Of a stretch of 50,793 nt of DNA, positions 1-50,793 are shown piece by piece. A program made the position numbers and the translations under genes. Under the pieces are notes generated by a model. That model searched no databases. It had not been told where the DNA came from and saw nothing but the letters and a program-made list of their open reading frames with translations. The first letter of the stretch is position 1. Every line of letters begins with the position of its first letter. The stretch is from Spirochaetales bacterium (GTDB lineage: Bacteria > Spirochaetota > Spirochaetia > DSM-2461), in assembly GCA_028532905.1 (NCBI GenBank), contig JAQQAM010000084.1, positions 1 to 50,793 of the forward strand, read 5' to 3'.

Positions 1-108
1 GGTCCTGAACGGGGTGAGCGGTACAGACTCCTGCTGGCATCAGGGAAAAACGATACGATCACCCGGAAGCACAACAAAAAATATGCCGGCGAGATCCTGA
101 TCCGCTGA
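1..108 (+). CDS. C-terminal end of an unknown protein (5' truncated by window)
   Basis: Frame 1 is open from the first base to a TGA at 106-108 and encodes 35 residues ending in AGEILIR. The segment is basic and shows no motif I recognise. It is read as the tail of a gene starting outside the window because it stays open from the edge and the following 70 bases have no convincing frame. The strand is probable but not proven, as 35 codons can be open by chance. Confidence 0.4.
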   Translation, partial: GPERGERYRLLLASGKNDTITRKHNKKYAGEILIR

Positions 109-177
109 GGAAACCCTGCTGAGTCAACTCCGCTGATTGGGACCCGTTGAGGAAGCCCCCACCGTAAGGGAACAATT

Positions 178-585
178 TTACCAGAGCTGAGAATCGGAGG
201 CCATGCTCTTGAGAATGGCAGACCATCTTTTCAGCTCTTCCCGCCCCTCTTTACCACCTGCGCTCACAGGAAGATTTTCCAGAGATCCTGCTTCAGAAAA
301 ACTGTGCCACTGTCCGGCAAACTTGTTAAATATCATACGGGGGGACATTTTGGGAGAATCATAGAGATGACCCGTAAGTCCCTCGGTATGCAGTACCCAG
401 AGAGGACCGCCGTCTTTCTCGTACTCCAGTGCGGAATACAAAGCCAGCCAGGGAGCCCCCAGCCAGACCAGCCTGAGGGAACCATGTGTAAAGACTCTGT
501 TCCCTGTCAGATAATTCAATACCCTGTGATATTGGAGATCCGCCCAGATTTCTGCACTGTCAATCTGTTCTGTCTGTGTCAGCAT
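178..585 (-). CDS. Hypothetical protein, 135 aa
   Basis: The frame can extend to a GTG at 606, but the ATG at 583-585 has an ideal AGGAGG (minus strand, over 591-596) five bases upstream, so the product is taken to begin MLTQTEQ. It is soluble-looking, with no signal peptide or membrane segment, and rich in Trp and aromatic residues in its middle part (WLGAPWLALYSALEY). I do not recognise a family. It diverges from the acyl-CoA synthetase gene across a region of about 240 bases, so the two may share a control region, but nothing visible links them functionally. Confidence 0.65.
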   Translation of the reverse strand: MLTQTEQIDSAEIWADLQYHRVLNYLTGNRVFTHGSLRLVWLGAPWLALYSALEYEKDGGPLWVLHTEGLTGHLYDSPKMSPRMIFNKFAGQWHSFSEAGSLENLPVSAGGKEGREELKRWSAILKSMASDSQLW

Positions 586-823
586 AATTGCCTCCTGTGA
601 TTTCACTGCCTTACTGATGACTCTATTGCAATATACATGCCAGTTTTTTAAAGGGCTCTCACTTTGAGCCTGAAGTCTTATGAACAGGAATTTCGGTACA
701 TTAATGTAGGCAATACTCCATTATCCACCTGCAGGTAACTTATTTTCTACCTCCCGGGAGAATCCATTCTTTTGGTGACAGTTCAGATTCTATCCTTTAG
801 ACTTAAGTCCTGAAGGAGACCCT
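586..823. promoter_or_regulatory. Divergent intergenic region with two perfect palindromes and a promoter for the acyl-CoA synthetase
   Basis: The region holds a 12-base perfect palindrome TACATTAATGTA at 697-708 and a 10-base palindrome ACCTGCAGGT at 727-736, both candidate operators. A plausible promoter for the plus-strand gene is GTGACA (775-780), a 17-base spacer and TAGACT (798-803), followed by a Shine-Dalgarno GAAGGAG just before the ATG at 824. The regulator binding the palindromes cannot be named. Confidence 0.4.
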
Positions 824-3127
824 ATGAATCTGAAGACAGCCCGACACTGGCAAAAGAAAGTCCGCACCATTCTGGAACAGGCAGAAAAAGAGGGGCGGCA
901 GGAACTGTATGAACATGAAGTGTACAAGGTGCTTGAGGCTGTTGAGCTGCAGACACCCTGCTATCGTTTTATACAAAAGGCCGAAGAGCTGGACCGTTCC
1001 CTTCTTTCGGAGTTCGGCAGCAGCCGGGTTGTCATGAAAATTGTGTCTCCCCAGGTGGCTCATAAAGAGAAACTGGGAGGGGTCAAAGTCCTCCACAAGG
1101 ACATTGATTTCATAAAATACTCTTTTGACATGATGTGCCGGCGCTTCAGGGATCAGAATATTCCTGTAGCCGGAGTTCTCCTGGTGGAATACATCGAATA
1201 CAGTCCGGAACTGGGGAATGAGGTGATGATCGGCTTCCGGGAGAGCGGCAGCTTCGGGCCTGTCATATCCTTCAGTAAAGGGGGCTCGGATGCCGAACAC
1301 TTTGCCGAGCATTTTTCCGCTCCCAATCTGGTTCTCCCTCCCCTGAACAGGGAGTGGGCCCGGGCTCTCCTCTCTTCAACGGACATTCAGAAAAAATATA
1401 TCCAGGACAGCAAAGGCGACTATCTGGAGCAGATTGTGGATGCAGAGATGAAATTCAGCGCCCTCTCCACCTGGTTTTCCCATTTTTTTGAAGGGGATGA
1501 AGATTTCTTTTTCAGTGATTTTGAGATCAATCCCTTTGTCTTTGATCCCGATCACAAACTGATTGCCCTGGATGGTTATGCCGTATTCGGAAGGAAAGAG
1601 AAAAAAATCACAAGAGAGAATGCCCCATCCGGAAGCCTTGATCCCTTCTTCCATCCTGAGGGGGTGGCGGTTGTGGGCGTCAGTGCCTCGGACAGCGAAC
1701 GGCCGGGAAACATCATTGCCTCCAACCTGCTGAAGCTGGGTCGAAAAGACGTGTACTGTGTAAATCCCAAAGGCGGTACGGCCCTGCTGAACAATGAGCC
1801 GGTTCAGCTGTACAGCGATCTGAAGGATCTCCCGGTACAGACGGAGCTGGTCATTGTCACCGTCCCTGCCCAGGCCGCACCGGCTGTGGCAGCAAGAGCA
1901 GCGGAAACCGGCTGTAAAGCCCTGCTCCTCATACCCGGGGGATTCAGTGAATCCTCCCATGAGAACAGCCTGGAAGAGGAGATTCTGAGGGTCTGCCGGG
2001 CTAAGGGAATCCGGATTATGGGGCCCAACTGCCTGGGTATTGTGTACAGCGGTTCCAGACCGACAGAGGGAAAGCCCGGCAGTCAGGGAATCAACACCTT
2101 CTTTATTCCGGAGAAAAAGTTCAGAGTGGATCTTACGGGAAACTGTAATATGGCTCTGTTCAGCCAGAGCGGCGCCCTGGGTCTTGTGGAACTGTCTCAG
2201 CTGCGCCATGCGGTCAGCCCCAAGGTGGTGGTCAGTTACGGGAATCAGATTGATGCCGGTCCCTGTGACCTTGTGGACTACTGGTCCCATGATCCGGATA
2301 TCCGGGTGATGGGGGTCTATATTGAAGGCTTTTCAGAAGGAGAGGGCCGCCGCTTTTTTGACATTACATCCAAAAGGCTGAAAGACAGGGAAGCCGCTCC
2401 CATTGTGGTGTACAAAGCCGGCCGGACTCTGGAAGGAAAGATGGCCACCCAGTCCCATACGGCCAGTATGGCCGGTGAATACGCTGTGGCCCGGGCGGCC
2501 ATGAAACAGGCGGGGCTGATTGTAGCCGACACCATGGCCGATCACCTGGGATACATTAAAACCTTTGCCATGCTCACCGACAAAAAGCCCCGGGGCATGG
2601 GCTGTGCGGTTGTAACCAACGCCGGCTATGAGAAGGCCAATGCCGCTGATAACCTGGGACGCCTGAAGCTGGCGGAACTGGATGAGAGCTGCAGCGCCGC
2701 CCTTAAGGAGAAGCTGCCCCCCTTTGTGACTGTGGAACCCCTTCTGGATCTGACCCCCATGGTGGGAGACGAACTTTTCGTCGATTCCATCCGGATTCTT
2801 CTGGAATCGGAGACTGTGGACTGTGTTCTTGTGTCCATTGTCCCCCATTCCGGATTTCTCCACACAACGGATGAGGAAATTCAGGCCTTCCCGCAGCATA
2901 TTGCCTCAGGGATTGTGGAACTGAACAAAAAGACAGACAAACCCCTGATCGTCTCTCTGACGGCCACCTCGGGGCTGGACTCGGAATACAACAGGATGGG
3001 GCAGATTCTGGAAACAGGAGGCGTTCCTGTCTTCCTGTCGGCAGAGCAGGCCATGAAGAATCTGGAAGAGTTCACCCGCTACCATATGATTCGGGATCAG
3101 AATCTCCTTGAGGAGTGGATCCGTTAA
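824..3127 (+). CDS. Fused NDP-forming acyl-CoA synthetase (acetate/acyl-CoA ligase, ADP-forming type), ATP-grasp domain first
   Basis: The enzyme should interconvert an acyl-CoA, ADP and phosphate with a free acid, CoA and ATP, a substrate-level phosphorylation step typical of fermenters. The N-terminal 250 or so residues look like an ATP-grasp (beta-subunit-like) domain (VVMKIVSPQVAHKEKLGGV; later FSDFEINPFVF). A CoA-binding Rossmann domain follows (PEGVAVVGVSASDSERPGN) and then succinyl-CoA-ligase-like domains with the phosphohistidine motif SHTASMAGE, His545. GPNCLGI is also typical of the family. The order beta-like then alpha-like is opposite to that of PatZ/AcdA-type fusions, where CoA-binding comes first. 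A good Shine-Dalgarno (GAAGGAG) supports the start. The stop TAA overlaps the stop of the convergent gene. Substrate acid unknown. Confidence 0.85.
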   Translation: MNLKTARHWQKKVRTILEQAEKEGRQELYEHEVYKVLEAVELQTPCYRFIQKAEELDRSLLSEFGSSRVVMKIVSPQVAHKEKLGGVKVLHKDIDFIKYSFDMMCRRFRDQNIPVAGVLLVEYIEYSPELGNEVMIGFRESGSFGPVISFSKGGSDAEHFAEHFSAPNLVLPPLNREWARALLSSTDIQKKYIQDSKGDYLEQIVDAEMKFSALSTWFSHFFEGDEDFFFSDFEINPFVFDPDHKLIALDGYAVFGRKEKKITRENAPSGSLDPFFHPEGVAVVGVSASDSERPGNIIASNLLKLGRKDVYCVNPKGGTALLNNEPVQLYSDLKDLPVQTELVIVTVPAQAAPAVAARAAETGCKALLLIPGGFSESSHENSLEEEILRVCRAKGIRIMGPNCLGIVYSGSRPTEGKPGSQGINTFFIPEKKFRVDLTGNCNMALFSQSGALGLVELSQLRHAVSPKVVVSYGNQIDAGPCDLVDYWSHDPDIRVMGVYIEGFSEGEGRRFFDITSKRLKDREAAPIVVYKAGRTLEGKMATQSHTASMAGEYAVARAAMKQAGLIVADTMADHLGYIKTFAMLTDKKPRGMGCAVVTNAGYEKANAADNLGRLKLAELDESCSAALKEKLPPFVTVEPLLDLTPMVGDELFVDSIRILLESETVDCVLVSIVPHSGFLHTTDEEIQAFPQHIASGIVELNKKTDKPLIVSLTATSGLDSEYNRMGQILETGGVPVFLSAEQAMKNLEEFTRYHMIRDQNLLEEWIR

Positions 3128-3480
3128 ATCCGGCTGATATCTCCCAGTAAAGGAGCAGCGACTTCCCGCAGTGACCGCAGACTCTCCCAGTCCTCCGGAG
3201 AACAGGAGACTTTCACTGTTCTGAATCCCAGGGTTCGGGCCAGATCAATCCCCCGGAAAAAACACCAGGGTAGAAACGGGTCTCTGTCTCCGGGCTGCAG
3301 TTCCCCGGATGAGAGGATTTCTTCCAGATCTATGTAAAATGTACTGTTCCGGAAGGCGTCATTTTGAACACGATGCCCTGCTTCTTCAATCATCTCCTGA
3401 AGAGAATAGAGAGAACAGATATGGGGCACCAGTTCCGACAGAGAGACAGATTGTTCTGGTGTTTTCTCACAAACAGGCAT
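3124..3480 (-). CDS. Hypothetical protein, 118 aa
   Basis: A small soluble protein with no signal peptide or membrane segment and no motif I recognise; it contains PGDRDPFLPWCFFRG in the middle. Its stop codon and that of the convergent acyl-CoA synthetase share the bases TTAA at 3124-3127, so no terminator fits between them. No clear Shine-Dalgarno precedes the ATG. It is divergent from the AraC gene at 3557 with 76 bases between them. Coding is supported mainly by the tight fit between neighbours. Confidence 0.5.
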   Translation of the reverse strand: MPVCEKTPEQSVSLSELVPHICSLYSLQEMIEEAGHRVQNDAFRNSTFYIDLEEILSSGELQPGDRDPFLPWCFFRGIDLARTLGFRTVKVSCSPEDWESLRSLREVAAPLLGDISRI

Positions 3481-3556
3481 AATATTACAATAATACCGAT
3501 TTAAAAGAGGTATCTATGGCAATCTGGCACTAAAAAAACGACTATCTTGCGATGAA

Positions 3557-4483
3557 ATGAAAAAACTCTATTATTTTTTTGACATGGATTATGAGGATGT
3601 GATTCATCCTCCCGGCCTCCCCTTCCGCTCTCTGCTGGAGTCTGTGGCCTATGTGGGCATGCACTGGCATCCGGACATTGAGATCATTCTGGTTCTCAAG
3701 GGAAGCGTCACCCTCACAAACAGCCAGGGGCTCCACGTGTTGACAAAGGGAGATGTGATGCTGATCAACTCCAATGAGATGCACAGCTATGTTGAAAACG
3801 CGGAGAATATACTCCTGGTCCTTCAGACAGATCCTTCTGTTTTCAGAAATATCCATTCCCGGAACCCGGACATCCACCTTAACTGGGACGCAGGGCGGTT
3901 CAGCAAAGAAGAAATGGATACAGTGCGCCGGCTTCTGGTCCGGATTCATATGGAATACAGGAATAAGGAAGCCGAATATGAGCTGTTCTGCCGGTCCCTT
4001 CTCTACAGACTGGCCGGTACTGTCCGGCGACGGGTGCGGGAATCAGAGACTGAAGAGGCCCGAGAAGATCATACCCTCAGACAGACCCGGATCAAGAAAA
4101 CCATGGAATACTTCAATGCCTGCTATCCTGAAAAAATCAGACTGTCCGATGCGGCGGCCCGGCTGGAGATCAGCCCCCACTATCTGTCTCATATTATGAA
4201 AGAGGGGACTGGCAGATCCTTTCAGGAAAATCTGAATATCCTGAGAACAGGACATGCGGTGAATATGATGATGCACAGCAGCAGAAACCTTTTGGAGATA
4301 TCCATAGCCTGCGGGTTTTCAGACCCAAAATACTTCAACAGCTATTTTAAACGGCTTTTCGGCATGACGCCCAAAGAGATGAAACGGCAGCCCGACTGGA
4401 AAGAGGCGGTCCTGACCCACTTCCAGAACCAGGGTCTGCCCCTGGAAGCGGGACAGCCTGAACTGAATGAATATCTTCAATAG
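3557..4483 (+). CDS. AraC-family transcriptional regulator with N-terminal cupin domain
   Basis: The first 100 or so residues look like an AraC sugar-binding cupin (HWHPDIEIILVLKGS, then KGDVMLINSNEMHSY). The last 110 carry two helix-turn-helix units: SDAAARLEISPHYLSHIMKE and LEISIACGFSDPKYFNSYFK, ending with the family GMTPKEMK. It is a cytoplasmic ligand-responsive activator, probably of a sugar gene set. No Shine-Dalgarno is visible before the ATG. The gene ends inside the convergent Omp85-like gene by 7 bases. Its target is not evident; the divergent hypothetical gene is the nearest candidate. Confidence 0.88.
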   Translation: MKKLYYFFDMDYEDVIHPPGLPFRSLLESVAYVGMHWHPDIEIILVLKGSVTLTNSQGLHVLTKGDVMLINSNEMHSYVENAENILLVLQTDPSVFRNIHSRNPDIHLNWDAGRFSKEEMDTVRRLLVRIHMEYRNKEAEYELFCRSLLYRLAGTVRRRVRESETEEAREDHTLRQTRIKKTMEYFNACYPEKIRLSDAAARLEISPHYLSHIMKEGTGRSFQENLNILRTGHAVNMMMHSSRNLLEISIACGFSDPKYFNSYFKRLFGMTPKEMKRQPDWKEAVLTHFQNQGLPLEAGQPELNEYLQ

Positions 4484-5592
4484 GCTTCGTTGAAATTGAA
4501 GTAGAATCCAAAGGTCTCCTGACCGAATCCAAAATCGATCCTCAGGTTCATACGGGGTTGTACTTCCAGACGATAGCCGAAGCCGGCATTCCATAAAAGC
4601 GGACTCATTCCATCCTCTTCATTGCCGATGGTTCCGGCTCCTCCCCAGACATTGAGGCCGTGGGGACTCAAATCGCCATTCCTTTTTTTGAACATATATC
4701 TGTATTCCATCAATCCCAGAGCCATATTCCTGTCTCTGTACTGCCCCCAGAAATACCCTCTTAAATCAAAAGGTGTCCCCAGCTGTGAAAGCTCATTGTA
4801 AGGAACATCGCCTGTACTGATTCTCCCTTTGATCTGCCAGGTAAGGGTCGACCCCTTTCGGACAATCTGCTCATATTGTCTGTAATCCAACTGGTATACC
4901 TGGTAACTGTTGTCACTGCCGACAGCCTCCGAATAGAAAGCCGCCCGGCCGTCTATAAATAAACCGGACCAGGCATTTACCGGAATATCTCTTGTGTCAT
5001 ACTGTAGAATCAGCCCGAATCCATGATTCAGGTTATTCACACCATATTCCAGGATATAAGGATCTGATGCAACAGGCTCAGTCATTTCCGAAATAACCGT
5101 CTGATTCAGGTGCCAGAGTCCGCCAGCATAAAATGAATCCATAACTCTGAACAGAAACTCAGGTTTTACTTCCCACCAAAACCTGTTATAGGCTGTAGTA
5201 TCACTCCCCTTGCTTACAGAAGAGTTCGTTTCATAACCTACGCCAAAGTAATGGTCCGGCATGTTCTTGAGATAAAAATCACCGTAAACCCTTAGAAAAT
5301 CATCCAACCAGTAACTGGTCAGCTTACTGTTGGCAACGAACGCTCCGGTGCTTGTAAAACCGATATTGACCGGAAAGGAGCTCCGCCTCAGATCCTGATT
5401 CTCCGGCTCCATGGACATGGACATCATAATTCCACCGGCCAGCATAAATCCCAGTTCCGGGGTGTAGGCAGGACCGATCAAGGGAGTAATCCGGAAGTTT
5501 TTCTCCGGATTTCCCATAAAGAATGATTTCAGATCTGCGTAGAGATTTACCGTTGTCAGAATAAAGAGACAGAAGGCTGTGATTTTCCTCAC
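4477..5592 (-). CDS. Omp85/BamA-type outer-membrane beta-barrel protein without POTRA domains
   Basis: 371 residues with an N-terminal signal peptide (MRKITAFCLFILTTVNLYA) and then an all-beta sequence. The stretch YDTRDIPVNAWSG (198-210) and the loop-6 motif LRGY (277-280, within LGTPFDLRGYFWGQYRDRN) are hallmarks of the Omp85 barrel, and the end (FGFYFNFNEAY) resembles a closing strand. At this length there is room for a 16-stranded barrel but not for the periplasmic POTRA repeats of BamA or TamA. It is the last gene of a four-gene minus-strand operon, five bases after the lipoprotein gene. A transport or insertion role is unproven; it may be a simple pore or a surface antigen-like protein. 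Confidence 0.8.
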   Translation of the reverse strand: MRKITAFCLFILTTVNLYADLKSFFMGNPEKNFRITPLIGPAYTPELGFMLAGGIMMSMSMEPENQDLRRSSFPVNIGFTSTGAFVANSKLTSYWLDDFLRVYGDFYLKNMPDHYFGVGYETNSSVSKGSDTTAYNRFWWEVKPEFLFRVMDSFYAGGLWHLNQTVISEMTEPVASDPYILEYGVNNLNHGFGLILQYDTRDIPVNAWSGLFIDGRAAFYSEAVGSDNSYQVYQLDYRQYEQIVRKGSTLTWQIKGRISTGDVPYNELSQLGTPFDLRGYFWGQYRDRNMALGLMEYRYMFKKRNGDLSPHGLNVWGGAGTIGNEEDGMSPLLWNAGFGYRLEVQPRMNLRIDFGFGQETFGFYFNFNEAY

Positions 5593-5597
5593 GGCAC

Positions 5598-6833
5598 TTA
5601 CTCTGTTACCGGCAGAGTAAAATTACCGGGATTCAAAAAGAAATAATCTGATGCTCCTGGAGCGGCTGCCACCAGCTGGTTATCATCAATAAAGATCTGT
5701 AGAGGATCTGAAGCCAGCAATCCACCGGTAAAAGAATTTCTCACAACAGAATCCTGAAGGACCAGATAGCTGTCCAGAGCTGTGGATCCCGGCACAACAG
5801 ATCCCAGATAAACAGAAATATTGGAAACAGTACCGTCAGGAGCGGTAAAATCTACTGCAAAGGATCCCCAGTACTGTCCTGTTCCGTCTTTACCCAGAAT
5901 CCGGGTCATATCATTTAATGCTGATTCAACAACAACCATATGGGATACGACCTGATGATTATTATTCATTTTCAGTAAAGTTGTTGAGGGCAGATTCACA
6001 GCGTTCCCCTCGTTATCTATATCCACAGGAGGTGTCCAGCTGTCGCGGAACTCCCCATCACCATAGAGGGATGAATAACGGGAAACTATAATATCCCCTC
6101 CTCCTTCCTCATTGATGATAGAGCTTACCAGGTTAGAAACCAGTTCTGTATATCTGAATAAGCCGCCGTAACCGGGAATAACTGCCTGAGAGAGCAGCAC
6201 ATTCAGATAAAGAAGTCTGGCAAAATCCAGAACATCCTGATTCCAGGAACCCGCAGCCTGGGCAGCTGACATGGCATTTTCAAAATAGGAATCCATTCTC
6301 ATGTATGCATTTCCGTCAAATGTAAGGATACCGCCATCAGATGATAGAGTAAAAGGAACCTGCCCTTTATAGGGAGAGGTATTTCTTCTGACTGTAACAC
6401 CAAGACTATCGGTATAGGGATTGTCCGCAGGAGCAGCTGAGAAACTGTAATCATACAGAGAGTATAGATCTATTGCGCTGCCCAGAATCTCGTAGGACCC
6501 CCAGAAGACATCAATATCCAAAGAGGCATCTGCACCATCTGAGGAAGCTCCGGGGTCGGGAGTATTGAGAATTGTATAACGCAGGTATTCTCCCTCTCCC
6601 CCTTTATCGGGACCGAACGTAAGAATGTCGCTTCTGTTGCCGCTGTCATACACTCTGATATAACTGTAGGAATTAAAATAGTAATCAGATCCCGGAACCG
6701 GTCTGCCAGATTCAGGGAGAGGGATAGCCTGTACTTCCGACTGAGGAGGTACTGGTTCTCCCGGGGTAACATAACTGTCCAGATTACAGGAGATAAGAGA
6801 CAGGCTTATCAGTATAAAAAGTAAGTAGATCAT
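5598..6833 (-). CDS. Hypothetical lipoprotein, about 411 aa
   Basis: A type II signal peptide is visible (IYLLFILISLSLISC followed by NLD), giving a lipid-anchored protein exported across the inner membrane. An upstream ATG at 6839 is only one base from the AGGAGG (6841-6846, minus strand), whereas the ATG at 6833 has a 7-base spacing and is preferred. The mature part starts with a Pro-rich linker and is rich in Ser, Asp, Tyr and Gly, as in beta-rich surface proteins. No family recognised. It lies between a small barrel gene and the Omp85-like barrel in the same operon, so it may be a partner of that barrel; this is inference from position only. Confidence 0.72.
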   Translation of the reverse strand: MIYLLFILISLSLISCNLDSYVTPGEPVPPQSEVQAIPLPESGRPVPGSDYYFNSYSYIRVYDSGNRSDILTFGPDKGGEGEYLRYTILNTPDPGASSDGADASLDIDVFWGSYEILGSAIDLYSLYDYSFSAAPADNPYTDSLGVTVRRNTSPYKGQVPFTLSSDGGILTFDGNAYMRMDSYFENAMSAAQAAGSWNQDVLDFARLLYLNVLLSQAVIPGYGGLFRYTELVSNLVSSIINEEGGGDIIVSRYSSLYGDGEFRDSWTPPVDIDNEGNAVNLPSTTLLKMNNNHQVVSHMVVVESALNDMTRILGKDGTGQYWGSFAVDFTAPDGTVSNISVYLGSVVPGSTALDSYLVLQDSVVRNSFTGGLLASDPLQIFIDDNQLVAAAPGASDYFFLNPGNFTLPVTE

Positions 6834-6844
6834 TCTCATTCCTC

Positions 6845-7423
6845 CTAAAATCCAACCAATATGGAAGTATTGAATGTAATACCGTTCAACAAACGGTCAG
6901 GTCCTTTGTGGAGCAGGTCTATAAAATTGAATCCTGTCATAACACCGGCACCCAGATTGTATTTCTCATTTACAATAAAGTGATAGGCAAAATCTGCACC
7001 AAATCCGGCTGTCAGACTGTCAAAGTAATACCGTTCATAATCCGTGTGGTTCAGGAAGATTCCCTGCAGATATACACCCAGACCGGCTGAAAATTCATTA
7101 TCAAGCTCTACACTAATGGTTGAGCCCACACCCAGAAGAACATCAAAGTTCAAGGGAATATTGTAACTGTCAAAAACTGAGCCTGAATCACCGTTATTAT
7201 TGTAAGCGATAGGCAGATACAAACCGGCGGCGCCCAGAAACCCGAACTCTTTATCAGTCAGCAGAGCATAGCGGATTCCAGCTGAATGAAAGTCATACTG
7301 ATTCAGAGTCTGTGTATTGATCCGTGTAAAATTATAGACAGGAGCAACCCAGTGGCTGACTTCCGCTGAAACTGTCACAGCAAGATTGGCCAGTAATACA
7401 AGAAGGAGTATGTTTCTTTTCAT
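6845..7423 (-). CDS. Small outer-membrane beta-barrel-like protein
   Basis: 192 residues with a signal peptide (MKRNILLLVLLANLAVTVSAE) followed by alternating hydrophobic/polar segments rich in Gly, Tyr, Phe and Asn, ending in Phe (ITFNTSILVGF), as in small outer-membrane barrels. The start overlaps the stop of the upstream gene as ATGA and has GGAGG six bases upstream, so the two are translationally coupled. Function unknown; an 8-stranded OmpA/OmpW-like barrel would fit the size. Confidence 0.65.
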   Translation of the reverse strand: MKRNILLLVLLANLAVTVSAEVSHWVAPVYNFTRINTQTLNQYDFHSAGIRYALLTDKEFGFLGAAGLYLPIAYNNNGDSGSVFDSYNIPLNFDVLLGVGSTISVELDNEFSAGLGVYLQGIFLNHTDYERYYFDSLTAGFGADFAYHFIVNEKYNLGAGVMTGFNFIDLLHKGPDRLLNGITFNTSILVGF

Positions 7424-8196
7424 TTGTCACCTCCCCACCTGTATCCAATTGTTGTTGTCACCTGAACCCGTTCACCATAACCTGCTTCCAGTACAAACTC
7501 CATTTTCTCATTCAGAAAGGGGAAGTGAAAACCGAAAACTCCATTCCAGGGCTTGCCTCGTCCCAGAGTTACACTGTAAGGAACAGGGTTTTCTGAACCA
7601 AGAGTACCCGACTGTTCGTCGTCGAGATACTGATACATGGCTCCAAACCAGAAACGGAAACGGGGGAAGGAATAACCGAAACGGGGATTAAAAATCCAGG
7701 CATTGGCCATCTCCGAACCGCTCCGCCAAATCCAGGAATAATTCAAATTCACAGCCGTAAAGAACCTGCCGATACCGAAGGTGGGAATAGCTCCCAGACC
7801 GACCCCTTTAGAGTTCCAGGTATAACCTCCGGCCAGATCATCCAGCATATTGGGAGTGGAAATATTAACTTCTGCCGAACCATAGCCTAATGCAAAAATG
7901 GAATAAACATTCAGGAAGGGCAGCAGCCATACATCCGCCCGGACTGAATCTATATGGGCAATATTGTGTATACTGATTCTATCCAGAGCTTCAGAAGGGA
8001 TTTCCAGCCCCCCCAGGACTGTACTATCCAGTCCGAATCTCTGATTCTGATAATGATGAACATAACTGATGCCGTAGGGCCTGGGCAGGTTGGTCCCTTC
8101 CGGAATGATATGCTTCATCCGCGGAAAAAAGCTTTCTCCCCATATAGGAGATAAACTACAGAAAACAAGTAAAACTAGAAGCGTGCGGCTTTTCAT
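7420..8196 (-). CDS. Secreted beta-rich protein, probable outer-membrane barrel; first gene of envelope operon
   Basis: 258 residues with a signal peptide (MKSRTLLVLLVFCSLSPIWGE). The mature part has many aromatic-Gly alternations (FGYSFPRFRFWFGAMYQYL; VQVTTTIGYRWGG) consistent with membrane beta strands. No named family recognised. It opens the operon 8196-4477 and is coupled to the next gene by a 4-base stop/start overlap. A consensus -10 lies about 35 bases upstream on the minus strand. Whether it is a true barrel or a periplasmic beta protein cannot be settled from the sequence alone. Confidence 0.62.
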   Translation of the reverse strand: MKSRTLLVLLVFCSLSPIWGESFFPRMKHIIPEGTNLPRPYGISYVHHYQNQRFGLDSTVLGGLEIPSEALDRISIHNIAHIDSVRADVWLLPFLNVYSIFALGYGSAEVNISTPNMLDDLAGGYTWNSKGVGLGAIPTFGIGRFFTAVNLNYSWIWRSGSEMANAWIFNPRFGYSFPRFRFWFGAMYQYLDDEQSGTLGSENPVPYSVTLGRGKPWNGVFGFHFPFLNEKMEFVLEAGYGERVQVTTTIGYRWGGDK

Positions 8197-8204
8197 AAAT
8201 CAAT

Positions 8205-8250
8205 AGTATCCTTATCGGGTTTGTCAATAATTATAGAGATACCACAAGCC
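8205..8250 (-). promoter_or_regulatory. Probable promoter of the envelope operon
   Basis: Reading the minus strand, a perfect TATAAT (over 8230-8235) lies 33 bases before the ATG at 8196, with a weak -35. A TTGACA (over 8222-8227) follows it with a poor -10 (TATTGA) 16 bases on. Between them and the ATG is an AAGGA that may act as the Shine-Dalgarno. The first element is the better -10. Confidence 0.45.
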
Positions 8251-8263
8251 CATTGCCAGTAGA

Positions 8264-9448
8264 TTATTGATCTGTTCTCCTGGGATAACTGTCCAGGCGA
8301 TACCCGAACTCCTGCATCCCGGATCCGCTGATCCCTTTCCCCTTCACTTCAAAAACAGCAAAGGTTTCATTTACCTCAAAACCATCTTCTGCCACAAACC
8401 AGGAGTGACTCCCCTGGCGCGCCTTCACTGCCAGGGTTACCGTCTCTTTCGAGCCCATCAGGCGGAAGACGGTTTCGTAATTCCGGGGGACCGTACCGTC
8501 TTCTCCGATTCGGGTCATATCCGAGGCATAGGAGATGGGTTTAATCCCGTCGGGGCCACCGGCCCAGCCCGATACCAGATGACTGAAGGTACTGCTGTAG
8601 TTGACTGTTGTATAAATTATGGAAGTATAGGATTTTCCATCAATTTTAAGGGGTTCATCCAGGTTGATCAGATTCCAGATATAACGCTTGATATAGAGCC
8701 AGTTTCTCTTGCCCCAGGAGCGGTCCCGGAAGCCTTTCAGGGAAACCTCTACCGGATCGTCCTCTCCGATCCGGACGGAACCGGTTGTGATTCCCCCCTG
8801 CTCAAAACGGTCGGCCCCTTCAGACCTGAGGGTCTCAAAATACTCCCGGCTCCATTTCATCTCGGCCATGGCCATACCAAAGCCCCGGGGATCCCGGTGA
8901 CTGCTCATCAGATAGGCAGGAGATTCGCCTGAAAACAGAAAATCGAGGGCGATTGTATTACCGTCGGGCTCACAGAGTCCCGTCCAGCTGATCCTGAACC
9001 GGTCCTCTCCCAGAGGAGTAAAGCTGACGCCCCCTTTGGAAAGCCCCTCTCTGTCTGCGGGTGAGTCGGTATAAATCTGTTCACGGTTAAAGTAGATTTT
9101 TCCTTTGATATCCAGCCAGAACCAGACTTCTGTGAGAGCTCCGTCATCCCGGAACCCCAGACGGGTCAGGTATCCGATTTCCTGTTGGGCATCAAAACCC
9201 TGAAACACAAAGGAGTCATTGTAGTGTTCAGGGCTCTGGCTTCCGCTGGGATGGATTCTTTTATCCAGAAATGTGAAATCTTCTATTGTTCTGTGATCCG
9301 ATGTACCCCGGCGGATCATAAACGCTGCGGTTCTGTTTTTCAGGCGGGAACCGCCGGCAGGCCGGAGACCGCCGGGATTTCCCTCCGGAAGAAACATAAA
9401 GACGACCAGCAGGATAACAAGGGCTGCACCAATCAATAGAAAGCTCAC
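8264..9448 (-). CDS. Membrane-anchored protein resembling the CrtC/AttH-like (DUF7064/DUF7065) group
   Basis: 394 residues starting at a GTG with GAGG seven bases upstream. Residues 4-20 form one hydrophobic segment (LLIGAALVILLVVFMFL), probably an uncleaved anchor. The rest is beta-rich and contains GFRDRSWGKRNW, similar to the G-x-R-D-x-S-W-G-x-R block seen in lipocalin-like CrtC/AttH-related and DUF7065 proteins; this assignment rests on recall of that motif. Members often sit with lipid or isoprenoid genes, but no such gene is next to it here. It precedes the envelope operon on the same strand but with its own 67-base gap and promoter signals, so co-transcription is uncertain. Confidence 0.55.
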   Translation of the reverse strand: MSFLLIGAALVILLVVFMFLPEGNPGGLRPAGGSRLKNRTAAFMIRRGTSDHRTIEDFTFLDKRIHPSGSQSPEHYNDSFVFQGFDAQQEIGYLTRLGFRDDGALTEVWFWLDIKGKIYFNREQIYTDSPADREGLSKGGVSFTPLGEDRFRISWTGLCEPDGNTIALDFLFSGESPAYLMSSHRDPRGFGMAMAEMKWSREYFETLRSEGADRFEQGGITTGSVRIGEDDPVEVSLKGFRDRSWGKRNWLYIKRYIWNLINLDEPLKIDGKSYTSIIYTTVNYSSTFSHLVSGWAGGPDGIKPISYASDMTRIGEDGTVPRNYETVFRLMGSKETVTLAVKARQGSHSWFVAEDGFEVNETFAVFEVKGKGISGSGMQEFGYRLDSYPRRTDQ

Positions 9449-9522
9449 ATCAATACCTCTTTATTTGCAGATAGTCCCTATAATAAATCATAAATCAATA
9501 ATCAGCTATTCCCTGACAGGGA

Positions 9523-9957
9523 TTACTCCTTCTCTTCTTCAGGGACAACATCATCCGATCTGCCTTCAGAGCCGCCGCAGCAGTCATCACTGTCATGCCA
9601 GCGGGAACGCATTCTGTCTCTGAATTCCTTCTTGAAGTCATCAAAATCCTCACTTTCGTGAAGATGGCGGTGCTGACGGGGGCGTCCTCCTCTGCCCATC
9701 CGGGAAGGATGCATGTGATGCCCTTTGGGACCGCCATGACCGCCGCCTCCCTTGAACAGGAGATGACTGAGAAGGATCAGTCCCCAGGCCTGCCAGTAGC
9801 TGATCAGGGGCAAACCGAATATTTCAGGCATCAGCCAGTTCCACAAAAGCATAAGGACCCAGCCGAAAAGCAGTGCCAGAAGAGCCGCAAAAATCAGCGC
9901 TCCGATTCCAAACAGGATTCCCCATCCCACAGGTTTCATCTTTCTATAGTTCATCAT
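9523..9957 (-). CDS. Small membrane protein with His/Gly-rich tail
   Basis: 144 residues. Two hydrophobic segments (about 12-40 and 48-68) are followed by a His/Gly-rich stretch (71-100, with H74, H80, H81, H83, H96, H98, H100) and an acidic tail containing C126-C127. The His and Cys groups could bind a transition metal, but that is inference. It starts with tandem ATG codons five bases after GGGAGGG and overlaps the preceding 50-codon gene as ATGA. Third gene of the sigma-factor operon; no family recognised. Confidence 0.68.
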   Translation of the reverse strand: MMNYRKMKPVGWGILFGIGALIFAALLALLFGWVLMLLWNWLMPEIFGLPLISYWQAWGLILLSHLLFKGGGGHGGPKGHHMHPSRMGRGGRPRQHRHLHESEDFDDFKKEFRDRMRSRWHDSDDCCGGSEGRSDDVVPEEEKE

Positions 9958-10106
9958 CTATTCCCTCCCGTAATTGTATCCGTATTTATCCAGTGTTCTG
10001 CAAATTCCTGCATCATTCTGCCTGCTCCCCCTGCCATAAAGAGAAGCATCAGAAACACAAGGATTCCCGCTGTTGTTCTTTTTATTCCAGTTTTTTCACG
10101 ATTCAT
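9954..10106 (-). CDS. 50-residue single-pass membrane protein in the sigma-factor operon
   Basis: The ATG at 10104-10106 is preceded by GGAGG at about 10-base spacing and lies inside the end of the ECF sigma gene in another frame; the stop overlaps the next start as ATGA. The product is MNREKTGIKRTT, one hydrophobic helix (residues 12-28, AGILVFLMLLFMAGGAG) and a short polar tail. A frame extension upstream reaches 10265 but lacks a ribosome site and lies wholly inside the sigma gene. Its position directly after an ECF sigma gene, where anti-sigma factors usually lie, makes a minimal membrane partner of the sigma factor conceivable. Confidence 0.62.
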   Translation of the reverse strand: MNREKTGIKRTTAGILVFLMLLFMAGGAGRMMQEFAEHWINTDTITGGNR

Positions 10107-10650
10107 GGTATACAAGTTCCTCCCATACATCCGAGAATTCATCCAGAGCCTCGGCCAGCAGCCGCAGGGCCTCCCGTTTTCGGGACAGCAGAGTCCCCAC
10201 CGGGATGCCCCACTCTTCAGAGAGTTCTCTGAAGGTCTGTCCCTCAAGAGCCTGAGCCACCACAATTCTCCGCAGTTTGTCCGGCAGAGCCTCTATGGCC
10301 AGATCCAGAGCCTCCAGTAGACTGTCCCTGGTAAAACGATCCTCCAGATTCAGATCGGGACTCACCAGAAGGTCTACCAGAGACCTGGATTCCAGGGTTT
10401 CTTTGTCCAGGCTCTGCATCCGGTTCCGGTCCCGCCGTCTGTACCAGTCAATCACCTTGTTGTGGGCCGCCCGGAACAGCCAGGCTTTCTGATCCTCCAC
10501 CGCAGAAAAGCTGTCCAGATTTTTCAGAACAGACTCATAAAGATCCTGCAGGAGATCCCGGGACTCCTGGGAATCTCCGGTTTTACTGAGGAACAGACTG
10601 AGCAGAGGCTCTTCCTGTTTATGTAATAATTCGGCCACCAGTGCGCTCAT
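10096..10650 (-). CDS. ECF-family RNA polymerase sigma factor
   Basis: 184 residues with sigma region 2 at about 17-77 (DLLQDLYESVLKNL, then KAWLFRAAHNKVIDWYRRRDR) and region 4 at about 114-168 (EALPDKLRRIVVAQALEGQT, then the helix-turn-helix FRELSEEWGIPVGTLLSRKR). Regions 1 and 3 are absent, as is usual for the ECF group. It should direct polymerase to a small stress or envelope regulon. It heads a three-gene operon with two small membrane proteins that overlap end to start, which suggests signal input at the membrane. No recognisable anti-sigma domain is encoded nearby. An 11-base inverted repeat lies just upstream. Confidence 0.9.
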   Translation of the reverse strand: MSALVAELLHKQEEPLLSLFLSKTGDSQESRDLLQDLYESVLKNLDSFSAVEDQKAWLFRAAHNKVIDWYRRRDRNRMQSLDKETLESRSLVDLLVSPDLNLEDRFTRDSLLEALDLAIEALPDKLRRIVVAQALEGQTFRELSEEWGIPVGTLLSRKREALRLLAEALDEFSDVWEELVYHES

Positions 10651-10675
10651 AACCCTAAAGACGATTATACTCCGG

Positions 10676-10714
10676 GATTATTTATAATTTTCTGAAAAAG
10701 TTGTATAAATAATC
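10676..10714. repeat. 11-base perfect inverted repeat between sigma-factor gene and ppnP
   Basis: GATTATTTATA (10676-10686) and TATAAATAATC (10704-10714) are exact reverse complements separated by 17 bases. The pair lies 26 bases upstream of the sigma gene start and about 107 upstream of ppnP. It is AT-rich and contains -10-like stretches on both strands. A second pair, AATCAGA (10739-10745) and TCTGATT (10759-10765), could form a hairpin in the ppnP leader. Confidence 0.5.
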
Positions 10715-10820
10715 AACAGGCTTGGTTTCAGGCCTGAAAATCAGAACACAGAGAATCCTCTGATTAAGGGCAGAATGCTAAAAAAAGGAAGCCTCTATCA
10801 GAGGGTACAGGGAGAGGACA

Positions 10821-11132
10821 ATGGCAAGCTTTGAGAATGTAACAGTGGATATTGAAGCCAATATCTATTTTGACGGAAAGGTGACCAGCAGAAAGGTGAC
10901 CTTTGAAGACGGCAGCAGCAAGACTCTGGGAATCATGCTTCCCGGAGAGTATGAGTTCGGAACAGAGGCGAAGGAGCTTATGGAAATCAGCGCCGGGGAA
11001 CTGAGCATACTGATTGCCGGAGATTCACAGTGGCAGGAGATAAAAGGGGGAATGTCCTTCAAGGTGCCCGCCAACTCCTCCTTTAAGCTGAAGGTGAACA
11101 AGGTCACCGACTACTGCTGCTCCTACGGCTGA
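10821..11132 (+). CDS. ppnP: Pyrimidine/purine nucleoside phosphorylase PpnP (YaiE/DUF1255 family)
   Basis: 103 residues matching the whole length of the small cupin-fold PpnP family: FDGKVTSRKVTFEDGSSKTL near the start, GIMLPGEYEFGTEAKELMEI in the middle, and FKVPANSSFKLKVNKVTDYCC at the end. E. coli PpnP splits ribonucleosides into base and ribose-1-phosphate; the same activity is expected here. Cytoplasmic, no signal. A GGGAGAGGA Shine-Dalgarno lies just before the ATG. It stands alone between the divergent sigma operon and the convergent sulfatase operon. Confidence 0.92.
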   Translation: MASFENVTVDIEANIYFDGKVTSRKVTFEDGSSKTLGIMLPGEYEFGTEAKELMEISAGELSILIAGDSQWQEIKGGMSFKVPANSSFKLKVNKVTDYCCSYG

Positions 11133-11210
11133 TCTGTCGAACAGCCAGACGCCCGGGAGTGTCTGATATTGTCCGGCACTGTCGGGCAGAGGGAACTCTG
11201 CATAAAGAAG

Positions 11211-11245
11211 CCCTTCCCGGTAATGGAGGTGAACCGGAAAGGGCC
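11211..11245. terminator. Possible hairpin terminator between ppnP and the sulfatase gene
   Basis: GCCCTTCCCGGT (11211-11222) pairs with ACCGGAAAGGGC (11234-11245) with a single mismatch around an 11-base loop. It lies between two convergent genes. There is no U-run on either side, so a factor-independent terminator is not certain. Confidence 0.35.
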
Positions 11246-11277
11246 TGGGATTTCCTGATAAAGGAGTAACTCTAAGG

Positions 11278-12867
11278 TTATTCGAATTTCTGATTATCCC
11301 CGGGCTTGAGACCCAGTTCTTCTGCATATTCCAGTTTGAAGTAACAGTTATACACATCCCAGCGGGCATCACCGGATAAGGCGGCATACATCTTCTGCCG
11401 GGCTGCATTTGTCAGAGGGGCATCCTTATCGATGACATTTTCCAGACGGCTTTTACTGCCATCCAGGCGGTACAGCTCATCCCGGGATGTGGTTGTGTTG
11501 TAACTGTACAGACCGTAGGTCCCCTTCTCTTCAAATACAAGTCCCACACAGGGATTGGGAACCACATGATTCCAGACATCAAACATGATCCTCTTGTCCC
11601 GGGGACGTTCTTCGGACTTCAGGGTGTCAAAGAAACTGACACCGTCAATCCGCTCATGGATGTCCAGGCCGGCTGCCTCACAGACCGTGGGACAGATATC
11701 CAGCAGGGAGACCGGCGTGTCCGCAACCGTTCCGGGGCTGAGGTTCTTCTCCTTCATCTGCCCGGCTGAGGGCTTCAGGTACAGGGGAACATGCATGGTC
11801 TGGGGATTCAGATAGGCTCCCTTGTCCACACAGCCCTTGTTGCCGTTCATCTCGCCATGGTCCGCGGTGAAGAGAATCATGGTGTTGTCGTACAGGTTCT
11901 GCTCTTTCAGATAATCCAGCAGTCTGCCCAGCTGTCTGTCGAGAATTTCGTACTGCAGCTGGTTGGCCACCAGGTAGTCTGTCAGATCCTCCCGGTTCCG
12001 CATGCCCCAGTTTTTTCTGTAAAGGTCATACACACGGGGGTCATCCGTCTCAGAGGGGAAGCCCGCAGCTTCCCAGGCCAGCCAGCTTTCAGGCAGTTGG
12101 ACTGTTTTCCGAATTTCGGCTTCCCGTTCTTCCCATCCGCCGGGAATGGCAAAGGGCTGGTGGGGTCCGAAGAAATCCAGCTGCATATAAAAGGGGACAT
12201 CCCGATTCTCTCTGGTGTCCAGAGCCGAGATGGTCCGTTCCACCAGATAGGAGGGGTACAGAGCCTCTTCGGGAAAGGGCTTTCCCTTCTGCTCTGCCAG
12301 CCAGCCGCCGTAGGAGTTACCCTTCCGTTCGCCGTCCCAGCTCATTCCCCGGATCTCTTTTTTAAAGGAGAACCGTTCCAGACCCTTGTCTTTCAGAAAC
12401 TGAATATAGAGGTCTTCATTGTACCAGGGGGGAGACCAGCGGTCCCAGGGAGAGCTATTCTCCGAGAAGGCTCTCATAAAATGTTCTGTTCCTACGTGGG
12501 ATTTGCCCACGTGCCGGCAGTGATAACCCATGGACTTGAGATACTCGGGCCAGATGATGTCATCCGAACGGAGGTGAACTGCATGGCCGTCGTGAGACCG
12601 CTCGGAGTTCCCTGTTACATAGGAAAATCGTCCGGTGAGAATGGATGTCCGGGAAGGACCGCATAAGGGGGATGTGGCAAAGGTTCTGGTATAGGAGACC
12701 CCCTCCTCTGCCAGTGATCTCTGACAGGGAGTGTCCATATCCCGGCTGCCGTCATAAAACTCGGGGGGAACCATATCCATGGTCACAAGGAGTATATTGG
12801 GGCGGCCTTCCACACCCTCATGGGAATGGGAGCCCTTGCCGGTTTTGCGGTCAATATAATCGGTCAT
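11278..12867 (-). CDS. Sulfatase (Cys-type, formylglycine-dependent)
   Basis: 529 residues of the type I sulfatase/alkaline-phosphatase superfamily. PNILLVTMD near residue 23 supplies the first metal ligand Asp31. SPLCGPSRTSILTGR carries the CxPSR core in which Cys69 is converted to formylglycine, so a maturase is needed. TADHGEMNG gives further metal ligands. No signal peptide is present, so it probably acts on imported sulfated sugar in the cytoplasm. It is the last gene of a minus-strand operon (binding protein, two permeases, sulfatase), 7 bases after the second permease, which argues that the transporter brings in a sulfated mono- or oligosaccharide. The exact substrate cannot be read. 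Confidence 0.9.
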   Translation of the reverse strand: MTDYIDRKTGKGSHSHEGVEGRPNILLVTMDMVPPEFYDGSRDMDTPCQRSLAEEGVSYTRTFATSPLCGPSRTSILTGRFSYVTGNSERSHDGHAVHLRSDDIIWPEYLKSMGYHCRHVGKSHVGTEHFMRAFSENSSPWDRWSPPWYNEDLYIQFLKDKGLERFSFKKEIRGMSWDGERKGNSYGGWLAEQKGKPFPEEALYPSYLVERTISALDTRENRDVPFYMQLDFFGPHQPFAIPGGWEEREAEIRKTVQLPESWLAWEAAGFPSETDDPRVYDLYRKNWGMRNREDLTDYLVANQLQYEILDRQLGRLLDYLKEQNLYDNTMILFTADHGEMNGNKGCVDKGAYLNPQTMHVPLYLKPSAGQMKEKNLSPGTVADTPVSLLDICPTVCEAAGLDIHERIDGVSFFDTLKSEERPRDKRIMFDVWNHVVPNPCVGLVFEEKGTYGLYSYNTTTSRDELYRLDGSKSRLENVIDKDAPLTNAARQKMYAALSGDARWDVYNCYFKLEYAEELGLKPGDNQKFE

Positions 12868-12874
12868 GGCTGTA

Positions 12875-13711
12875 CTATCCTTTTACGGCACCGGCTGTGA
12901 GACCGGCCACCATATAACGCTGAAATAAAAATATGAGAATAAACATGGGAAGAACACCGCAGACCGAAACAGTTGTCACCCTGCCCCAGTCATAGGAGAC
13001 TTCTCCCAGAAATTTCATGGCAATTCCTGCCGAGAGAGTCCGTTTCTCATCGGTGAGAATAAATGTGATGGCAAACAGAAAATCATCCCAGGCCTGCATA
13101 AAAGTGTAGAGGCCGATGGCCAGAAGTCCCGGTTTGGCCAGGGGCAGAATGATGGAGATAAAAGTCCGGAGCCGGGAGCATCCGTCGATTCGGGCAGCCT
13201 CTTCCAGAGAACGGGAAATATCATCAAAAAAGCCTTTGATCAGAATAACCGAAAAGGGAATGGTGATAGCCGACAGGGAGAGCATCAGGCTCAGCCGTGT
13301 ATTGATCAGCCCCAGGTTTCTGAAAATCATATAGAGAGCCAGAATCAGCCCCACAATGGGAAACATCTGTGTGGAGAGCAGCGCCGTATTCACAAAACGG
13401 CCGAACCGGGTTGAATACCGGGACAGGGAATACCCGGCTAAGGATGCCGCCAGCAGTGTGATCAGTGTGGTTCCGATGGAAACCAGGAAGTTGTTATTCA
13501 GATACAGAACAACCGAGTTATCCTTAAAGATTCCCCCATAGTTTTCCAGTGTGAAATTCCGCGGCAGAAACTGGGGGGGAAATCTGTAAATATCGAGATT
13601 GTTTTTGAATGATGTTACGATCATCCAGTAGATGGGGAACAGAAGGAAAATTCCCAGAACAATGACAACAGCCCGGGCCAGCAGGTCTGCGATGTTGATT
13701 TTGCTTTTCAT
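12875..13711 (-). CDS. CUT1 sugar ABC transporter permease, MalG-like
   Basis: About 278 residues with six hydrophobic segments and the EAA loop EEAARIDGCSRLRTFISIILP, which couples to the ATPase; the end (GLTAGAVKG) is typical of MalG-type subunits. The frame continues upstream to 13762, but the ATG at 13709-13711 has a GGAG and an AGGAGG in front and lies one base after the stop of the other permease, so it is preferred (protein begins MKSKINIADLL). Works with the MalF-like partner. No ATPase gene accompanies it, so a shared MsmK-like ATPase elsewhere must power it. Confidence 0.9.
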   Translation of the reverse strand: MKSKINIADLLARAVVIVLGIFLLFPIYWMIVTSFKNNLDIYRFPPQFLPRNFTLENYGGIFKDNSVVLYLNNNFLVSIGTTLITLLAASLAGYSLSRYSTRFGRFVNTALLSTQMFPIVGLILALYMIFRNLGLINTRLSLMLSLSAITIPFSVILIKGFFDDISRSLEEAARIDGCSRLRTFISIILPLAKPGLLAIGLYTFMQAWDDFLFAITFILTDEKRTLSAGIAMKFLGEVSYDWGRVTTVSVCGVLPMFILIFLFQRYMVAGLTAGAVKG

Positions 13712-13712
13712 A

Positions 13713-14603
13713 TTAATACTCCGCCTCCTTGAAGATTCTGTTGTACAGAAGGGAGAAGGCAATCAAAACAACCATCCAGGAGGCGGCAACCGCGGCCCCT
13801 ACACCGAAGTTAAGGTTCACAAAGGCATTTTTATAGGTGAGGATGGCCAGAGTCTCTGTCCGGTCCATGGGACCGCCGCCGGTCATGGTCCAGAACAGGG
13901 GAAACTGTTTGAAGTTTGTGATGATGGTCACCAGAATACTGGATCGGATGACATTCCTTAAAAAGGGAAGAGTAATATGCCGGAAAGACTGCAGCCAGGA
14001 AGCACCGTCGATATGGGCGGCTTCATACATCTCTGAGGGTATACCCTGCAGTCCTGCCAGGAGCATAATGAACATAAAAGGCAGCTGCCGCCAGATGGCT
14101 GCGACCCCCACAGAGGCCAGGGCCGTATCGGGATTGACCAGAAACCCCATGGGCTCTGAAATAAAATGCAGCTTCATCAGAATAAAATTGACGACTCCGT
14201 ATTCAGCCTGAAACATCCAGGACCAGAGAAGAGCCACTATAACAGTAGGGGTTCCCCAGGGCAGGAGTGTGAGGGTCCGGGTCAGACGCTCCCCGGAAGA
14301 TCCGCGGTTCATAAACAGGGACATGATCAGTCCCATCAGAAAGACCACCAGAACAACTAGTATCATAAACTGAAAGGTTATGGCAAAGGCATTCTGCAGT
14401 TTCCCGGATTCAATAAGGGATCTGTAGTTGTCAAAGTTATTCCATACCAGAGGCATTTTCTTTCTGGTCAGCTTGAAATTGAAAAAGCTGTAGAATACGG
14501 ACTGTACAACAGGAAGGAAAATAAACCCTCCCACAATCAGGATCGAAGGCAGGAGCAGAATGGTCCCGAATACCTTGTCACCGGCTTTACTTTTGAGTGT
14601 CAT
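13713..14603 (-). CDS. CUT1 sugar ABC transporter permease, MalF-like
   Basis: 296 residues, about six transmembrane segments, with the EAA motif YEAAHIDGASWLQSFRHITLP. It pairs with the downstream MalG-like permease. It follows the binding-protein gene after a 67-base gap containing a hairpin terminator or attenuator, so it should be made at a lower level than the binding protein. Only a weak ribosome site (AGAG) precedes the ATG. Confidence 0.9.
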   Translation of the reverse strand: MTLKSKAGDKVFGTILLLPSILIVGGFIFLPVVQSVFYSFFNFKLTRKKMPLVWNNFDNYRSLIESGKLQNAFAITFQFMILVVLVVFLMGLIMSLFMNRGSSGERLTRTLTLLPWGTPTVIVALLWSWMFQAEYGVVNFILMKLHFISEPMGFLVNPDTALASVGVAAIWRQLPFMFIMLLAGLQGIPSEMYEAAHIDGASWLQSFRHITLPFLRNVIRSSILVTIITNFKQFPLFWTMTGGGPMDRTETLAILTYKNAFVNLNFGVGAAVAASWMVVLIAFSLLYNRIFKEAEY

Positions 14604-14628
14604 AAATAAATCTCTGTTTCAATAGGAT

Positions 14629-14661
14629 TAAAACCTGACCGGAACCGGAGTCCCGGACAGG
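14629..14661 (-). terminator. Attenuator between binding-protein and permease genes
   Basis: On the minus strand CCTG-T-CCGG and CCGG-T-CAGG (over 14653-14661 and 14634-14642) pair with one internal T-T mismatch, followed directly by TTTTAAT (over 14627-14633). This is an intrinsic terminator shape inside the operon and probably lets only part of the transcripts reach the permeases. Confidence 0.6.
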
Positions 14662-14670
14662 AATATGAAA

Positions 14671-15948
14671 TTATTTTAGAAGGGTCTTAAGCTCTTTATC
14701 AAGGTTGGCAAGGGCCTGATCGGCAGTCATTCCGCCTACGGTAACAGACTGTGCAGCAGTGGTCATGGCAAGGAATACATTTTCCATCTCAGGATTCTTC
14801 TCAATAGAGCGGATTGTATCCGCATATCCGAGAACAGGAGCAATACCGGGATTGGATTTGTACCCGGGGTTGCCGTCTACCTGATTGGCCTTGGGGAACA
14901 GGAAGGGAGCGATGTCCACATATTTACCCATCTGCTCGGGGCTGGTGGCAAACTTGATAAACTCAGCAGCCGCTTCCTTGTTGGGAGAATCCTCGGCAAC
15001 CAGAAGCATGTGCGCTTCCAGAGAAGATCCGGCAGGAGATCCGGCACCGCTTAAGGGAACAGTCACACCGACGCTTCCCTGAATATCGGGATTGATGGCA
15101 TAGGCGCCGCCGATTCCCCAGAGGGTGTCAAAGTACATTCCCAATCTGCCGATGGCAAAGAGGTTTCTCAGATCTTTCAGTTTAGCCCCTTCGGGATTGT
15201 ATTTGGCAGCATGCATCTCTTTAAGAGCATTCAGAGCCGCCCTGTTGCCTTCATTGATGACATCGATGTTTCCTGAAGCATCTCTGAATCCGCCGCCGTA
15301 GCTGAAGAACATGGAGAGAACGGCACTTCCTGATACAGGAACAGAAGCTGTGGACTGTCCGAGGCCGTATACGGCATTTCCATCTTTGTCTGTCAGAGCA
15401 GAGAGTTTTTCCGCCATCATCATGGCTTCTTCATAGGTTTCGGGAGCTTTGTCTTCCAGGCCGGCTTCAGCAAAAAGAGCCTTGTTATAGAACATGACAA
15501 AGGGGCTGGCGATCCAGGGAACACCGTAGATTTTACCGTCTACTTTCATATCTCCCAGAATGGCAGGGTAAACTTCGGCCAGATATTCGGGTCCGAGCAG
15601 AGCATCCAGCTCGGCAACATAACCGCCGTCAACAAAACTGGAGTACCAGCCCCGTTCACTCTGAATCAGGTCGGGGGACTGTCCGGCATTGGCCATGATC
15701 AGAACCTGTTTCTTAAGCTCACCATAGGGATATCCGGCAAACTCGATTGTAATTCCGGGATTGGCTGCTTCAAAATCGGCTTTCAGAGCCTCAAAATAGT
15801 CGCTGAATCTGTCTTCTCTTACACTCCAGCTGGCGAAGGTCAGGGTCACATCTTTTGCTTCATCTGCAGCAGGGGCGTCCTGCTGTCCTGCAGCGAAGAG
15901 AGAAAAGGTCATGACTGCGAGCAGTACCGGTACCAGGATTTTTTTCAT
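14671..15948 (-). CDS. CUT1 extracellular sugar-binding protein
   Basis: 425 residues, family 1 solute-binding protein of the periplasm. A signal peptide (MKKILVPVLLAVMTFSLFA) is followed by AGQQD with no lipobox Cys, so it is probably not a canonical lipoprotein. LTFASWSVREDRF, a bi-lobed alpha/beta pattern and YGVPWIASPFVMFYNKALF are typical of this family. A strong AAGGAG precedes the ATG. First gene of the sulfatase operon; its promoter carries two LacI-like operator sites. The ligand is inferred to be a sulfated sugar from the downstream sulfatase. Confidence 0.9.
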   Translation of the reverse strand: MKKILVPVLLAVMTFSLFAAGQQDAPAADEAKDVTLTFASWSVREDRFSDYFEALKADFEAANPGITIEFAGYPYGELKKQVLIMANAGQSPDLIQSERGWYSSFVDGGYVAELDALLGPEYLAEVYPAILGDMKVDGKIYGVPWIASPFVMFYNKALFAEAGLEDKAPETYEEAMMMAEKLSALTDKDGNAVYGLGQSTASVPVSGSAVLSMFFSYGGGFRDASGNIDVINEGNRAALNALKEMHAAKYNPEGAKLKDLRNLFAIGRLGMYFDTLWGIGGAYAINPDIQGSVGVTVPLSGAGSPAGSSLEAHMLLVAEDSPNKEAAAEFIKFATSPEQMGKYVDIAPFLFPKANQVDGNPGYKSNPGIAPVLGYADTIRSIEKNPEMENVFLAMTTAAQSVTVGGMTADQALANLDKELKTLLK

Positions 15949-16104
15949 AGATAACTCCTTTTTCTATCAAAGCGTGTATGGGGCTCTGATAATTTCACAG
16001 TTTGGCCAAAGGCCGTTTGGGAATGACGTCCCGGATAAAAACCTATTAAGAGCCGTGGTGATGAAACACAATTTCTCTTTTTGGTATTTTAGTTTTTACC
16101 ACAG

Positions 16105-16149
16105 GATGCATTCGAATACATTTTATGCATACGAATGCATCGTTGTCAA
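16105..16149 (-). promoter_or_regulatory. Strong promoter with two LacI-type operators (sulfatase/ABC operon)
   Basis: On the minus strand TTGACA (over 16144-16149), an 18-base spacer and TAAAAT (over 16120-16125) form a near-consensus promoter. Two 16-base near-palindromes centred on CG, ATGCATACGAATGCAT (16125-16140) and ATGCATTCGAATACAT (16106-16121), lie 19 bases apart; the first fills the spacer and the second covers the -10 and start. The outer arms GATGCATTCG and CGAATGCATC are exact inverted repeats. A central CG is characteristic of LacI-family operators. A repressor bound here would block the promoter. The 297-base gap between the binding protein and the AraC gene holds nothing else clear. 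Confidence 0.7.
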
Positions 16150-16245
16150 GAAGATCTTTTAACACTTTTTTTATTTCAATATTGATGATTTACTATTATT
16201 ATTAACCCTTGTCCATTTTCACACCCGGGAAGGTTTAGGTTTCAA

Positions 16246-18453
16246 TTGTTCAATTTATCTCCAAAAAAAAGGAATTATGACAGCAAATACCGGGAAATAC
16301 TGATCACAATCATAACTGTCACCATAGTTCCTATTATTGTTATTAATGCGGTTTTTCATTTCTACAATATAAGCCGCTTTGAAAAATCCTATATGGATGT
16401 AAAAGTCTCCCAGTTGAAGCAGTCGGGGACCTCTGCCAAGGAGGTGGTGAAACACGTCGATATTCTTATGAATATCCTGGGGCAGAATGAAGAGATCATA
16501 AATTTTATTGTAAATCCTGATGAGAGTGATTTTAATACTCTGGCCCGGATTCATAATGCCCTCAATGATTTTATAATTTCAGGACAGAATATCCATTCCA
16601 TCTACATCTACTCCAAGACATCAGGGCTGATCATCAGCTCTGACAGCGGGCTGCATAGAATCCAGGACTTTTTCGACACTGACTGGATTGATAACTTCGA
16701 TACCCATTTTCTGGGCCGGGAAAATCTGGAAACCCGGAAGGTGATGATTGACGGAAAACCCTTCCACTTCGTCTCTTTCATGCGGAACCTTCCTCTGGGC
16801 ACCTGGAGCAAAATCGGGGGGATAGTTGTTAATATCAATGAAAGCAAATTTCATGAAGACATATTCCACTCCGGAAACGATACATCCCGGGGCTTCATAA
16901 TAAATACCGAGGGAAACATCATATCCCATTACAATAAGAGTCAGCTGGGACAGCTCTACTGGAATGATCTGAATGCCGCACAGGACCGGAATATCATCCT
17001 CTTCAACCGGAACCGGACCATACCCCTATACGTAAAGGATGATTACAGCAAATGGGGACTGGTCTTCGAAGTGGATGTCAGCGAGATAGTCCGCTCTGTC
17101 CGGAACTATCTGATTTTCACTCTTCTGGTTTTTCTTATAGTCATTGTCATTATCATTGTGATGGATATTAAACTCTCCCGGCAGTTCTATCTGCCTGTAA
17201 AGCTCCTGGGGGATGTGAAAGAGGATTTCGAGTACGCCAAACCCCTGATTGAGGGAAAAATTCTGAATAATATTATCCAGAACCGTTACAGCAGTGAACA
17301 GAACATTCTCAAAGATCTGGAAATTATTGATCTGGACATATCAAAATCACCCAATGTGATTATCCTTATCGCCATAGACAGATACCGGGAACTGATCGAT
17401 AAAGAGGAATACGAATCCCTTGCTATGCTGAAGTTGTCTCTCCGGCAGAGTCTTTTCAGTATACTGGATGACAGTGCCTCCACCTATCTGTACAGCGAAG
17501 TGGAGCGGGATCAGATCTGTCTGCTGATCAATCTGACCGACAAGGCTCTGATCGAGCAGCAGGAGAACCTTCTGAAACTGGCGGAGGAGATCCGCAGTCA
17601 TGTGGCTGAGGAATTCCCTTTTACCGTGACCATCGGCATCGGCGATGTTTACAAAAAGATGAAGAATCTCCACCTCTCCTATCAGGAAGCCAAAAATGCT
17701 GTGGAGTACAAACTGGTCCACGGGCAGAGCAGGGTAATCCAGTATACGGACATAAAAAGGAGTGAAAATTCAGGTATCCGCTTCAAATCGCCCTATGAGA
17801 AACAAATCTTCCAGTCCATACAGCTGGGTCTGGCCGAAGAGATAGCTGAACAGGTGAAAAATCTATGCCGGGACATCAGAAAATCTGAAAATTACGATAT
17901 TGCCTTTCTCAAATACATTTTTGAAAGAATCACACATAACCTGCTGGAGAAGTTCTTCCCCGAATCAGGAACCGGAACCGATGGGAATGATACAGGTCTG
18001 ATTGAGGAGTTTCACAGACTGGAGACCATTGAAGACATTGAACGATGGATGACCGCTATCTGTCAGAAGCTGGCTGAAGAGAACAGCGGCAGCCGTTCCA
18101 CCGAGAACCAGGCGGCAGCCAGAAAAATCGGAGACTATATTGACCGGAATATTGCCAACAAGAATATATCTCTGGTAGATATAGGAGATGCTCTCGGATT
18201 GACCCCCAGTTACATCAGCCGGGTTTTTAAAGAGTCTTACGGTTACAATTATTTGGAGTATCTGAACCGCAGCCGTATAGAAAAAGCCAAGGAATACCTC
18301 AAATCTGAAGAACTCAGTATCAATGAAGTGGGTGAATCAGTGGGTTTTGCTTCCACCCAATCCTTCCTGCGGGTATTTCAGCGTTATGAAAAGACCTCCC
18401 CCGGGCGGTACAGAAAATCTCTGAATGAGAGGGACAGCAGTGAGCAGCAATAA
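16246..18453 (+). CDS. Membrane-bound AraC-family regulator with extracellular sensor domain
   Basis: 735 residues. One transmembrane helix near residues 17-36 (ILITIITVTIVPIIVINAVF) and a second near 287-308 (YLIFTLLVFLIVIVIIIV) enclose an extracytoplasmic Cache-like sensor. A cytoplasmic linker leads to a C-terminal AraC domain (about 625-725) with ISLVDIGDALGLTPSYISRV and SINEVGESVGFASTQSFLRV. Such one-component YesN-like proteins sense outside ligands and activate transport genes directly. The start is probably TTG at 16246, as no ATG lies before the first helix. It overlaps the DctP-like gene that follows and lies upstream of the TRAP operon, its likely target. Confidence 0.85.
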   Translation: MFNLSPKKRNYDSKYREILITIITVTIVPIIVINAVFHFYNISRFEKSYMDVKVSQLKQSGTSAKEVVKHVDILMNILGQNEEIINFIVNPDESDFNTLARIHNALNDFIISGQNIHSIYIYSKTSGLIISSDSGLHRIQDFFDTDWIDNFDTHFLGRENLETRKVMIDGKPFHFVSFMRNLPLGTWSKIGGIVVNINESKFHEDIFHSGNDTSRGFIINTEGNIISHYNKSQLGQLYWNDLNAAQDRNIILFNRNRTIPLYVKDDYSKWGLVFEVDVSEIVRSVRNYLIFTLLVFLIVIVIIIVMDIKLSRQFYLPVKLLGDVKEDFEYAKPLIEGKILNNIIQNRYSSEQNILKDLEIIDLDISKSPNVIILIAIDRYRELIDKEEYESLAMLKLSLRQSLFSILDDSASTYLYSEVERDQICLLINLTDKALIEQQENLLKLAEEIRSHVAEEFPFTVTIGIGDVYKKMKNLHLSYQEAKNAVEYKLVHGQSRVIQYTDIKRSENSGIRFKSPYEKQIFQSIQLGLAEEIAEQVKNLCRDIRKSENYDIAFLKYIFERITHNLLEKFFPESGTGTDGNDTGLIEEFHRLETIEDIERWMTAICQKLAEENSGSRSTENQAAARKIGDYIDRNIANKNISLVDIGDALGLTPSYISRVFKESYGYNYLEYLNRSRIEKAKEYLKSEELSINEVGESVGFASTQSFLRVFQRYEKTSPGRYRKSLNERDSSEQQ

Positions 18454-19474
18454 CAAATTACGGATTCTGACACTTCTGATATCTTCAGCACTGCTTCTGT
18501 TTATTCTCCTGATTATCTTTGCCTTCGGCAGAAGAAGCAGTCTGGTTCAGAGCGATTACGATCTTCCCGATAAGGTCATCGAGTTGAATAACAGTACTGA
18601 AGATTTCCATATATTCAAAATCGCCCACTCCATGCCCGTATCCCATCCCCAGAATACCGCCTTAAGAGAAAAGATCAGTTTCGAAATTCAGAAGAACCAG
18701 TCGGTCAGCATAATTCCCGAGATTTACCACTCCAGACAGCTGGGTTCTCCGGCCAGTCTGTGGCATGCTGTTCAGAAAGGGACAGTGGAAATGATTCTGA
18801 TAACGGCTGACAATCTGTGGGAGATTCCCGAATTGTCCCTTTTCTCCATCCCCTATCTGTTTAACTCCTACTCCGAACTGCAGTCCTTTATGAATCTTGA
18901 ATCTGTAGAAAAGGCCATGATTTCCCTGTTCAGAAAAAAGGGGGTCATGTATATGGGTTGGAGTTTTGATAACCACTCCCATATTATCAGAACCGGCACA
19001 GAGCAAACCGGTCTGCCATCTCTGGGACTGGAGCATCAGAATGAATACCTGGAGCGCTATCTGAAGGAAGCCGGATTTCGGGCTTTTGATTTCAGGGATT
19101 CCGTACAGACAACACAATTCAGGAACCTTCCTTTTGCCTTTATGGAGGTTTCCAGCGAAGAGTTGTACGGGAAAGAGGGGGGAATCGATTTAGAAGGAAT
19201 TGAACTGCGGAATTTTCTCCTTTCTCCGTGTTTATATCTGATCAATCAGGAATTCTGGGACAACCTGAGTCCTATGGAGCGGGTCCTGCTGAGGACTGCT
19301 GTAAATGATTCTCTGGAGTATCAGAAAGAGCTTGTCCTGAATCAGGAAGATATGTTTCAGCAGTACTTTGATAAAGAGTTCAGTAAACCCGATGTTTCCT
19401 ACAGATTTAACTCCCGGATTTATGAATCCTGGAAATCGGAACATGGTGTACTCTTCCCTGAAGGTCTCAGATAA
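18440..19474 (+). CDS. Membrane-anchored DctP-like (TRAP binding-protein family) protein, possible sensor partner
   Basis: About 344 residues. The GTG at 18440 has a GAGGG six bases upstream and is preferred to the ATG at 18425; either start lies inside the end of the AraC gene. An N-terminal helix (LTLLISSALLLFILLIIFAF) has no clear cleavage site and is followed by a DctP-like fold (FKIAHSMPVSHPQNTALREK; SRQLGSPASLWHAVQKGTVEM). The block that normally holds the ligand-binding Arg (G-x-K-x-R-x-P) is not recognisable here, unlike in the TRAP protein at 19666. Location beside the AraC sensor suggests it presents or senses the TRAP substrate rather than transporting it; this is inference. Confidence 0.75.
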   Translation: MSSNNKLRILTLLISSALLLFILLIIFAFGRRSSLVQSDYDLPDKVIELNNSTEDFHIFKIAHSMPVSHPQNTALREKISFEIQKNQSVSIIPEIYHSRQLGSPASLWHAVQKGTVEMILITADNLWEIPELSLFSIPYLFNSYSELQSFMNLESVEKAMISLFRKKGVMYMGWSFDNHSHIIRTGTEQTGLPSLGLEHQNEYLERYLKEAGFRAFDFRDSVQTTQFRNLPFAFMEVSSEELYGKEGGIDLEGIELRNFLLSPCLYLINQEFWDNLSPMERVLLRTAVNDSLEYQKELVLNQEDMFQQYFDKEFSKPDVSYRFNSRIYESWKSEHGVLFPEGLR

Positions 19475-19488
19475 TCCCCATTATCCAA

Positions 19489-19522
19489 ATGAACAGTTTT
19501 TATCATTATGAACAGTTCTTAT
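19489..19522 (+). promoter_or_regulatory. Direct repeat, possible AraC-type activator site upstream of TRAP operon
   Basis: ATGAACAGTTTTTAT (19489-19503) and ATGAACAGTTCTTAT (19508-19522) match at 14 of 15 positions and start 19 bases apart, about two helical turns. A degraded third copy (TTCACAGTTTTAC) lies near 19572. Further down is TTGACA (19597-19602) with no good -10, as expected for an activated promoter. The membrane AraC protein is the natural candidate binder. Confidence 0.5.
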
Positions 19523-19665
19523 ACTGAACCGGAAAACAGCGGGACATCGGTTAACAATCTTTTAACAGCAATTCACAGTTTTACCCATCGTATTTATTGA
19601 CAATTTACAACTCTTCAGATCCGCCCTTAAGCTGATCCTAACAAAAAAAATTGGAGGGACGATCA

Positions 19666-20661
19666 ATGAAGAGAATCGTTTTACTAAGCCTGATACTGTC
19701 AACAGTATTATTATTCAATGTATCCGCACAGGGAGATCAGGATACAGGAGCAACAGAAAAATATGTTCTGAAGCTCGCCCATGTACTTCCCACTGACCAT
19801 CTGAATCATAAAACAGCCCTTAAATTCGGGGAAATGGTAAAAGAGAGAACAAACGGACAAGTAGAAATTGAGGTTTATCCTGCCAGCCAGCTGGGTAATG
19901 AAAAGGAAATTACCGATGCCGTTGCCATGGGAACACTGGATTTCGCACTCTGCGGATTCGGCGAAGTTGCCAAACGCTACTCTCCCGCTCTTATCTTTGA
20001 CGGTCCCTTTATCTTCAGAGACAGAGAGCACCAGGCCCGTGTCTATAAAAGTGAGGTTTTTGATGAGCTGATGGATGAGATGGAATCTGTCGGAATCGCC
20101 ATGGTATCACCCGGTTACTACGGTACAAGACACGTGACCACAACTGATACAAAGGTCATGACCCCCGTCGACCTGAACGGCAAGAAACTGAGATGTCCCG
20201 ACCAGCCCATGTTCGTAGGTGTAACCACCGTTATGGGTGCCACCCCTACTCCCATGGCTTTTGCCGAAGTATACCTTGCACTTCAACAGGGAGTTGCCGA
20301 CGGTCAGGAAAATCCCGCTGCCGCCATCACCTCCATGAAGTTCTATGAAGTACAGAATTACCTGGTGAAAACCGGACATATCATTCAGGGAAATCATGTT
20401 TTCGGAAGCACCAAAACTCTTGCCAAACTTCCTGAAGACATCAGACAGGTTATCGATGAAGTGGGTGCCGAAGTATCCGAATGGGCCATTCAGGAATCCT
20501 TCCGTATTGAAGATGAACTCCTTGCCGGTCTTGCAAGCAAGGGTATGACTATCATCGAACCCGATCTTGATGCCTTTGTAGCCGCTGCCCAGCCTCTCTA
20601 TGATGAGTATGAAAGCAAATGGGGAGAAGGTCTCCTTGAGAAAATCAGAACCGTAAAATAA
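19666..20661 (+). CDS. dctP: TRAP transporter substrate-binding protein DctP family
   Basis: 331 residues from the ATG at 19666, which has GGAGG eight bases upstream; an in-frame TTG at 19651 overlaps that site and is rejected. A signal peptide (MKRIVLLSLILSTVLLFNVSA) is followed by family blocks: LKLAHVLPTDHLNH, VYPASQLGNEKE, LNGKKLRCPDQP with the ligand Arg at about 176, and ALQQGVADGQENP. It binds an anionic substrate, usually an organic or sugar acid, in the periplasm and delivers it to DctQM. A terminator-like hairpin follows, so it is probably made in excess of the membrane subunits. Confidence 0.95.
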   Translation: MKRIVLLSLILSTVLLFNVSAQGDQDTGATEKYVLKLAHVLPTDHLNHKTALKFGEMVKERTNGQVEIEVYPASQLGNEKEITDAVAMGTLDFALCGFGEVAKRYSPALIFDGPFIFRDREHQARVYKSEVFDELMDEMESVGIAMVSPGYYGTRHVTTTDTKVMTPVDLNGKKLRCPDQPMFVGVTTVMGATPTPMAFAEVYLALQQGVADGQENPAAAITSMKFYEVQNYLVKTGHIIQGNHVFGSTKTLAKLPEDIRQVIDEVGAEVSEWAIQESFRIEDELLAGLASKGMTIIEPDLDAFVAAAQPLYDEYESKWGEGLLEKIRTVK

Positions 20662-20680
20662 TTACTGCCCATTATGATTC

Positions 20681-20716
20681 GACCGTGTCCCCGGAATCCA
20701 CGGGGGCCGGTCTTTT
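20681..20716 (+). terminator. Attenuator between dctP and dctQ
   Basis: GACCG-TGT-CCCC and GGGG-GC-CGGTC pair around a 9-base loop and are followed at once by TTTTAAAT. The shape is a rho-independent terminator inside the operon, with dctQ starting 25 bases later. It would lower expression of the membrane subunits relative to the binding protein. Confidence 0.7.
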
Positions 20717-20740
20717 AAATACCAAATCAAGGTTGAAAAA

Positions 20741-21271
20741 ATGAATACCATAAAAAACATCCTTAATAAACTGGATAAGCTTTCGGACTACTTTTTAATG
20801 CTCTGCCTGGGAATAATGGGTGTTGTTCTGTTTATGCAGGTTGTATTTCGCTATGTACTGAAAGATCCTCTTATCTGGAGTGAGGAAGCTGCCAGATATC
20901 TGCATGTATGGATCACATTGTTCGGAATCAGATTCGGACTGAAAAACAAGGCTCATCTGAATGTGTCCTTCTTCTTTAACAAGTTCAATCAGAAAGTTCA
21001 GAGCTTTATCAAGCTCTTTACAGATATATTTATCATCATCTGCATCATTATCTACCTGCCGGGAGCCCTGCTCTTTGTTCAGGATCAGAAGCTCATTGTC
21101 TCCTCCGCCATGGGAGTCAATATGGGATTGGTCTACGTTCCCGCGATCCTCGGCTTTATATCAGCCATCTTCTATCTGCTGAATGAATGCTTTAAATCGC
21201 TCACAGCCATTCTTGGAAAGATGGAATCCGAGACCGGTCCTGAAAAGGACGCCATACAGGAGGTGGTGTAA
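20741..21271 (+). CDS. dctQ: TRAP transporter small permease DctQ
   Basis: 176 residues with four hydrophobic helices and the DctQ signature region FRYVLKDPLIWSEEAARYLHVW. It forms the small membrane part of a sodium-driven TRAP carrier with DctM. Its stop TAA overlaps the dctM ATG (TAATG), so translation is coupled. Confidence 0.93.
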   Translation: MNTIKNILNKLDKLSDYFLMLCLGIMGVVLFMQVVFRYVLKDPLIWSEEAARYLHVWITLFGIRFGLKNKAHLNVSFFFNKFNQKVQSFIKLFTDIFIIICIIIYLPGALLFVQDQKLIVSSAMGVNMGLVYVPAILGFISAIFYLLNECFKSLTAILGKMESETGPEKDAIQEVV

Positions 21272-22542
21272 TGTTAGTACTCTTCGGAATCTTTTTTACC
21301 CTTTTAATTCTGGGAACCCCCATAGCCTTTGCTCTATTCGGAAGTTCCATCATGTATATGGTTATCAATGATCTGCCTGTCCAGATGGCAGCAGCCCGTC
21401 TGGTATCCGGTCCCGACTCCTTCCCCCTTCTGGCGATAGCCTTTTTTGTGCTGGCCGGAAGCATTATGAACTCTGCCGGGATAACCAAAAGGATTTTCGC
21501 CTTTGCCGAACATCTGGTAGGTCATTTCACTGGCGGTCTGGGACATGCCAACGTTCTGGCCAGTATTATATTCTCCGGGATGTCCGGTTCCGCCGCTGCT
21601 GACGTCGGGGGACTGGGAGCCATTGAACTGCAGGCCATGAAGGAAGCCGGTTACGAGGAAGACTTCAGTCTGGCTGTTACAGGCGGATCATCCATTATAG
21701 GCCCCATCATTCCCCCAAGTATCCCAGCTGTTGTCTTCGGAGTCGCATCGGGAGTCTCTATCGGACGTCTTTTTGTGGCCGGAATCGTCCCCGGACTTCT
21801 GATGGCTCTTGGAATGTCCTGCCTCATCTACTTTCAGTGTAAAAGAAAGACGGATTACCAGAAGCTGGAACGGGCTTCATTCAAAACCATAGCCCGGTCT
21901 TTCAAAGAGTCCTTTTTCCCTCTGATGACCCCTGTCATCATTATGGGTGGAATCATCGGTGGGATCTTCACTCCAACCGAAGCGGCTATCATTGCCGTAT
22001 TCTATGCTCTGATTCTGGGTTTTGCCTACAAATCCATTACAGTAAAAGACCTCCCCCATTTCCTGAAAGAGACTCTGAATACCACCATTGGAATCCTCTT
22101 TATCATTGCCTCAGCCACCCTCTTTGCCTGGGTACTAACCATATCCCAGTTTCCCCAGAGTTTTACTACCGCCTTTCTGGGATTTGTCACCAGCAAATGG
22201 ATGGCCCTGATCCTGATCAATATACTGCTGCTGATTGTGGGCTGTTTTATGGAAACCACTCCGGCCCAGATGATTCTGGTCCCCATCCTCCTGCCCATCG
22301 TCGTGTCTCTGGGAGTCGATCCTGTACACTTCGGAATCATCATGATCCTCAACCTGATGATCGGTCTGATGACACCCCCTCTGGGTCTGGTTCTGTTTGT
22401 TCTGTCCAGCGTTTCCAAGGTCTCCATCGAGAAACTTTCGAAAGCTGTACTGCCCTATATTCTGGTCATCGGGATTGTCCTGCTGATCATCACATTCACA
22501 CCGCAGATTGTTCTGTTCCTGCCCAATATGGTGTACGGCTGA
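21271..22542 (+). CDS. dctM: TRAP transporter large permease DctM
   Basis: 423 residues, about a dozen transmembrane helices, with typical DctM blocks: LFGSSIMYMV near the start, SGMSGSAAADVGGLGAIE, GIIGGIFTPTEAAIIAVFYA and METTPAQMILVPILLPI. It is the ion-coupled transport channel. Directly coupled to dctQ and followed after 32 bases by the dehydrogenase gene. Confidence 0.95.
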   Translation: MLVLFGIFFTLLILGTPIAFALFGSSIMYMVINDLPVQMAAARLVSGPDSFPLLAIAFFVLAGSIMNSAGITKRIFAFAEHLVGHFTGGLGHANVLASIIFSGMSGSAAADVGGLGAIELQAMKEAGYEEDFSLAVTGGSSIIGPIIPPSIPAVVFGVASGVSIGRLFVAGIVPGLLMALGMSCLIYFQCKRKTDYQKLERASFKTIARSFKESFFPLMTPVIIMGGIIGGIFTPTEAAIIAVFYALILGFAYKSITVKDLPHFLKETLNTTIGILFIIASATLFAWVLTISQFPQSFTTAFLGFVTSKWMALILINILLLIVGCFMETTPAQMILVPILLPIVVSLGVDPVHFGIIMILNLMIGLMTPPLGLVLFVLSSVSKVSIEKLSKAVLPYILVIGIVLLIITFTPQIVLFLPNMVYG

Positions 22543-22574
22543 TCGGTCTGAATACAAGAGATAAGAGGTAAATT

Positions 22575-23597
22575 ATGCTGCAGGTTAAAATGCCGGAAGC
22601 CTATAAAATCGAAAATCTGGACATTCCGGTTCCTGAAATCAAAGATCATGAAGTCCTGATCAAAATGAAAACCATTGGAATATGCGGTTCCGATATCCAG
22701 ATCTACCATGGTCTTCACAAGTATATGTCGTTCCCTGTTGTACAGGGGCATGAAGGAGCCGGAATTATTGAAAAGACCGGGGCTGCTGTCACTCAATTCA
22801 AGGCGGGTGACAAGGTGACCATTCAGCCCCAGATCTTCTGTGGAGAATGTCAGCCCTGCCTGTCGGGAAACGAGAATGTCTGCGAAAATATTGCTGTCTA
22901 CGGCGTTCATACGGACGGAATGGCCCAGGACTATATTGCCATGCCCGAATCGGTTGTAGTTAAACTGTCCGATTCCATGGACTATGAAACAGGAGCCTTT
23001 GTTGAACCTGTATCCGTAGCTGTCGGCGCCATCCGAAGATGCGGGGATGTTATGGGTCAGAATATTGTTGTTCTGGGGGCCGGCCCCATCGGAAACCTGG
23101 TCGCTCAGGTAGCCGATGCTGACGGAGCCGAGGTTCTTATTACCGATATCAACGACAAGAAGCTGAAACTGGCTGAAGAGTGCGGTATTCCCCACACCCG
23201 GAACACAAAAGACACGGATCTGAGAACTGCTATCGCCGATCAGTTCGGGAAAAGGGGTGCGGATATTATCATCGACTGTGCAGCCGTCACCCCCAGTATT
23301 CTGTCAGCCATCAATGCAGCCCGCCCCGCATCAAAAATTGTTGTTGTAGGAAACTTCAAGAAGCCCGTCGAAATTGAGCTGCCCATGATCCAGAGACAGT
23401 CCATCGACATCATCGGAGTGATGATGTATGTCCGCAGGGACTATGAAAAAGCCATCAGACTGATGAGTGAGGGAAGAGTGGTTGTAGACAAAATGGTCAC
23501 CACATCCTACCCCGTCACAGATTTTGAAAAAGCATACAGATTTATTGATGAGAATCCTCTGGATGTAATGAAGATTCTTATGAAATTCAATGACTAG
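22575..23597 (+). CDS. Zinc-dependent NAD(P) alcohol/polyol dehydrogenase (sorbitol/threonine dehydrogenase-like)
   Basis: 340 residues of the medium-chain dehydrogenase family. Catalytic zinc ligands are likely C37 (GICGSD), H59-E60 (GHEGAG) and the Glu of FVEPVSV; structural zinc is held by C89, C92, C95 and C103. The coenzyme site is VVLGAGPIG, and the acidic ITDIND end of the second strand favours NAD over NADP. Expected to oxidise a hydroxyl of the TRAP substrate to a ketone, which the split transketolase could then cleave. Good ribosome site (AGAGGTAA) upstream. Confidence 0.9.
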   Translation: MLQVKMPEAYKIENLDIPVPEIKDHEVLIKMKTIGICGSDIQIYHGLHKYMSFPVVQGHEGAGIIEKTGAAVTQFKAGDKVTIQPQIFCGECQPCLSGNENVCENIAVYGVHTDGMAQDYIAMPESVVVKLSDSMDYETGAFVEPVSVAVGAIRRCGDVMGQNIVVLGAGPIGNLVAQVADADGAEVLITDINDKKLKLAEECGIPHTRNTKDTDLRTAIADQFGKRGADIIIDCAAVTPSILSAINAARPASKIVVVGNFKKPVEIELPMIQRQSIDIIGVMMYVRRDYEKAIRLMSEGRVVVDKMVTTSYPVTDFEKAYRFIDENPLDVMKILMKFND

Positions 23598-23611
23598 GAG
23601 AAGGTGAAAAA

Positions 23612-24463
23612 ATGAGTAAAATGACAGCAGAAGAACTGCAGAATCTGGCTCAGCAGTTTCGGATTGATATTATCAATACACTGCATGACAAAGGGTCTGG
23701 ACACTGGGGAGGTTCAGCCTCTGTAGCAGATATCCTGACAACCCTCTACTTCGACAGAATGAATGTGGACCCCGACAATCCCGGATGGGAAGAGCGGGAC
23801 AGACTGGTATTGAGTAAGGGACATGCGGCCCCTATCCTCTACCGGGTCCTTCAGGAAAAGGGATTTTTCAAGGACGGGCAGGACATGTCTCTCCTCAGAG
23901 AGATCAACAGTCCTCTGCAGGGACACCCCTGTATGCAGAAGACTCCCGGTGTGGATATGTCCACCGGTGCCCTGGGACACGGCCTCTCTGTTGCCCTGGG
24001 AATGAGCCTGATGTCGGAAAAAGCCGCCAATCCCTGGTGGACCTATGTGATTGTGGGAGAAGGCTGCCTTCAGGAAGGGCAGAGCTGGGAAGCCATTATG
24101 GCCGCCGGTAAATTTGCCCCCTCAAAACTCTGTCTGATTGTTGACTACAACAAGGTACAGCTGGACGGAAGCTGTGAAGAGATTATGCCTCTTGAACCTC
24201 TGGCTGACAAGTTCAAAGCCTTCAACTGGAATGTTGGCGGACAGTCCTATAACGGTCATGACGTAAATGAGATCCGGAATTCCTTTTCCTGGCTGGATGA
24301 ACAGACGGAAGGCCCCTGCGTCATTATTTATGACACAACCAAAGGAAAGGGTGTCTCCTTTATGGAAAACACCCATACCTGGCACGGTGCCCCCGTACAG
24401 GATGAACACCTCGCAATGGCGCTTCCCGAACTGGAAGCTGCCCTGACAATCAAGGGAGAGTAA
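23612..24463 (+). CDS. Transketolase, N-terminal (TPP-pyrophosphate-binding) subunit
   Basis: 283 residues equal to the N-terminal third of transketolase. Blocks include KGSGHWGGSASVADIL, RDRLVLSKGHAAPILY, GALGHGLSVALGMSL and the thiamine-pyrophosphate motif VGEGCLQEGQSWEA ending in DYNKVQLDG. The usual GDG at the start of that motif reads GEG (Glu150), a conservative but uncommon change at a metal-binding position. It must pair with the next gene to be active. The ketose it cleaves is expected to come from the neighbouring dehydrogenase. AGGAG precedes the ATG. Confidence 0.93.
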   Translation: MSKMTAEELQNLAQQFRIDIINTLHDKGSGHWGGSASVADILTTLYFDRMNVDPDNPGWEERDRLVLSKGHAAPILYRVLQEKGFFKDGQDMSLLREINSPLQGHPCMQKTPGVDMSTGALGHGLSVALGMSLMSEKAANPWWTYVIVGEGCLQEGQSWEAIMAAGKFAPSKLCLIVDYNKVQLDGSCEEIMPLEPLADKFKAFNWNVGGQSYNGHDVNEIRNSFSWLDEQTEGPCVIIYDTTKGKGVSFMENTHTWHGAPVQDEHLAMALPELEAALTIKGE

Positions 24464-24465
24464 GA

Positions 24466-25392
24466 ATGAGTAAAGCAATGAGAGAAGCCTTCGGAGAGGC
24501 TCTTGTAAGAATAGGAAAGACCAATGACAAGCTGGTGGTCCTGGACGCCGATGTGTCGGGAAGTACCAAAACAGGGCTCTTCGGGAAGGAGTTTCCCGAG
24601 CGTTTCTATAATATGGGTGTGGCCGAAGCCAATATGGCCGGAACTGCTGCGGGAATTGCCACCTGCGGCTACAGACCGGTGATCAGCGCCTTTGCCATCT
24701 TCCTGGCCCTCAAATCCACTGATCAGATCCGGAACGTCATCTGCTATAACAATCTGCCGGTGATTATTGCCGGAGGATATGCCGGGCTGTCTGACTCTTT
24801 TGACGGAGCCAGCCATCAGGCTCTGACAGATATTGCCATCATGCGGGCCATTCCCAATATGACAGTCATAGTCCCTGCAGACTCCTCCCAGGTGGAGGAA
24901 GCCGTTGAAGAAGCTCTGAAAATTGACGGACCTGTCTATATCCGTCTGTGCCGGAATCCCAGCCCCGATGTAGAGGGGAAAGGTCCTCTGAAAATAGGAA
25001 AGGCCGATCTGCTGATGGAAGGAGTGGATGTGACCATCGCCGCCTGCGGTGTGACAGTTCCTCTAGCCGTGGAAGCAGCAAAAGATCTGAAAAAAGAGGG
25101 GATCACAGCAGATGTCATTAATATGGCCACTGTGAAACCCCTGGACAGAGAGGCAGTGATCAAATCGATCAAAAAAACAGGATGTCTCCTCAGTGTGGAA
25201 GAACATTCTGTTATGGGAGGTCTGGGAAGCGCCATCAGCGAGGCTGTCACCAGGGAGTGTCCCGTTCCCATGGATTATGTGGGAATTGAGGATACCTTTA
25301 CCGAATCTGGGCCCTACAATCTGCTGATGGAGAAATACGGTATCAGTGTAGATGCCATTAAAGTGAAAGCCAAAGCTCTGGCATCAATATAG
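24466..25392 (+). CDS. Transketolase, C-terminal (pyrimidine-binding) subunit
   Basis: 308 residues covering the pyrimidine and C-terminal domains of transketolase. MGVAEANMAGTAAG carries the catalytic Glu that activates thiamine; SFDGASHQALTDIAIMR, PADSSQVEEAV and VEEHSVMGGLGSAISE are also characteristic. It starts 2 bases after the N-terminal subunit gene, so the two are made together. Last gene of the TRAP operon; a hairpin follows. Confidence 0.93.
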   Translation: MSKAMREAFGEALVRIGKTNDKLVVLDADVSGSTKTGLFGKEFPERFYNMGVAEANMAGTAAGIATCGYRPVISAFAIFLALKSTDQIRNVICYNNLPVIIAGGYAGLSDSFDGASHQALTDIAIMRAIPNMTVIVPADSSQVEEAVEEALKIDGPVYIRLCRNPSPDVEGKGPLKIGKADLLMEGVDVTIAACGVTVPLAVEAAKDLKKEGITADVINMATVKPLDREAVIKSIKKTGCLLSVEEHSVMGGLGSAISEAVTRECPVPMDYVGIEDTFTESGPYNLLMEKYGISVDAIKVKAKALASI

Positions 25393-25414
25393 TTTTTTCA
25401 TTAAATTTCTTTCT

Positions 25415-25441
25415 GAGGGAGCTGGAGATTTCGGCTCCCTC
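25415..25441. terminator. Hairpin after the TRAP/transketolase operon
   Basis: GAGGGAGC (25415-25422) and GCTCCCTC (25434-25441) form a perfect 8-base stem with an 11-base loop. It lies 23 bases after the transketolase stop. The following bases are CCTCATC rather than T-rich, so it may be a processed 3' end or a weak terminator. Confidence 0.5.
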
Positions 25442-25512
25442 CCTCATCTGTCCCTATCGACCCGTTCATTTTCTCTTTCGGATAATTTACTTTTACAAAA
25501 AAAACCCTTAGT

Positions 25513-25528
25513 ATGAATACGAATACAA
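25513..25528 (+). promoter_or_regulatory. LacI-type operator overlapping the -10 of the LacI gene
   Basis: ATGAATACGAATACAA matches the 16-base site at 16125-16140 at 13 positions and has the same central CG. It overlaps a -10-like TACAAT (25524-25529), and the ATG follows at 25542 with no Shine-Dalgarno between. This fits autoregulation by the LacI protein. Confidence 0.6.
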
Positions 25529-25541
25529 TAAGAATAATCAT

Positions 25542-26522
25542 ATGAAAGTAGACAGTTACCTGATCGCAAAAGTTGTAGGAGTCTCACAGGCCACAGTGTC
25601 CCGGGCCTTCAGTAATCCCGATAAAGTGGCACCCGCCACCAGACAGAAAATTATGGAAGCGGCCGCCTCCATGGGCTATAAACCCGACAGAAATGCCAGT
25701 GCCCTGCGGCGTAAAGGAACCAATACCATCCTTCTGCTCCATATCAAAAGAGGGGGCGGCGACTACTGGACCAATGTGAAAAGAAACTACTGGATCTTCT
25801 CGGAAGCCCTCCTCTCACTGACCGCATTTTTTGAAAAACAGACCTGGCTTTTTGAGATCAAACAGATCAACTCAGTTTTCACACTGTCCGAGGCGCTCAT
25901 CAAGGAACACTGTGACGGTGTCATTATTTTTGATTATGTAACAGACGAAGAATCGGCTCATATCGCCGGATGGGATATTCCCTATGTAATCTGTCACCGG
26001 TCCATGCAGCTGGAGACATACAATCATTCGGCCACAGACAACCGGGCGGGAGGAAGAATACAGGGAGAATATCTGAAAGACCTGTGCTGCCGTACTCCTG
26101 TCTACGTTATGGATGAAGAAGACCCTTTTACCCATCACCTGAGACGGGAAGGCTTTCATTCCGTTTATCCTGATGCCCTGGTCATCAACTCTGCTGATCC
26201 GGATATCATTAAGAATGAGATCATGAACTTGATGGATAAAGGGAAAATCGATTCCATTGCCTTCGTAAACGACATGCATCTGGTGAAGACTGTGACCCGT
26301 TTATACAGAAAGAGCTACTTTATTCAGGATCTGTTCCCCTTAATCGGCTATGACAACAGTACGGAACTTCTGGTACTGGACAGAAAACCGGCTACCATCG
26401 ATATCGGAATAGGTGGGATATACAGAGACGGGGCTGCCGAACTGCTGAAGCTGATAAGAGGAGAAACCGATTTTATCAGTCTGGTTCACCAGCCGGAACT
26501 GGTTCCCCCGCCAGAAGCCTGA
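25542..26522 (+). CDS. LacI-family transcriptional regulator
   Basis: 326 residues. The N-terminal helix-turn-helix and hinge are clear: LIAKVVGVSQATVSRAFSNP, then KIMEAAASMGYKPDRNASAL. The C-terminal part is a periplasmic-binding-protein-like effector domain (DGVIIFDYVTDEE; VNDMHLVKTV; PLIGYDNSTELL). A probable repressor; its own promoter and that of the sulfatase/ABC operon contain the same operator type. No ribosome site precedes the ATG, and the mRNA leader seems very short. It ends 20 bases from the convergent flavodoxin-like gene. Confidence 0.93.
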   Translation: MKVDSYLIAKVVGVSQATVSRAFSNPDKVAPATRQKIMEAAASMGYKPDRNASALRRKGTNTILLLHIKRGGGDYWTNVKRNYWIFSEALLSLTAFFEKQTWLFEIKQINSVFTLSEALIKEHCDGVIIFDYVTDEESAHIAGWDIPYVICHRSMQLETYNHSATDNRAGGRIQGEYLKDLCCRTPVYVMDEEDPFTHHLRREGFHSVYPDALVINSADPDIIKNEIMNLMDKGKIDSIAFVNDMHLVKTVTRLYRKSYFIQDLFPLIGYDNSTELLVLDRKPATIDIGIGGIYRDGAAELLKLIRGETDFISLVHQPELVPPPEA

Positions 26523-26541
26523 AATTCTGCTTAAAGGGGAA

Positions 26542-27012
26542 TCAGGAAAATGCCTTAATAACAGTATCCAGGTTTTCCCATTTTTCCCTGTGAACCGCTC
26601 CGCTGCTTTTGTTGATTTTCTCCATCATGTTCCGGATAAATCCGCTGTAGTCATCGGGAATATAACGCCCCCCGGCATGCACTGCCGCAACAGCATGTGA
26701 CCGGAGTTCTTCTTTGAAGTTTTTCTCAAAGGGCAGCCGATACTCTTCCGTGTCCAGACCGCCCAGAACAAAAGCCAGCTTTTTGGTTAATAGAGCTTTT
26801 TCATTTTTTCTGGCATAGGCTTTGATTTTCCGGGGCTGCATGCCGGCCCGGAATGCACCGCAGAGAATAACAGCGTCGTAGTCCTTCAAATCGGCTTTGC
26901 TTTTGGACTTCAGATCCAGAAGGGCCGCATGGCTTCCCAGGGCTTTCTGAACCCGTTCCGCCGCCTCCTTGATAAACCCTTTTCCCGAAACATACACGAT
27001 CAGTGTTTTCAT
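26542..27012 (-). CDS. Flavodoxin-like protein (protoporphyrinogen-oxidase/HemG-like group)
   Basis: 156 residues with a flavodoxin fold: MKTLIVYVSGKGFIKEAAERV (FMN phosphate loop, atypical), DLKDYDAVILCGAFRAGMQP and KKLAFVLGGLDTEEY. It is close in layout to menaquinone-dependent HemG-type proteins, but the phosphate loop GKGFIKEA differs from the standard T-x-T-G-x-T-x-x, so flavin binding and activity are uncertain. AAGGAGG precedes the ATG. It follows the second gntP gene after 34 bases and is probably co-transcribed, though no functional link is obvious. Confidence 0.72.
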   Translation of the reverse strand: MKTLIVYVSGKGFIKEAAERVQKALGSHAALLDLKSKSKADLKDYDAVILCGAFRAGMQPRKIKAYARKNEKALLTKKLAFVLGGLDTEEYRLPFEKNFKEELRSHAVAAVHAGGRYIPDDYSGFIRNMMEKINKSSGAVHREKWENLDTVIKAFS

Positions 27013-27046
27013 TTATCCCACCTCCTTACAGCTAACGGGACCACCC

Positions 27047-28432
27047 CTACAACAGTATTAATGCTAAAACCACCACAGCAAAAATCGTAGCCAGCCCCTG
27101 AATCAGAGTGGCCATGGTCAGTGTCTTATATGATGTTTTAACATCCATACCGGCAAATTGTGTCACTACCCAGAAATAAGAATCATTGGCATGGGTCACC
27201 ACCATGGCTCCCGCACCGATGCTCATAACAGTCAGGATGGCTCCCATCTGGCTGTCCAGGCCGAATGAGGCGAGCAGAGGGGCGACTATGGCCGAGGTTG
27301 TTACCAGAGCTGTTGTGGAAGAACCCTGAGCCGTTTTGAGAGCGGCTGCAATAAAGAAGGGAACCAGAATACCCAGGCTCCATCCGCTCATGGCCGTTCC
27401 CAGTATGGTGGAAATGGAAGTAGCCTTGATTATGGCACCGAAGGCTCCCCCCGCTCCTGTAATCAGGATAAAAGGGCCTGCGATTTTCACCCCCTGTCCG
27501 ATCCACAGCATCAGAACCTCTTCATCCAGCCTGGGGGCCAGTTTCAGGGCGAACAGGAAGCCTATAAGAATGGCGATAAGAGGTTTACCCAGAAACATCA
27601 TCAGGTTCAGGAGGATAGAACCCTCCCCTGTTCCGGCGGCAAGTGCGGCTATTGTGCCCATTCCCATCAGAAAGATTGGAACCAGAATGGGAGAGAAGGA
27701 CCAGAAGGGGGGGGGCAGCTCGCCGTATTTACTGCTGATAGAACCCTCTTCAGTCTCCAGGTCCAGGAGCATGGCCTCTTCATTCTCAATATCTTCGGGA
27801 ATCTGTACCTTCTTACCGATGTACCTGGCCCAGAGGATGCCGGCGGTCATGGGAAATACAGAGACAACCAGTCCGATCAGAATCACAAGACCCAGACTGT
27901 TTTCAAGCCCCAGGTTGGCCGCAGCGGCAATCGGACCTGGTGTGGGGGGAACCAGATTATGGGAGGCGTACAGCCCGGTGGACAGGGCAACAACCATCAT
28001 AACGGCCGATACATGGGTCTTTTTTGTTACCGATTTTCTCAGTGAAGAGAGAATGATATAGCCTGAGTCACAGAAAACGGGAATGGACACAAACCAGCCG
28101 ATAATGCTCATGGCCACTTCCGGCCGTTTGGGCCCGGCGGCTTTGATCAGGGTATCCGCAATTCTGAGAGCAGCCCCCGATTTTTCCAGAAAGACACCGA
28201 TAATGGTTCCCAGAACAATAACAATTCCGATATACGCCAGGATGCCCCCGAATCCCTCCCTGATGACAGATTCGACCTCCATCACATTAAACTGTCCCAG
28301 GGCAGAGGCTCCCAGTCCCACAAGGAGAGAGGCAAAGATCAAAGCTATAAAAGGGTGAATATTATAGACCGATGTGGCCACGACGATCAGAACAATGGAC
28401 AGGACAAACAGGATTATCATTAACAGGCCCAT
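27047..28432 (-). CDS. GntP-family sugar-acid/proton symporter (copy 2)
   Basis: About 461 residues, many transmembrane helices, with GntP blocks VVLGTIIGVFLEKSGAA, SIPVFCDSGYIILSSL, PPTPGPIAAA and HANDSYFWVV. GntP carriers move gluconate or related acids with protons. The ATG at 28432 has GGGAG five bases upstream and is preferred to the GTG at 28438. It is closely similar along its whole length to the gene just upstream, so the two are a tandem duplication. A terminator and a possible regulator half-site (TAGTACAG, 28457-28464) lie between the copies. Confidence 0.92.
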   Translation of the reverse strand: MGLLMIILFVLSIVLIVVATSVYNIHPFIALIFASLLVGLGASALGQFNVMEVESVIREGFGGILAYIGIVIVLGTIIGVFLEKSGAALRIADTLIKAAGPKRPEVAMSIIGWFVSIPVFCDSGYIILSSLRKSVTKKTHVSAVMMVVALSTGLYASHNLVPPTPGPIAAAANLGLENSLGLVILIGLVVSVFPMTAGILWARYIGKKVQIPEDIENEEAMLLDLETEEGSISSKYGELPPPFWSFSPILVPIFLMGMGTIAALAAGTGEGSILLNLMMFLGKPLIAILIGFLFALKLAPRLDEEVLMLWIGQGVKIAGPFILITGAGGAFGAIIKATSISTILGTAMSGWSLGILVPFFIAAALKTAQGSSTTALVTTSAIVAPLLASFGLDSQMGAILTVMSIGAGAMVVTHANDSYFWVVTQFAGMDVKTSYKTLTMATLIQGLATIFAVVVLALILL

Positions 28433-28532
28433 AAACACTCCCGATGATATGAATGATAGTACAGTGCTGAACTACGGTTTATCATGTTAGCACAGATTCG
28501 TGAACAGGATGAGTAATGATTTCAATTCTTTT

Positions 28533-28572
28533 ATAAATAAAAGGAGCCCCTGCTGCAATCAGTCAGGAGCTC
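28533..28572 (-). terminator. Rho-independent terminator between the two gntP copies
   Basis: On the minus strand GAGCTCCTG and CAGGGGCTC (over 28564-28572 and 28544-28552) form a 9-pair stem with one G-U pair and an 11-base loop, followed by CTTTTATTT. It lies 24 bases after the stop of the first copy, so the second copy is either read through or has its own promoter. Confidence 0.7.
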
Positions 28573-28595
28573 ACGAGGGAGTAAATTATCTCAAT

Positions 28596-29981
28596 CTATA
28601 AAAGAATGAGGGAGAGAACAAAGACAACCACAATACCTGTGATTCCCTGTATAAGGGTGGCCAGAGTCTGTGACTTGTAAGCCGTCTTAACATCCATTCC
28701 AGTAAACTCGGCAACAACCCAGAAGTAGGAGTCGTTAGCGTGAGATACAGTCATGGCACCAGCACCGATACTCATAACAGTCAGTACCGCACCCATTGTG
28801 GAATCCAGTCCCAGGGAAGCCAGGAGAGGAGCCATAAGGGCTGATGTTGTAACAAGGGCCGTAGTTGAAGATCCCTGTGCTGTTTTAAGGGCTGCTGCTA
28901 TAAAGAAGGGAACAAGGATACCAATGCTCCATCCGCTCATGGTTTCACCCAGGTAGGCTGCCACAGGAGTCGCCTTGATGATGGCTCCGAAAGCGCCGCC
29001 GGCACCGGTGATCAGGATGATGGGCCCGGCAATCTTGATTCCTTCGCCGATCCATTTCATCAGAACTTCTTCATCCAGCTTGGGAGCCAGTCCCAGAGAG
29101 ATGACAAATCCCACAAGGAGAGCCATAACGGGCTTACCGAAAAACTTGAACAGATTGGCTATAAAACCGGTACCCATCAGATCTCCGGGAAAGGAGGCAA
29201 CGGTTCCCAGAGCAATCAGTACAATGGGAATCAGGATAGGAGCAAAAGCCATAAATGTGGAAGGAAGTTTTCCATATTTTTCTTCGATCAGCTCTTCTTC
29301 GGCATCAAGACCCTGAGCAAATGCCGCTTCATTATCCAGGTCTTCCTGAATTTTTACTTTGGTTCCCATGAACTTAGCCCAGGCAAAACCGGCCAGCATG
29401 GTGAAGATGGAAACAACAATACCCACAAGGATAACCAGACCGAGGCTGTCTTCCAGTCCCAGGTTACCGGCAGCCGCAATGGGGCCGGGTGTGGGGGGAA
29501 CCAGCGTATGGGAAGCATACAGACCGGTTGCCAGAGCAACACTCATCATGGTTGCCGAAACTTTGGCTTTCCTGGTTACAGACTTTCTTAAGGCAGAAAG
29601 AATGACATAACCCGAATCACAGAATACAGGGATGGAAACAAACCATCCGATAATGCTCATGGCCAGTCCGGGTCTCTTGGGACCCACCATCTTCAAAATG
29701 GTATCTGCCATTTTGATAGCCGCACCGGATTTTTCAAGAAAAACACCAATGATGGTACCCAGAACAATAACAATACCGATATACGCCAGGATTCCGCCAA
29801 ATCCGCTGCGAATGGTCGTCTCCACCGCCATGACATCAAACTGGCCGAACGCGGCCGCCCCCAGTCCCACAAACAGTGCTGCAAAAAGCAGTGCAATAAA
29901 GGGATGCAGTTTAAATACTGATGTAGCAACTACGATCAGAACGATTGAAGCAACAAGCAATAAAATCATCATTAAACCCAT
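28596..29981 (-). CDS. GntP-family sugar-acid/proton symporter (copy 1)
   Basis: 461 residues with the same architecture as the downstream copy: FGGILAYIGIVIVLGTIIGV, VSIPVFCDSGYVILSALRKS, LVPPTPGPIAAAG and SHANDSYFWVVAEF. GGAGG lies eight bases before the ATG. It is the first gene after the GntR regulator on the same strand, and its upstream region carries two palindromes likely bound by that regulator. Substrate is probably gluconate or another sugar acid, unproven. Confidence 0.93.
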   Translation of the reverse strand: MGLMMILLLVASIVLIVVATSVFKLHPFIALLFAALFVGLGAAAFGQFDVMAVETTIRSGFGGILAYIGIVIVLGTIIGVFLEKSGAAIKMADTILKMVGPKRPGLAMSIIGWFVSIPVFCDSGYVILSALRKSVTRKAKVSATMMSVALATGLYASHTLVPPTPGPIAAAGNLGLEDSLGLVILVGIVVSIFTMLAGFAWAKFMGTKVKIQEDLDNEAAFAQGLDAEEELIEEKYGKLPSTFMAFAPILIPIVLIALGTVASFPGDLMGTGFIANLFKFFGKPVMALLVGFVISLGLAPKLDEEVLMKWIGEGIKIAGPIILITGAGGAFGAIIKATPVAAYLGETMSGWSIGILVPFFIAAALKTAQGSSTTALVTTSALMAPLLASLGLDSTMGAVLTVMSIGAGAMTVSHANDSYFWVVAEFTGMDVKTAYKSQTLATLIQGITGIVVVFVLSLILL

Positions 29982-30005
29982 TTTAAGTCCTCCAAAACTT
30001 TTTAT

Positions 30006-30093
30006 TCTGTATTACAGATTTAGATATTCACTTAAATAAATTGATTAAAAACCCATTTTATTCAATAAAACACTCAAACCTGTACTACAGGTT
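30006..30093 (-). promoter_or_regulatory. Two palindromic operators upstream of gntP copy 1
   Basis: TCTGTA-T-TACAGA (30006-30018) and AACCTGTA-C-TACAGGTT (30077-30093) are perfect odd-length palindromes sharing the core CTGTA-N-TACAG, with centres about 73 bases (seven helical turns) apart. The form, short arms around one base, fits FCD/FadR-type GntR operators. They lie between the regulator gene and the permease gene, so a loop-forming repressor is plausible. Nothing else is evident in this 287-base gap. Confidence 0.62.
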
Positions 30094-30268
30094 CAAATAT
30101 TAACATGGGTTTCTGGATCTGACAAAGGAAAAGTTCATTTTTTTTTAAAATCGTGAAAATCAGAAAAAACAGGAGGAAGGGTCAGTGCAGAATCAGGACA
30201 GATTCAGAGTCTGTCAAAGAGAAAAAGGAGGTAAGAGAGTCTTAACGTGACAGGGTAAAAATGTGAGA

Positions 30269-30994
30269 TCAGAGAGTATTGAAAAGCCAGGGATTCCAGC
30301 GTTTTTTATCGGTCTCGGCACCCTCTTCCGGACCGGTCTGTCTGCGGAAAACAATCTTCTTCAGATGTCTGACAGAATACAGGACAGCCAGTTCAACATC
30401 ATTTTCCTTGATGCTCTTATAGATCCGTTTATGCTCGGTGACCAGCTCTTCCAGATCATGACCGGCGTACTCTTTTCGGGCATTGCTCTGCAGCATATCC
30501 CAGATCAGCAGATTGAGGTTGTGAAGCAGGTCATTCCCTGTCAGCTTGGAGATGGCTGTATGAAAGGCCCGGTCCATTTCAAAAAAAGCTTTACGGTTTT
30601 TCACCTCTTTCACCATGGCTTTCATGGCTTCATCCAGCTGGTGGTAGTCGTTCTGTTCATGATTGTTCAGACACATCTCGACACAGAGCTTATCCAGAGC
30701 CGTACGGACTTCCATGATTTCATTGAAATCGACACTATTGACCTTGAGGGCCGGAAGCATCACATTCCGGAAACTATCCATTCCCTGTTCGGCCACATAG
30801 GAACCGCCGCCCTTCTTCTTATACACCAGTCCGATAGCCGTCAGTTTATCCAGCGCTGCCCGGACCGGTCCCCTGGAAACATCAAATCGGGAACAGAGCT
30901 CCGACTCGGAAGGGAGTTTGTCTCCGGTGGTCAGATCTCCTTTGACAATCATCTGTTCAAGGTATTCGTAGATAGCGGTGCTCTTGGGTTCCAT
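30269..30994 (-). CDS. GntR-family regulator, FadR/FCD subfamily
   Basis: 241 residues. The N-terminal winged helix is typical: YEYLEQMIVKGDLTTGDKLPSESELCSRFDVSRGPVRAAL, and the C-terminal all-helical FCD effector domain follows (EIMEVRTALDKLCVEM; FHTAISKLTGNDLL). FCD regulators usually respond to sugar or organic acids, matching the adjacent GntP carriers. No Shine-Dalgarno precedes the ATG. The 234-base gap to the divergent kinase gene holds a small CCGGG/CCCGG hairpin (31107-31122) and a 9-base direct repeat TGCCATCAT, with nothing clearly functional. Confidence 0.92.
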   Translation of the reverse strand: MEPKSTAIYEYLEQMIVKGDLTTGDKLPSESELCSRFDVSRGPVRAALDKLTAIGLVYKKKGGGSYVAEQGMDSFRNVMLPALKVNSVDFNEIMEVRTALDKLCVEMCLNNHEQNDYHQLDEAMKAMVKEVKNRKAFFEMDRAFHTAISKLTGNDLLHNLNLLIWDMLQSNARKEYAGHDLEELVTEHKRIYKSIKENDVELAVLYSVRHLKKIVFRRQTGPEEGAETDKKRWNPWLFNTL

Positions 30995-31228
30995 TGTTTA
31001 TAAGATACAGGGAATAGAGTCAAAAGTACAAGATTATAAAGATTCAAGATGGCTGTACGGGGTCTGCTTCTTTCATTTCCGTCCCTGCCATCATTCCTGC
31101 CATCATCCGGGCACAGGCCCGGGGACAGACGTTTCAGGCAGTGGGAAAAATGGAATTACAGGAAAAAATGGGCTAATATTATATGTAATTGAAGATGTTT
31201 TCAGTCGGACTGAAGAAGGTGCCGGGGC

Positions 31229-33685
31229 ATGTTAAAGTCACTGAAAGTAAGGATTCTCACAGGTATTCTGGGTATTGTCCTGCTGACGAACATCTCCAAT
31301 ATGTTTCTGGTTCAGAAAACAACAGAGAATGTTCTGTATGAAGCCCAGAAAGATAATGCCTTCAATCAGATCAACACAGTGTTCCTCAATGTAGAAAATC
31401 AGTATGAAAGTATTCTGTTCCACAGGGATTCCTCACTGGAACGAAGAAAATCCGAACTGAAAAACCTGAACACCATTGCCCTGACCATTGTTCAGGATTC
31501 ATATAACGACTTTACAGAGGGACGGCTCAGCGAAGAGGCGGCACAGAAACAGGCCATACGGCACATCAAAGATATGAGATATGACAAAGATGTGGGATAC
31601 TTCTGGATCAATGATACCGGGCGCCCCTTCCCCCGGATGATCATGCACCCCACCTTCCCCGAACTGGACGGAACCATTCTGGACAGCCCCGACTTTAACA
31701 AGGCTATGGGAATGGATAAGAACCTTTTTGTCGCCTTTGTAGATGTCTGTCTGAAACAGGGAGAGGGATATGTGGATTACCTGTGGCCGAAACCGACGCC
31801 TGACGGGCTGACAGAGGAACAGCCCAAGTTGTCATACGGCATCCTTTTTGAAGAGTGGAACTGGATTATCGGTACAGGAGTCTACATAGATGATATTGAA
31901 AAGGATGTACAGAAGAGGATCAATGCCGTTCTGGCGGAATTGAAAACAACCTTCTCAAAAGTGGACTACCTGGATAACGGGTATATGTTCATATTCAATG
32001 GAGAGAAGCAATTTCTGATTCACCCTTCTCTGGAAGGTACCGATGGAAGCGGCAGAATCAATCCGGCAACAGGCAAACCTCTTATGGAGGAACAGATTGC
32101 CGCCTCCCGGACTCCGGAGATTCCCTTTGAATACATTTGGAACAAACCCCAGTATCCCGATGAGTACAGATTCTGGAAACTCGCCTATATCAGGTATTTT
32201 GAGCCTCTGGACTGGTATATTGTATCCTCGGTCTATATAGATGAGATTCTAAACCCCGCCAGAGAACTGACGCGGCGGATTATTCTGTTCTCGGTAGTTT
32301 TTATAGCAGCTGCTGTCATCCTCTCCCTTATCCTGTCCCAGAACCTGACTAGACCTCTGCAGAAGCTGATGATGGCTGCCCGGGAGATAGAAAAAGGAGA
32401 ATCCACGGACGGTGAGATCCCTGTGAGCGGAACCATGGAAACCATGGAACTTGGGATCATACTGGGCAATATGATCAGATCCATAAACAAGGCCGGAGAT
32501 CAGCTCAGGAGGGCTCAGAAGATGGAAACGGTCGGCACCCTGGCCGGCGGACTGGCCCATGACTTCAATAATATGCTGGGAGGCATTATCGGAACCCTCT
32601 CGCTCATTGAAAACAGGCTGGAAAGTGATGACTGTATTGAAAAGGAAACTCTGGACAGCTATGTGGAGATCATGAAGGACTGCAGTTTGAGAGCAGCCAA
32701 CATGGTGCAGCAGCTCCTCTCTCTCTCCCGCAAACAGGAAATGACCCTGACCCAGCTAGATCTGAACACAATAATCAAAAATGTGATGAAGATTTGCCAA
32801 AACTCCTTTGACAAGTCTATCCAGTTGAATCCGGTTTACCTGAACAGACCTGCCCTGATCAGAGCCGATGGTTCACAGATCGAACAGTCCCTGCTGAACT
32901 TCTGTATCAATGCAGAACATGCCATGACCCTGATGCGGAGCAAGGGCGAATCCTGGGGAGGTCTCTTGACCGTATCCATTGATCCCCTGACAACTGATGA
33001 TTATTTCTGTCAGATTCATCCGGAAGCCCGGCTGGGGGACTACTATGTTTTATCCGTTAAAGACACAGGCGTTGGAATGGATATGACCACTGTCGCCAAA
33101 ATTTTCAATCCCTTCTTCACAACAAAAAAGAAGGGGGAAGGCTCGGGACTGGGACTCTCAATGGTCTACAACATCATCAAACAGCATGACGGTTTCATCG
33201 ATGTATACACAGAACCGGATGTGGGAACGAATATGAAGATTTTCCTTCCGGCCCTGAGCCAGGATGAAATTGAAGAGATGAAAAAGCGCTCCCCCAAGGT
33301 GATTCCCCGGGGAGAAGGACTTATCCTGGTAGTGGACGATGAGAAGGCGATGCGTCAAACGGCACAGGAGATTCTCACCACAAACGGCTACCGTGTACTG
33401 ATGGCGCACAACGGTATAGAAGGCCTGGATCAGTTCAAAGAGCACCACAATGAGATTGATGCGGTTCTACTGGACATGGCCATGCCCGAAATGTCCGGAA
33501 AGGAGTGCTTTATTGAGATGAAAGCCATAGACCCCTCCCTGAAAGTGGTTCTCACATCGGGCTTCAGACAGGATGAACGGGTCAACGACCTGATGGCCAT
33601 GGGGGTAAAGGTCTTTGTTCAGAAACCCTACACCTTTGAGAATCTGGCAGAAGTGTTCCACAGGCTGTTCAAAGAAAACGGATAG
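31229..33685 (+). CDS. Hybrid sensor histidine kinase with double Cache sensor and receiver domain
   Basis: 818 residues. A first membrane helix near residues 8-26 and a second near 350-370 bracket an extracytoplasmic double-Cache region (DVGYFWINDTGRPFPRMIMHP; later YMFIFNGEKQFLIHP). A HAMP segment follows, then a HisKA domain with phospho-His444 (GGLAHDFNNML), an ATPase domain (DTGVGMD; GSGLGLSMVY) and a C-terminal receiver with Asp749 (VLLDMAMPEMSG). It should sense a small organic ligand. No response-regulator gene with an output domain is adjacent, so its partner is elsewhere or it acts through the downstream clusters. A small hairpin ACCGGG/CCCGGT follows at 33694-33708. Confidence 0.92.
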   Translation: MLKSLKVRILTGILGIVLLTNISNMFLVQKTTENVLYEAQKDNAFNQINTVFLNVENQYESILFHRDSSLERRKSELKNLNTIALTIVQDSYNDFTEGRLSEEAAQKQAIRHIKDMRYDKDVGYFWINDTGRPFPRMIMHPTFPELDGTILDSPDFNKAMGMDKNLFVAFVDVCLKQGEGYVDYLWPKPTPDGLTEEQPKLSYGILFEEWNWIIGTGVYIDDIEKDVQKRINAVLAELKTTFSKVDYLDNGYMFIFNGEKQFLIHPSLEGTDGSGRINPATGKPLMEEQIAASRTPEIPFEYIWNKPQYPDEYRFWKLAYIRYFEPLDWYIVSSVYIDEILNPARELTRRIILFSVVFIAAAVILSLILSQNLTRPLQKLMMAAREIEKGESTDGEIPVSGTMETMELGIILGNMIRSINKAGDQLRRAQKMETVGTLAGGLAHDFNNMLGGIIGTLSLIENRLESDDCIEKETLDSYVEIMKDCSLRAANMVQQLLSLSRKQEMTLTQLDLNTIIKNVMKICQNSFDKSIQLNPVYLNRPALIRADGSQIEQSLLNFCINAEHAMTLMRSKGESWGGLLTVSIDPLTTDDYFCQIHPEARLGDYYVLSVKDTGVGMDMTTVAKIFNPFFTTKKKGEGSGLGLSMVYNIIKQHDGFIDVYTEPDVGTNMKIFLPALSQDEIEEMKKRSPKVIPRGEGLILVVDDEKAMRQTAQEILTTNGYRVLMAHNGIEGLDQFKEHHNEIDAVLLDMAMPEMSGKECFIEMKAIDPSLKVVLTSGFRQDERVNDLMAMGVKVFVQKPYTFENLAEVFHRLFKENG

Positions 33686-33738
33686 ACCAGACAACCGGGG
33701 AACCCGGTCATTACAGAAAATATCTCTGTCAGGGCAGA

Positions 33739-33811
33739 AATTGTACTGAAACAAAACTAATTGTACTGCATAATTGTTGACACAATTCAAATTTCCACCC
33801 ATCATATGAAT
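33739..33811 (+). promoter_or_regulatory. Operator cluster and leaderless-type promoter of the GntR-LacI hybrid gene
   Basis: AATTGT-TGAC-ACAATT (33772-33787) is a perfect palindrome covering the -35 TTGACA (33777-33782). A 17-base spacer leads to CATCAT (33800-33805), and the ATG at 33812 follows after exactly six bases, where transcription would begin. Two related sites, AATTGTACTGAAACAAA (33739-33755) and AATTGTACTGCATAATT (33759-33775), lie 20 bases apart just upstream. Confidence 0.6.
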
Positions 33812-34921
33812 ATGGATAAGAGAGTCAGCAGCAAGAAATACATTCAGATAGCAAACCAGATTATGGACGAAATCAATAAAGGCACATGGCAGGAAGGAGA
33901 TATTATTCCCACTGTCAGAGCCCTGGCCGAAATGTACGGCGTCAGCCCCCAGACGGCCAATAAGGCGACATCCCACCTGGCGGGGCTGGGAATCATAGCC
34001 TCCCGGCAGGGGTCCGGATCGGTAATAACAGGAAAAAAAAGCCTGACAACAGGCCCGGACATTCCCATGCTTGTGGACAGAGCCCGGTCGTCCTATCTGG
34101 AAGGAGAGAGCACAGCAGTCGGCTATCACGGTAAAGAACTCTATTTGAATTACCTTCATGAAATGAAGGAAGAAGGGACAGAACCCTGCCTTATTGTATA
34201 TGACAAGACCGACACAACCGTTTCTGAAGAGACCAGGTCCGTTCTCAGCTCCGCAAAGGGTGTCCTGATTCAGGGGTCATTACCTGAATGCTACCTTCAG
34301 TTTCTGGAGGAAAATGATATTCCCTCGGTAGTCATCAACAGACAGATAAACGAGTCCCATTCCGGTCGAATCGGCTCTGTAGTGATGGATAACAGCGGTA
34401 TAGAGCAGTTATGCGCCTATATTGCCAGCCTGGGTCATGATAAATTCGTCTATGCCTTTTCCAATGAATTCGAGATGACCACAGTATATCAGAACCGTCT
34501 GGAAGTGATCAGACAGAACCTGAAAGAGAGCTGCCGTTCCACCGAAGCGGAAGTACGGGAGTTCACCTTCACACCGGGATCGGCCGGAGATGCGGAATCT
34601 CTGAAAGAACTGATTCAATCGGGAAATACAGCCCTTATCTGCTACAACGATATCTGTGCCCTCAGAGTTTATGATCTGCTTCACCAGAAAGAGATCAGAA
34701 TCCCCGAAGAAGTATCAGTCTGCGGCTTTGACGATCTGTTTATGTCAGAAATGGCAGCCCCCCCCCTGACGACGGTTAAAGTAAATAGAATCGAACTGAT
34801 AAAAAGCTCTCTGAAACTTCTGAAAGAACTTATAGAAACCAGCAGTTCTGAAAAGATCTGCCGCACATCCCTCACCAGCCTTGTGATACGGAGATCCTGT
34901 TGGCATAAACCCCTCTCTTAA
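33812..34921 (+). CDS. Transcriptional regulator with GntR DNA-binding and LacI-like effector domains
   Basis: About 369 residues. The N-terminal winged helix is GntR type (YIQIANQIMDEINKGTWQEG, then IPTVRALAEMYGVSPQTANK), as in AraR of Bacillus, and the rest is a LacI/periplasmic-binding fold (NDIPSVVINRQI; ICGFDD-like SVCGFDDLFMSEMAAPPLTTV). The frame is open further upstream, but those codons lie in the operators; ATG 33812 fits the predicted promoter. It likely represses itself and the adjacent LplABC-type transporter, whose promoter carries the same AATTGT...ACAATT element. Effector is probably an oligosaccharide. Confidence 0.88.
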   Translation: MDKRVSSKKYIQIANQIMDEINKGTWQEGDIIPTVRALAEMYGVSPQTANKATSHLAGLGIIASRQGSGSVITGKKSLTTGPDIPMLVDRARSSYLEGESTAVGYHGKELYLNYLHEMKEEGTEPCLIVYDKTDTTVSEETRSVLSSAKGVLIQGSLPECYLQFLEENDIPSVVINRQINESHSGRIGSVVMDNSGIEQLCAYIASLGHDKFVYAFSNEFEMTTVYQNRLEVIRQNLKESCRSTEAEVREFTFTPGSAGDAESLKELIQSGNTALICYNDICALRVYDLLHQKEIRIPEEVSVCGFDDLFMSEMAAPPLTTVKVNRIELIKSSLKLLKELIETSSSEKICRTSLTSLVIRRSCWHKPLS

Positions 34922-34984
34922 TTGTACCACACAATTATTCATACAAAAGGTTGACAAATCATCACAATGTGATATTCTGTCTTT
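34920..34984 (+). promoter_or_regulatory. Leaderless-type promoter and operators of the oligosaccharide transporter operon
   Basis: TTGACA (34951-34956), a 16-base spacer and TATTCT (34973-34978) are followed after six bases by the ATG at 34985, with no ribosome site. A palindrome AATTGT-ACCAC-ACAATT (34920-34936) lies just upstream of the -35 and starts in the last base of the regulator's stop codon. A second perfect palindrome, ATCACA-A-TGTGAT (34960-34972), fills the spacer. Confidence 0.68.
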
Positions 34985-35902
34985 ATGGCGAAACAAAAAA
35001 TAAAAAACAAAAGTCTGGTGAATCACCGTGAACTGTGGATCATGCTGATTCCCGTACTGGTCTACTTTATTCTTTTTAAATACCTTCCCATGGGGGGCGT
35101 TGTCATTGCCTTGCAGAGATACAGCCCCTTCAAGGGAATATCCGGCAGCCCCTGGGTCGGACTGGAATATTTCAGACAGTTCTTCACTTCCATCTACTTC
35201 TGGAGAGTGCTGAGAAACACATTAATGATCGGTCTTTATGACCTGGTATTCGGTTTTCCCGCACCCATCATCCTGGCCCTTCTTCTGAACGGCCTGAGAC
35301 AGAAGACCTTCAAAAAAGTGACACAGACAGTTACCCTGCTGCCCCACTTTGTGTCCTATGTCGTGGTGGCGGGAATCGCATTGAACATGCTTTCACCCAG
35401 TACAGGGGTTATAAATGCCTTCCGTGTGAAAATGGGACTGGAGAGCATCTACTTTATGCAGGAATCAAAATACTTCTGGGGTATTTTCACCATCATCAGA
35501 ATTATCAAGGAATCCGGTTTTGCCGCCATCATCTATCTGGCTGCCCTTGCCGGAATTGACCCGACCCTATACGAAGCCGCCCATTGTGACGGAGCCAGCA
35601 GACCGCAGCAGCTCAGACATGTGACCCTGCCGTCGATCATTCCCACTATTGTCATCATGTTCATTATCAAAGTAGGAAAAATCATCAGCATCAGCTTTGA
35701 GCAGGTTCTCCTGCTTCAGAATGATGTGATTCTGGATACATCGGAGGTTATCAGTACTCTTGTTTACAGAAGAGGACTGGTCAATGCGGACTACAGCTAT
35801 GCCACTGCCGTAGGTCTTTTTGAAACATTTGTAGCCCTGGTTCTGGTGCTCGGATCCAATGCCCTTGCAAGGAGAATGAAAAGTGACTCGTCCCTCTGGT
35901 AG
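34985..35902 (+). CDS. LplB-type ABC transporter permease (polysaccharide/oligosaccharide uptake)
   Basis: 305 residues, six hydrophobic segments, with the start LMIPV-like WIMLIPVLVYFILFKYLPMGG typical of LplB/YteP, and the EAA motif YEAAHCDGASRPQQLRHVTLP. It forms the channel with the YtcP-type partner whose gene overlaps its end by 20 bases. The start codon sits at the predicted transcription start. No ATPase gene accompanies the operon. Confidence 0.93.
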   Translation: MAKQKIKNKSLVNHRELWIMLIPVLVYFILFKYLPMGGVVIALQRYSPFKGISGSPWVGLEYFRQFFTSIYFWRVLRNTLMIGLYDLVFGFPAPIILALLLNGLRQKTFKKVTQTVTLLPHFVSYVVVAGIALNMLSPSTGVINAFRVKMGLESIYFMQESKYFWGIFTIIRIIKESGFAAIIYLAALAGIDPTLYEAAHCDGASRPQQLRHVTLPSIIPTIVIMFIIKVGKIISISFEQVLLLQNDVILDTSEVISTLVYRRGLVNADYSYATAVGLFETFVALVLVLGSNALARRMKSDSSLW

Positions 35903-36788
35903 AAATACAAAATCAGTACTCAAGCTGGATCATTTATGGACAGCATTGATACTCATACTAATAATAACTGTCTGCATCATAATGCTTTACCCCTTTCTCA
36001 TCACCCTTTCGGCTTCCGTTTCAGATCCTGATTCGGTTATCAGAAACCAGGTGACATTCTTCCCCAAGGGACCTTTGAGTTTCGAAGGGTACAGGGTTCT
36101 TTTTAATAACGAACGGATCTGGCGGGGATACGCCAACACCATATTCTACACAATTGCGGGAACCATGGTGAATCTGGCCCTCACCGTGCTGGCGGCCTAT
36201 CCCATGTCCCGTTCCGGATTCAACGGCTACCGCTTCATCAATATTTTTGTAGCCCTGACCATGTTTATCTCTGCCACAGGCATGATGATTCCCCTTTACC
36301 TGGTGGTAAGAGGACTGAAGCTGCTGGATACAAGGTTGGCGATTCTGATTGTATTCGGCGCCTTCCCCTACTACATCATCCTGCTCAGATCCTTTTTTCA
36401 GCAGATGCCGGAACAGATGTTTGAAGCCGCCCGTCTGGACGGAGCCAGCGAGTTTACCATACTGCTGAAAATCGTTCTTCCCCTGTCCGGAGCGGCTCTG
36501 GCCACCATCGGCCTCTATTACGGCATCAACCGGTGGAACGGCTATTTCTGGGCCATGATCTTCCTGAGGGACGGATCCAAACACCCCCTGCAGGTTGTCC
36601 TGAGAGAGCTTATTGTTCTGGCCCAAATGGGAGAGGAAATCGATGCCAGCCTGAACAGAAGCAACACCAATGCGGAAGTGATCAAGTACGGTGCCATTGT
36701 ACTGGCCACACTCCCCATTGCTGTGATCTATCCCTTTATACAGAAATACTTTGTAAAGGGTGCCACCCTGGGTTCAGTGAAAGGCTGA
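35883..36788 (+). CDS. YtcP/LplC-type ABC transporter permease
   Basis: 301 residues with six hydrophobic segments and the EAA motif FEAARLDGASEFTILLKIVLP. The end KYFVKGATLGSVKG is the usual C-terminus of this group. It pairs with the LplB-like permease. It overlaps the upstream gene by 20 bases and is followed by two hairpins before the binding-protein gene. Confidence 0.93.
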   Translation: MTRPSGRNTKSVLKLDHLWTALILILIITVCIIMLYPFLITLSASVSDPDSVIRNQVTFFPKGPLSFEGYRVLFNNERIWRGYANTIFYTIAGTMVNLALTVLAAYPMSRSGFNGYRFINIFVALTMFISATGMMIPLYLVVRGLKLLDTRLAILIVFGAFPYYIILLRSFFQQMPEQMFEAARLDGASEFTILLKIVLPLSGAALATIGLYYGINRWNGYFWAMIFLRDGSKHPLQVVLRELIVLAQMGEEIDASLNRSNTNAEVIKYGAIVLATLPIAVIYPFIQKYFVKGATLGSVKG

Positions 36789-36811
36789 AGGGAATCTTAT
36801 TTTTGGAAATA

Positions 36812-36857
36812 TTCCGAATTGTTCGGAATTGTTATAGACACCGGGGGCTGCCCCCGG
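36812..36857 (+). terminator. Two hairpins before the LplA-like gene
   Basis: TTCCGAA-TTG-TTCGGAA (36812-36828) and CCGGGGG-CTG-CCCCCGG (36841-36857) are perfect 7-base stems with 3-base loops. The second ends three bases before the AGGAG ribosome site of the binding-protein gene. Neither has a long U-run. They may block RNA decay or raise binding-protein yield rather than terminate. Confidence 0.5.
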
Positions 36858-36871
36858 AAAAGGAGATTATT

Positions 36872-38416
36872 ATGAAAAAAAGACTACTTATCCCCCTGTT
36901 GATGATTGCCGTTACCGGATTTTTAAGTGCTGCAGGCGGACAGGAAAGTGCGTCATCAGAAGACGGATCAGTGACTCTGGATGTCTGGGCTGCCAAGGCA
37001 GCAGAACTTCAGGTGGATACAGCCTCCCTGGCCAACTGGAAAGCCGTTGAAGAAGCAACCGGCGTTAAACTGAACTGGAGCCTGATCAGTACAGAAGTCA
37101 AAGATGAACAGTTTAACCTGGTCATGACTTCCGGTGACCTGCCTGACGTCATGGCCTACTATGAAGGAAAAAGCGGATTTTCTTCTGTCAATAAATTCGG
37201 AATTGAGGGCGCCTTCCTCCCCCTGGAAGATCTGATCAGAGAAAACGCACCCAACCTGAAAGCCGCTCTTCTGGATGACCCCAAAGTAAAAGAAGCGATT
37301 ACTGCCTCAGACGGCAATATTTACTATATTCCCATGCTCTCAGCCCTCAATGCGGCCAGAGGCTGGTATATCCGTTACGACTGGCTGGAAGCTGTGGGCA
37401 AAGATGTCCCCACCACTACAGAAGAGCTGTACGATGTGCTGGTAGCCTTTAAGAACGAAGACCCCAACGGCAATGGTGAAGCCGATGAGATTCCCATGGT
37501 TTTCAGACGCAGAGGGGATGACGCCTTCTACAACCTGGGGGCTCTGGCCTATGCCTTTGACTCCGACCCGGGCTGGATTGTCAGAAACGGAAAGGTTGTA
37601 TTCGGACCTTCAGAAGCTCAGTACCTGGACTACCTGAACTATATTGCCAAACTCTATAAAGAGGGCCTGATTGACCAGGAAATACTGACCCGCGCCGGCA
37701 ACCCCAGAAACGACCTGTTCGGCAAGAACCTCGCCGGAACCATACACGACTGGTTTGCCTCCACAGCCAGCCTGAACGACACCCTTGGCGATGAGATTAA
37801 AGGCTTTAACCTACGCCATATGGCACCTCCTGTAGGTACCGCAAAGGAACCCTTTACCAGAATACAGATGAGCAAGGTCCGCGGTGACGGCGGATGGGCT
37901 ATATCCTATTCCAATGATGATCCTGTTGCCACAATCAAGATGATGGATTACCTGTTCAGTGCAGAAGGAAGCAAGTTGATGAACTTTGGTGTTGAAGGTG
38001 AAACTTATGAAATGAAGGGTTCTGTCCCCACATACACGGACAAGATCACAAACAATCCTGATAACGGATTCCATGAGTCCCTGGTAACCTACGGCATGCA
38101 GTGGAAAATCGGTATGCAGCAGGAAATCGAGTATGAAAAACAGTTTGCCAATGCCATTGCCACAGCCGCCCGTATTGATTATATGGACAACTATATTGTG
38201 GATGAGTTCCCCATCCTGAGCTTCACCGAAGATGAGCAGATGATCATTGACGACAAGTTCAGCCAGATCAAACTCTACACAGCCGAAATGACTGCCAGAG
38301 CTATGGTGGGAGCCATTTCTCCTTCAGATTTCAAGAAGACTTTTGATGAACTGAACAAAATGGGCCTGAAAGAGGTTACAGCCATCTATCAGGCGGCCTA
38401 CGACCGGAAATATTAA
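36872..38416 (+). CDS. LplA-type extracellular oligosaccharide-binding protein
   Basis: 514 residues from the ATG at 36872, which has AAAGGAG upstream; the frame is open far into the permease gene but that part is a shadow. The signal peptide MKKRLLIPLLMIAVTGFLSA is followed by AGGQESAS, without a lipobox Cys. VTLDVWAAKAAELQ, TSGDLPDVMAYY and AARGWYIRYDWLEAVGKDVP are characteristic of LplA/YtcQ proteins. It binds an oligosaccharide outside the membrane and delivers it to the two permeases. The downstream GH88 and GH2 genes indicate an unsaturated uronic-acid oligosaccharide. Confidence 0.93.
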   Translation: MKKRLLIPLLMIAVTGFLSAAGGQESASSEDGSVTLDVWAAKAAELQVDTASLANWKAVEEATGVKLNWSLISTEVKDEQFNLVMTSGDLPDVMAYYEGKSGFSSVNKFGIEGAFLPLEDLIRENAPNLKAALLDDPKVKEAITASDGNIYYIPMLSALNAARGWYIRYDWLEAVGKDVPTTTEELYDVLVAFKNEDPNGNGEADEIPMVFRRRGDDAFYNLGALAYAFDSDPGWIVRNGKVVFGPSEAQYLDYLNYIAKLYKEGLIDQEILTRAGNPRNDLFGKNLAGTIHDWFASTASLNDTLGDEIKGFNLRHMAPPVGTAKEPFTRIQMSKVRGDGGWAISYSNDDPVATIKMMDYLFSAEGSKLMNFGVEGETYEMKGSVPTYTDKITNNPDNGFHESLVTYGMQWKIGMQQEIEYEKQFANAIATAARIDYMDNYIVDEFPILSFTEDEQMIIDDKFSQIKLYTAEMTARAMVGAISPSDFKKTFDELNKMGLKEVTAIYQAAYDRKY

Positions 38417-38426
38417 GACTCCTTTG

Positions 38427-38466
38427 GCCTTCCTGCCGATTACAAGGCGGCGGGAGGGCACTTTTT
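38427..38466 (+). terminator. Terminator or attenuator after the LplA-like gene
   Basis: GCCTTCCTGCCG (38427-38438) pairs with CGGCGGGAGGGC (38448-38459) through a 12-pair stem including two G-U pairs, followed two bases later by TTTTT (38462-38466). A good intrinsic terminator; the GH88 gene begins 62 bases further and may be read through or separately expressed. Confidence 0.72.
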
Positions 38467-38528
38467 AATCACGACTTAAACTCAAGAAAACACATCAACA
38501 GGACAGTTACGAAAGAGGAACGAAGACA

Positions 38529-39704
38529 ATGAAAACCGAAGACCTGATAAACAGGAATGACCTGAATCAAATGGTCAAAGATATATTATCTGTCACAGAC
38601 AGAGCCATAACTGTCCATGGAGAACGCCGCCCCGAAATCGGACTGGGAGAGGGGCAGAACGGCTGGCATTACACAAAAGAGCATTACTGGACCGAGGCCT
38701 TCTGGCCCGGACAGCTGTGGCTGTCCTATGACTGGACGGGAGATAAAAAATACCTTGATGCCGCCCGTGTGCACACACCGGGATTTCAGAAGATGCTGGA
38801 GACCCCCCGATGGCTTCACCATGATGTGGGATTTCTGTTTTTAATGAGCTCTGTTACCGATTACCGTCTTACCGCTGATACTCTTGCCCGTGCCAGAGCC
38901 CTGAGAGCCGCCGACAGCCTGCGGTCCCGTTTCCAGTGGCACGGCCGCTACATTCTGGCCTGGAACCCCAAACCGGGTAATGATCAATGGAACAAGGTTG
39001 CCAGCGGTAAAATGATAATAGACTCCATGGAGAATATTTCACTCCTGTACTGGGCAGCCCGGGAGAGCGGAGAGACCGCTTTTGCGGAGATTGCAACAGA
39101 GCATGCCCGGAGTATGCAGAAGTATATTGTGAGGGAAGACGGCAGCACCTACCACTGTTTCAATTTTGATCCGGTGACCGGGAAACCCCTGGGAGGCGAT
39201 ACCCACCAGGGATGGAGCCCCGACTCCTGCTGGAGCAGAGGACAGGCCTGGGCGGTTCACGGTTTCTGCCAGACCTATATCAACACAGGTGAAAAAGAGT
39301 TTCTGGAGACAGCCTGCCGGCTGGCAGACTATGTCCTTGCGAATCTCCCTGCCGATAATGTCCCCCCATGGGATTTCAAAATCCCCCCCGAGGCTCCGCA
39401 GGTGAGAGATTCCTCGGCAGCGGCCATTCTGACCTCCGGAATCTTCAGCATTTCCCAGGCTCTGGAATCAGAAGACGGGGATAAGTCCCGGCATTACCGC
39501 AACGCTGCCATGAAAATGCTCAAAGGACTCCGGGACAACTGTGATATCACATCCGATCCGGAAGCTGTAGGGCTGCTGAAAGATGCCGCCAGCCATGCCA
39601 AAAACGGCGGCTACTGGACCTCCGCCATGCTCCCCTATGGAGACTATTACTACCTGGAAGCAACTCTGCGGGCCCTGGGAAAAACCGACTTTATCTGGAC
39701 ATAA
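38529..39704 (+). CDS. GH88 unsaturated glucuronyl/uronyl hydrolase
   Basis: 391 residues, alpha/alpha-barrel enzyme that removes the 4,5-unsaturated uronic acid left at the non-reducing end by polysaccharide lyases. The two key Asp residues fit D99 (HHDVGF) and D165 (IIDSMENI); HQGWSPDSCWSRGQAWAVHG and PPWDFK are further family blocks. There is no signal peptide, so it works in the cytoplasm on imported oligosaccharides. AGAGGAA precedes the ATG. Substrate could derive from glycosaminoglycan, ulvan, gellan or pectin-like polymers; this cannot be settled here. Confidence 0.92.
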   Translation: MKTEDLINRNDLNQMVKDILSVTDRAITVHGERRPEIGLGEGQNGWHYTKEHYWTEAFWPGQLWLSYDWTGDKKYLDAARVHTPGFQKMLETPRWLHHDVGFLFLMSSVTDYRLTADTLARARALRAADSLRSRFQWHGRYILAWNPKPGNDQWNKVASGKMIIDSMENISLLYWAARESGETAFAEIATEHARSMQKYIVREDGSTYHCFNFDPVTGKPLGGDTHQGWSPDSCWSRGQAWAVHGFCQTYINTGEKEFLETACRLADYVLANLPADNVPPWDFKIPPEAPQVRDSSAAAILTSGIFSISQALESEDGDKSRHYRNAAMKMLKGLRDNCDITSDPEAVGLLKDAASHAKNGGYWTSAMLPYGDYYYLEATLRALGKTDFIWT

Positions 39705-39705
39705 A

Positions 39706-42057
39706 ATGATGAAAAGAATAACAGACTCCGCCCTGAATGAGGGATGGGAATTCTACAAGGGAGACCTGGGAGGGATATGGGAATCATGCCGCCCTGCTGA
39801 AAAAGGAACTCCTGAAGATGCACTGATATGGGAAGACGTCACCCTGCCCCACTGCTTTAACAGCCATGACTGTGTCGATCCGGATGTACCCTACTACCAG
39901 GGAGCAGGATGGTACAGGAAGGACCTCTTACTTCCAAATCCTTTTCCCGAAGGGCGCACCTTTCTCCATTTCGAAGGAGCCGGACAGATCTGTGATGTGT
40001 ACGCCGGTACAGAGAAAATTGCCGAACATACCGGGGGATATGATGAATGGAAGGTTGATATTACAGACCATATCCCGGCAGAAAACAAAGCCCTCAGAAT
40101 CTCTATCCGCTGCAGCAATGAGCGGAATCTTGAAATCATCCCTTCCGACCTGTCGGACTTTAACCTCTACGGCGGTTTATACAGGCCGGTTCACATTGTG
40201 TATGAGCCCCCTATTCACATGGAGACTCTCCTTTTACAGAGCCGTACCGCAGAAAGTCTGAAATCTGCGGAACTGACAGTCCGGTCAGATTTGAATCTGT
40301 GTATGGACATGGAGGCATCCCTGGAGATTACAGATCCCGAGGGAACTGTCATCCTGAACGATACAGTACAGTTCCGAAAGGGACGGCTGGAGTATACGAC
40401 TTCAATTGACACCCCCCGGCTCTGGTCGCCCGACACTCCGGCTCTTTATAAATGTAATCTCTTACTGGAAAGTAATGATGACCAGGTCTACTCAGACAGC
40501 TTTGGACTGCGACATTTCAAGTTTGAAAAACACGGTCCCTTTTATCTGAACGGAAAGCGCCTCCTCCTGAAAGGAACCCACCGCCATGAGGATCATGCCG
40601 GACTGGCAGCAGCCATGCCGGATGAACTGATCCGGCAAGAGATGGAAATGATCAAATCCATGGGGGCTAATTTCATACGTCTGGGACACTACCAGCAGTC
40701 CCGCCGGGTCCTGGAACTCTGCGACCGTCTGGGGATTCTGGTCTGGGAGGAAATCCCCTGGTGCCGGGGCGGTCTGGGGGGCGAGTCCTACCGGAAAATG
40801 GGTAGAGAGATGCTTAAGAACATGATTCTCCAGCACTACAACCACCCTTCTGTCATCCTCTGGGGACTGGGCAATGAAAATGACTGGCCCGGAGATTTTG
40901 ATCACTTCCAAGAGGAAGAGATCCGGAAGTACATGACAGAACTCCATGACCTGTCCCACAGTCTGGACAGTGAACGCCTCACCTCCATCAGACGATGTGA
41001 TTTCTGCAAGGATATCCCCGATGTCTACTCCCCTTCCATCTGGGCGGGCTGGTACAGAGGGCATTACAGGGAATACAGGGAATCCACCCTGAAACACATA
41101 CAGGAAGTGGACCATTTTCTCCATGTGGAATGGGGGGCGTCCAGCCATGCGGGCCGTTTCTCGGAAGATCCCTATCTGGGACTGGAAAACCTGAAAACCG
41201 GTGTCGGTACTGATGAACGGGGCAGTGACGCCTCCCTTTACGGAGGCATCGCCCGTGTGTCGAAAGACGGAAACTGGTCCGAAAACTATGCCTGCGACCT
41301 CTTTGACTGGACCCTGAAGGAACAGGAAACCATGAGTGAACTCACCGGTACAGCCTTCTGGCCTTTCAAGGACTTTGCCACCCCCCTGAGACCGGAAAAC
41401 CCGGTGCCCTATGTCAACCAGAAGGGTGTAGTGGAGCGGGATCTCAGTCCCAAGGAATCCTTCTATGTGGTTCAGTCCTACTGGTCGGTAAAGCCCATGC
41501 TCCGCATTTTCGGTCACAAATGGACGGACCGCTGGGGTAAGGATGGAGAGCTGAAAGAATTCCGGGTCTACTCCAACTGCCCGGCAGTGGAACTCTTCCT
41601 TGATGGGATCAGCCTGGGTACAAAAACAAGGGATTCCCGGAACTTCCCGGCCGCCGGGCTGCGCTGGCTGGCCAATCTGAACACAGGGGAGCATGAGCTG
41701 AAAGCCGTAGTCCCTGAAGAGAATCTGCATGACAGCCTGACTTTTCAGTACCACAGGGATGACTGGGGAGAGCCGGCGGCTCTGGAGGGTTCTGTGAACC
41801 GCCTGACAGAGGATACCGCGGAGATATCCGTCCGAGTGGTTGATCAGAACGGAAAGATTTGTCTGGACTGCGAAGACTATGCGGAATACTCCCTGGCCGG
41901 GAAGGGAGAGCTTCTGAAAGATCTGGGAAACCCCGGAGGCTCCAGGATAGTACAGCTGTGCAACGGTAAATCGGGAATCAAAGTTCTTGCCGCTAAAAAG
42001 AAGGCCGTAATCGCCGTGAGCTGCGGTAACCTGACACCCCTGTTTATCACAGTTTGA
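39706..42057 (+). CDS. GH2 glycoside hydrolase (beta-galactosidase/beta-glucuronidase family)
   Basis: 783 residues. A jelly-roll sugar-binding domain (GWYRKDLLLP; HTGGYDEWKVDITDHI), an Ig-like domain and the TIM barrel follow in the usual order. The acid/base Glu391 is in WGLGNEND and the likely nucleophile Glu475 in LHVEWGASS. The C-terminal 200 residues resemble the GH2 C-terminal beta domains. It starts one base after the GH88 stop (ATGATG, no ribosome site), so it is translationally coupled. Upstream in-frame codons inside the GH88 gene are a shadow. No signal peptide: cytoplasmic. It probably cleaves what remains after GH88 acts. Confidence 0.92.
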   Translation: MMKRITDSALNEGWEFYKGDLGGIWESCRPAEKGTPEDALIWEDVTLPHCFNSHDCVDPDVPYYQGAGWYRKDLLLPNPFPEGRTFLHFEGAGQICDVYAGTEKIAEHTGGYDEWKVDITDHIPAENKALRISIRCSNERNLEIIPSDLSDFNLYGGLYRPVHIVYEPPIHMETLLLQSRTAESLKSAELTVRSDLNLCMDMEASLEITDPEGTVILNDTVQFRKGRLEYTTSIDTPRLWSPDTPALYKCNLLLESNDDQVYSDSFGLRHFKFEKHGPFYLNGKRLLLKGTHRHEDHAGLAAAMPDELIRQEMEMIKSMGANFIRLGHYQQSRRVLELCDRLGILVWEEIPWCRGGLGGESYRKMGREMLKNMILQHYNHPSVILWGLGNENDWPGDFDHFQEEEIRKYMTELHDLSHSLDSERLTSIRRCDFCKDIPDVYSPSIWAGWYRGHYREYRESTLKHIQEVDHFLHVEWGASSHAGRFSEDPYLGLENLKTGVGTDERGSDASLYGGIARVSKDGNWSENYACDLFDWTLKEQETMSELTGTAFWPFKDFATPLRPENPVPYVNQKGVVERDLSPKESFYVVQSYWSVKPMLRIFGHKWTDRWGKDGELKEFRVYSNCPAVELFLDGISLGTKTRDSRNFPAAGLRWLANLNTGEHELKAVVPEENLHDSLTFQYHRDDWGEPAALEGSVNRLTEDTAEISVRVVDQNGKICLDCEDYAEYSLAGKGELLKDLGNPGGSRIVQLCNGKSGIKVLAAKKKAVIAVSCGNLTPLFITV

Positions 42058-42075
42058 ATGAGGAAGAGGTAACAA

Positions 42076-42891
42076 ATGAATGTACATTACGATTTTCTGG
42101 GAATTGACGAAGGAAAACAGAACCTTTTGAAGGGAAACACCGGCAGTGAAACAATCCTCTGGACCCGGTCCCTTGCCGATTACCCCACTGCCAGAGCTCT
42201 TCAGAGACTGGATGAAAACCGTATTCTCATGGGCTACGACAGGGGATACTGTATATTTGACCAAAGAACAGGTGAGATCCTCCACGACTGTTCCCTTTGG
42301 AGCAAGGTAACCTCCGCATTCAGAACCTCAGAGGGTTCTACACTGATCACCGGGCAGGATCTGGAAGAACAGTCAGGAGTCTGTGTACTCACTCTGGACA
42401 GCAGCGACCGGGTCATCAATACGAAAGTGTGCCCGGGAAACTATGTCAGACTGATGAGTGTGACGCAGGACGGCAGATATCTGTTATCCACCAATGATCA
42501 TATCAAAATATGCGATAAAAACCTGAACACCCAAGCAACCCTTGCTGCCGATGGTTTTCTCCATGCCTGGCAGAGCCTTGTCCTGGAAGACGGAACAATC
42601 CTTGTTTCTGCCGGTTATGGGGGATTCATTGCCCGGTTCTCGGATAAGGGAGAACTGCTTTCCACATTCGGCGGAAAAAGGGAGGTTCCGAAAGAGGTAA
42701 ATCCTTTTTTCTATGCCAGCTTCCGGAAATGTGAAGACGGCTCCCTGCTCCTGGCCAACTGGCAGGGACACGGCCCTGACAACGGAGAACTGGGAAGACA
42801 GCTGATTCATTTTTCCGCCGAAGGTGAATACCTGGAAAGCTGTTCTTTTCCGGATGATGTGTCTTCTTTGCAGGGGCTGTTGTTGCTGTAA
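42076..42891 (+). CDS. Cytoplasmic propeller-like protein of unknown function
   Basis: 271 residues with repeated beta-rich units ending in patterns such as GYDRGYCIFDQRTGEILH, SAGYGGFIARFSDKGELL and GRQLIHFSAEGEYLES, as in PQQ-like or SMP-type beta-propellers. No signal peptide or membrane helix. GAGGAAGAGG lies upstream of the ATG, and it follows the GH2 gene by 18 bases. A role as lyase, sugar sensor or scaffold for the uronide pathway is possible, but no catalytic residues are recognised. It ends five bases from the convergent response-regulator gene. Confidence 0.72.
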   Translation: MNVHYDFLGIDEGKQNLLKGNTGSETILWTRSLADYPTARALQRLDENRILMGYDRGYCIFDQRTGEILHDCSLWSKVTSAFRTSEGSTLITGQDLEEQSGVCVLTLDSSDRVINTKVCPGNYVRLMSVTQDGRYLLSTNDHIKICDKNLNTQATLAADGFLHAWQSLVLEDGTILVSAGYGGFIARFSDKGELLSTFGGKREVPKEVNPFFYASFRKCEDGSLLLANWQGHGPDNGELGRQLIHFSAEGEYLESCSFPDDVSSLQGLLLL

Positions 42892-42896
42892 CCCGA

Positions 42897-44375
42897 TTAA
42901 GTATCTGATTGCCTGGTCTGAATCCGGAACTGAATCGGCTGGGTATTGAACTTTTTCTTAAAACACTTTGAAAAATAGCTTCCATTCTCAATGCCCACCC
43001 GCTGGGCAACTTCCTGTACAGACAGATTACTGGAAATCAGAATAACCGAAGCTTTTTCCATTCTGAAATTCACCAGATAGGAATTGAGTGTATCTCCCAC
43101 CTCTTTCTTAAAAAGACGGGAAAAATAATCCAGACTCAGATTCACCGAATCCGAAATCTCCATCACATTGGTTATGTCCTGATAGTTCTGTTCAATAAAC
43201 TCCAGGGCTTTTTCTACTGCCGGAGAGTACCGGCTTCTGTCCACAAGATCAATATTGCTTTCTATCAATTCCAGAACCCGGCTTGAAAGCTCATGAAACC
43301 GCTCAAGATTCTTAAAAAGCTGTCTGCTGTTATCCAGTTTCCTCGTGATATTCCTTGAATTACTGTTATTAAAGACAATAAAGGTATCGACGATGGAAAG
43401 ATAAACACTCACAACAGAATCCACATCACTGGGAGTATACTTTGAAAAATATGCATTTAGATCATAAAGATTTATCAGGGTTTTCTCTTTCTCATAAGAC
43501 CGGATGTCTGATATAGCCGTTTCACACAAAGAGTCTACAGCTGCGGTGTCCAGATCATGAAACTGGAACTTGCCGAAACAGAAACTCTCAGTACTGTAAA
43601 ACAGGGACTGGTACCCTATCCATGCATTTCTGCACTCATTCAGGATATCATCCGGATCCCGGCAGAGCCTGCCGCAGGATATTTTACGATTGATATGAAC
43701 ATAAAGCAGCTTCGAATAATCATAATCAAAATGACTTCTGTTCTCCTTACTCTCAATACTGAACAGATGAAAATAGAGTGTCTCCACTCTGCCTATCATC
43801 CCTTCATACCTGATCCTGAACACATCATCCTCATAAAGAGAATGAACAAGCTCTTTTTCGAGCTCGGATACAGCGGTAAAAAAGAGCTTTCCTGAGAGCC
43901 TGGGAAAGTTCAGTTTAACAATGTCCAATCCTTTTGAGGCAATTGTATTGTTAAGGACCCTCTCCATAAACTCCTGGGTTAACTGACTGCCGGAGCGGCT
44001 GTTCTGAAGTTTTTCATAACAGGAATGAAGAATTTCTGAGAGTTTTTCTTTGGAGCATTCATTCTTGAGAACATATTCTTTAATATTGTACCGGATGGCT
44101 TCTTTGGCGAACTGAAACTCGTCATGGCTGCTCAAGACAACCATCATTGAATTGACAGCCTGTTCATTCAGGTTTCTGAGAAGATCAATTCCATTCATTT
44201 TGGGCATGGTAATATCGATGAAAATCAGATCAAAATGCTGATCCTTTACCTTATCGAGAGCCTCCAGTCCATTGGAAGCCGTATCAATCAGTGAAACCTC
44301 AAAGGGGAGTGTGGATATGGTATATTTCAGCCACTCCTTGATCATCATTTCATCATCAACAATCAGTATTTTCAT
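42897..44375 (-). CDS. YesN-type response regulator with AraC output domain
   Basis: 492 residues. An N-terminal receiver domain has Asp54 as phosphoacceptor (FIDITMPKMNG) and the acidic pair in LIVDDE. A long middle region of unknown structure precedes the C-terminal AraC domain: ITNVMEISDSVNLSLDYFSR and LSVQEVAQRVGIENGSYFSK. It is the DNA-binding partner of the kinase encoded just upstream, whose end it overlaps by 20 bases. It probably controls the sugar or sulfate-ester transport genes on either side. Confidence 0.93.
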   Translation of the reverse strand: MKILIVDDEMMIKEWLKYTISTLPFEVSLIDTASNGLEALDKVKDQHFDLIFIDITMPKMNGIDLLRNLNEQAVNSMMVVLSSHDEFQFAKEAIRYNIKEYVLKNECSKEKLSEILHSCYEKLQNSRSGSQLTQEFMERVLNNTIASKGLDIVKLNFPRLSGKLFFTAVSELEKELVHSLYEDDVFRIRYEGMIGRVETLYFHLFSIESKENRSHFDYDYSKLLYVHINRKISCGRLCRDPDDILNECRNAWIGYQSLFYSTESFCFGKFQFHDLDTAAVDSLCETAISDIRSYEKEKTLINLYDLNAYFSKYTPSDVDSVVSVYLSIVDTFIVFNNSNSRNITRKLDNSRQLFKNLERFHELSSRVLELIESNIDLVDRSRYSPAVEKALEFIEQNYQDITNVMEISDSVNLSLDYFSRLFKKEVGDTLNSYLVNFRMEKASVILISSNLSVQEVAQRVGIENGSYFSKCFKKKFNTQPIQFRIQTRQSDT

Positions 44376-46131
44376 GAGCCTCCCGAATTTTAGGAACAGT
44401 AATAATAATGGCTGTCCCCTTCCCTGGTTCTGAATCTATTCTTAATGAGGCGCGGCCTTCATAATACAGCTGCAGTTTGGTATACACATTCTGCAGGCCA
44501 ATATGGTTTTCCCGCTTACTCCCCTCCCTGTCAAGAATACGGTCCACCTGATCTTCAGACATGCCGCAGCCGTTATCACACACAGCAATCTCAATGGTGT
44601 CGGCATCCAGGGTTTTAAAGGAAATTCTGATTATGGATGTTTCATCAAATCCGTCTGCAAATCCATGGAAAACACTATTTTCCACCAGGGGCTGAAGGAT
44701 GAACTTGAGAATAAGACAGTCTTCGATTCCACTCTCAATTTCATAATCCAGAGACAGAGCCCCGAATCGCTGAGCCAGGATGTAGCTGTAATCCTCCAGA
44801 TAATCGATGTTGTCCATTATGGTGATCATAGGTGATTTGATGCGCAGGACTTTCTGCAGCATATTTGTAAAACGATTGAGCATTTCACTTGCCTTGTCAC
44901 TCACCCCGATATCCACCATACAGCGGATGGAAAACAGAGTATTATAGATAAAATGGGGATTGATCTGCATCTGCAGAAATTCCAGTTCGCTGTTCTGCTT
45001 CTCCTGCTGGCTCCGCTGCAACTCCTGGATCAATGACTGAATACGGTCGACAAAATTCTGACTACTCTCTGCCATTTTGAAGGACTCATGACATCCTGTC
45101 TGCTGAAACTCCAAATCCAGATCCCCTTTCCCAGCCAGCTCCATAGTGGCTGCCAGTTTCTCAAAGGGCAGAGAGACCCTTCTGGAAAAGAAGATGGCCA
45201 CAATCACTGACAGAAGAAACAGGATAACTGTCAGAAAATTGATGGTTTTACTGATTTCAAGCAATGGATCAGTAATAACAGCCAGAGGGATCTCCTCTAC
45301 CACAATCCACGGGTTGTCATCGGAAGAGAATCGGGAAAAGAGGTGCTCCTTTTCCGATTTTTGTATCTGAGCCCAGTCTTTCTCCCTAAAAAACGAATTG
45401 AAGATATCCATATCATAAAAAAACCTGCCCACCATGGACACTATGGGATGAGACGCTATCTGCCCATTCTGATCGACCAGATAGATGGTGCTTTGAAACC
45501 CGATAATCCGCGAATAAATCTGGTAAAGCTGCCGTTCGTTCAAATTAATCAGAATCGCTCCGGAGGTCTCCCCCTCCCGGGTTTTCAGGAATTTAACCAG
45601 AGAAATCACATTGGTAGTCTCGTCATCATCCCGAAACAGGATATTGGATTGCCAGATCGAGTCAGATTCATCCTTCATGGCCTGATAGAACCAGAGCTTC
45701 TCCGGCAGACTTATAAGAGTATCAATGTGTTCGGGATTAGAAGAGAAGGCCAACCCGTTCATACAGAGAATCTGCAGTTCATATTCAATTTCCGGAAAGA
45801 AAAAGGACTCATCTATCCGGGATTTTAATGAACTGATGCTGTCCTGAAAAACCGTCTGATCTATTTCATCCGCCAGAAGTGATGCCTGCTCCTGTATATA
45901 GGGGATTTCTGAATAAGATGAGGATAACAGTTCGATTTTTGTACAGTATTCACTCACACTGCTGCTGATTTGAAAGAGGGTATCCCGGCGGCTGTCGGCA
46001 AAGCTCTCAATGGTTCTGGTTTTAAAAAGAGACAAAGACAGCTTTCCCAGCCCGGGAATAATACAGAGAAGGATCAATGAAATAAAAATGGAAAGAATAG
46101 TATGGAGTTTGACTTTCCCCTTGAGATTCAC
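44356..46131 (-). CDS. YesM-type sensor histidine kinase
   Basis: About 591 residues. The GTG at 46129-46131 with AGGA seven bases upstream is preferred to the GTG at 46149, which has no ribosome site. A first helix near the start (ILSIFISLILLCIIPGLG), an extracytoplasmic Cache-like sensor, a second helix (FLTVILFLLSVIVAIFF), a HAMP linker and a His-kinase domain with INPHFIYNTL and DNGCGMSED follow in YesM order. It is expected to sense an extracellular sugar and phosphorylate the adjacent YesN-like protein. Divergent from the transporter gene at 46429. Confidence 0.93.
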   Translation of the reverse strand: MNLKGKVKLHTILSIFISLILLCIIPGLGKLSLSLFKTRTIESFADSRRDTLFQISSSVSEYCTKIELLSSSYSEIPYIQEQASLLADEIDQTVFQDSISSLKSRIDESFFFPEIEYELQILCMNGLAFSSNPEHIDTLISLPEKLWFYQAMKDESDSIWQSNILFRDDDETTNVISLVKFLKTREGETSGAILINLNERQLYQIYSRIIGFQSTIYLVDQNGQIASHPIVSMVGRFFYDMDIFNSFFREKDWAQIQKSEKEHLFSRFSSDDNPWIVVEEIPLAVITDPLLEISKTINFLTVILFLLSVIVAIFFSRRVSLPFEKLAATMELAGKGDLDLEFQQTGCHESFKMAESSQNFVDRIQSLIQELQRSQQEKQNSELEFLQMQINPHFIYNTLFSIRCMVDIGVSDKASEMLNRFTNMLQKVLRIKSPMITIMDNIDYLEDYSYILAQRFGALSLDYEIESGIEDCLILKFILQPLVENSVFHGFADGFDETSIIRISFKTLDADTIEIAVCDNGCGMSEDQVDRILDREGSKRENHIGLQNVYTKLQLYYEGRASLRIDSEPGKGTAIIITVPKIREAHENTDC

Positions 46132-46428
46132 TGCGGTTTCCTCATGCACTGTATTTTAACACTGATCCATCAGGAGGCAAAAAAGAATCTGTGTTTCAGA
46201 CTCAAATATTCAAAGAACCTTTCTGAAACAACGGATACGGAACAATGAACCACCGGAAAATTACAAACCCATTGAATTAAAAAATAAGGATATACTGAAT
46301 ATGAAAAAAAGAGGTCTTCTTAGAACATATCTTTCTCGCAGAACACGGATAGATAATGAATAAAATCATACACCGGAGGATGACAGAAAAACCTGGCAGC
46401 CTTCGGATATACCAAAAGGAGAAAGACT
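46132..46428. promoter_or_regulatory. Divergent control region, YesM-like gene and SsuA-like gene
   Basis: About 297 bases. A TATACT (46291-46296) could be a -10 for the plus-strand transporter operon, but no -35 lies at proper spacing, which fits an activator-dependent promoter and would suit the adjacent YesN-like protein. An open stretch of 20 codons from 46301 lacks a convincing ribosome site. Nothing else is evident. Confidence 0.3.
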
Positions 46429-47460
46429 ATGAAAAAACTTTTATTGGTCCTTTTAGTTCTGGCAATGAGCCTTCCCGTTTTTGCGGCAGGGCAGCAGGAA
46501 AGCAGCAGCAAAGAGGGAATGACAAAACTGGGCGTAATGGTACAGCCCTATTTCAACGGTGTTGTAGCCATGTACATAAGAGACCAGGGATGGGCTGAGG
46601 AAGCCGGTCTTGATATTGACCTTCAGGTTTATTCAAACGGTTCCACCGCCAATGAAGCCCTGGCAGCAGAACTCTGGGATATTGGTTTTCAGGGAGCCGC
46701 CTATGTATTCGGTGTTATCAATACCGATGCCAAACTGGTAGGAAACTATGAAGAAACAAGAGGTGACACCCTCTTTGTAAGACCCGACAGCGATATCCTT
46801 AAGGTAAAGGGCTTTAACCCCACTTATCCCGAAGTATACGGAGATCCCGAAACAATCAAGGACAAAACCGTTATTTTCGCACCCGGAACATCTCTCCATC
46901 AGCTTCTGATTGAATATCTGGAACGAATCGGTGTGGGTGCTGACAATGTAGATAAAGTCCCCATGGATTACCAGACAGGAGAACAGGTTTTTGCCACAGG
47001 AGAAGGACACATCATTGCCTTACCCACTCCCTGGTCACTGACTGTTGAGGAAAAATACGGATGGAAACCCATTGCCACTCTCTCTGACTTTGTTATGTCC
47101 ACCGGCGACCTGATTGTCTCCAACAACGCTTATGAGAATAAAAAGGAAGCTATTAAAACCTATATGGGTCTGGTGTACCGTGCTGCGGAAGAGCTTGAAG
47201 CCGACCATAACCTGAAAGCGGAAATGCTGGTGAAGTGGTACACAGAAAACGGAAGAGAAGGAAATCTGGAAGCTGCCAAGCAGGAAGCTGAACTGAGAAT
47301 CCTCATCACCCCCGAAGTACAGAAGAGCATGGAGTACGGAAAACCCGAAGCCGCCATTGCCGACTTCTATGCCTATATTGGCAACATCGAACCTGAACAG
47401 GCCGAAATGTTCAAAAAGAATGTTGTGGATGACCTCTGGAAAGAAGTTCTGGCTGACTGA
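46429..47460 (+). CDS. SsuA/TauA/NMT1-like substrate-binding protein
   Basis: 343 residues. Signal peptide MKKLLLVLLVLAMSLPVFA then AGQQESSS, again without a lipobox Cys. VQPYFNGVVAMYIRDQGWAEEAGLDI and ELWDIGFQGAAYVFGVI fit the periplasmic binding-protein group for nitrate, sulfonates, sulfate esters or thiamine precursors. A GGAG ribosome site precedes the ATG. It heads an operon with two permeases, two ATPases and a sulfatase, so an organosulfate ligand is likely, though not proven. A strong terminator-like hairpin follows. Confidence 0.88.
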   Translation: MKKLLLVLLVLAMSLPVFAAGQQESSSKEGMTKLGVMVQPYFNGVVAMYIRDQGWAEEAGLDIDLQVYSNGSTANEALAAELWDIGFQGAAYVFGVINTDAKLVGNYEETRGDTLFVRPDSDILKVKGFNPTYPEVYGDPETIKDKTVIFAPGTSLHQLLIEYLERIGVGADNVDKVPMDYQTGEQVFATGEGHIIALPTPWSLTVEEKYGWKPIATLSDFVMSTGDLIVSNNAYENKKEAIKTYMGLVYRAAEELEADHNLKAEMLVKWYTENGREGNLEAAKQEAELRILITPEVQKSMEYGKPEAAIADFYAYIGNIEPEQAEMFKKNVVDDLWKEVLAD

Positions 47461-47487
47461 CAGACACAACTGACAACCAGTAAACAC

Positions 47488-47526
47488 AAGGCAGTTAATC
47501 GGTACAGCTAATTAACTGCCTTTTTT
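47488..47526 (+). terminator. Strong hairpin terminator/attenuator after the SsuA-like gene
   Basis: AAGGCAGTTAAT (47488-47499) and ATTAACTGCCTT (47511-47522) are exact complements, with an 11-base loop and a run of T (47521-47526). It lies 17 bases upstream of the first permease and should terminate most transcripts, giving excess binding protein. Confidence 0.88.
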
Positions 47527-47542
47527 ATTCAAGGAAAAGAAA

Positions 47543-48319
47543 TTGAAAGAGAAAACAAAATATATATTTATTTCAATAGCCTCTTTATTGACCTTTATTC
47601 TGATATGGCAGCTCGTATCAACCACCGGGATTATTTCAGCAAGAAAACTGCCTGACCCGGTCAAACTGTTTGAAACATTTCTTTATAAACTGACAAATAA
47701 AAATCCCGACGGAAATGTTCTGGGAGTTCATATATGGATGAGCCTGAAAGAGGCACTAATCGGCTTCTTCTTCGGAATTGTCATAGGAGTTCCTCTTGGA
47801 ATCAGCATGGCCTGGTTTGACAAGTTCGACAAGTTTTTCAGACCCCTTTTTGACCTGATCAAACCGATTCCGCCGGTTGGCTGGGTTCCCATAATGATCA
47901 CTTTTTTCGGTATCGGAATTATGTCCAAGGTTTCCGTTATCTTCATAGCCGCCTTTATACCGGCAGTCATCAACTCCTACAGCGGAATCAAACAGACCAA
48001 AGATGTTCATAAATGGGTAGCCCGGACCTTTGGCGCTTCCAATGGACAGGTTTTGTTTACCGTAGCCATTCCTTCGGCAGCCCCCATGATTTTCACAGGT
48101 GCCAGAGTGGCCCTGAACGGTTCCTGGGTCTCACTGGTGGCAGCAGAACTGATCGCCTCTACGAAAGGACTGGGCTACATGATACAAACAGCCCGCCTTG
48201 TGGGCAGGATAGATGTTGTTTTTGTAGGAGTTCTGGTTATTGGCCTGTTTGGAGCAGCCATGATGGAAGGACTCAGTTTTCTGGAAAGAAAATTCGTTAA
48301 AGGAGGCCGGAGAAAATGA
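47543..48319 (+). CDS. SsuC/TauC-like ABC permease, first copy
   Basis: 258 residues, about six transmembrane helices. KWVARTFGASNGQVLFTVAIP is the EAA-type coupling loop, and KPIPPVGWVPIMITFFGIG is typical of the nitrate/sulfonate group. The start appears to be TTG with AAGGA about eight bases upstream; no in-frame ATG occurs before the first helix. Stop overlaps the next start as ATGA. The two permeases are clearly different sequences, so the channel is probably a heterodimer. Confidence 0.9.
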   Translation: MKEKTKYIFISIASLLTFILIWQLVSTTGIISARKLPDPVKLFETFLYKLTNKNPDGNVLGVHIWMSLKEALIGFFFGIVIGVPLGISMAWFDKFDKFFRPLFDLIKPIPPVGWVPIMITFFGIGIMSKVSVIFIAAFIPAVINSYSGIKQTKDVHKWVARTFGASNGQVLFTVAIPSAAPMIFTGARVALNGSWVSLVAAELIASTKGLGYMIQTARLVGRIDVVFVGVLVIGLFGAAMMEGLSFLERKFVKGGRRK

Positions 48320-49110
48320 CAAATACACTTAAAATTTCGAAAAATACCCGGGAAACATGGGCCTATGGTTTTTTCGGAATTCTGGTTTTTCTGTTTATGT
48401 GGCAGCTGGCCTGTCTGTATACCAATTTCGGAAAGATTTTCCCCACACCCGTGTACTCATTAAGAGCCTTTCTGGAAGCCTTTATCAAGCCTATTGGTAA
48501 ATACACCCTGCTGGGGCATATTGCCATCAGTTTGAAAAGAGTTCTGATCGGCTATGCCCTATCCTCGGTCAGTGGAATACTGATAGGTCTGGCCATGGGT
48601 CATTCCAAAATGATTCATGCCATTATTTATCCCATTTTCAGCATTATCCGTCCCATACCCGGAATTGCCTGGATTCCCCTGGCTATTCTGTGGATTGGTA
48701 TCGGCGAACCCACCATCTACTTCATTATCTTCATGGGAGGCTTTTCCCAGATGGTCATGAACACCATGGACGGAGCCCAGCATGTAAGTAAGGAACTCAT
48801 CGGTGTGGCAAAAGTTCTGGGTGCCAGAGAGAATCAGATATTCCGGAAGATCGTCCTTCCCTACTGTGTCCCCTATATTTTCACTGGACTCCAGACTTCA
48901 CTGTCCACCAGCTGGATGGCAGTTCTGGCCGCTGAAATGATTACTGCCAGAGAGGGAGCCGGCTGGCTTATCCTGGCCGGAATGCAAACCGGAAGAATTG
49001 AGAATAATGTAATCGGGATGATTTCAATCGGGGGAGTCGGTCTGATCCTGGCCTCCCTGTTAAGAGATAGTGAAAGGAGGCTGTGCAGATGGTCAGTACG
49101 AAGCCGGTAA
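48316..49110 (+). CDS. SsuC/TauC-like ABC permease, second copy
   Basis: 264 residues, six hydrophobic segments; SIIRPIPGIAWIPLAILWIG and the coupling loop GVAKVLGARENQIFRKIVLP mark the family. It pairs with the preceding permease. The following ATPase gene starts within its last codons, so the operon is tightly coupled. Confidence 0.9.
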   Translation: MTNTLKISKNTRETWAYGFFGILVFLFMWQLACLYTNFGKIFPTPVYSLRAFLEAFIKPIGKYTLLGHIAISLKRVLIGYALSSVSGILIGLAMGHSKMIHAIIYPIFSIIRPIPGIAWIPLAILWIGIGEPTIYFIIFMGGFSQMVMNTMDGAQHVSKELIGVAKVLGARENQIFRKIVLPYCVPYIFTGLQTSLSTSWMAVLAAEMITAREGAGWLILAGMQTGRIENNVIGMISIGGVGLILASLLRDSERRLCRWSVRSR

Positions 49111-49877
49111 CCACAGATAAAACAATAATCAAACTTGAAAATCTAAGCAAAAGTTTCCAGGTGGATCAGGGAGAAGCTCTGATACTGGATGATATTAACC
49201 TGGCCATAGAGGAGAATGAATTTCTTGTCCTCTTCGGTGCCGGACAATGCGGAAAAACAACTTTACTCAAGATGCTGGCAGGTCTGGAATCTATAACAGA
49301 CGGTCAGATTGTGATTGAAGACAAACCTCTTGTCGGAATGGACCCCCGGGTGGGGATGGTCTACCAGACAACCGCCCTCTTTCCCTGGCTGACGGTCATG
49401 GGGAATGTGGAATTCGGCCCCAAAGCCAGAGGTGTCTCCAAAAAAGAGCGAAGAGAAAAAGCCCAGTATTATATCGATCTGGTCGGTTTGAACAGTTTTG
49501 AGAAGCACTTTCCCGTCATGCTCTCCGGGGGTATGCAGCAGAGAGTGGGAATTGCCAGAGCCTACTGCAACGATCCTGAGATAATTCTTATGGATGAACC
49601 CTTTGGTCATCTGGATGCCCAGACCCGATACATGATGGAAGAGGAAGTGGAAAAAATCTGGGAAAAAGAAAAAAGGACTGTCATCTTTGTTACAAACAAC
49701 ATTGAAGAAGCCCTCTATCTGGCAGACAGAATTGTCATTCTCACAGAATGTCCGGCCAAAATCAAAAAAGAGTACAAAATTGACCTGCCCCGCCCCCGGA
49801 ATCTGGTATCACCGGATTTTCTGGAATTGAGAGAAGAGATCAGCGCACTGGTTGAGCTGAGGGAGGGAGCAGAATAA
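49089..49877 (+). CDS. SsuB/TauB-like ABC ATPase A, with Asn in place of the H-loop His
   Basis: 262 residues from the ATG at 49089, which has AGGAGG eight bases upstream; a GTG at 49083 is too close to that site. Walker A is GAGQCGKT (Lys56), Q-loop VYQTTALFPW, signature LSGGMQQR (145-152, canonical), Walker B IILMDEPFG. The H-loop reads FVTNNIEEA, with Asn203 where His is normally found. It presumably pairs with the second ATPase to drive the two permeases. The substitution should weaken hydrolysis at the site built from its own Walker motifs. Confidence 0.92.
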   Translation: MVSTKPVTTDKTIIKLENLSKSFQVDQGEALILDDINLAIEENEFLVLFGAGQCGKTTLLKMLAGLESITDGQIVIEDKPLVGMDPRVGMVYQTTALFPWLTVMGNVEFGPKARGVSKKERREKAQYYIDLVGLNSFEKHFPVMLSGGMQQRVGIARAYCNDPEIILMDEPFGHLDAQTRYMMEEEVEKIWEKEKRTVIFVTNNIEEALYLADRIVILTECPAKIKKEYKIDLPRPRNLVSPDFLELREEISALVELREGAE

Positions 49878-50617
49878 TGGTAAAAGAGAAAGTATCAGTT
49901 CAGAATCTCAGTAAAAGCTATGGAGATCTTCTTGTCCTGGATGATATCTCCTTCTCGGTTAAAGAGAGTGAGTTTCTGGTAATCGTCGGCCCCACAGGCT
50001 GCGGAAAAACAACATTCCTGAACAGCCTGACCAAGATCATCGACATCAACGGCGGCTCCATCAAACTGGACGGAGAAGATGTGGATCCCAAAAAGCATCA
50101 TCTGGCCTATATCCTTCAGGAGTACTCCACTTTCCCCTGGCTGAATGTGGAACAAAATATTGCCTACGGCCTCAAGATCAAAGGATACGATCAGGCGACC
50201 ATTTCAGAACGTGTGGAAGAAGCTATCTCCATGGTAAATCTGGAAAACCACAGACGCTACTATCCCGGTGAATTATCGGCCAGTATGCTCCAGCGTGTGG
50301 TTATTGCCAGAGCCTTTGCCACAAAACCGGATGTTCTTCTGATGGATGAACCCTATGGGCAGCTGGATCTGAACCTCAAGTATAAACTTGAAGATGAACT
50401 TCTTAACTTGTGGGAAAAGACAAAAACAACAATTATTTTCATCACCCACAATATTGAAGAGGCGGTCTATTTGAGTGACAGAATCCTGGTTATGACCAAT
50501 AAACCGACCAAGGTTAAGACAGAACTGATAAACGATCTGCCCCGGCCCCGGAAGGTTTCCAGTCAGGATTTTGTGAACCTCAGAAATGAGGTCACTGACC
50601 TGATCAAGTGGTGGTAG
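49877..50617 (+). CDS. SsuB/TauB-like ABC ATPase B, with degenerate signature motif
   Basis: 246 residues. Walker A is GPTGCGKTT (Lys44), Q-loop ILQEYSTFPW, Walker B VLLMDEPYG and the H-loop His191 (FITHNIEEA) is intact. The signature reads LSASMLQR (133-140) instead of LSGGQ/M, so both glycines are replaced. Its start overlaps the stop of ATPase A by one base. With ATPase A, one composite nucleotide site would be fully canonical and the other doubly altered. Confidence 0.92.
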   Translation: MVKEKVSVQNLSKSYGDLLVLDDISFSVKESEFLVIVGPTGCGKTTFLNSLTKIIDINGGSIKLDGEDVDPKKHHLAYILQEYSTFPWLNVEQNIAYGLKIKGYDQATISERVEEAISMVNLENHRRYYPGELSASMLQRVVIARAFATKPDVLLMDEPYGQLDLNLKYKLEDELLNLWEKTKTTIIFITHNIEEAVYLSDRILVMTNKPTKVKTELINDLPRPRKVSSQDFVNLRNEVTDLIKWW

Positions 50618-50619
50618 AA

Positions 50620-50793
50620 ATGAGCAGTAACAAGCCCAATATTCTGTACATCATGTGCGACCAGTTCCGCTTTGACTGTATCTCGGCTCTGGGGAATGAT
50701 AAGATCAGGACCCCCAACCTGGACCGTCTGGTCAAACGGGGTGTGAGCTTCAGCAACGCCTACTCCTCCTGCCCTGTCTGCATTCCCGCCCGC
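50620..50793 (+). CDS. Sulfatase, N-terminal part (3' truncated by window)
   Basis: The first 58 codons are present. PNILYIMCDQFRFDC supplies the first metal Asp (D14), TPNLDRLVKRGVSFSNAYS is a standard sulfatase block, and the last residues CIPAR match the CxPxR formylglycine core with Cys54. No signal peptide is visible, so it probably acts inside the cell. It begins two bases after the ATPase B stop and is surely in the same operon, which points to sulfate-ester import followed by desulfation, as in the Pseudomonas ats system. Confidence 0.9.
   Translation, partial: MSSNKPNILYIMCDQFRFDCISALGNDKIRTPNLDRLVKRGVSFSNAYSSCPVCIPAR

Follow-up and report, generated by a model that had tools for sequence, protein, structure and literature searches.

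Large membrane AraC regulators of the Bacillota, of the YesS/YtdP type, contain an outside sensor flanked by two transmembrane (TM) helices and a carboxy-terminal AraC helix-turn-helix (HTH) domain. We know of no co-encoded, tethered substrate-binding protein (SBP) for regulators of this type. SBPs serving membrane sensors of other kinds have been described, and one of these, DctB, belongs to the DctP family. In the XylFII–LytS system, the membrane sensor learns of a nutrient through a binding protein in contact with its outside domain (Li et al. 2017, as cited in PMC6321045). The CuaD–CuaS–CuaR system of Ruminiclostridium cellulolyticum consists of a two-component kinase and a regulator with an AraC-type output domain, encoded with an SBP of their own in a regulatory operon upstream of the transport operon, which has a second SBP and an ABC importer; the lipoprotein CuaD has a high affinity for cellobiose (PMC10384115). 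In Bacillus subtilis, the membrane co-receptor DctB aids the membrane sensor DctS in a system for C4-dicarboxylates that includes the carrier DctA (Graf et al. 2014, as cited in PMC6978683). A 2022 study counts chemoreceptors, sensor kinases, cyclic-di-GMP enzymes and Ser/Thr kinases as SBP-driven receptors; one-component transcription factors are not named among them in the portion of its text drawn on here (PMC9602780).

In the window, by which we mean the whole 50,793-nucleotide stretch that was analysed, a membrane AraC regulator is followed by a tethered DctP-like protein and a TRAP transporter operon. The regulator has the layout of the YesS/YtdP type, with two predicted TM helices around the outside sensor and the AraC HTH domain at the carboxy-terminus. 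The locus shares with CuaD–CuaS–CuaR the order of regulatory and transport genes, an SBP on each side and an AraC-type output domain, and with XylFII–LytS, as proposed here, a binding protein whose report of the nutrient passes through a membrane sensor's outside domain. However, in that system the sensor, LytS, is a kinase and the ligand of XylFII is xylose, whereas here a one-component AraC regulator is combined with a DctP-family SBP that lacks the ligand arginine. A membrane co-receptor that aids a membrane sensor is also common to our locus and DctB–DctS–DctA, which, as summarised in the citing article, has a kinase sensor and the DctA carrier, with neither a TRAP transporter nor a one-component regulator. 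All three precedents use kinases; by analogy, the AraC one-component regulator would replace the kinase. On balance, we consider it probable that the AraC regulator combines with the tethered DctP-like protein into a single dedicated two-subunit outside sensor, encoded as the regulatory half of a cassette for TRAP uptake and catabolism that can be transferred.

The AraC regulator (positions 16246–18453, forward strand) has 735 residues, starts with TTG and was delineated with Pfam, a predicted model with fold search and an alignment with clostridial orthologues. An amino-terminal TM helix is followed by a dCache domain (residues 40–283, approximately), a second TM helix (around residues 281–310), a GGDEF_2 domain (residues 351–487) and the HTH domain (residues 648–724). 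Pfam scores for HTH_18 (68.6 bits) and GGDEF_2 (38.7 bits) are each above the cut-off. For dCache_1 the window protein scores 22.6, below the cut-off of 45, while its clostridial orthologues, at 52.7–58.5, exceed it. Residues 40–283 of the predicted model match the tandem Cache domain 6mni (Z-score 18.2, 231 residues, 3.4 Å), and its carboxy-terminus matches the AraC HTH domain 6swi with a Z-score of 17.0. Neither Pfam nor the fold search revealed a kinase domain, and the HTH domain sits in the same chain. As modelled, the protein is a dCache membrane one-component regulator, with the dCache domain between the predicted TM helices and the HTH domain carboxy-terminal. In an alignment, Trp187 was the only residue specific to the AraC proteins of paired loci, too few for interpretation.

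The tethered DctP-like protein (positions 18440–19474, forward strand) comprises 344 residues when read from a GTG codon. A ribosome-binding site, GAGAGGG (18427–18433), is located within the 3' end of the AraC gene, 6 nt before this GTG. The alternative ATG at 18425, which would overlap the AraC gene by 29 bp, has no ribosome site, and GTG 18440 is the most likely start. Because this leaves an overlap of 14 bp, the arrangement is the ordinary coupling common in operons, and the translation from inside the AraC gene described in a preliminary description of the locus was rejected as a special feature. In the clostridial relatives introduced below, the two genes are 20 nt apart (L037), nearly touching (L090) or 29 nt apart (L140). 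The protein scores 61.2 bits with Pfam DctP (PF03480; cut-off 23.4), the best stretch being the amino-terminal half only; the clostridial orthologues reach 194–210 bits. With TIGR00787 (dctP) it scores 51.7 bits, below the NCBIfam cut-off of 175.05, compared with 218.2 for the neighbouring DctP, and with the broader NF037995 it is barely over the cut-off (51.5 bits against 50). The model has a DctP fold in residues 54–344 and can be superposed on TeaA (3gyy) with a Z-score of 22.8, 221 aligned residues and 2.6 Å; its mean pLDDT is 68, with the middle of the carboxy-terminal lobe poorly predicted. The amino-terminus forms a 28-residue helix in the model (residues 3–30), there is no lipobox and the first cysteine does not come before residue 264. 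An amino-terminal hydrophobic helix is likewise present in the clostridial orthologues. This helix is predicted to remain uncleaved, a prediction supported by the lack of a lipobox in all four proteins. The transport DctPs beside the three clostridial tethered proteins are lipoproteins by motif, and that of the window has a cleavable-looking signal peptide.

This transport DctP (positions 19651–20661, forward strand; 268 bits with Pfam), which probably starts at ATG 19666 and not at TTG 19651, has both ligand arginines in the alignment. It is followed on the same strand by DctQ (20741–21271), DctM (21271–22542), a zinc-dependent alcohol or polyol dehydrogenase (22575–23597), which is under the cut-off of every NCBIfam equivalog, and a split transketolase (23612–25392), all recognised by Pfam. 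The amino-terminal (23612–24463) and carboxy-terminal (24466–25392) halves of the transketolase are 51% and 54% identical to their Petroclostridium homologues. In these respects, and in the coordinates of both reading frames, the preliminary description is borne out: it had a membrane AraC regulator with an outside sensor of its own (now a dCache domain by fold match, outside by prediction), a DctP-family protein with an amino-terminal helix (Pfam, model, no lipobox) and no ligand-arginine block (alignments), and a normal DctP with QM partners downstream (19651–22542, Pfam).

The pair of AraC and DctP-like genes was found at four loci in three genomes from two phyla: the window, two loci of Petroclostridium sp. 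X23 (Clostridia; L037 and L090) and one of a related clostridial genome (L140). L037 came from a scan with the TRAP DctP of the window, to which its Petroclostridium counterpart is 58% identical. At all four loci the two genes are adjacent, on the same strand and upstream of dctPQM, and each locus has a dedicated SBP gene next to the sensor gene besides the complete transport dctP next to dctQM. In Petroclostridium sp. X23, the gene order is alcohol dehydrogenase, amino- and carboxy-terminal transketolase halves, AraC, DctP-like, DctP, DctQ and DctM. Identity between window and Petroclostridium is 28% for AraC and 27% for the DctP-like protein, against 58–61% for DctP and 70% for DctM; with the first two far more different than the others, the sensor pair has diverged together.

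Searches with a profile of the tethered proteins, in overlapping samples of 391 Clostridia, 348 Bacillota and 384 Spirochaetota genomes, yielded no further members: the tethered proteins score 463–635 bits (the clostridial ones 623–635, their next relatives about 260) and all others at most 285. The preliminary description would have been contradicted by a DctP-like gene often found without its AraC neighbour; in these samples, all four tethered genes lie directly downstream of this AraC. It had also proposed looking for the pair with TRAP operons in other spirochaetes, but among the 384 Spirochaetota genomes (profile search, 20 best contexts) the window stands alone. With single sequences, no pair was found in 26 genomes of the family, and the matches in 393 genomes of the phylum were all weak and ordinary-looking; no TRAP genes were seen beside the AraC matches in other spirochaetes. 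A scan of genome contigs with the DctP-like protein and one of viral contigs with its profile gave no match, and we found no paper on such a pair. The pairing is real and has been kept as a unit across two phyla.

In the phylogenetic tree the four tethered proteins are monophyletic (support 95/96.7). Their nearest relatives, here called clade X, are transport DctPs with their own QM partners, most of them with a lipobox; the transport DctPs of the paired operons are on a different branch. In L091, L092, L142 and L145, clade-X DctPs follow an orthologous AraC (49–50% identical to that of L037 in L091 and L092) and there is no tethered protein. As the AraC family thus occurs without it in at least four operons, the tethered protein is not essential to the family. 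The next SBP gene after this AraC subfamily is of clade X or tethered at all eight loci, which are not independent, since they come from few genomes and seven are from one clostridial order. Clade X alone was rejected as a marker of the pair, clade-X SBPs being found without this AraC in other Bacillota. We read this pattern as an old partnership of AraC and SBP; the SBP would have been turned into a component dedicated to sensing once the AraC came to be coupled with a different TRAP set.

Two further loci are of a related kind. In a Petroclostridium stretch (L108, positions 2131–7604), an SBP_bac_1 protein with a lipobox, from an unrelated SBP family, is encoded between a membrane AraC and dctPQM. 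This AraC is of similar make-up to that of L037, with about 28% identity, and no ABC permease was recognised in the L108 stretch. As the same slot can thus be occupied by an SBP of unrelated origin, a sensing function for the slot is favoured. At L100 (positions 4012–6228), a 738-residue protein has a GGDEF-like domain, a PucR-type HTH and a complete carboxy-terminal DctP domain, with no TM helix found; by its domain composition, it joins a transcription factor and a DctP domain in one chain.

The ligand site of the tethered proteins is altered. The arginine of the KLR block (Arg147 of SiaP) is lost in all four and kept in 49 of 49 other DctPs; in a second alignment, the position is an alanine in each of the four. 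The 49 other proteins of the SBP alignments have both arginines of the DctP site. Among the tethered proteins, the second arginine is lost only in the window copy and retained in the clostridial ones. The window copy has also lost the VDG-QENP block, while a conserved VDGHD-PP block remains in the three clostridial proteins, whose pocket may therefore still hold something. The DctP-like protein of the window probably does not bind like a DctP. It is highly divergent (branch length 3.1; 25–27% identity to the other tethered proteins) and, as the most degenerate of the four, may be decaying. For this reason the main rival explanation is that the AraC senses alone via its dCache domain and that the DctP-like protein, at least in the window, is a vestigial duplicate of a transport SBP without a role. 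The full predicted dCache domain, the four operons with this AraC and no tethered partner, and the long branch of a window copy devoid of both arginines and the VDG block would all fit this explanation, but we regard it as unlikely, given an intact frame of 344 residues with its ribosome site, retention with its AraC across phyla, and an amino-terminal lobe and carboxy-terminal part that are 27–33% identical to the clostridial copies versus 13–22% to transport DctPs. The low dN among the clostridial tethered proteins (0.30–0.41, with dS saturated) also points to purifying selection there.

Between the pair and dctP, a putative operator-like direct repeat is located (positions 19488–19519, forward strand), made up of AATGAACAGTTTT (19488–19500) and TATGAACAGTTCT (19507–19519), that is, two 13-nt copies spaced 19 nt. 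Of sequences Markov-sampled from the region, 0.5% contain an exact 10-nt repeat spaced in this way. In the clostridial operons, a common element, AAAAGTTNAYTNNWTAAAAAAGTGTTAATTTACA and then a -10-like box, stands between the regulatory and the SBP/TRAP genes. This 34-nt candidate operator scores 15.8–33.2 bits in leave-one-out analysis in six of seven operons, the site of L091 failing, with shuffled sequences at 13.7 or less. For TRAP operons that lack a membrane AraC of this kind, the highest score is 12.0, except for L141 (clade X, at a contig edge), which was in the training set of the operator model and scores 14.0; L109, whose membrane AraC is distant, reaches 14.5. The clostridial model does not pick up the repeat of the window (score -0.8). 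In L037, L090 and L140, the operator-like site comes after the tethered gene and before the TRAP genes, which puts the tethered gene on the regulator's side.

A DctP with a TM-like amino-terminus and without a lipobox is encoded in a TRAP locus without AraC in spirochaete G284 (L229, positions 4864–5958), possibly a membrane-held transport SBP. Such proteins may thus exist in transport operons, and together with the DctP fold this would suit an explanation in which DctQM receives another ligand from the DctP-like protein, as a second transport SBP held at the membrane. We find this improbable, however: every locus has its own complete dctP beside dctQM, the canonical arginine is lost in all four proteins, the tree places them apart from the DctPs that serve transport in those operons, and in clostridia the operator-like site separates the gene from the TRAP genes. 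There is also little to recommend a DctP-like protein that docks on DctQM or competes with DctP, sensing transporter occupancy or throttling transport instead of binding substrate: descent from a transport SBP clade with loss of the ligand arginine, and the B. subtilis precedent of DctS with DctB and the transporter DctA (as described in PMC6978683), would be compatible with it, but the closest SBP relatives serve TRAP systems of another lineage than the adjacent DctP.

In the preferred reading, that of AraC and the tethered protein as one sensor, the latter would dock on the dCache domain, given the predicted membrane topology, and help the AraC report its presumed ligand, the substrate. The signal would then cross the membrane to the HTH domain, which would act, in one sense or the other, on the operator between the pair and dctP, at the dctP promoter, to which it is presumed to bind. 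The two-part receptor of the preliminary description is partly supported, in so far as the pair is conserved in two phyla, the four tethered proteins found are encoded directly downstream of this AraC and form one clade and, in clostridia, the DctP-like gene is on the regulator's side; it has to be narrowed in that the pair is not general in spirochaetes and the AraC family is also found without the tethered protein in other operons. More tentatively, this may be the first case in which an SBP serves as co-receptor for a membrane-spanning transcription factor of the one-component class: recruitment and tethering of a transport SBP, with loss of its canonical ligand site, would have produced a protein that gates a dCache-AraC, with sensor and TRAP operon spreading as a cassette. 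If so, one-component transcription factors would join the receptor classes driven by SBPs, and AraC with an ordinary SBP, with a tethered, largely intact SBP and with a tethered, degenerate SBP would form a natural series, in which one could test how a transport protein turns into a sensor part.

The regulatory, transport and metabolic genes together form a cassette of eight genes and 9.3 kb (positions 16161–25508, limits approximate) that is missing from the syntenic locus of a genome of the same genus (G005). There, the window flanks 15784–15960, 16106–16160 and 25509–25688 map together to a single stretch of 500 nt (L249), the two sides being about 50 nt apart, and the LacI gene (window 25542) adjoins the ABC binding-protein gene (window 14671). 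Since G005 has the flanks without the block, the cassette was gained in the lineage of the window or lost in the other, as a unit. Gain is favoured, because AraC and the DctP-like protein are missing in the 25 other genomes of the family that were searched and all parts match clostridia. Contamination of the contig was excluded by the synteny with G005, most flanking genes having 67–94% protein identity. At 16106–16140, the region upstream of the gene for the ABC binding protein has LacI-type operator-like repeats (ATGCATTCGAATACATTTTATGCATACGAATGCAT). The LacI gene (25542–26522) probably encodes their regulator and, owing to the intervening cassette, is now at a distance of 9.3 kb from them. 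Elsewhere in the window (42897–46149, minus strand), an AraC-type protein of 492 residues and a protein of 597 residues with two TM helices are encoded next to each other and resemble a YesN/YesM pair. The genome of Petroclostridium sp. X23 (G415) has 36 places homologous to DctP, several of them beside regulators of the AraC or sensor-kinase type, and this organism would be a good one in which to study TRAP regulation.
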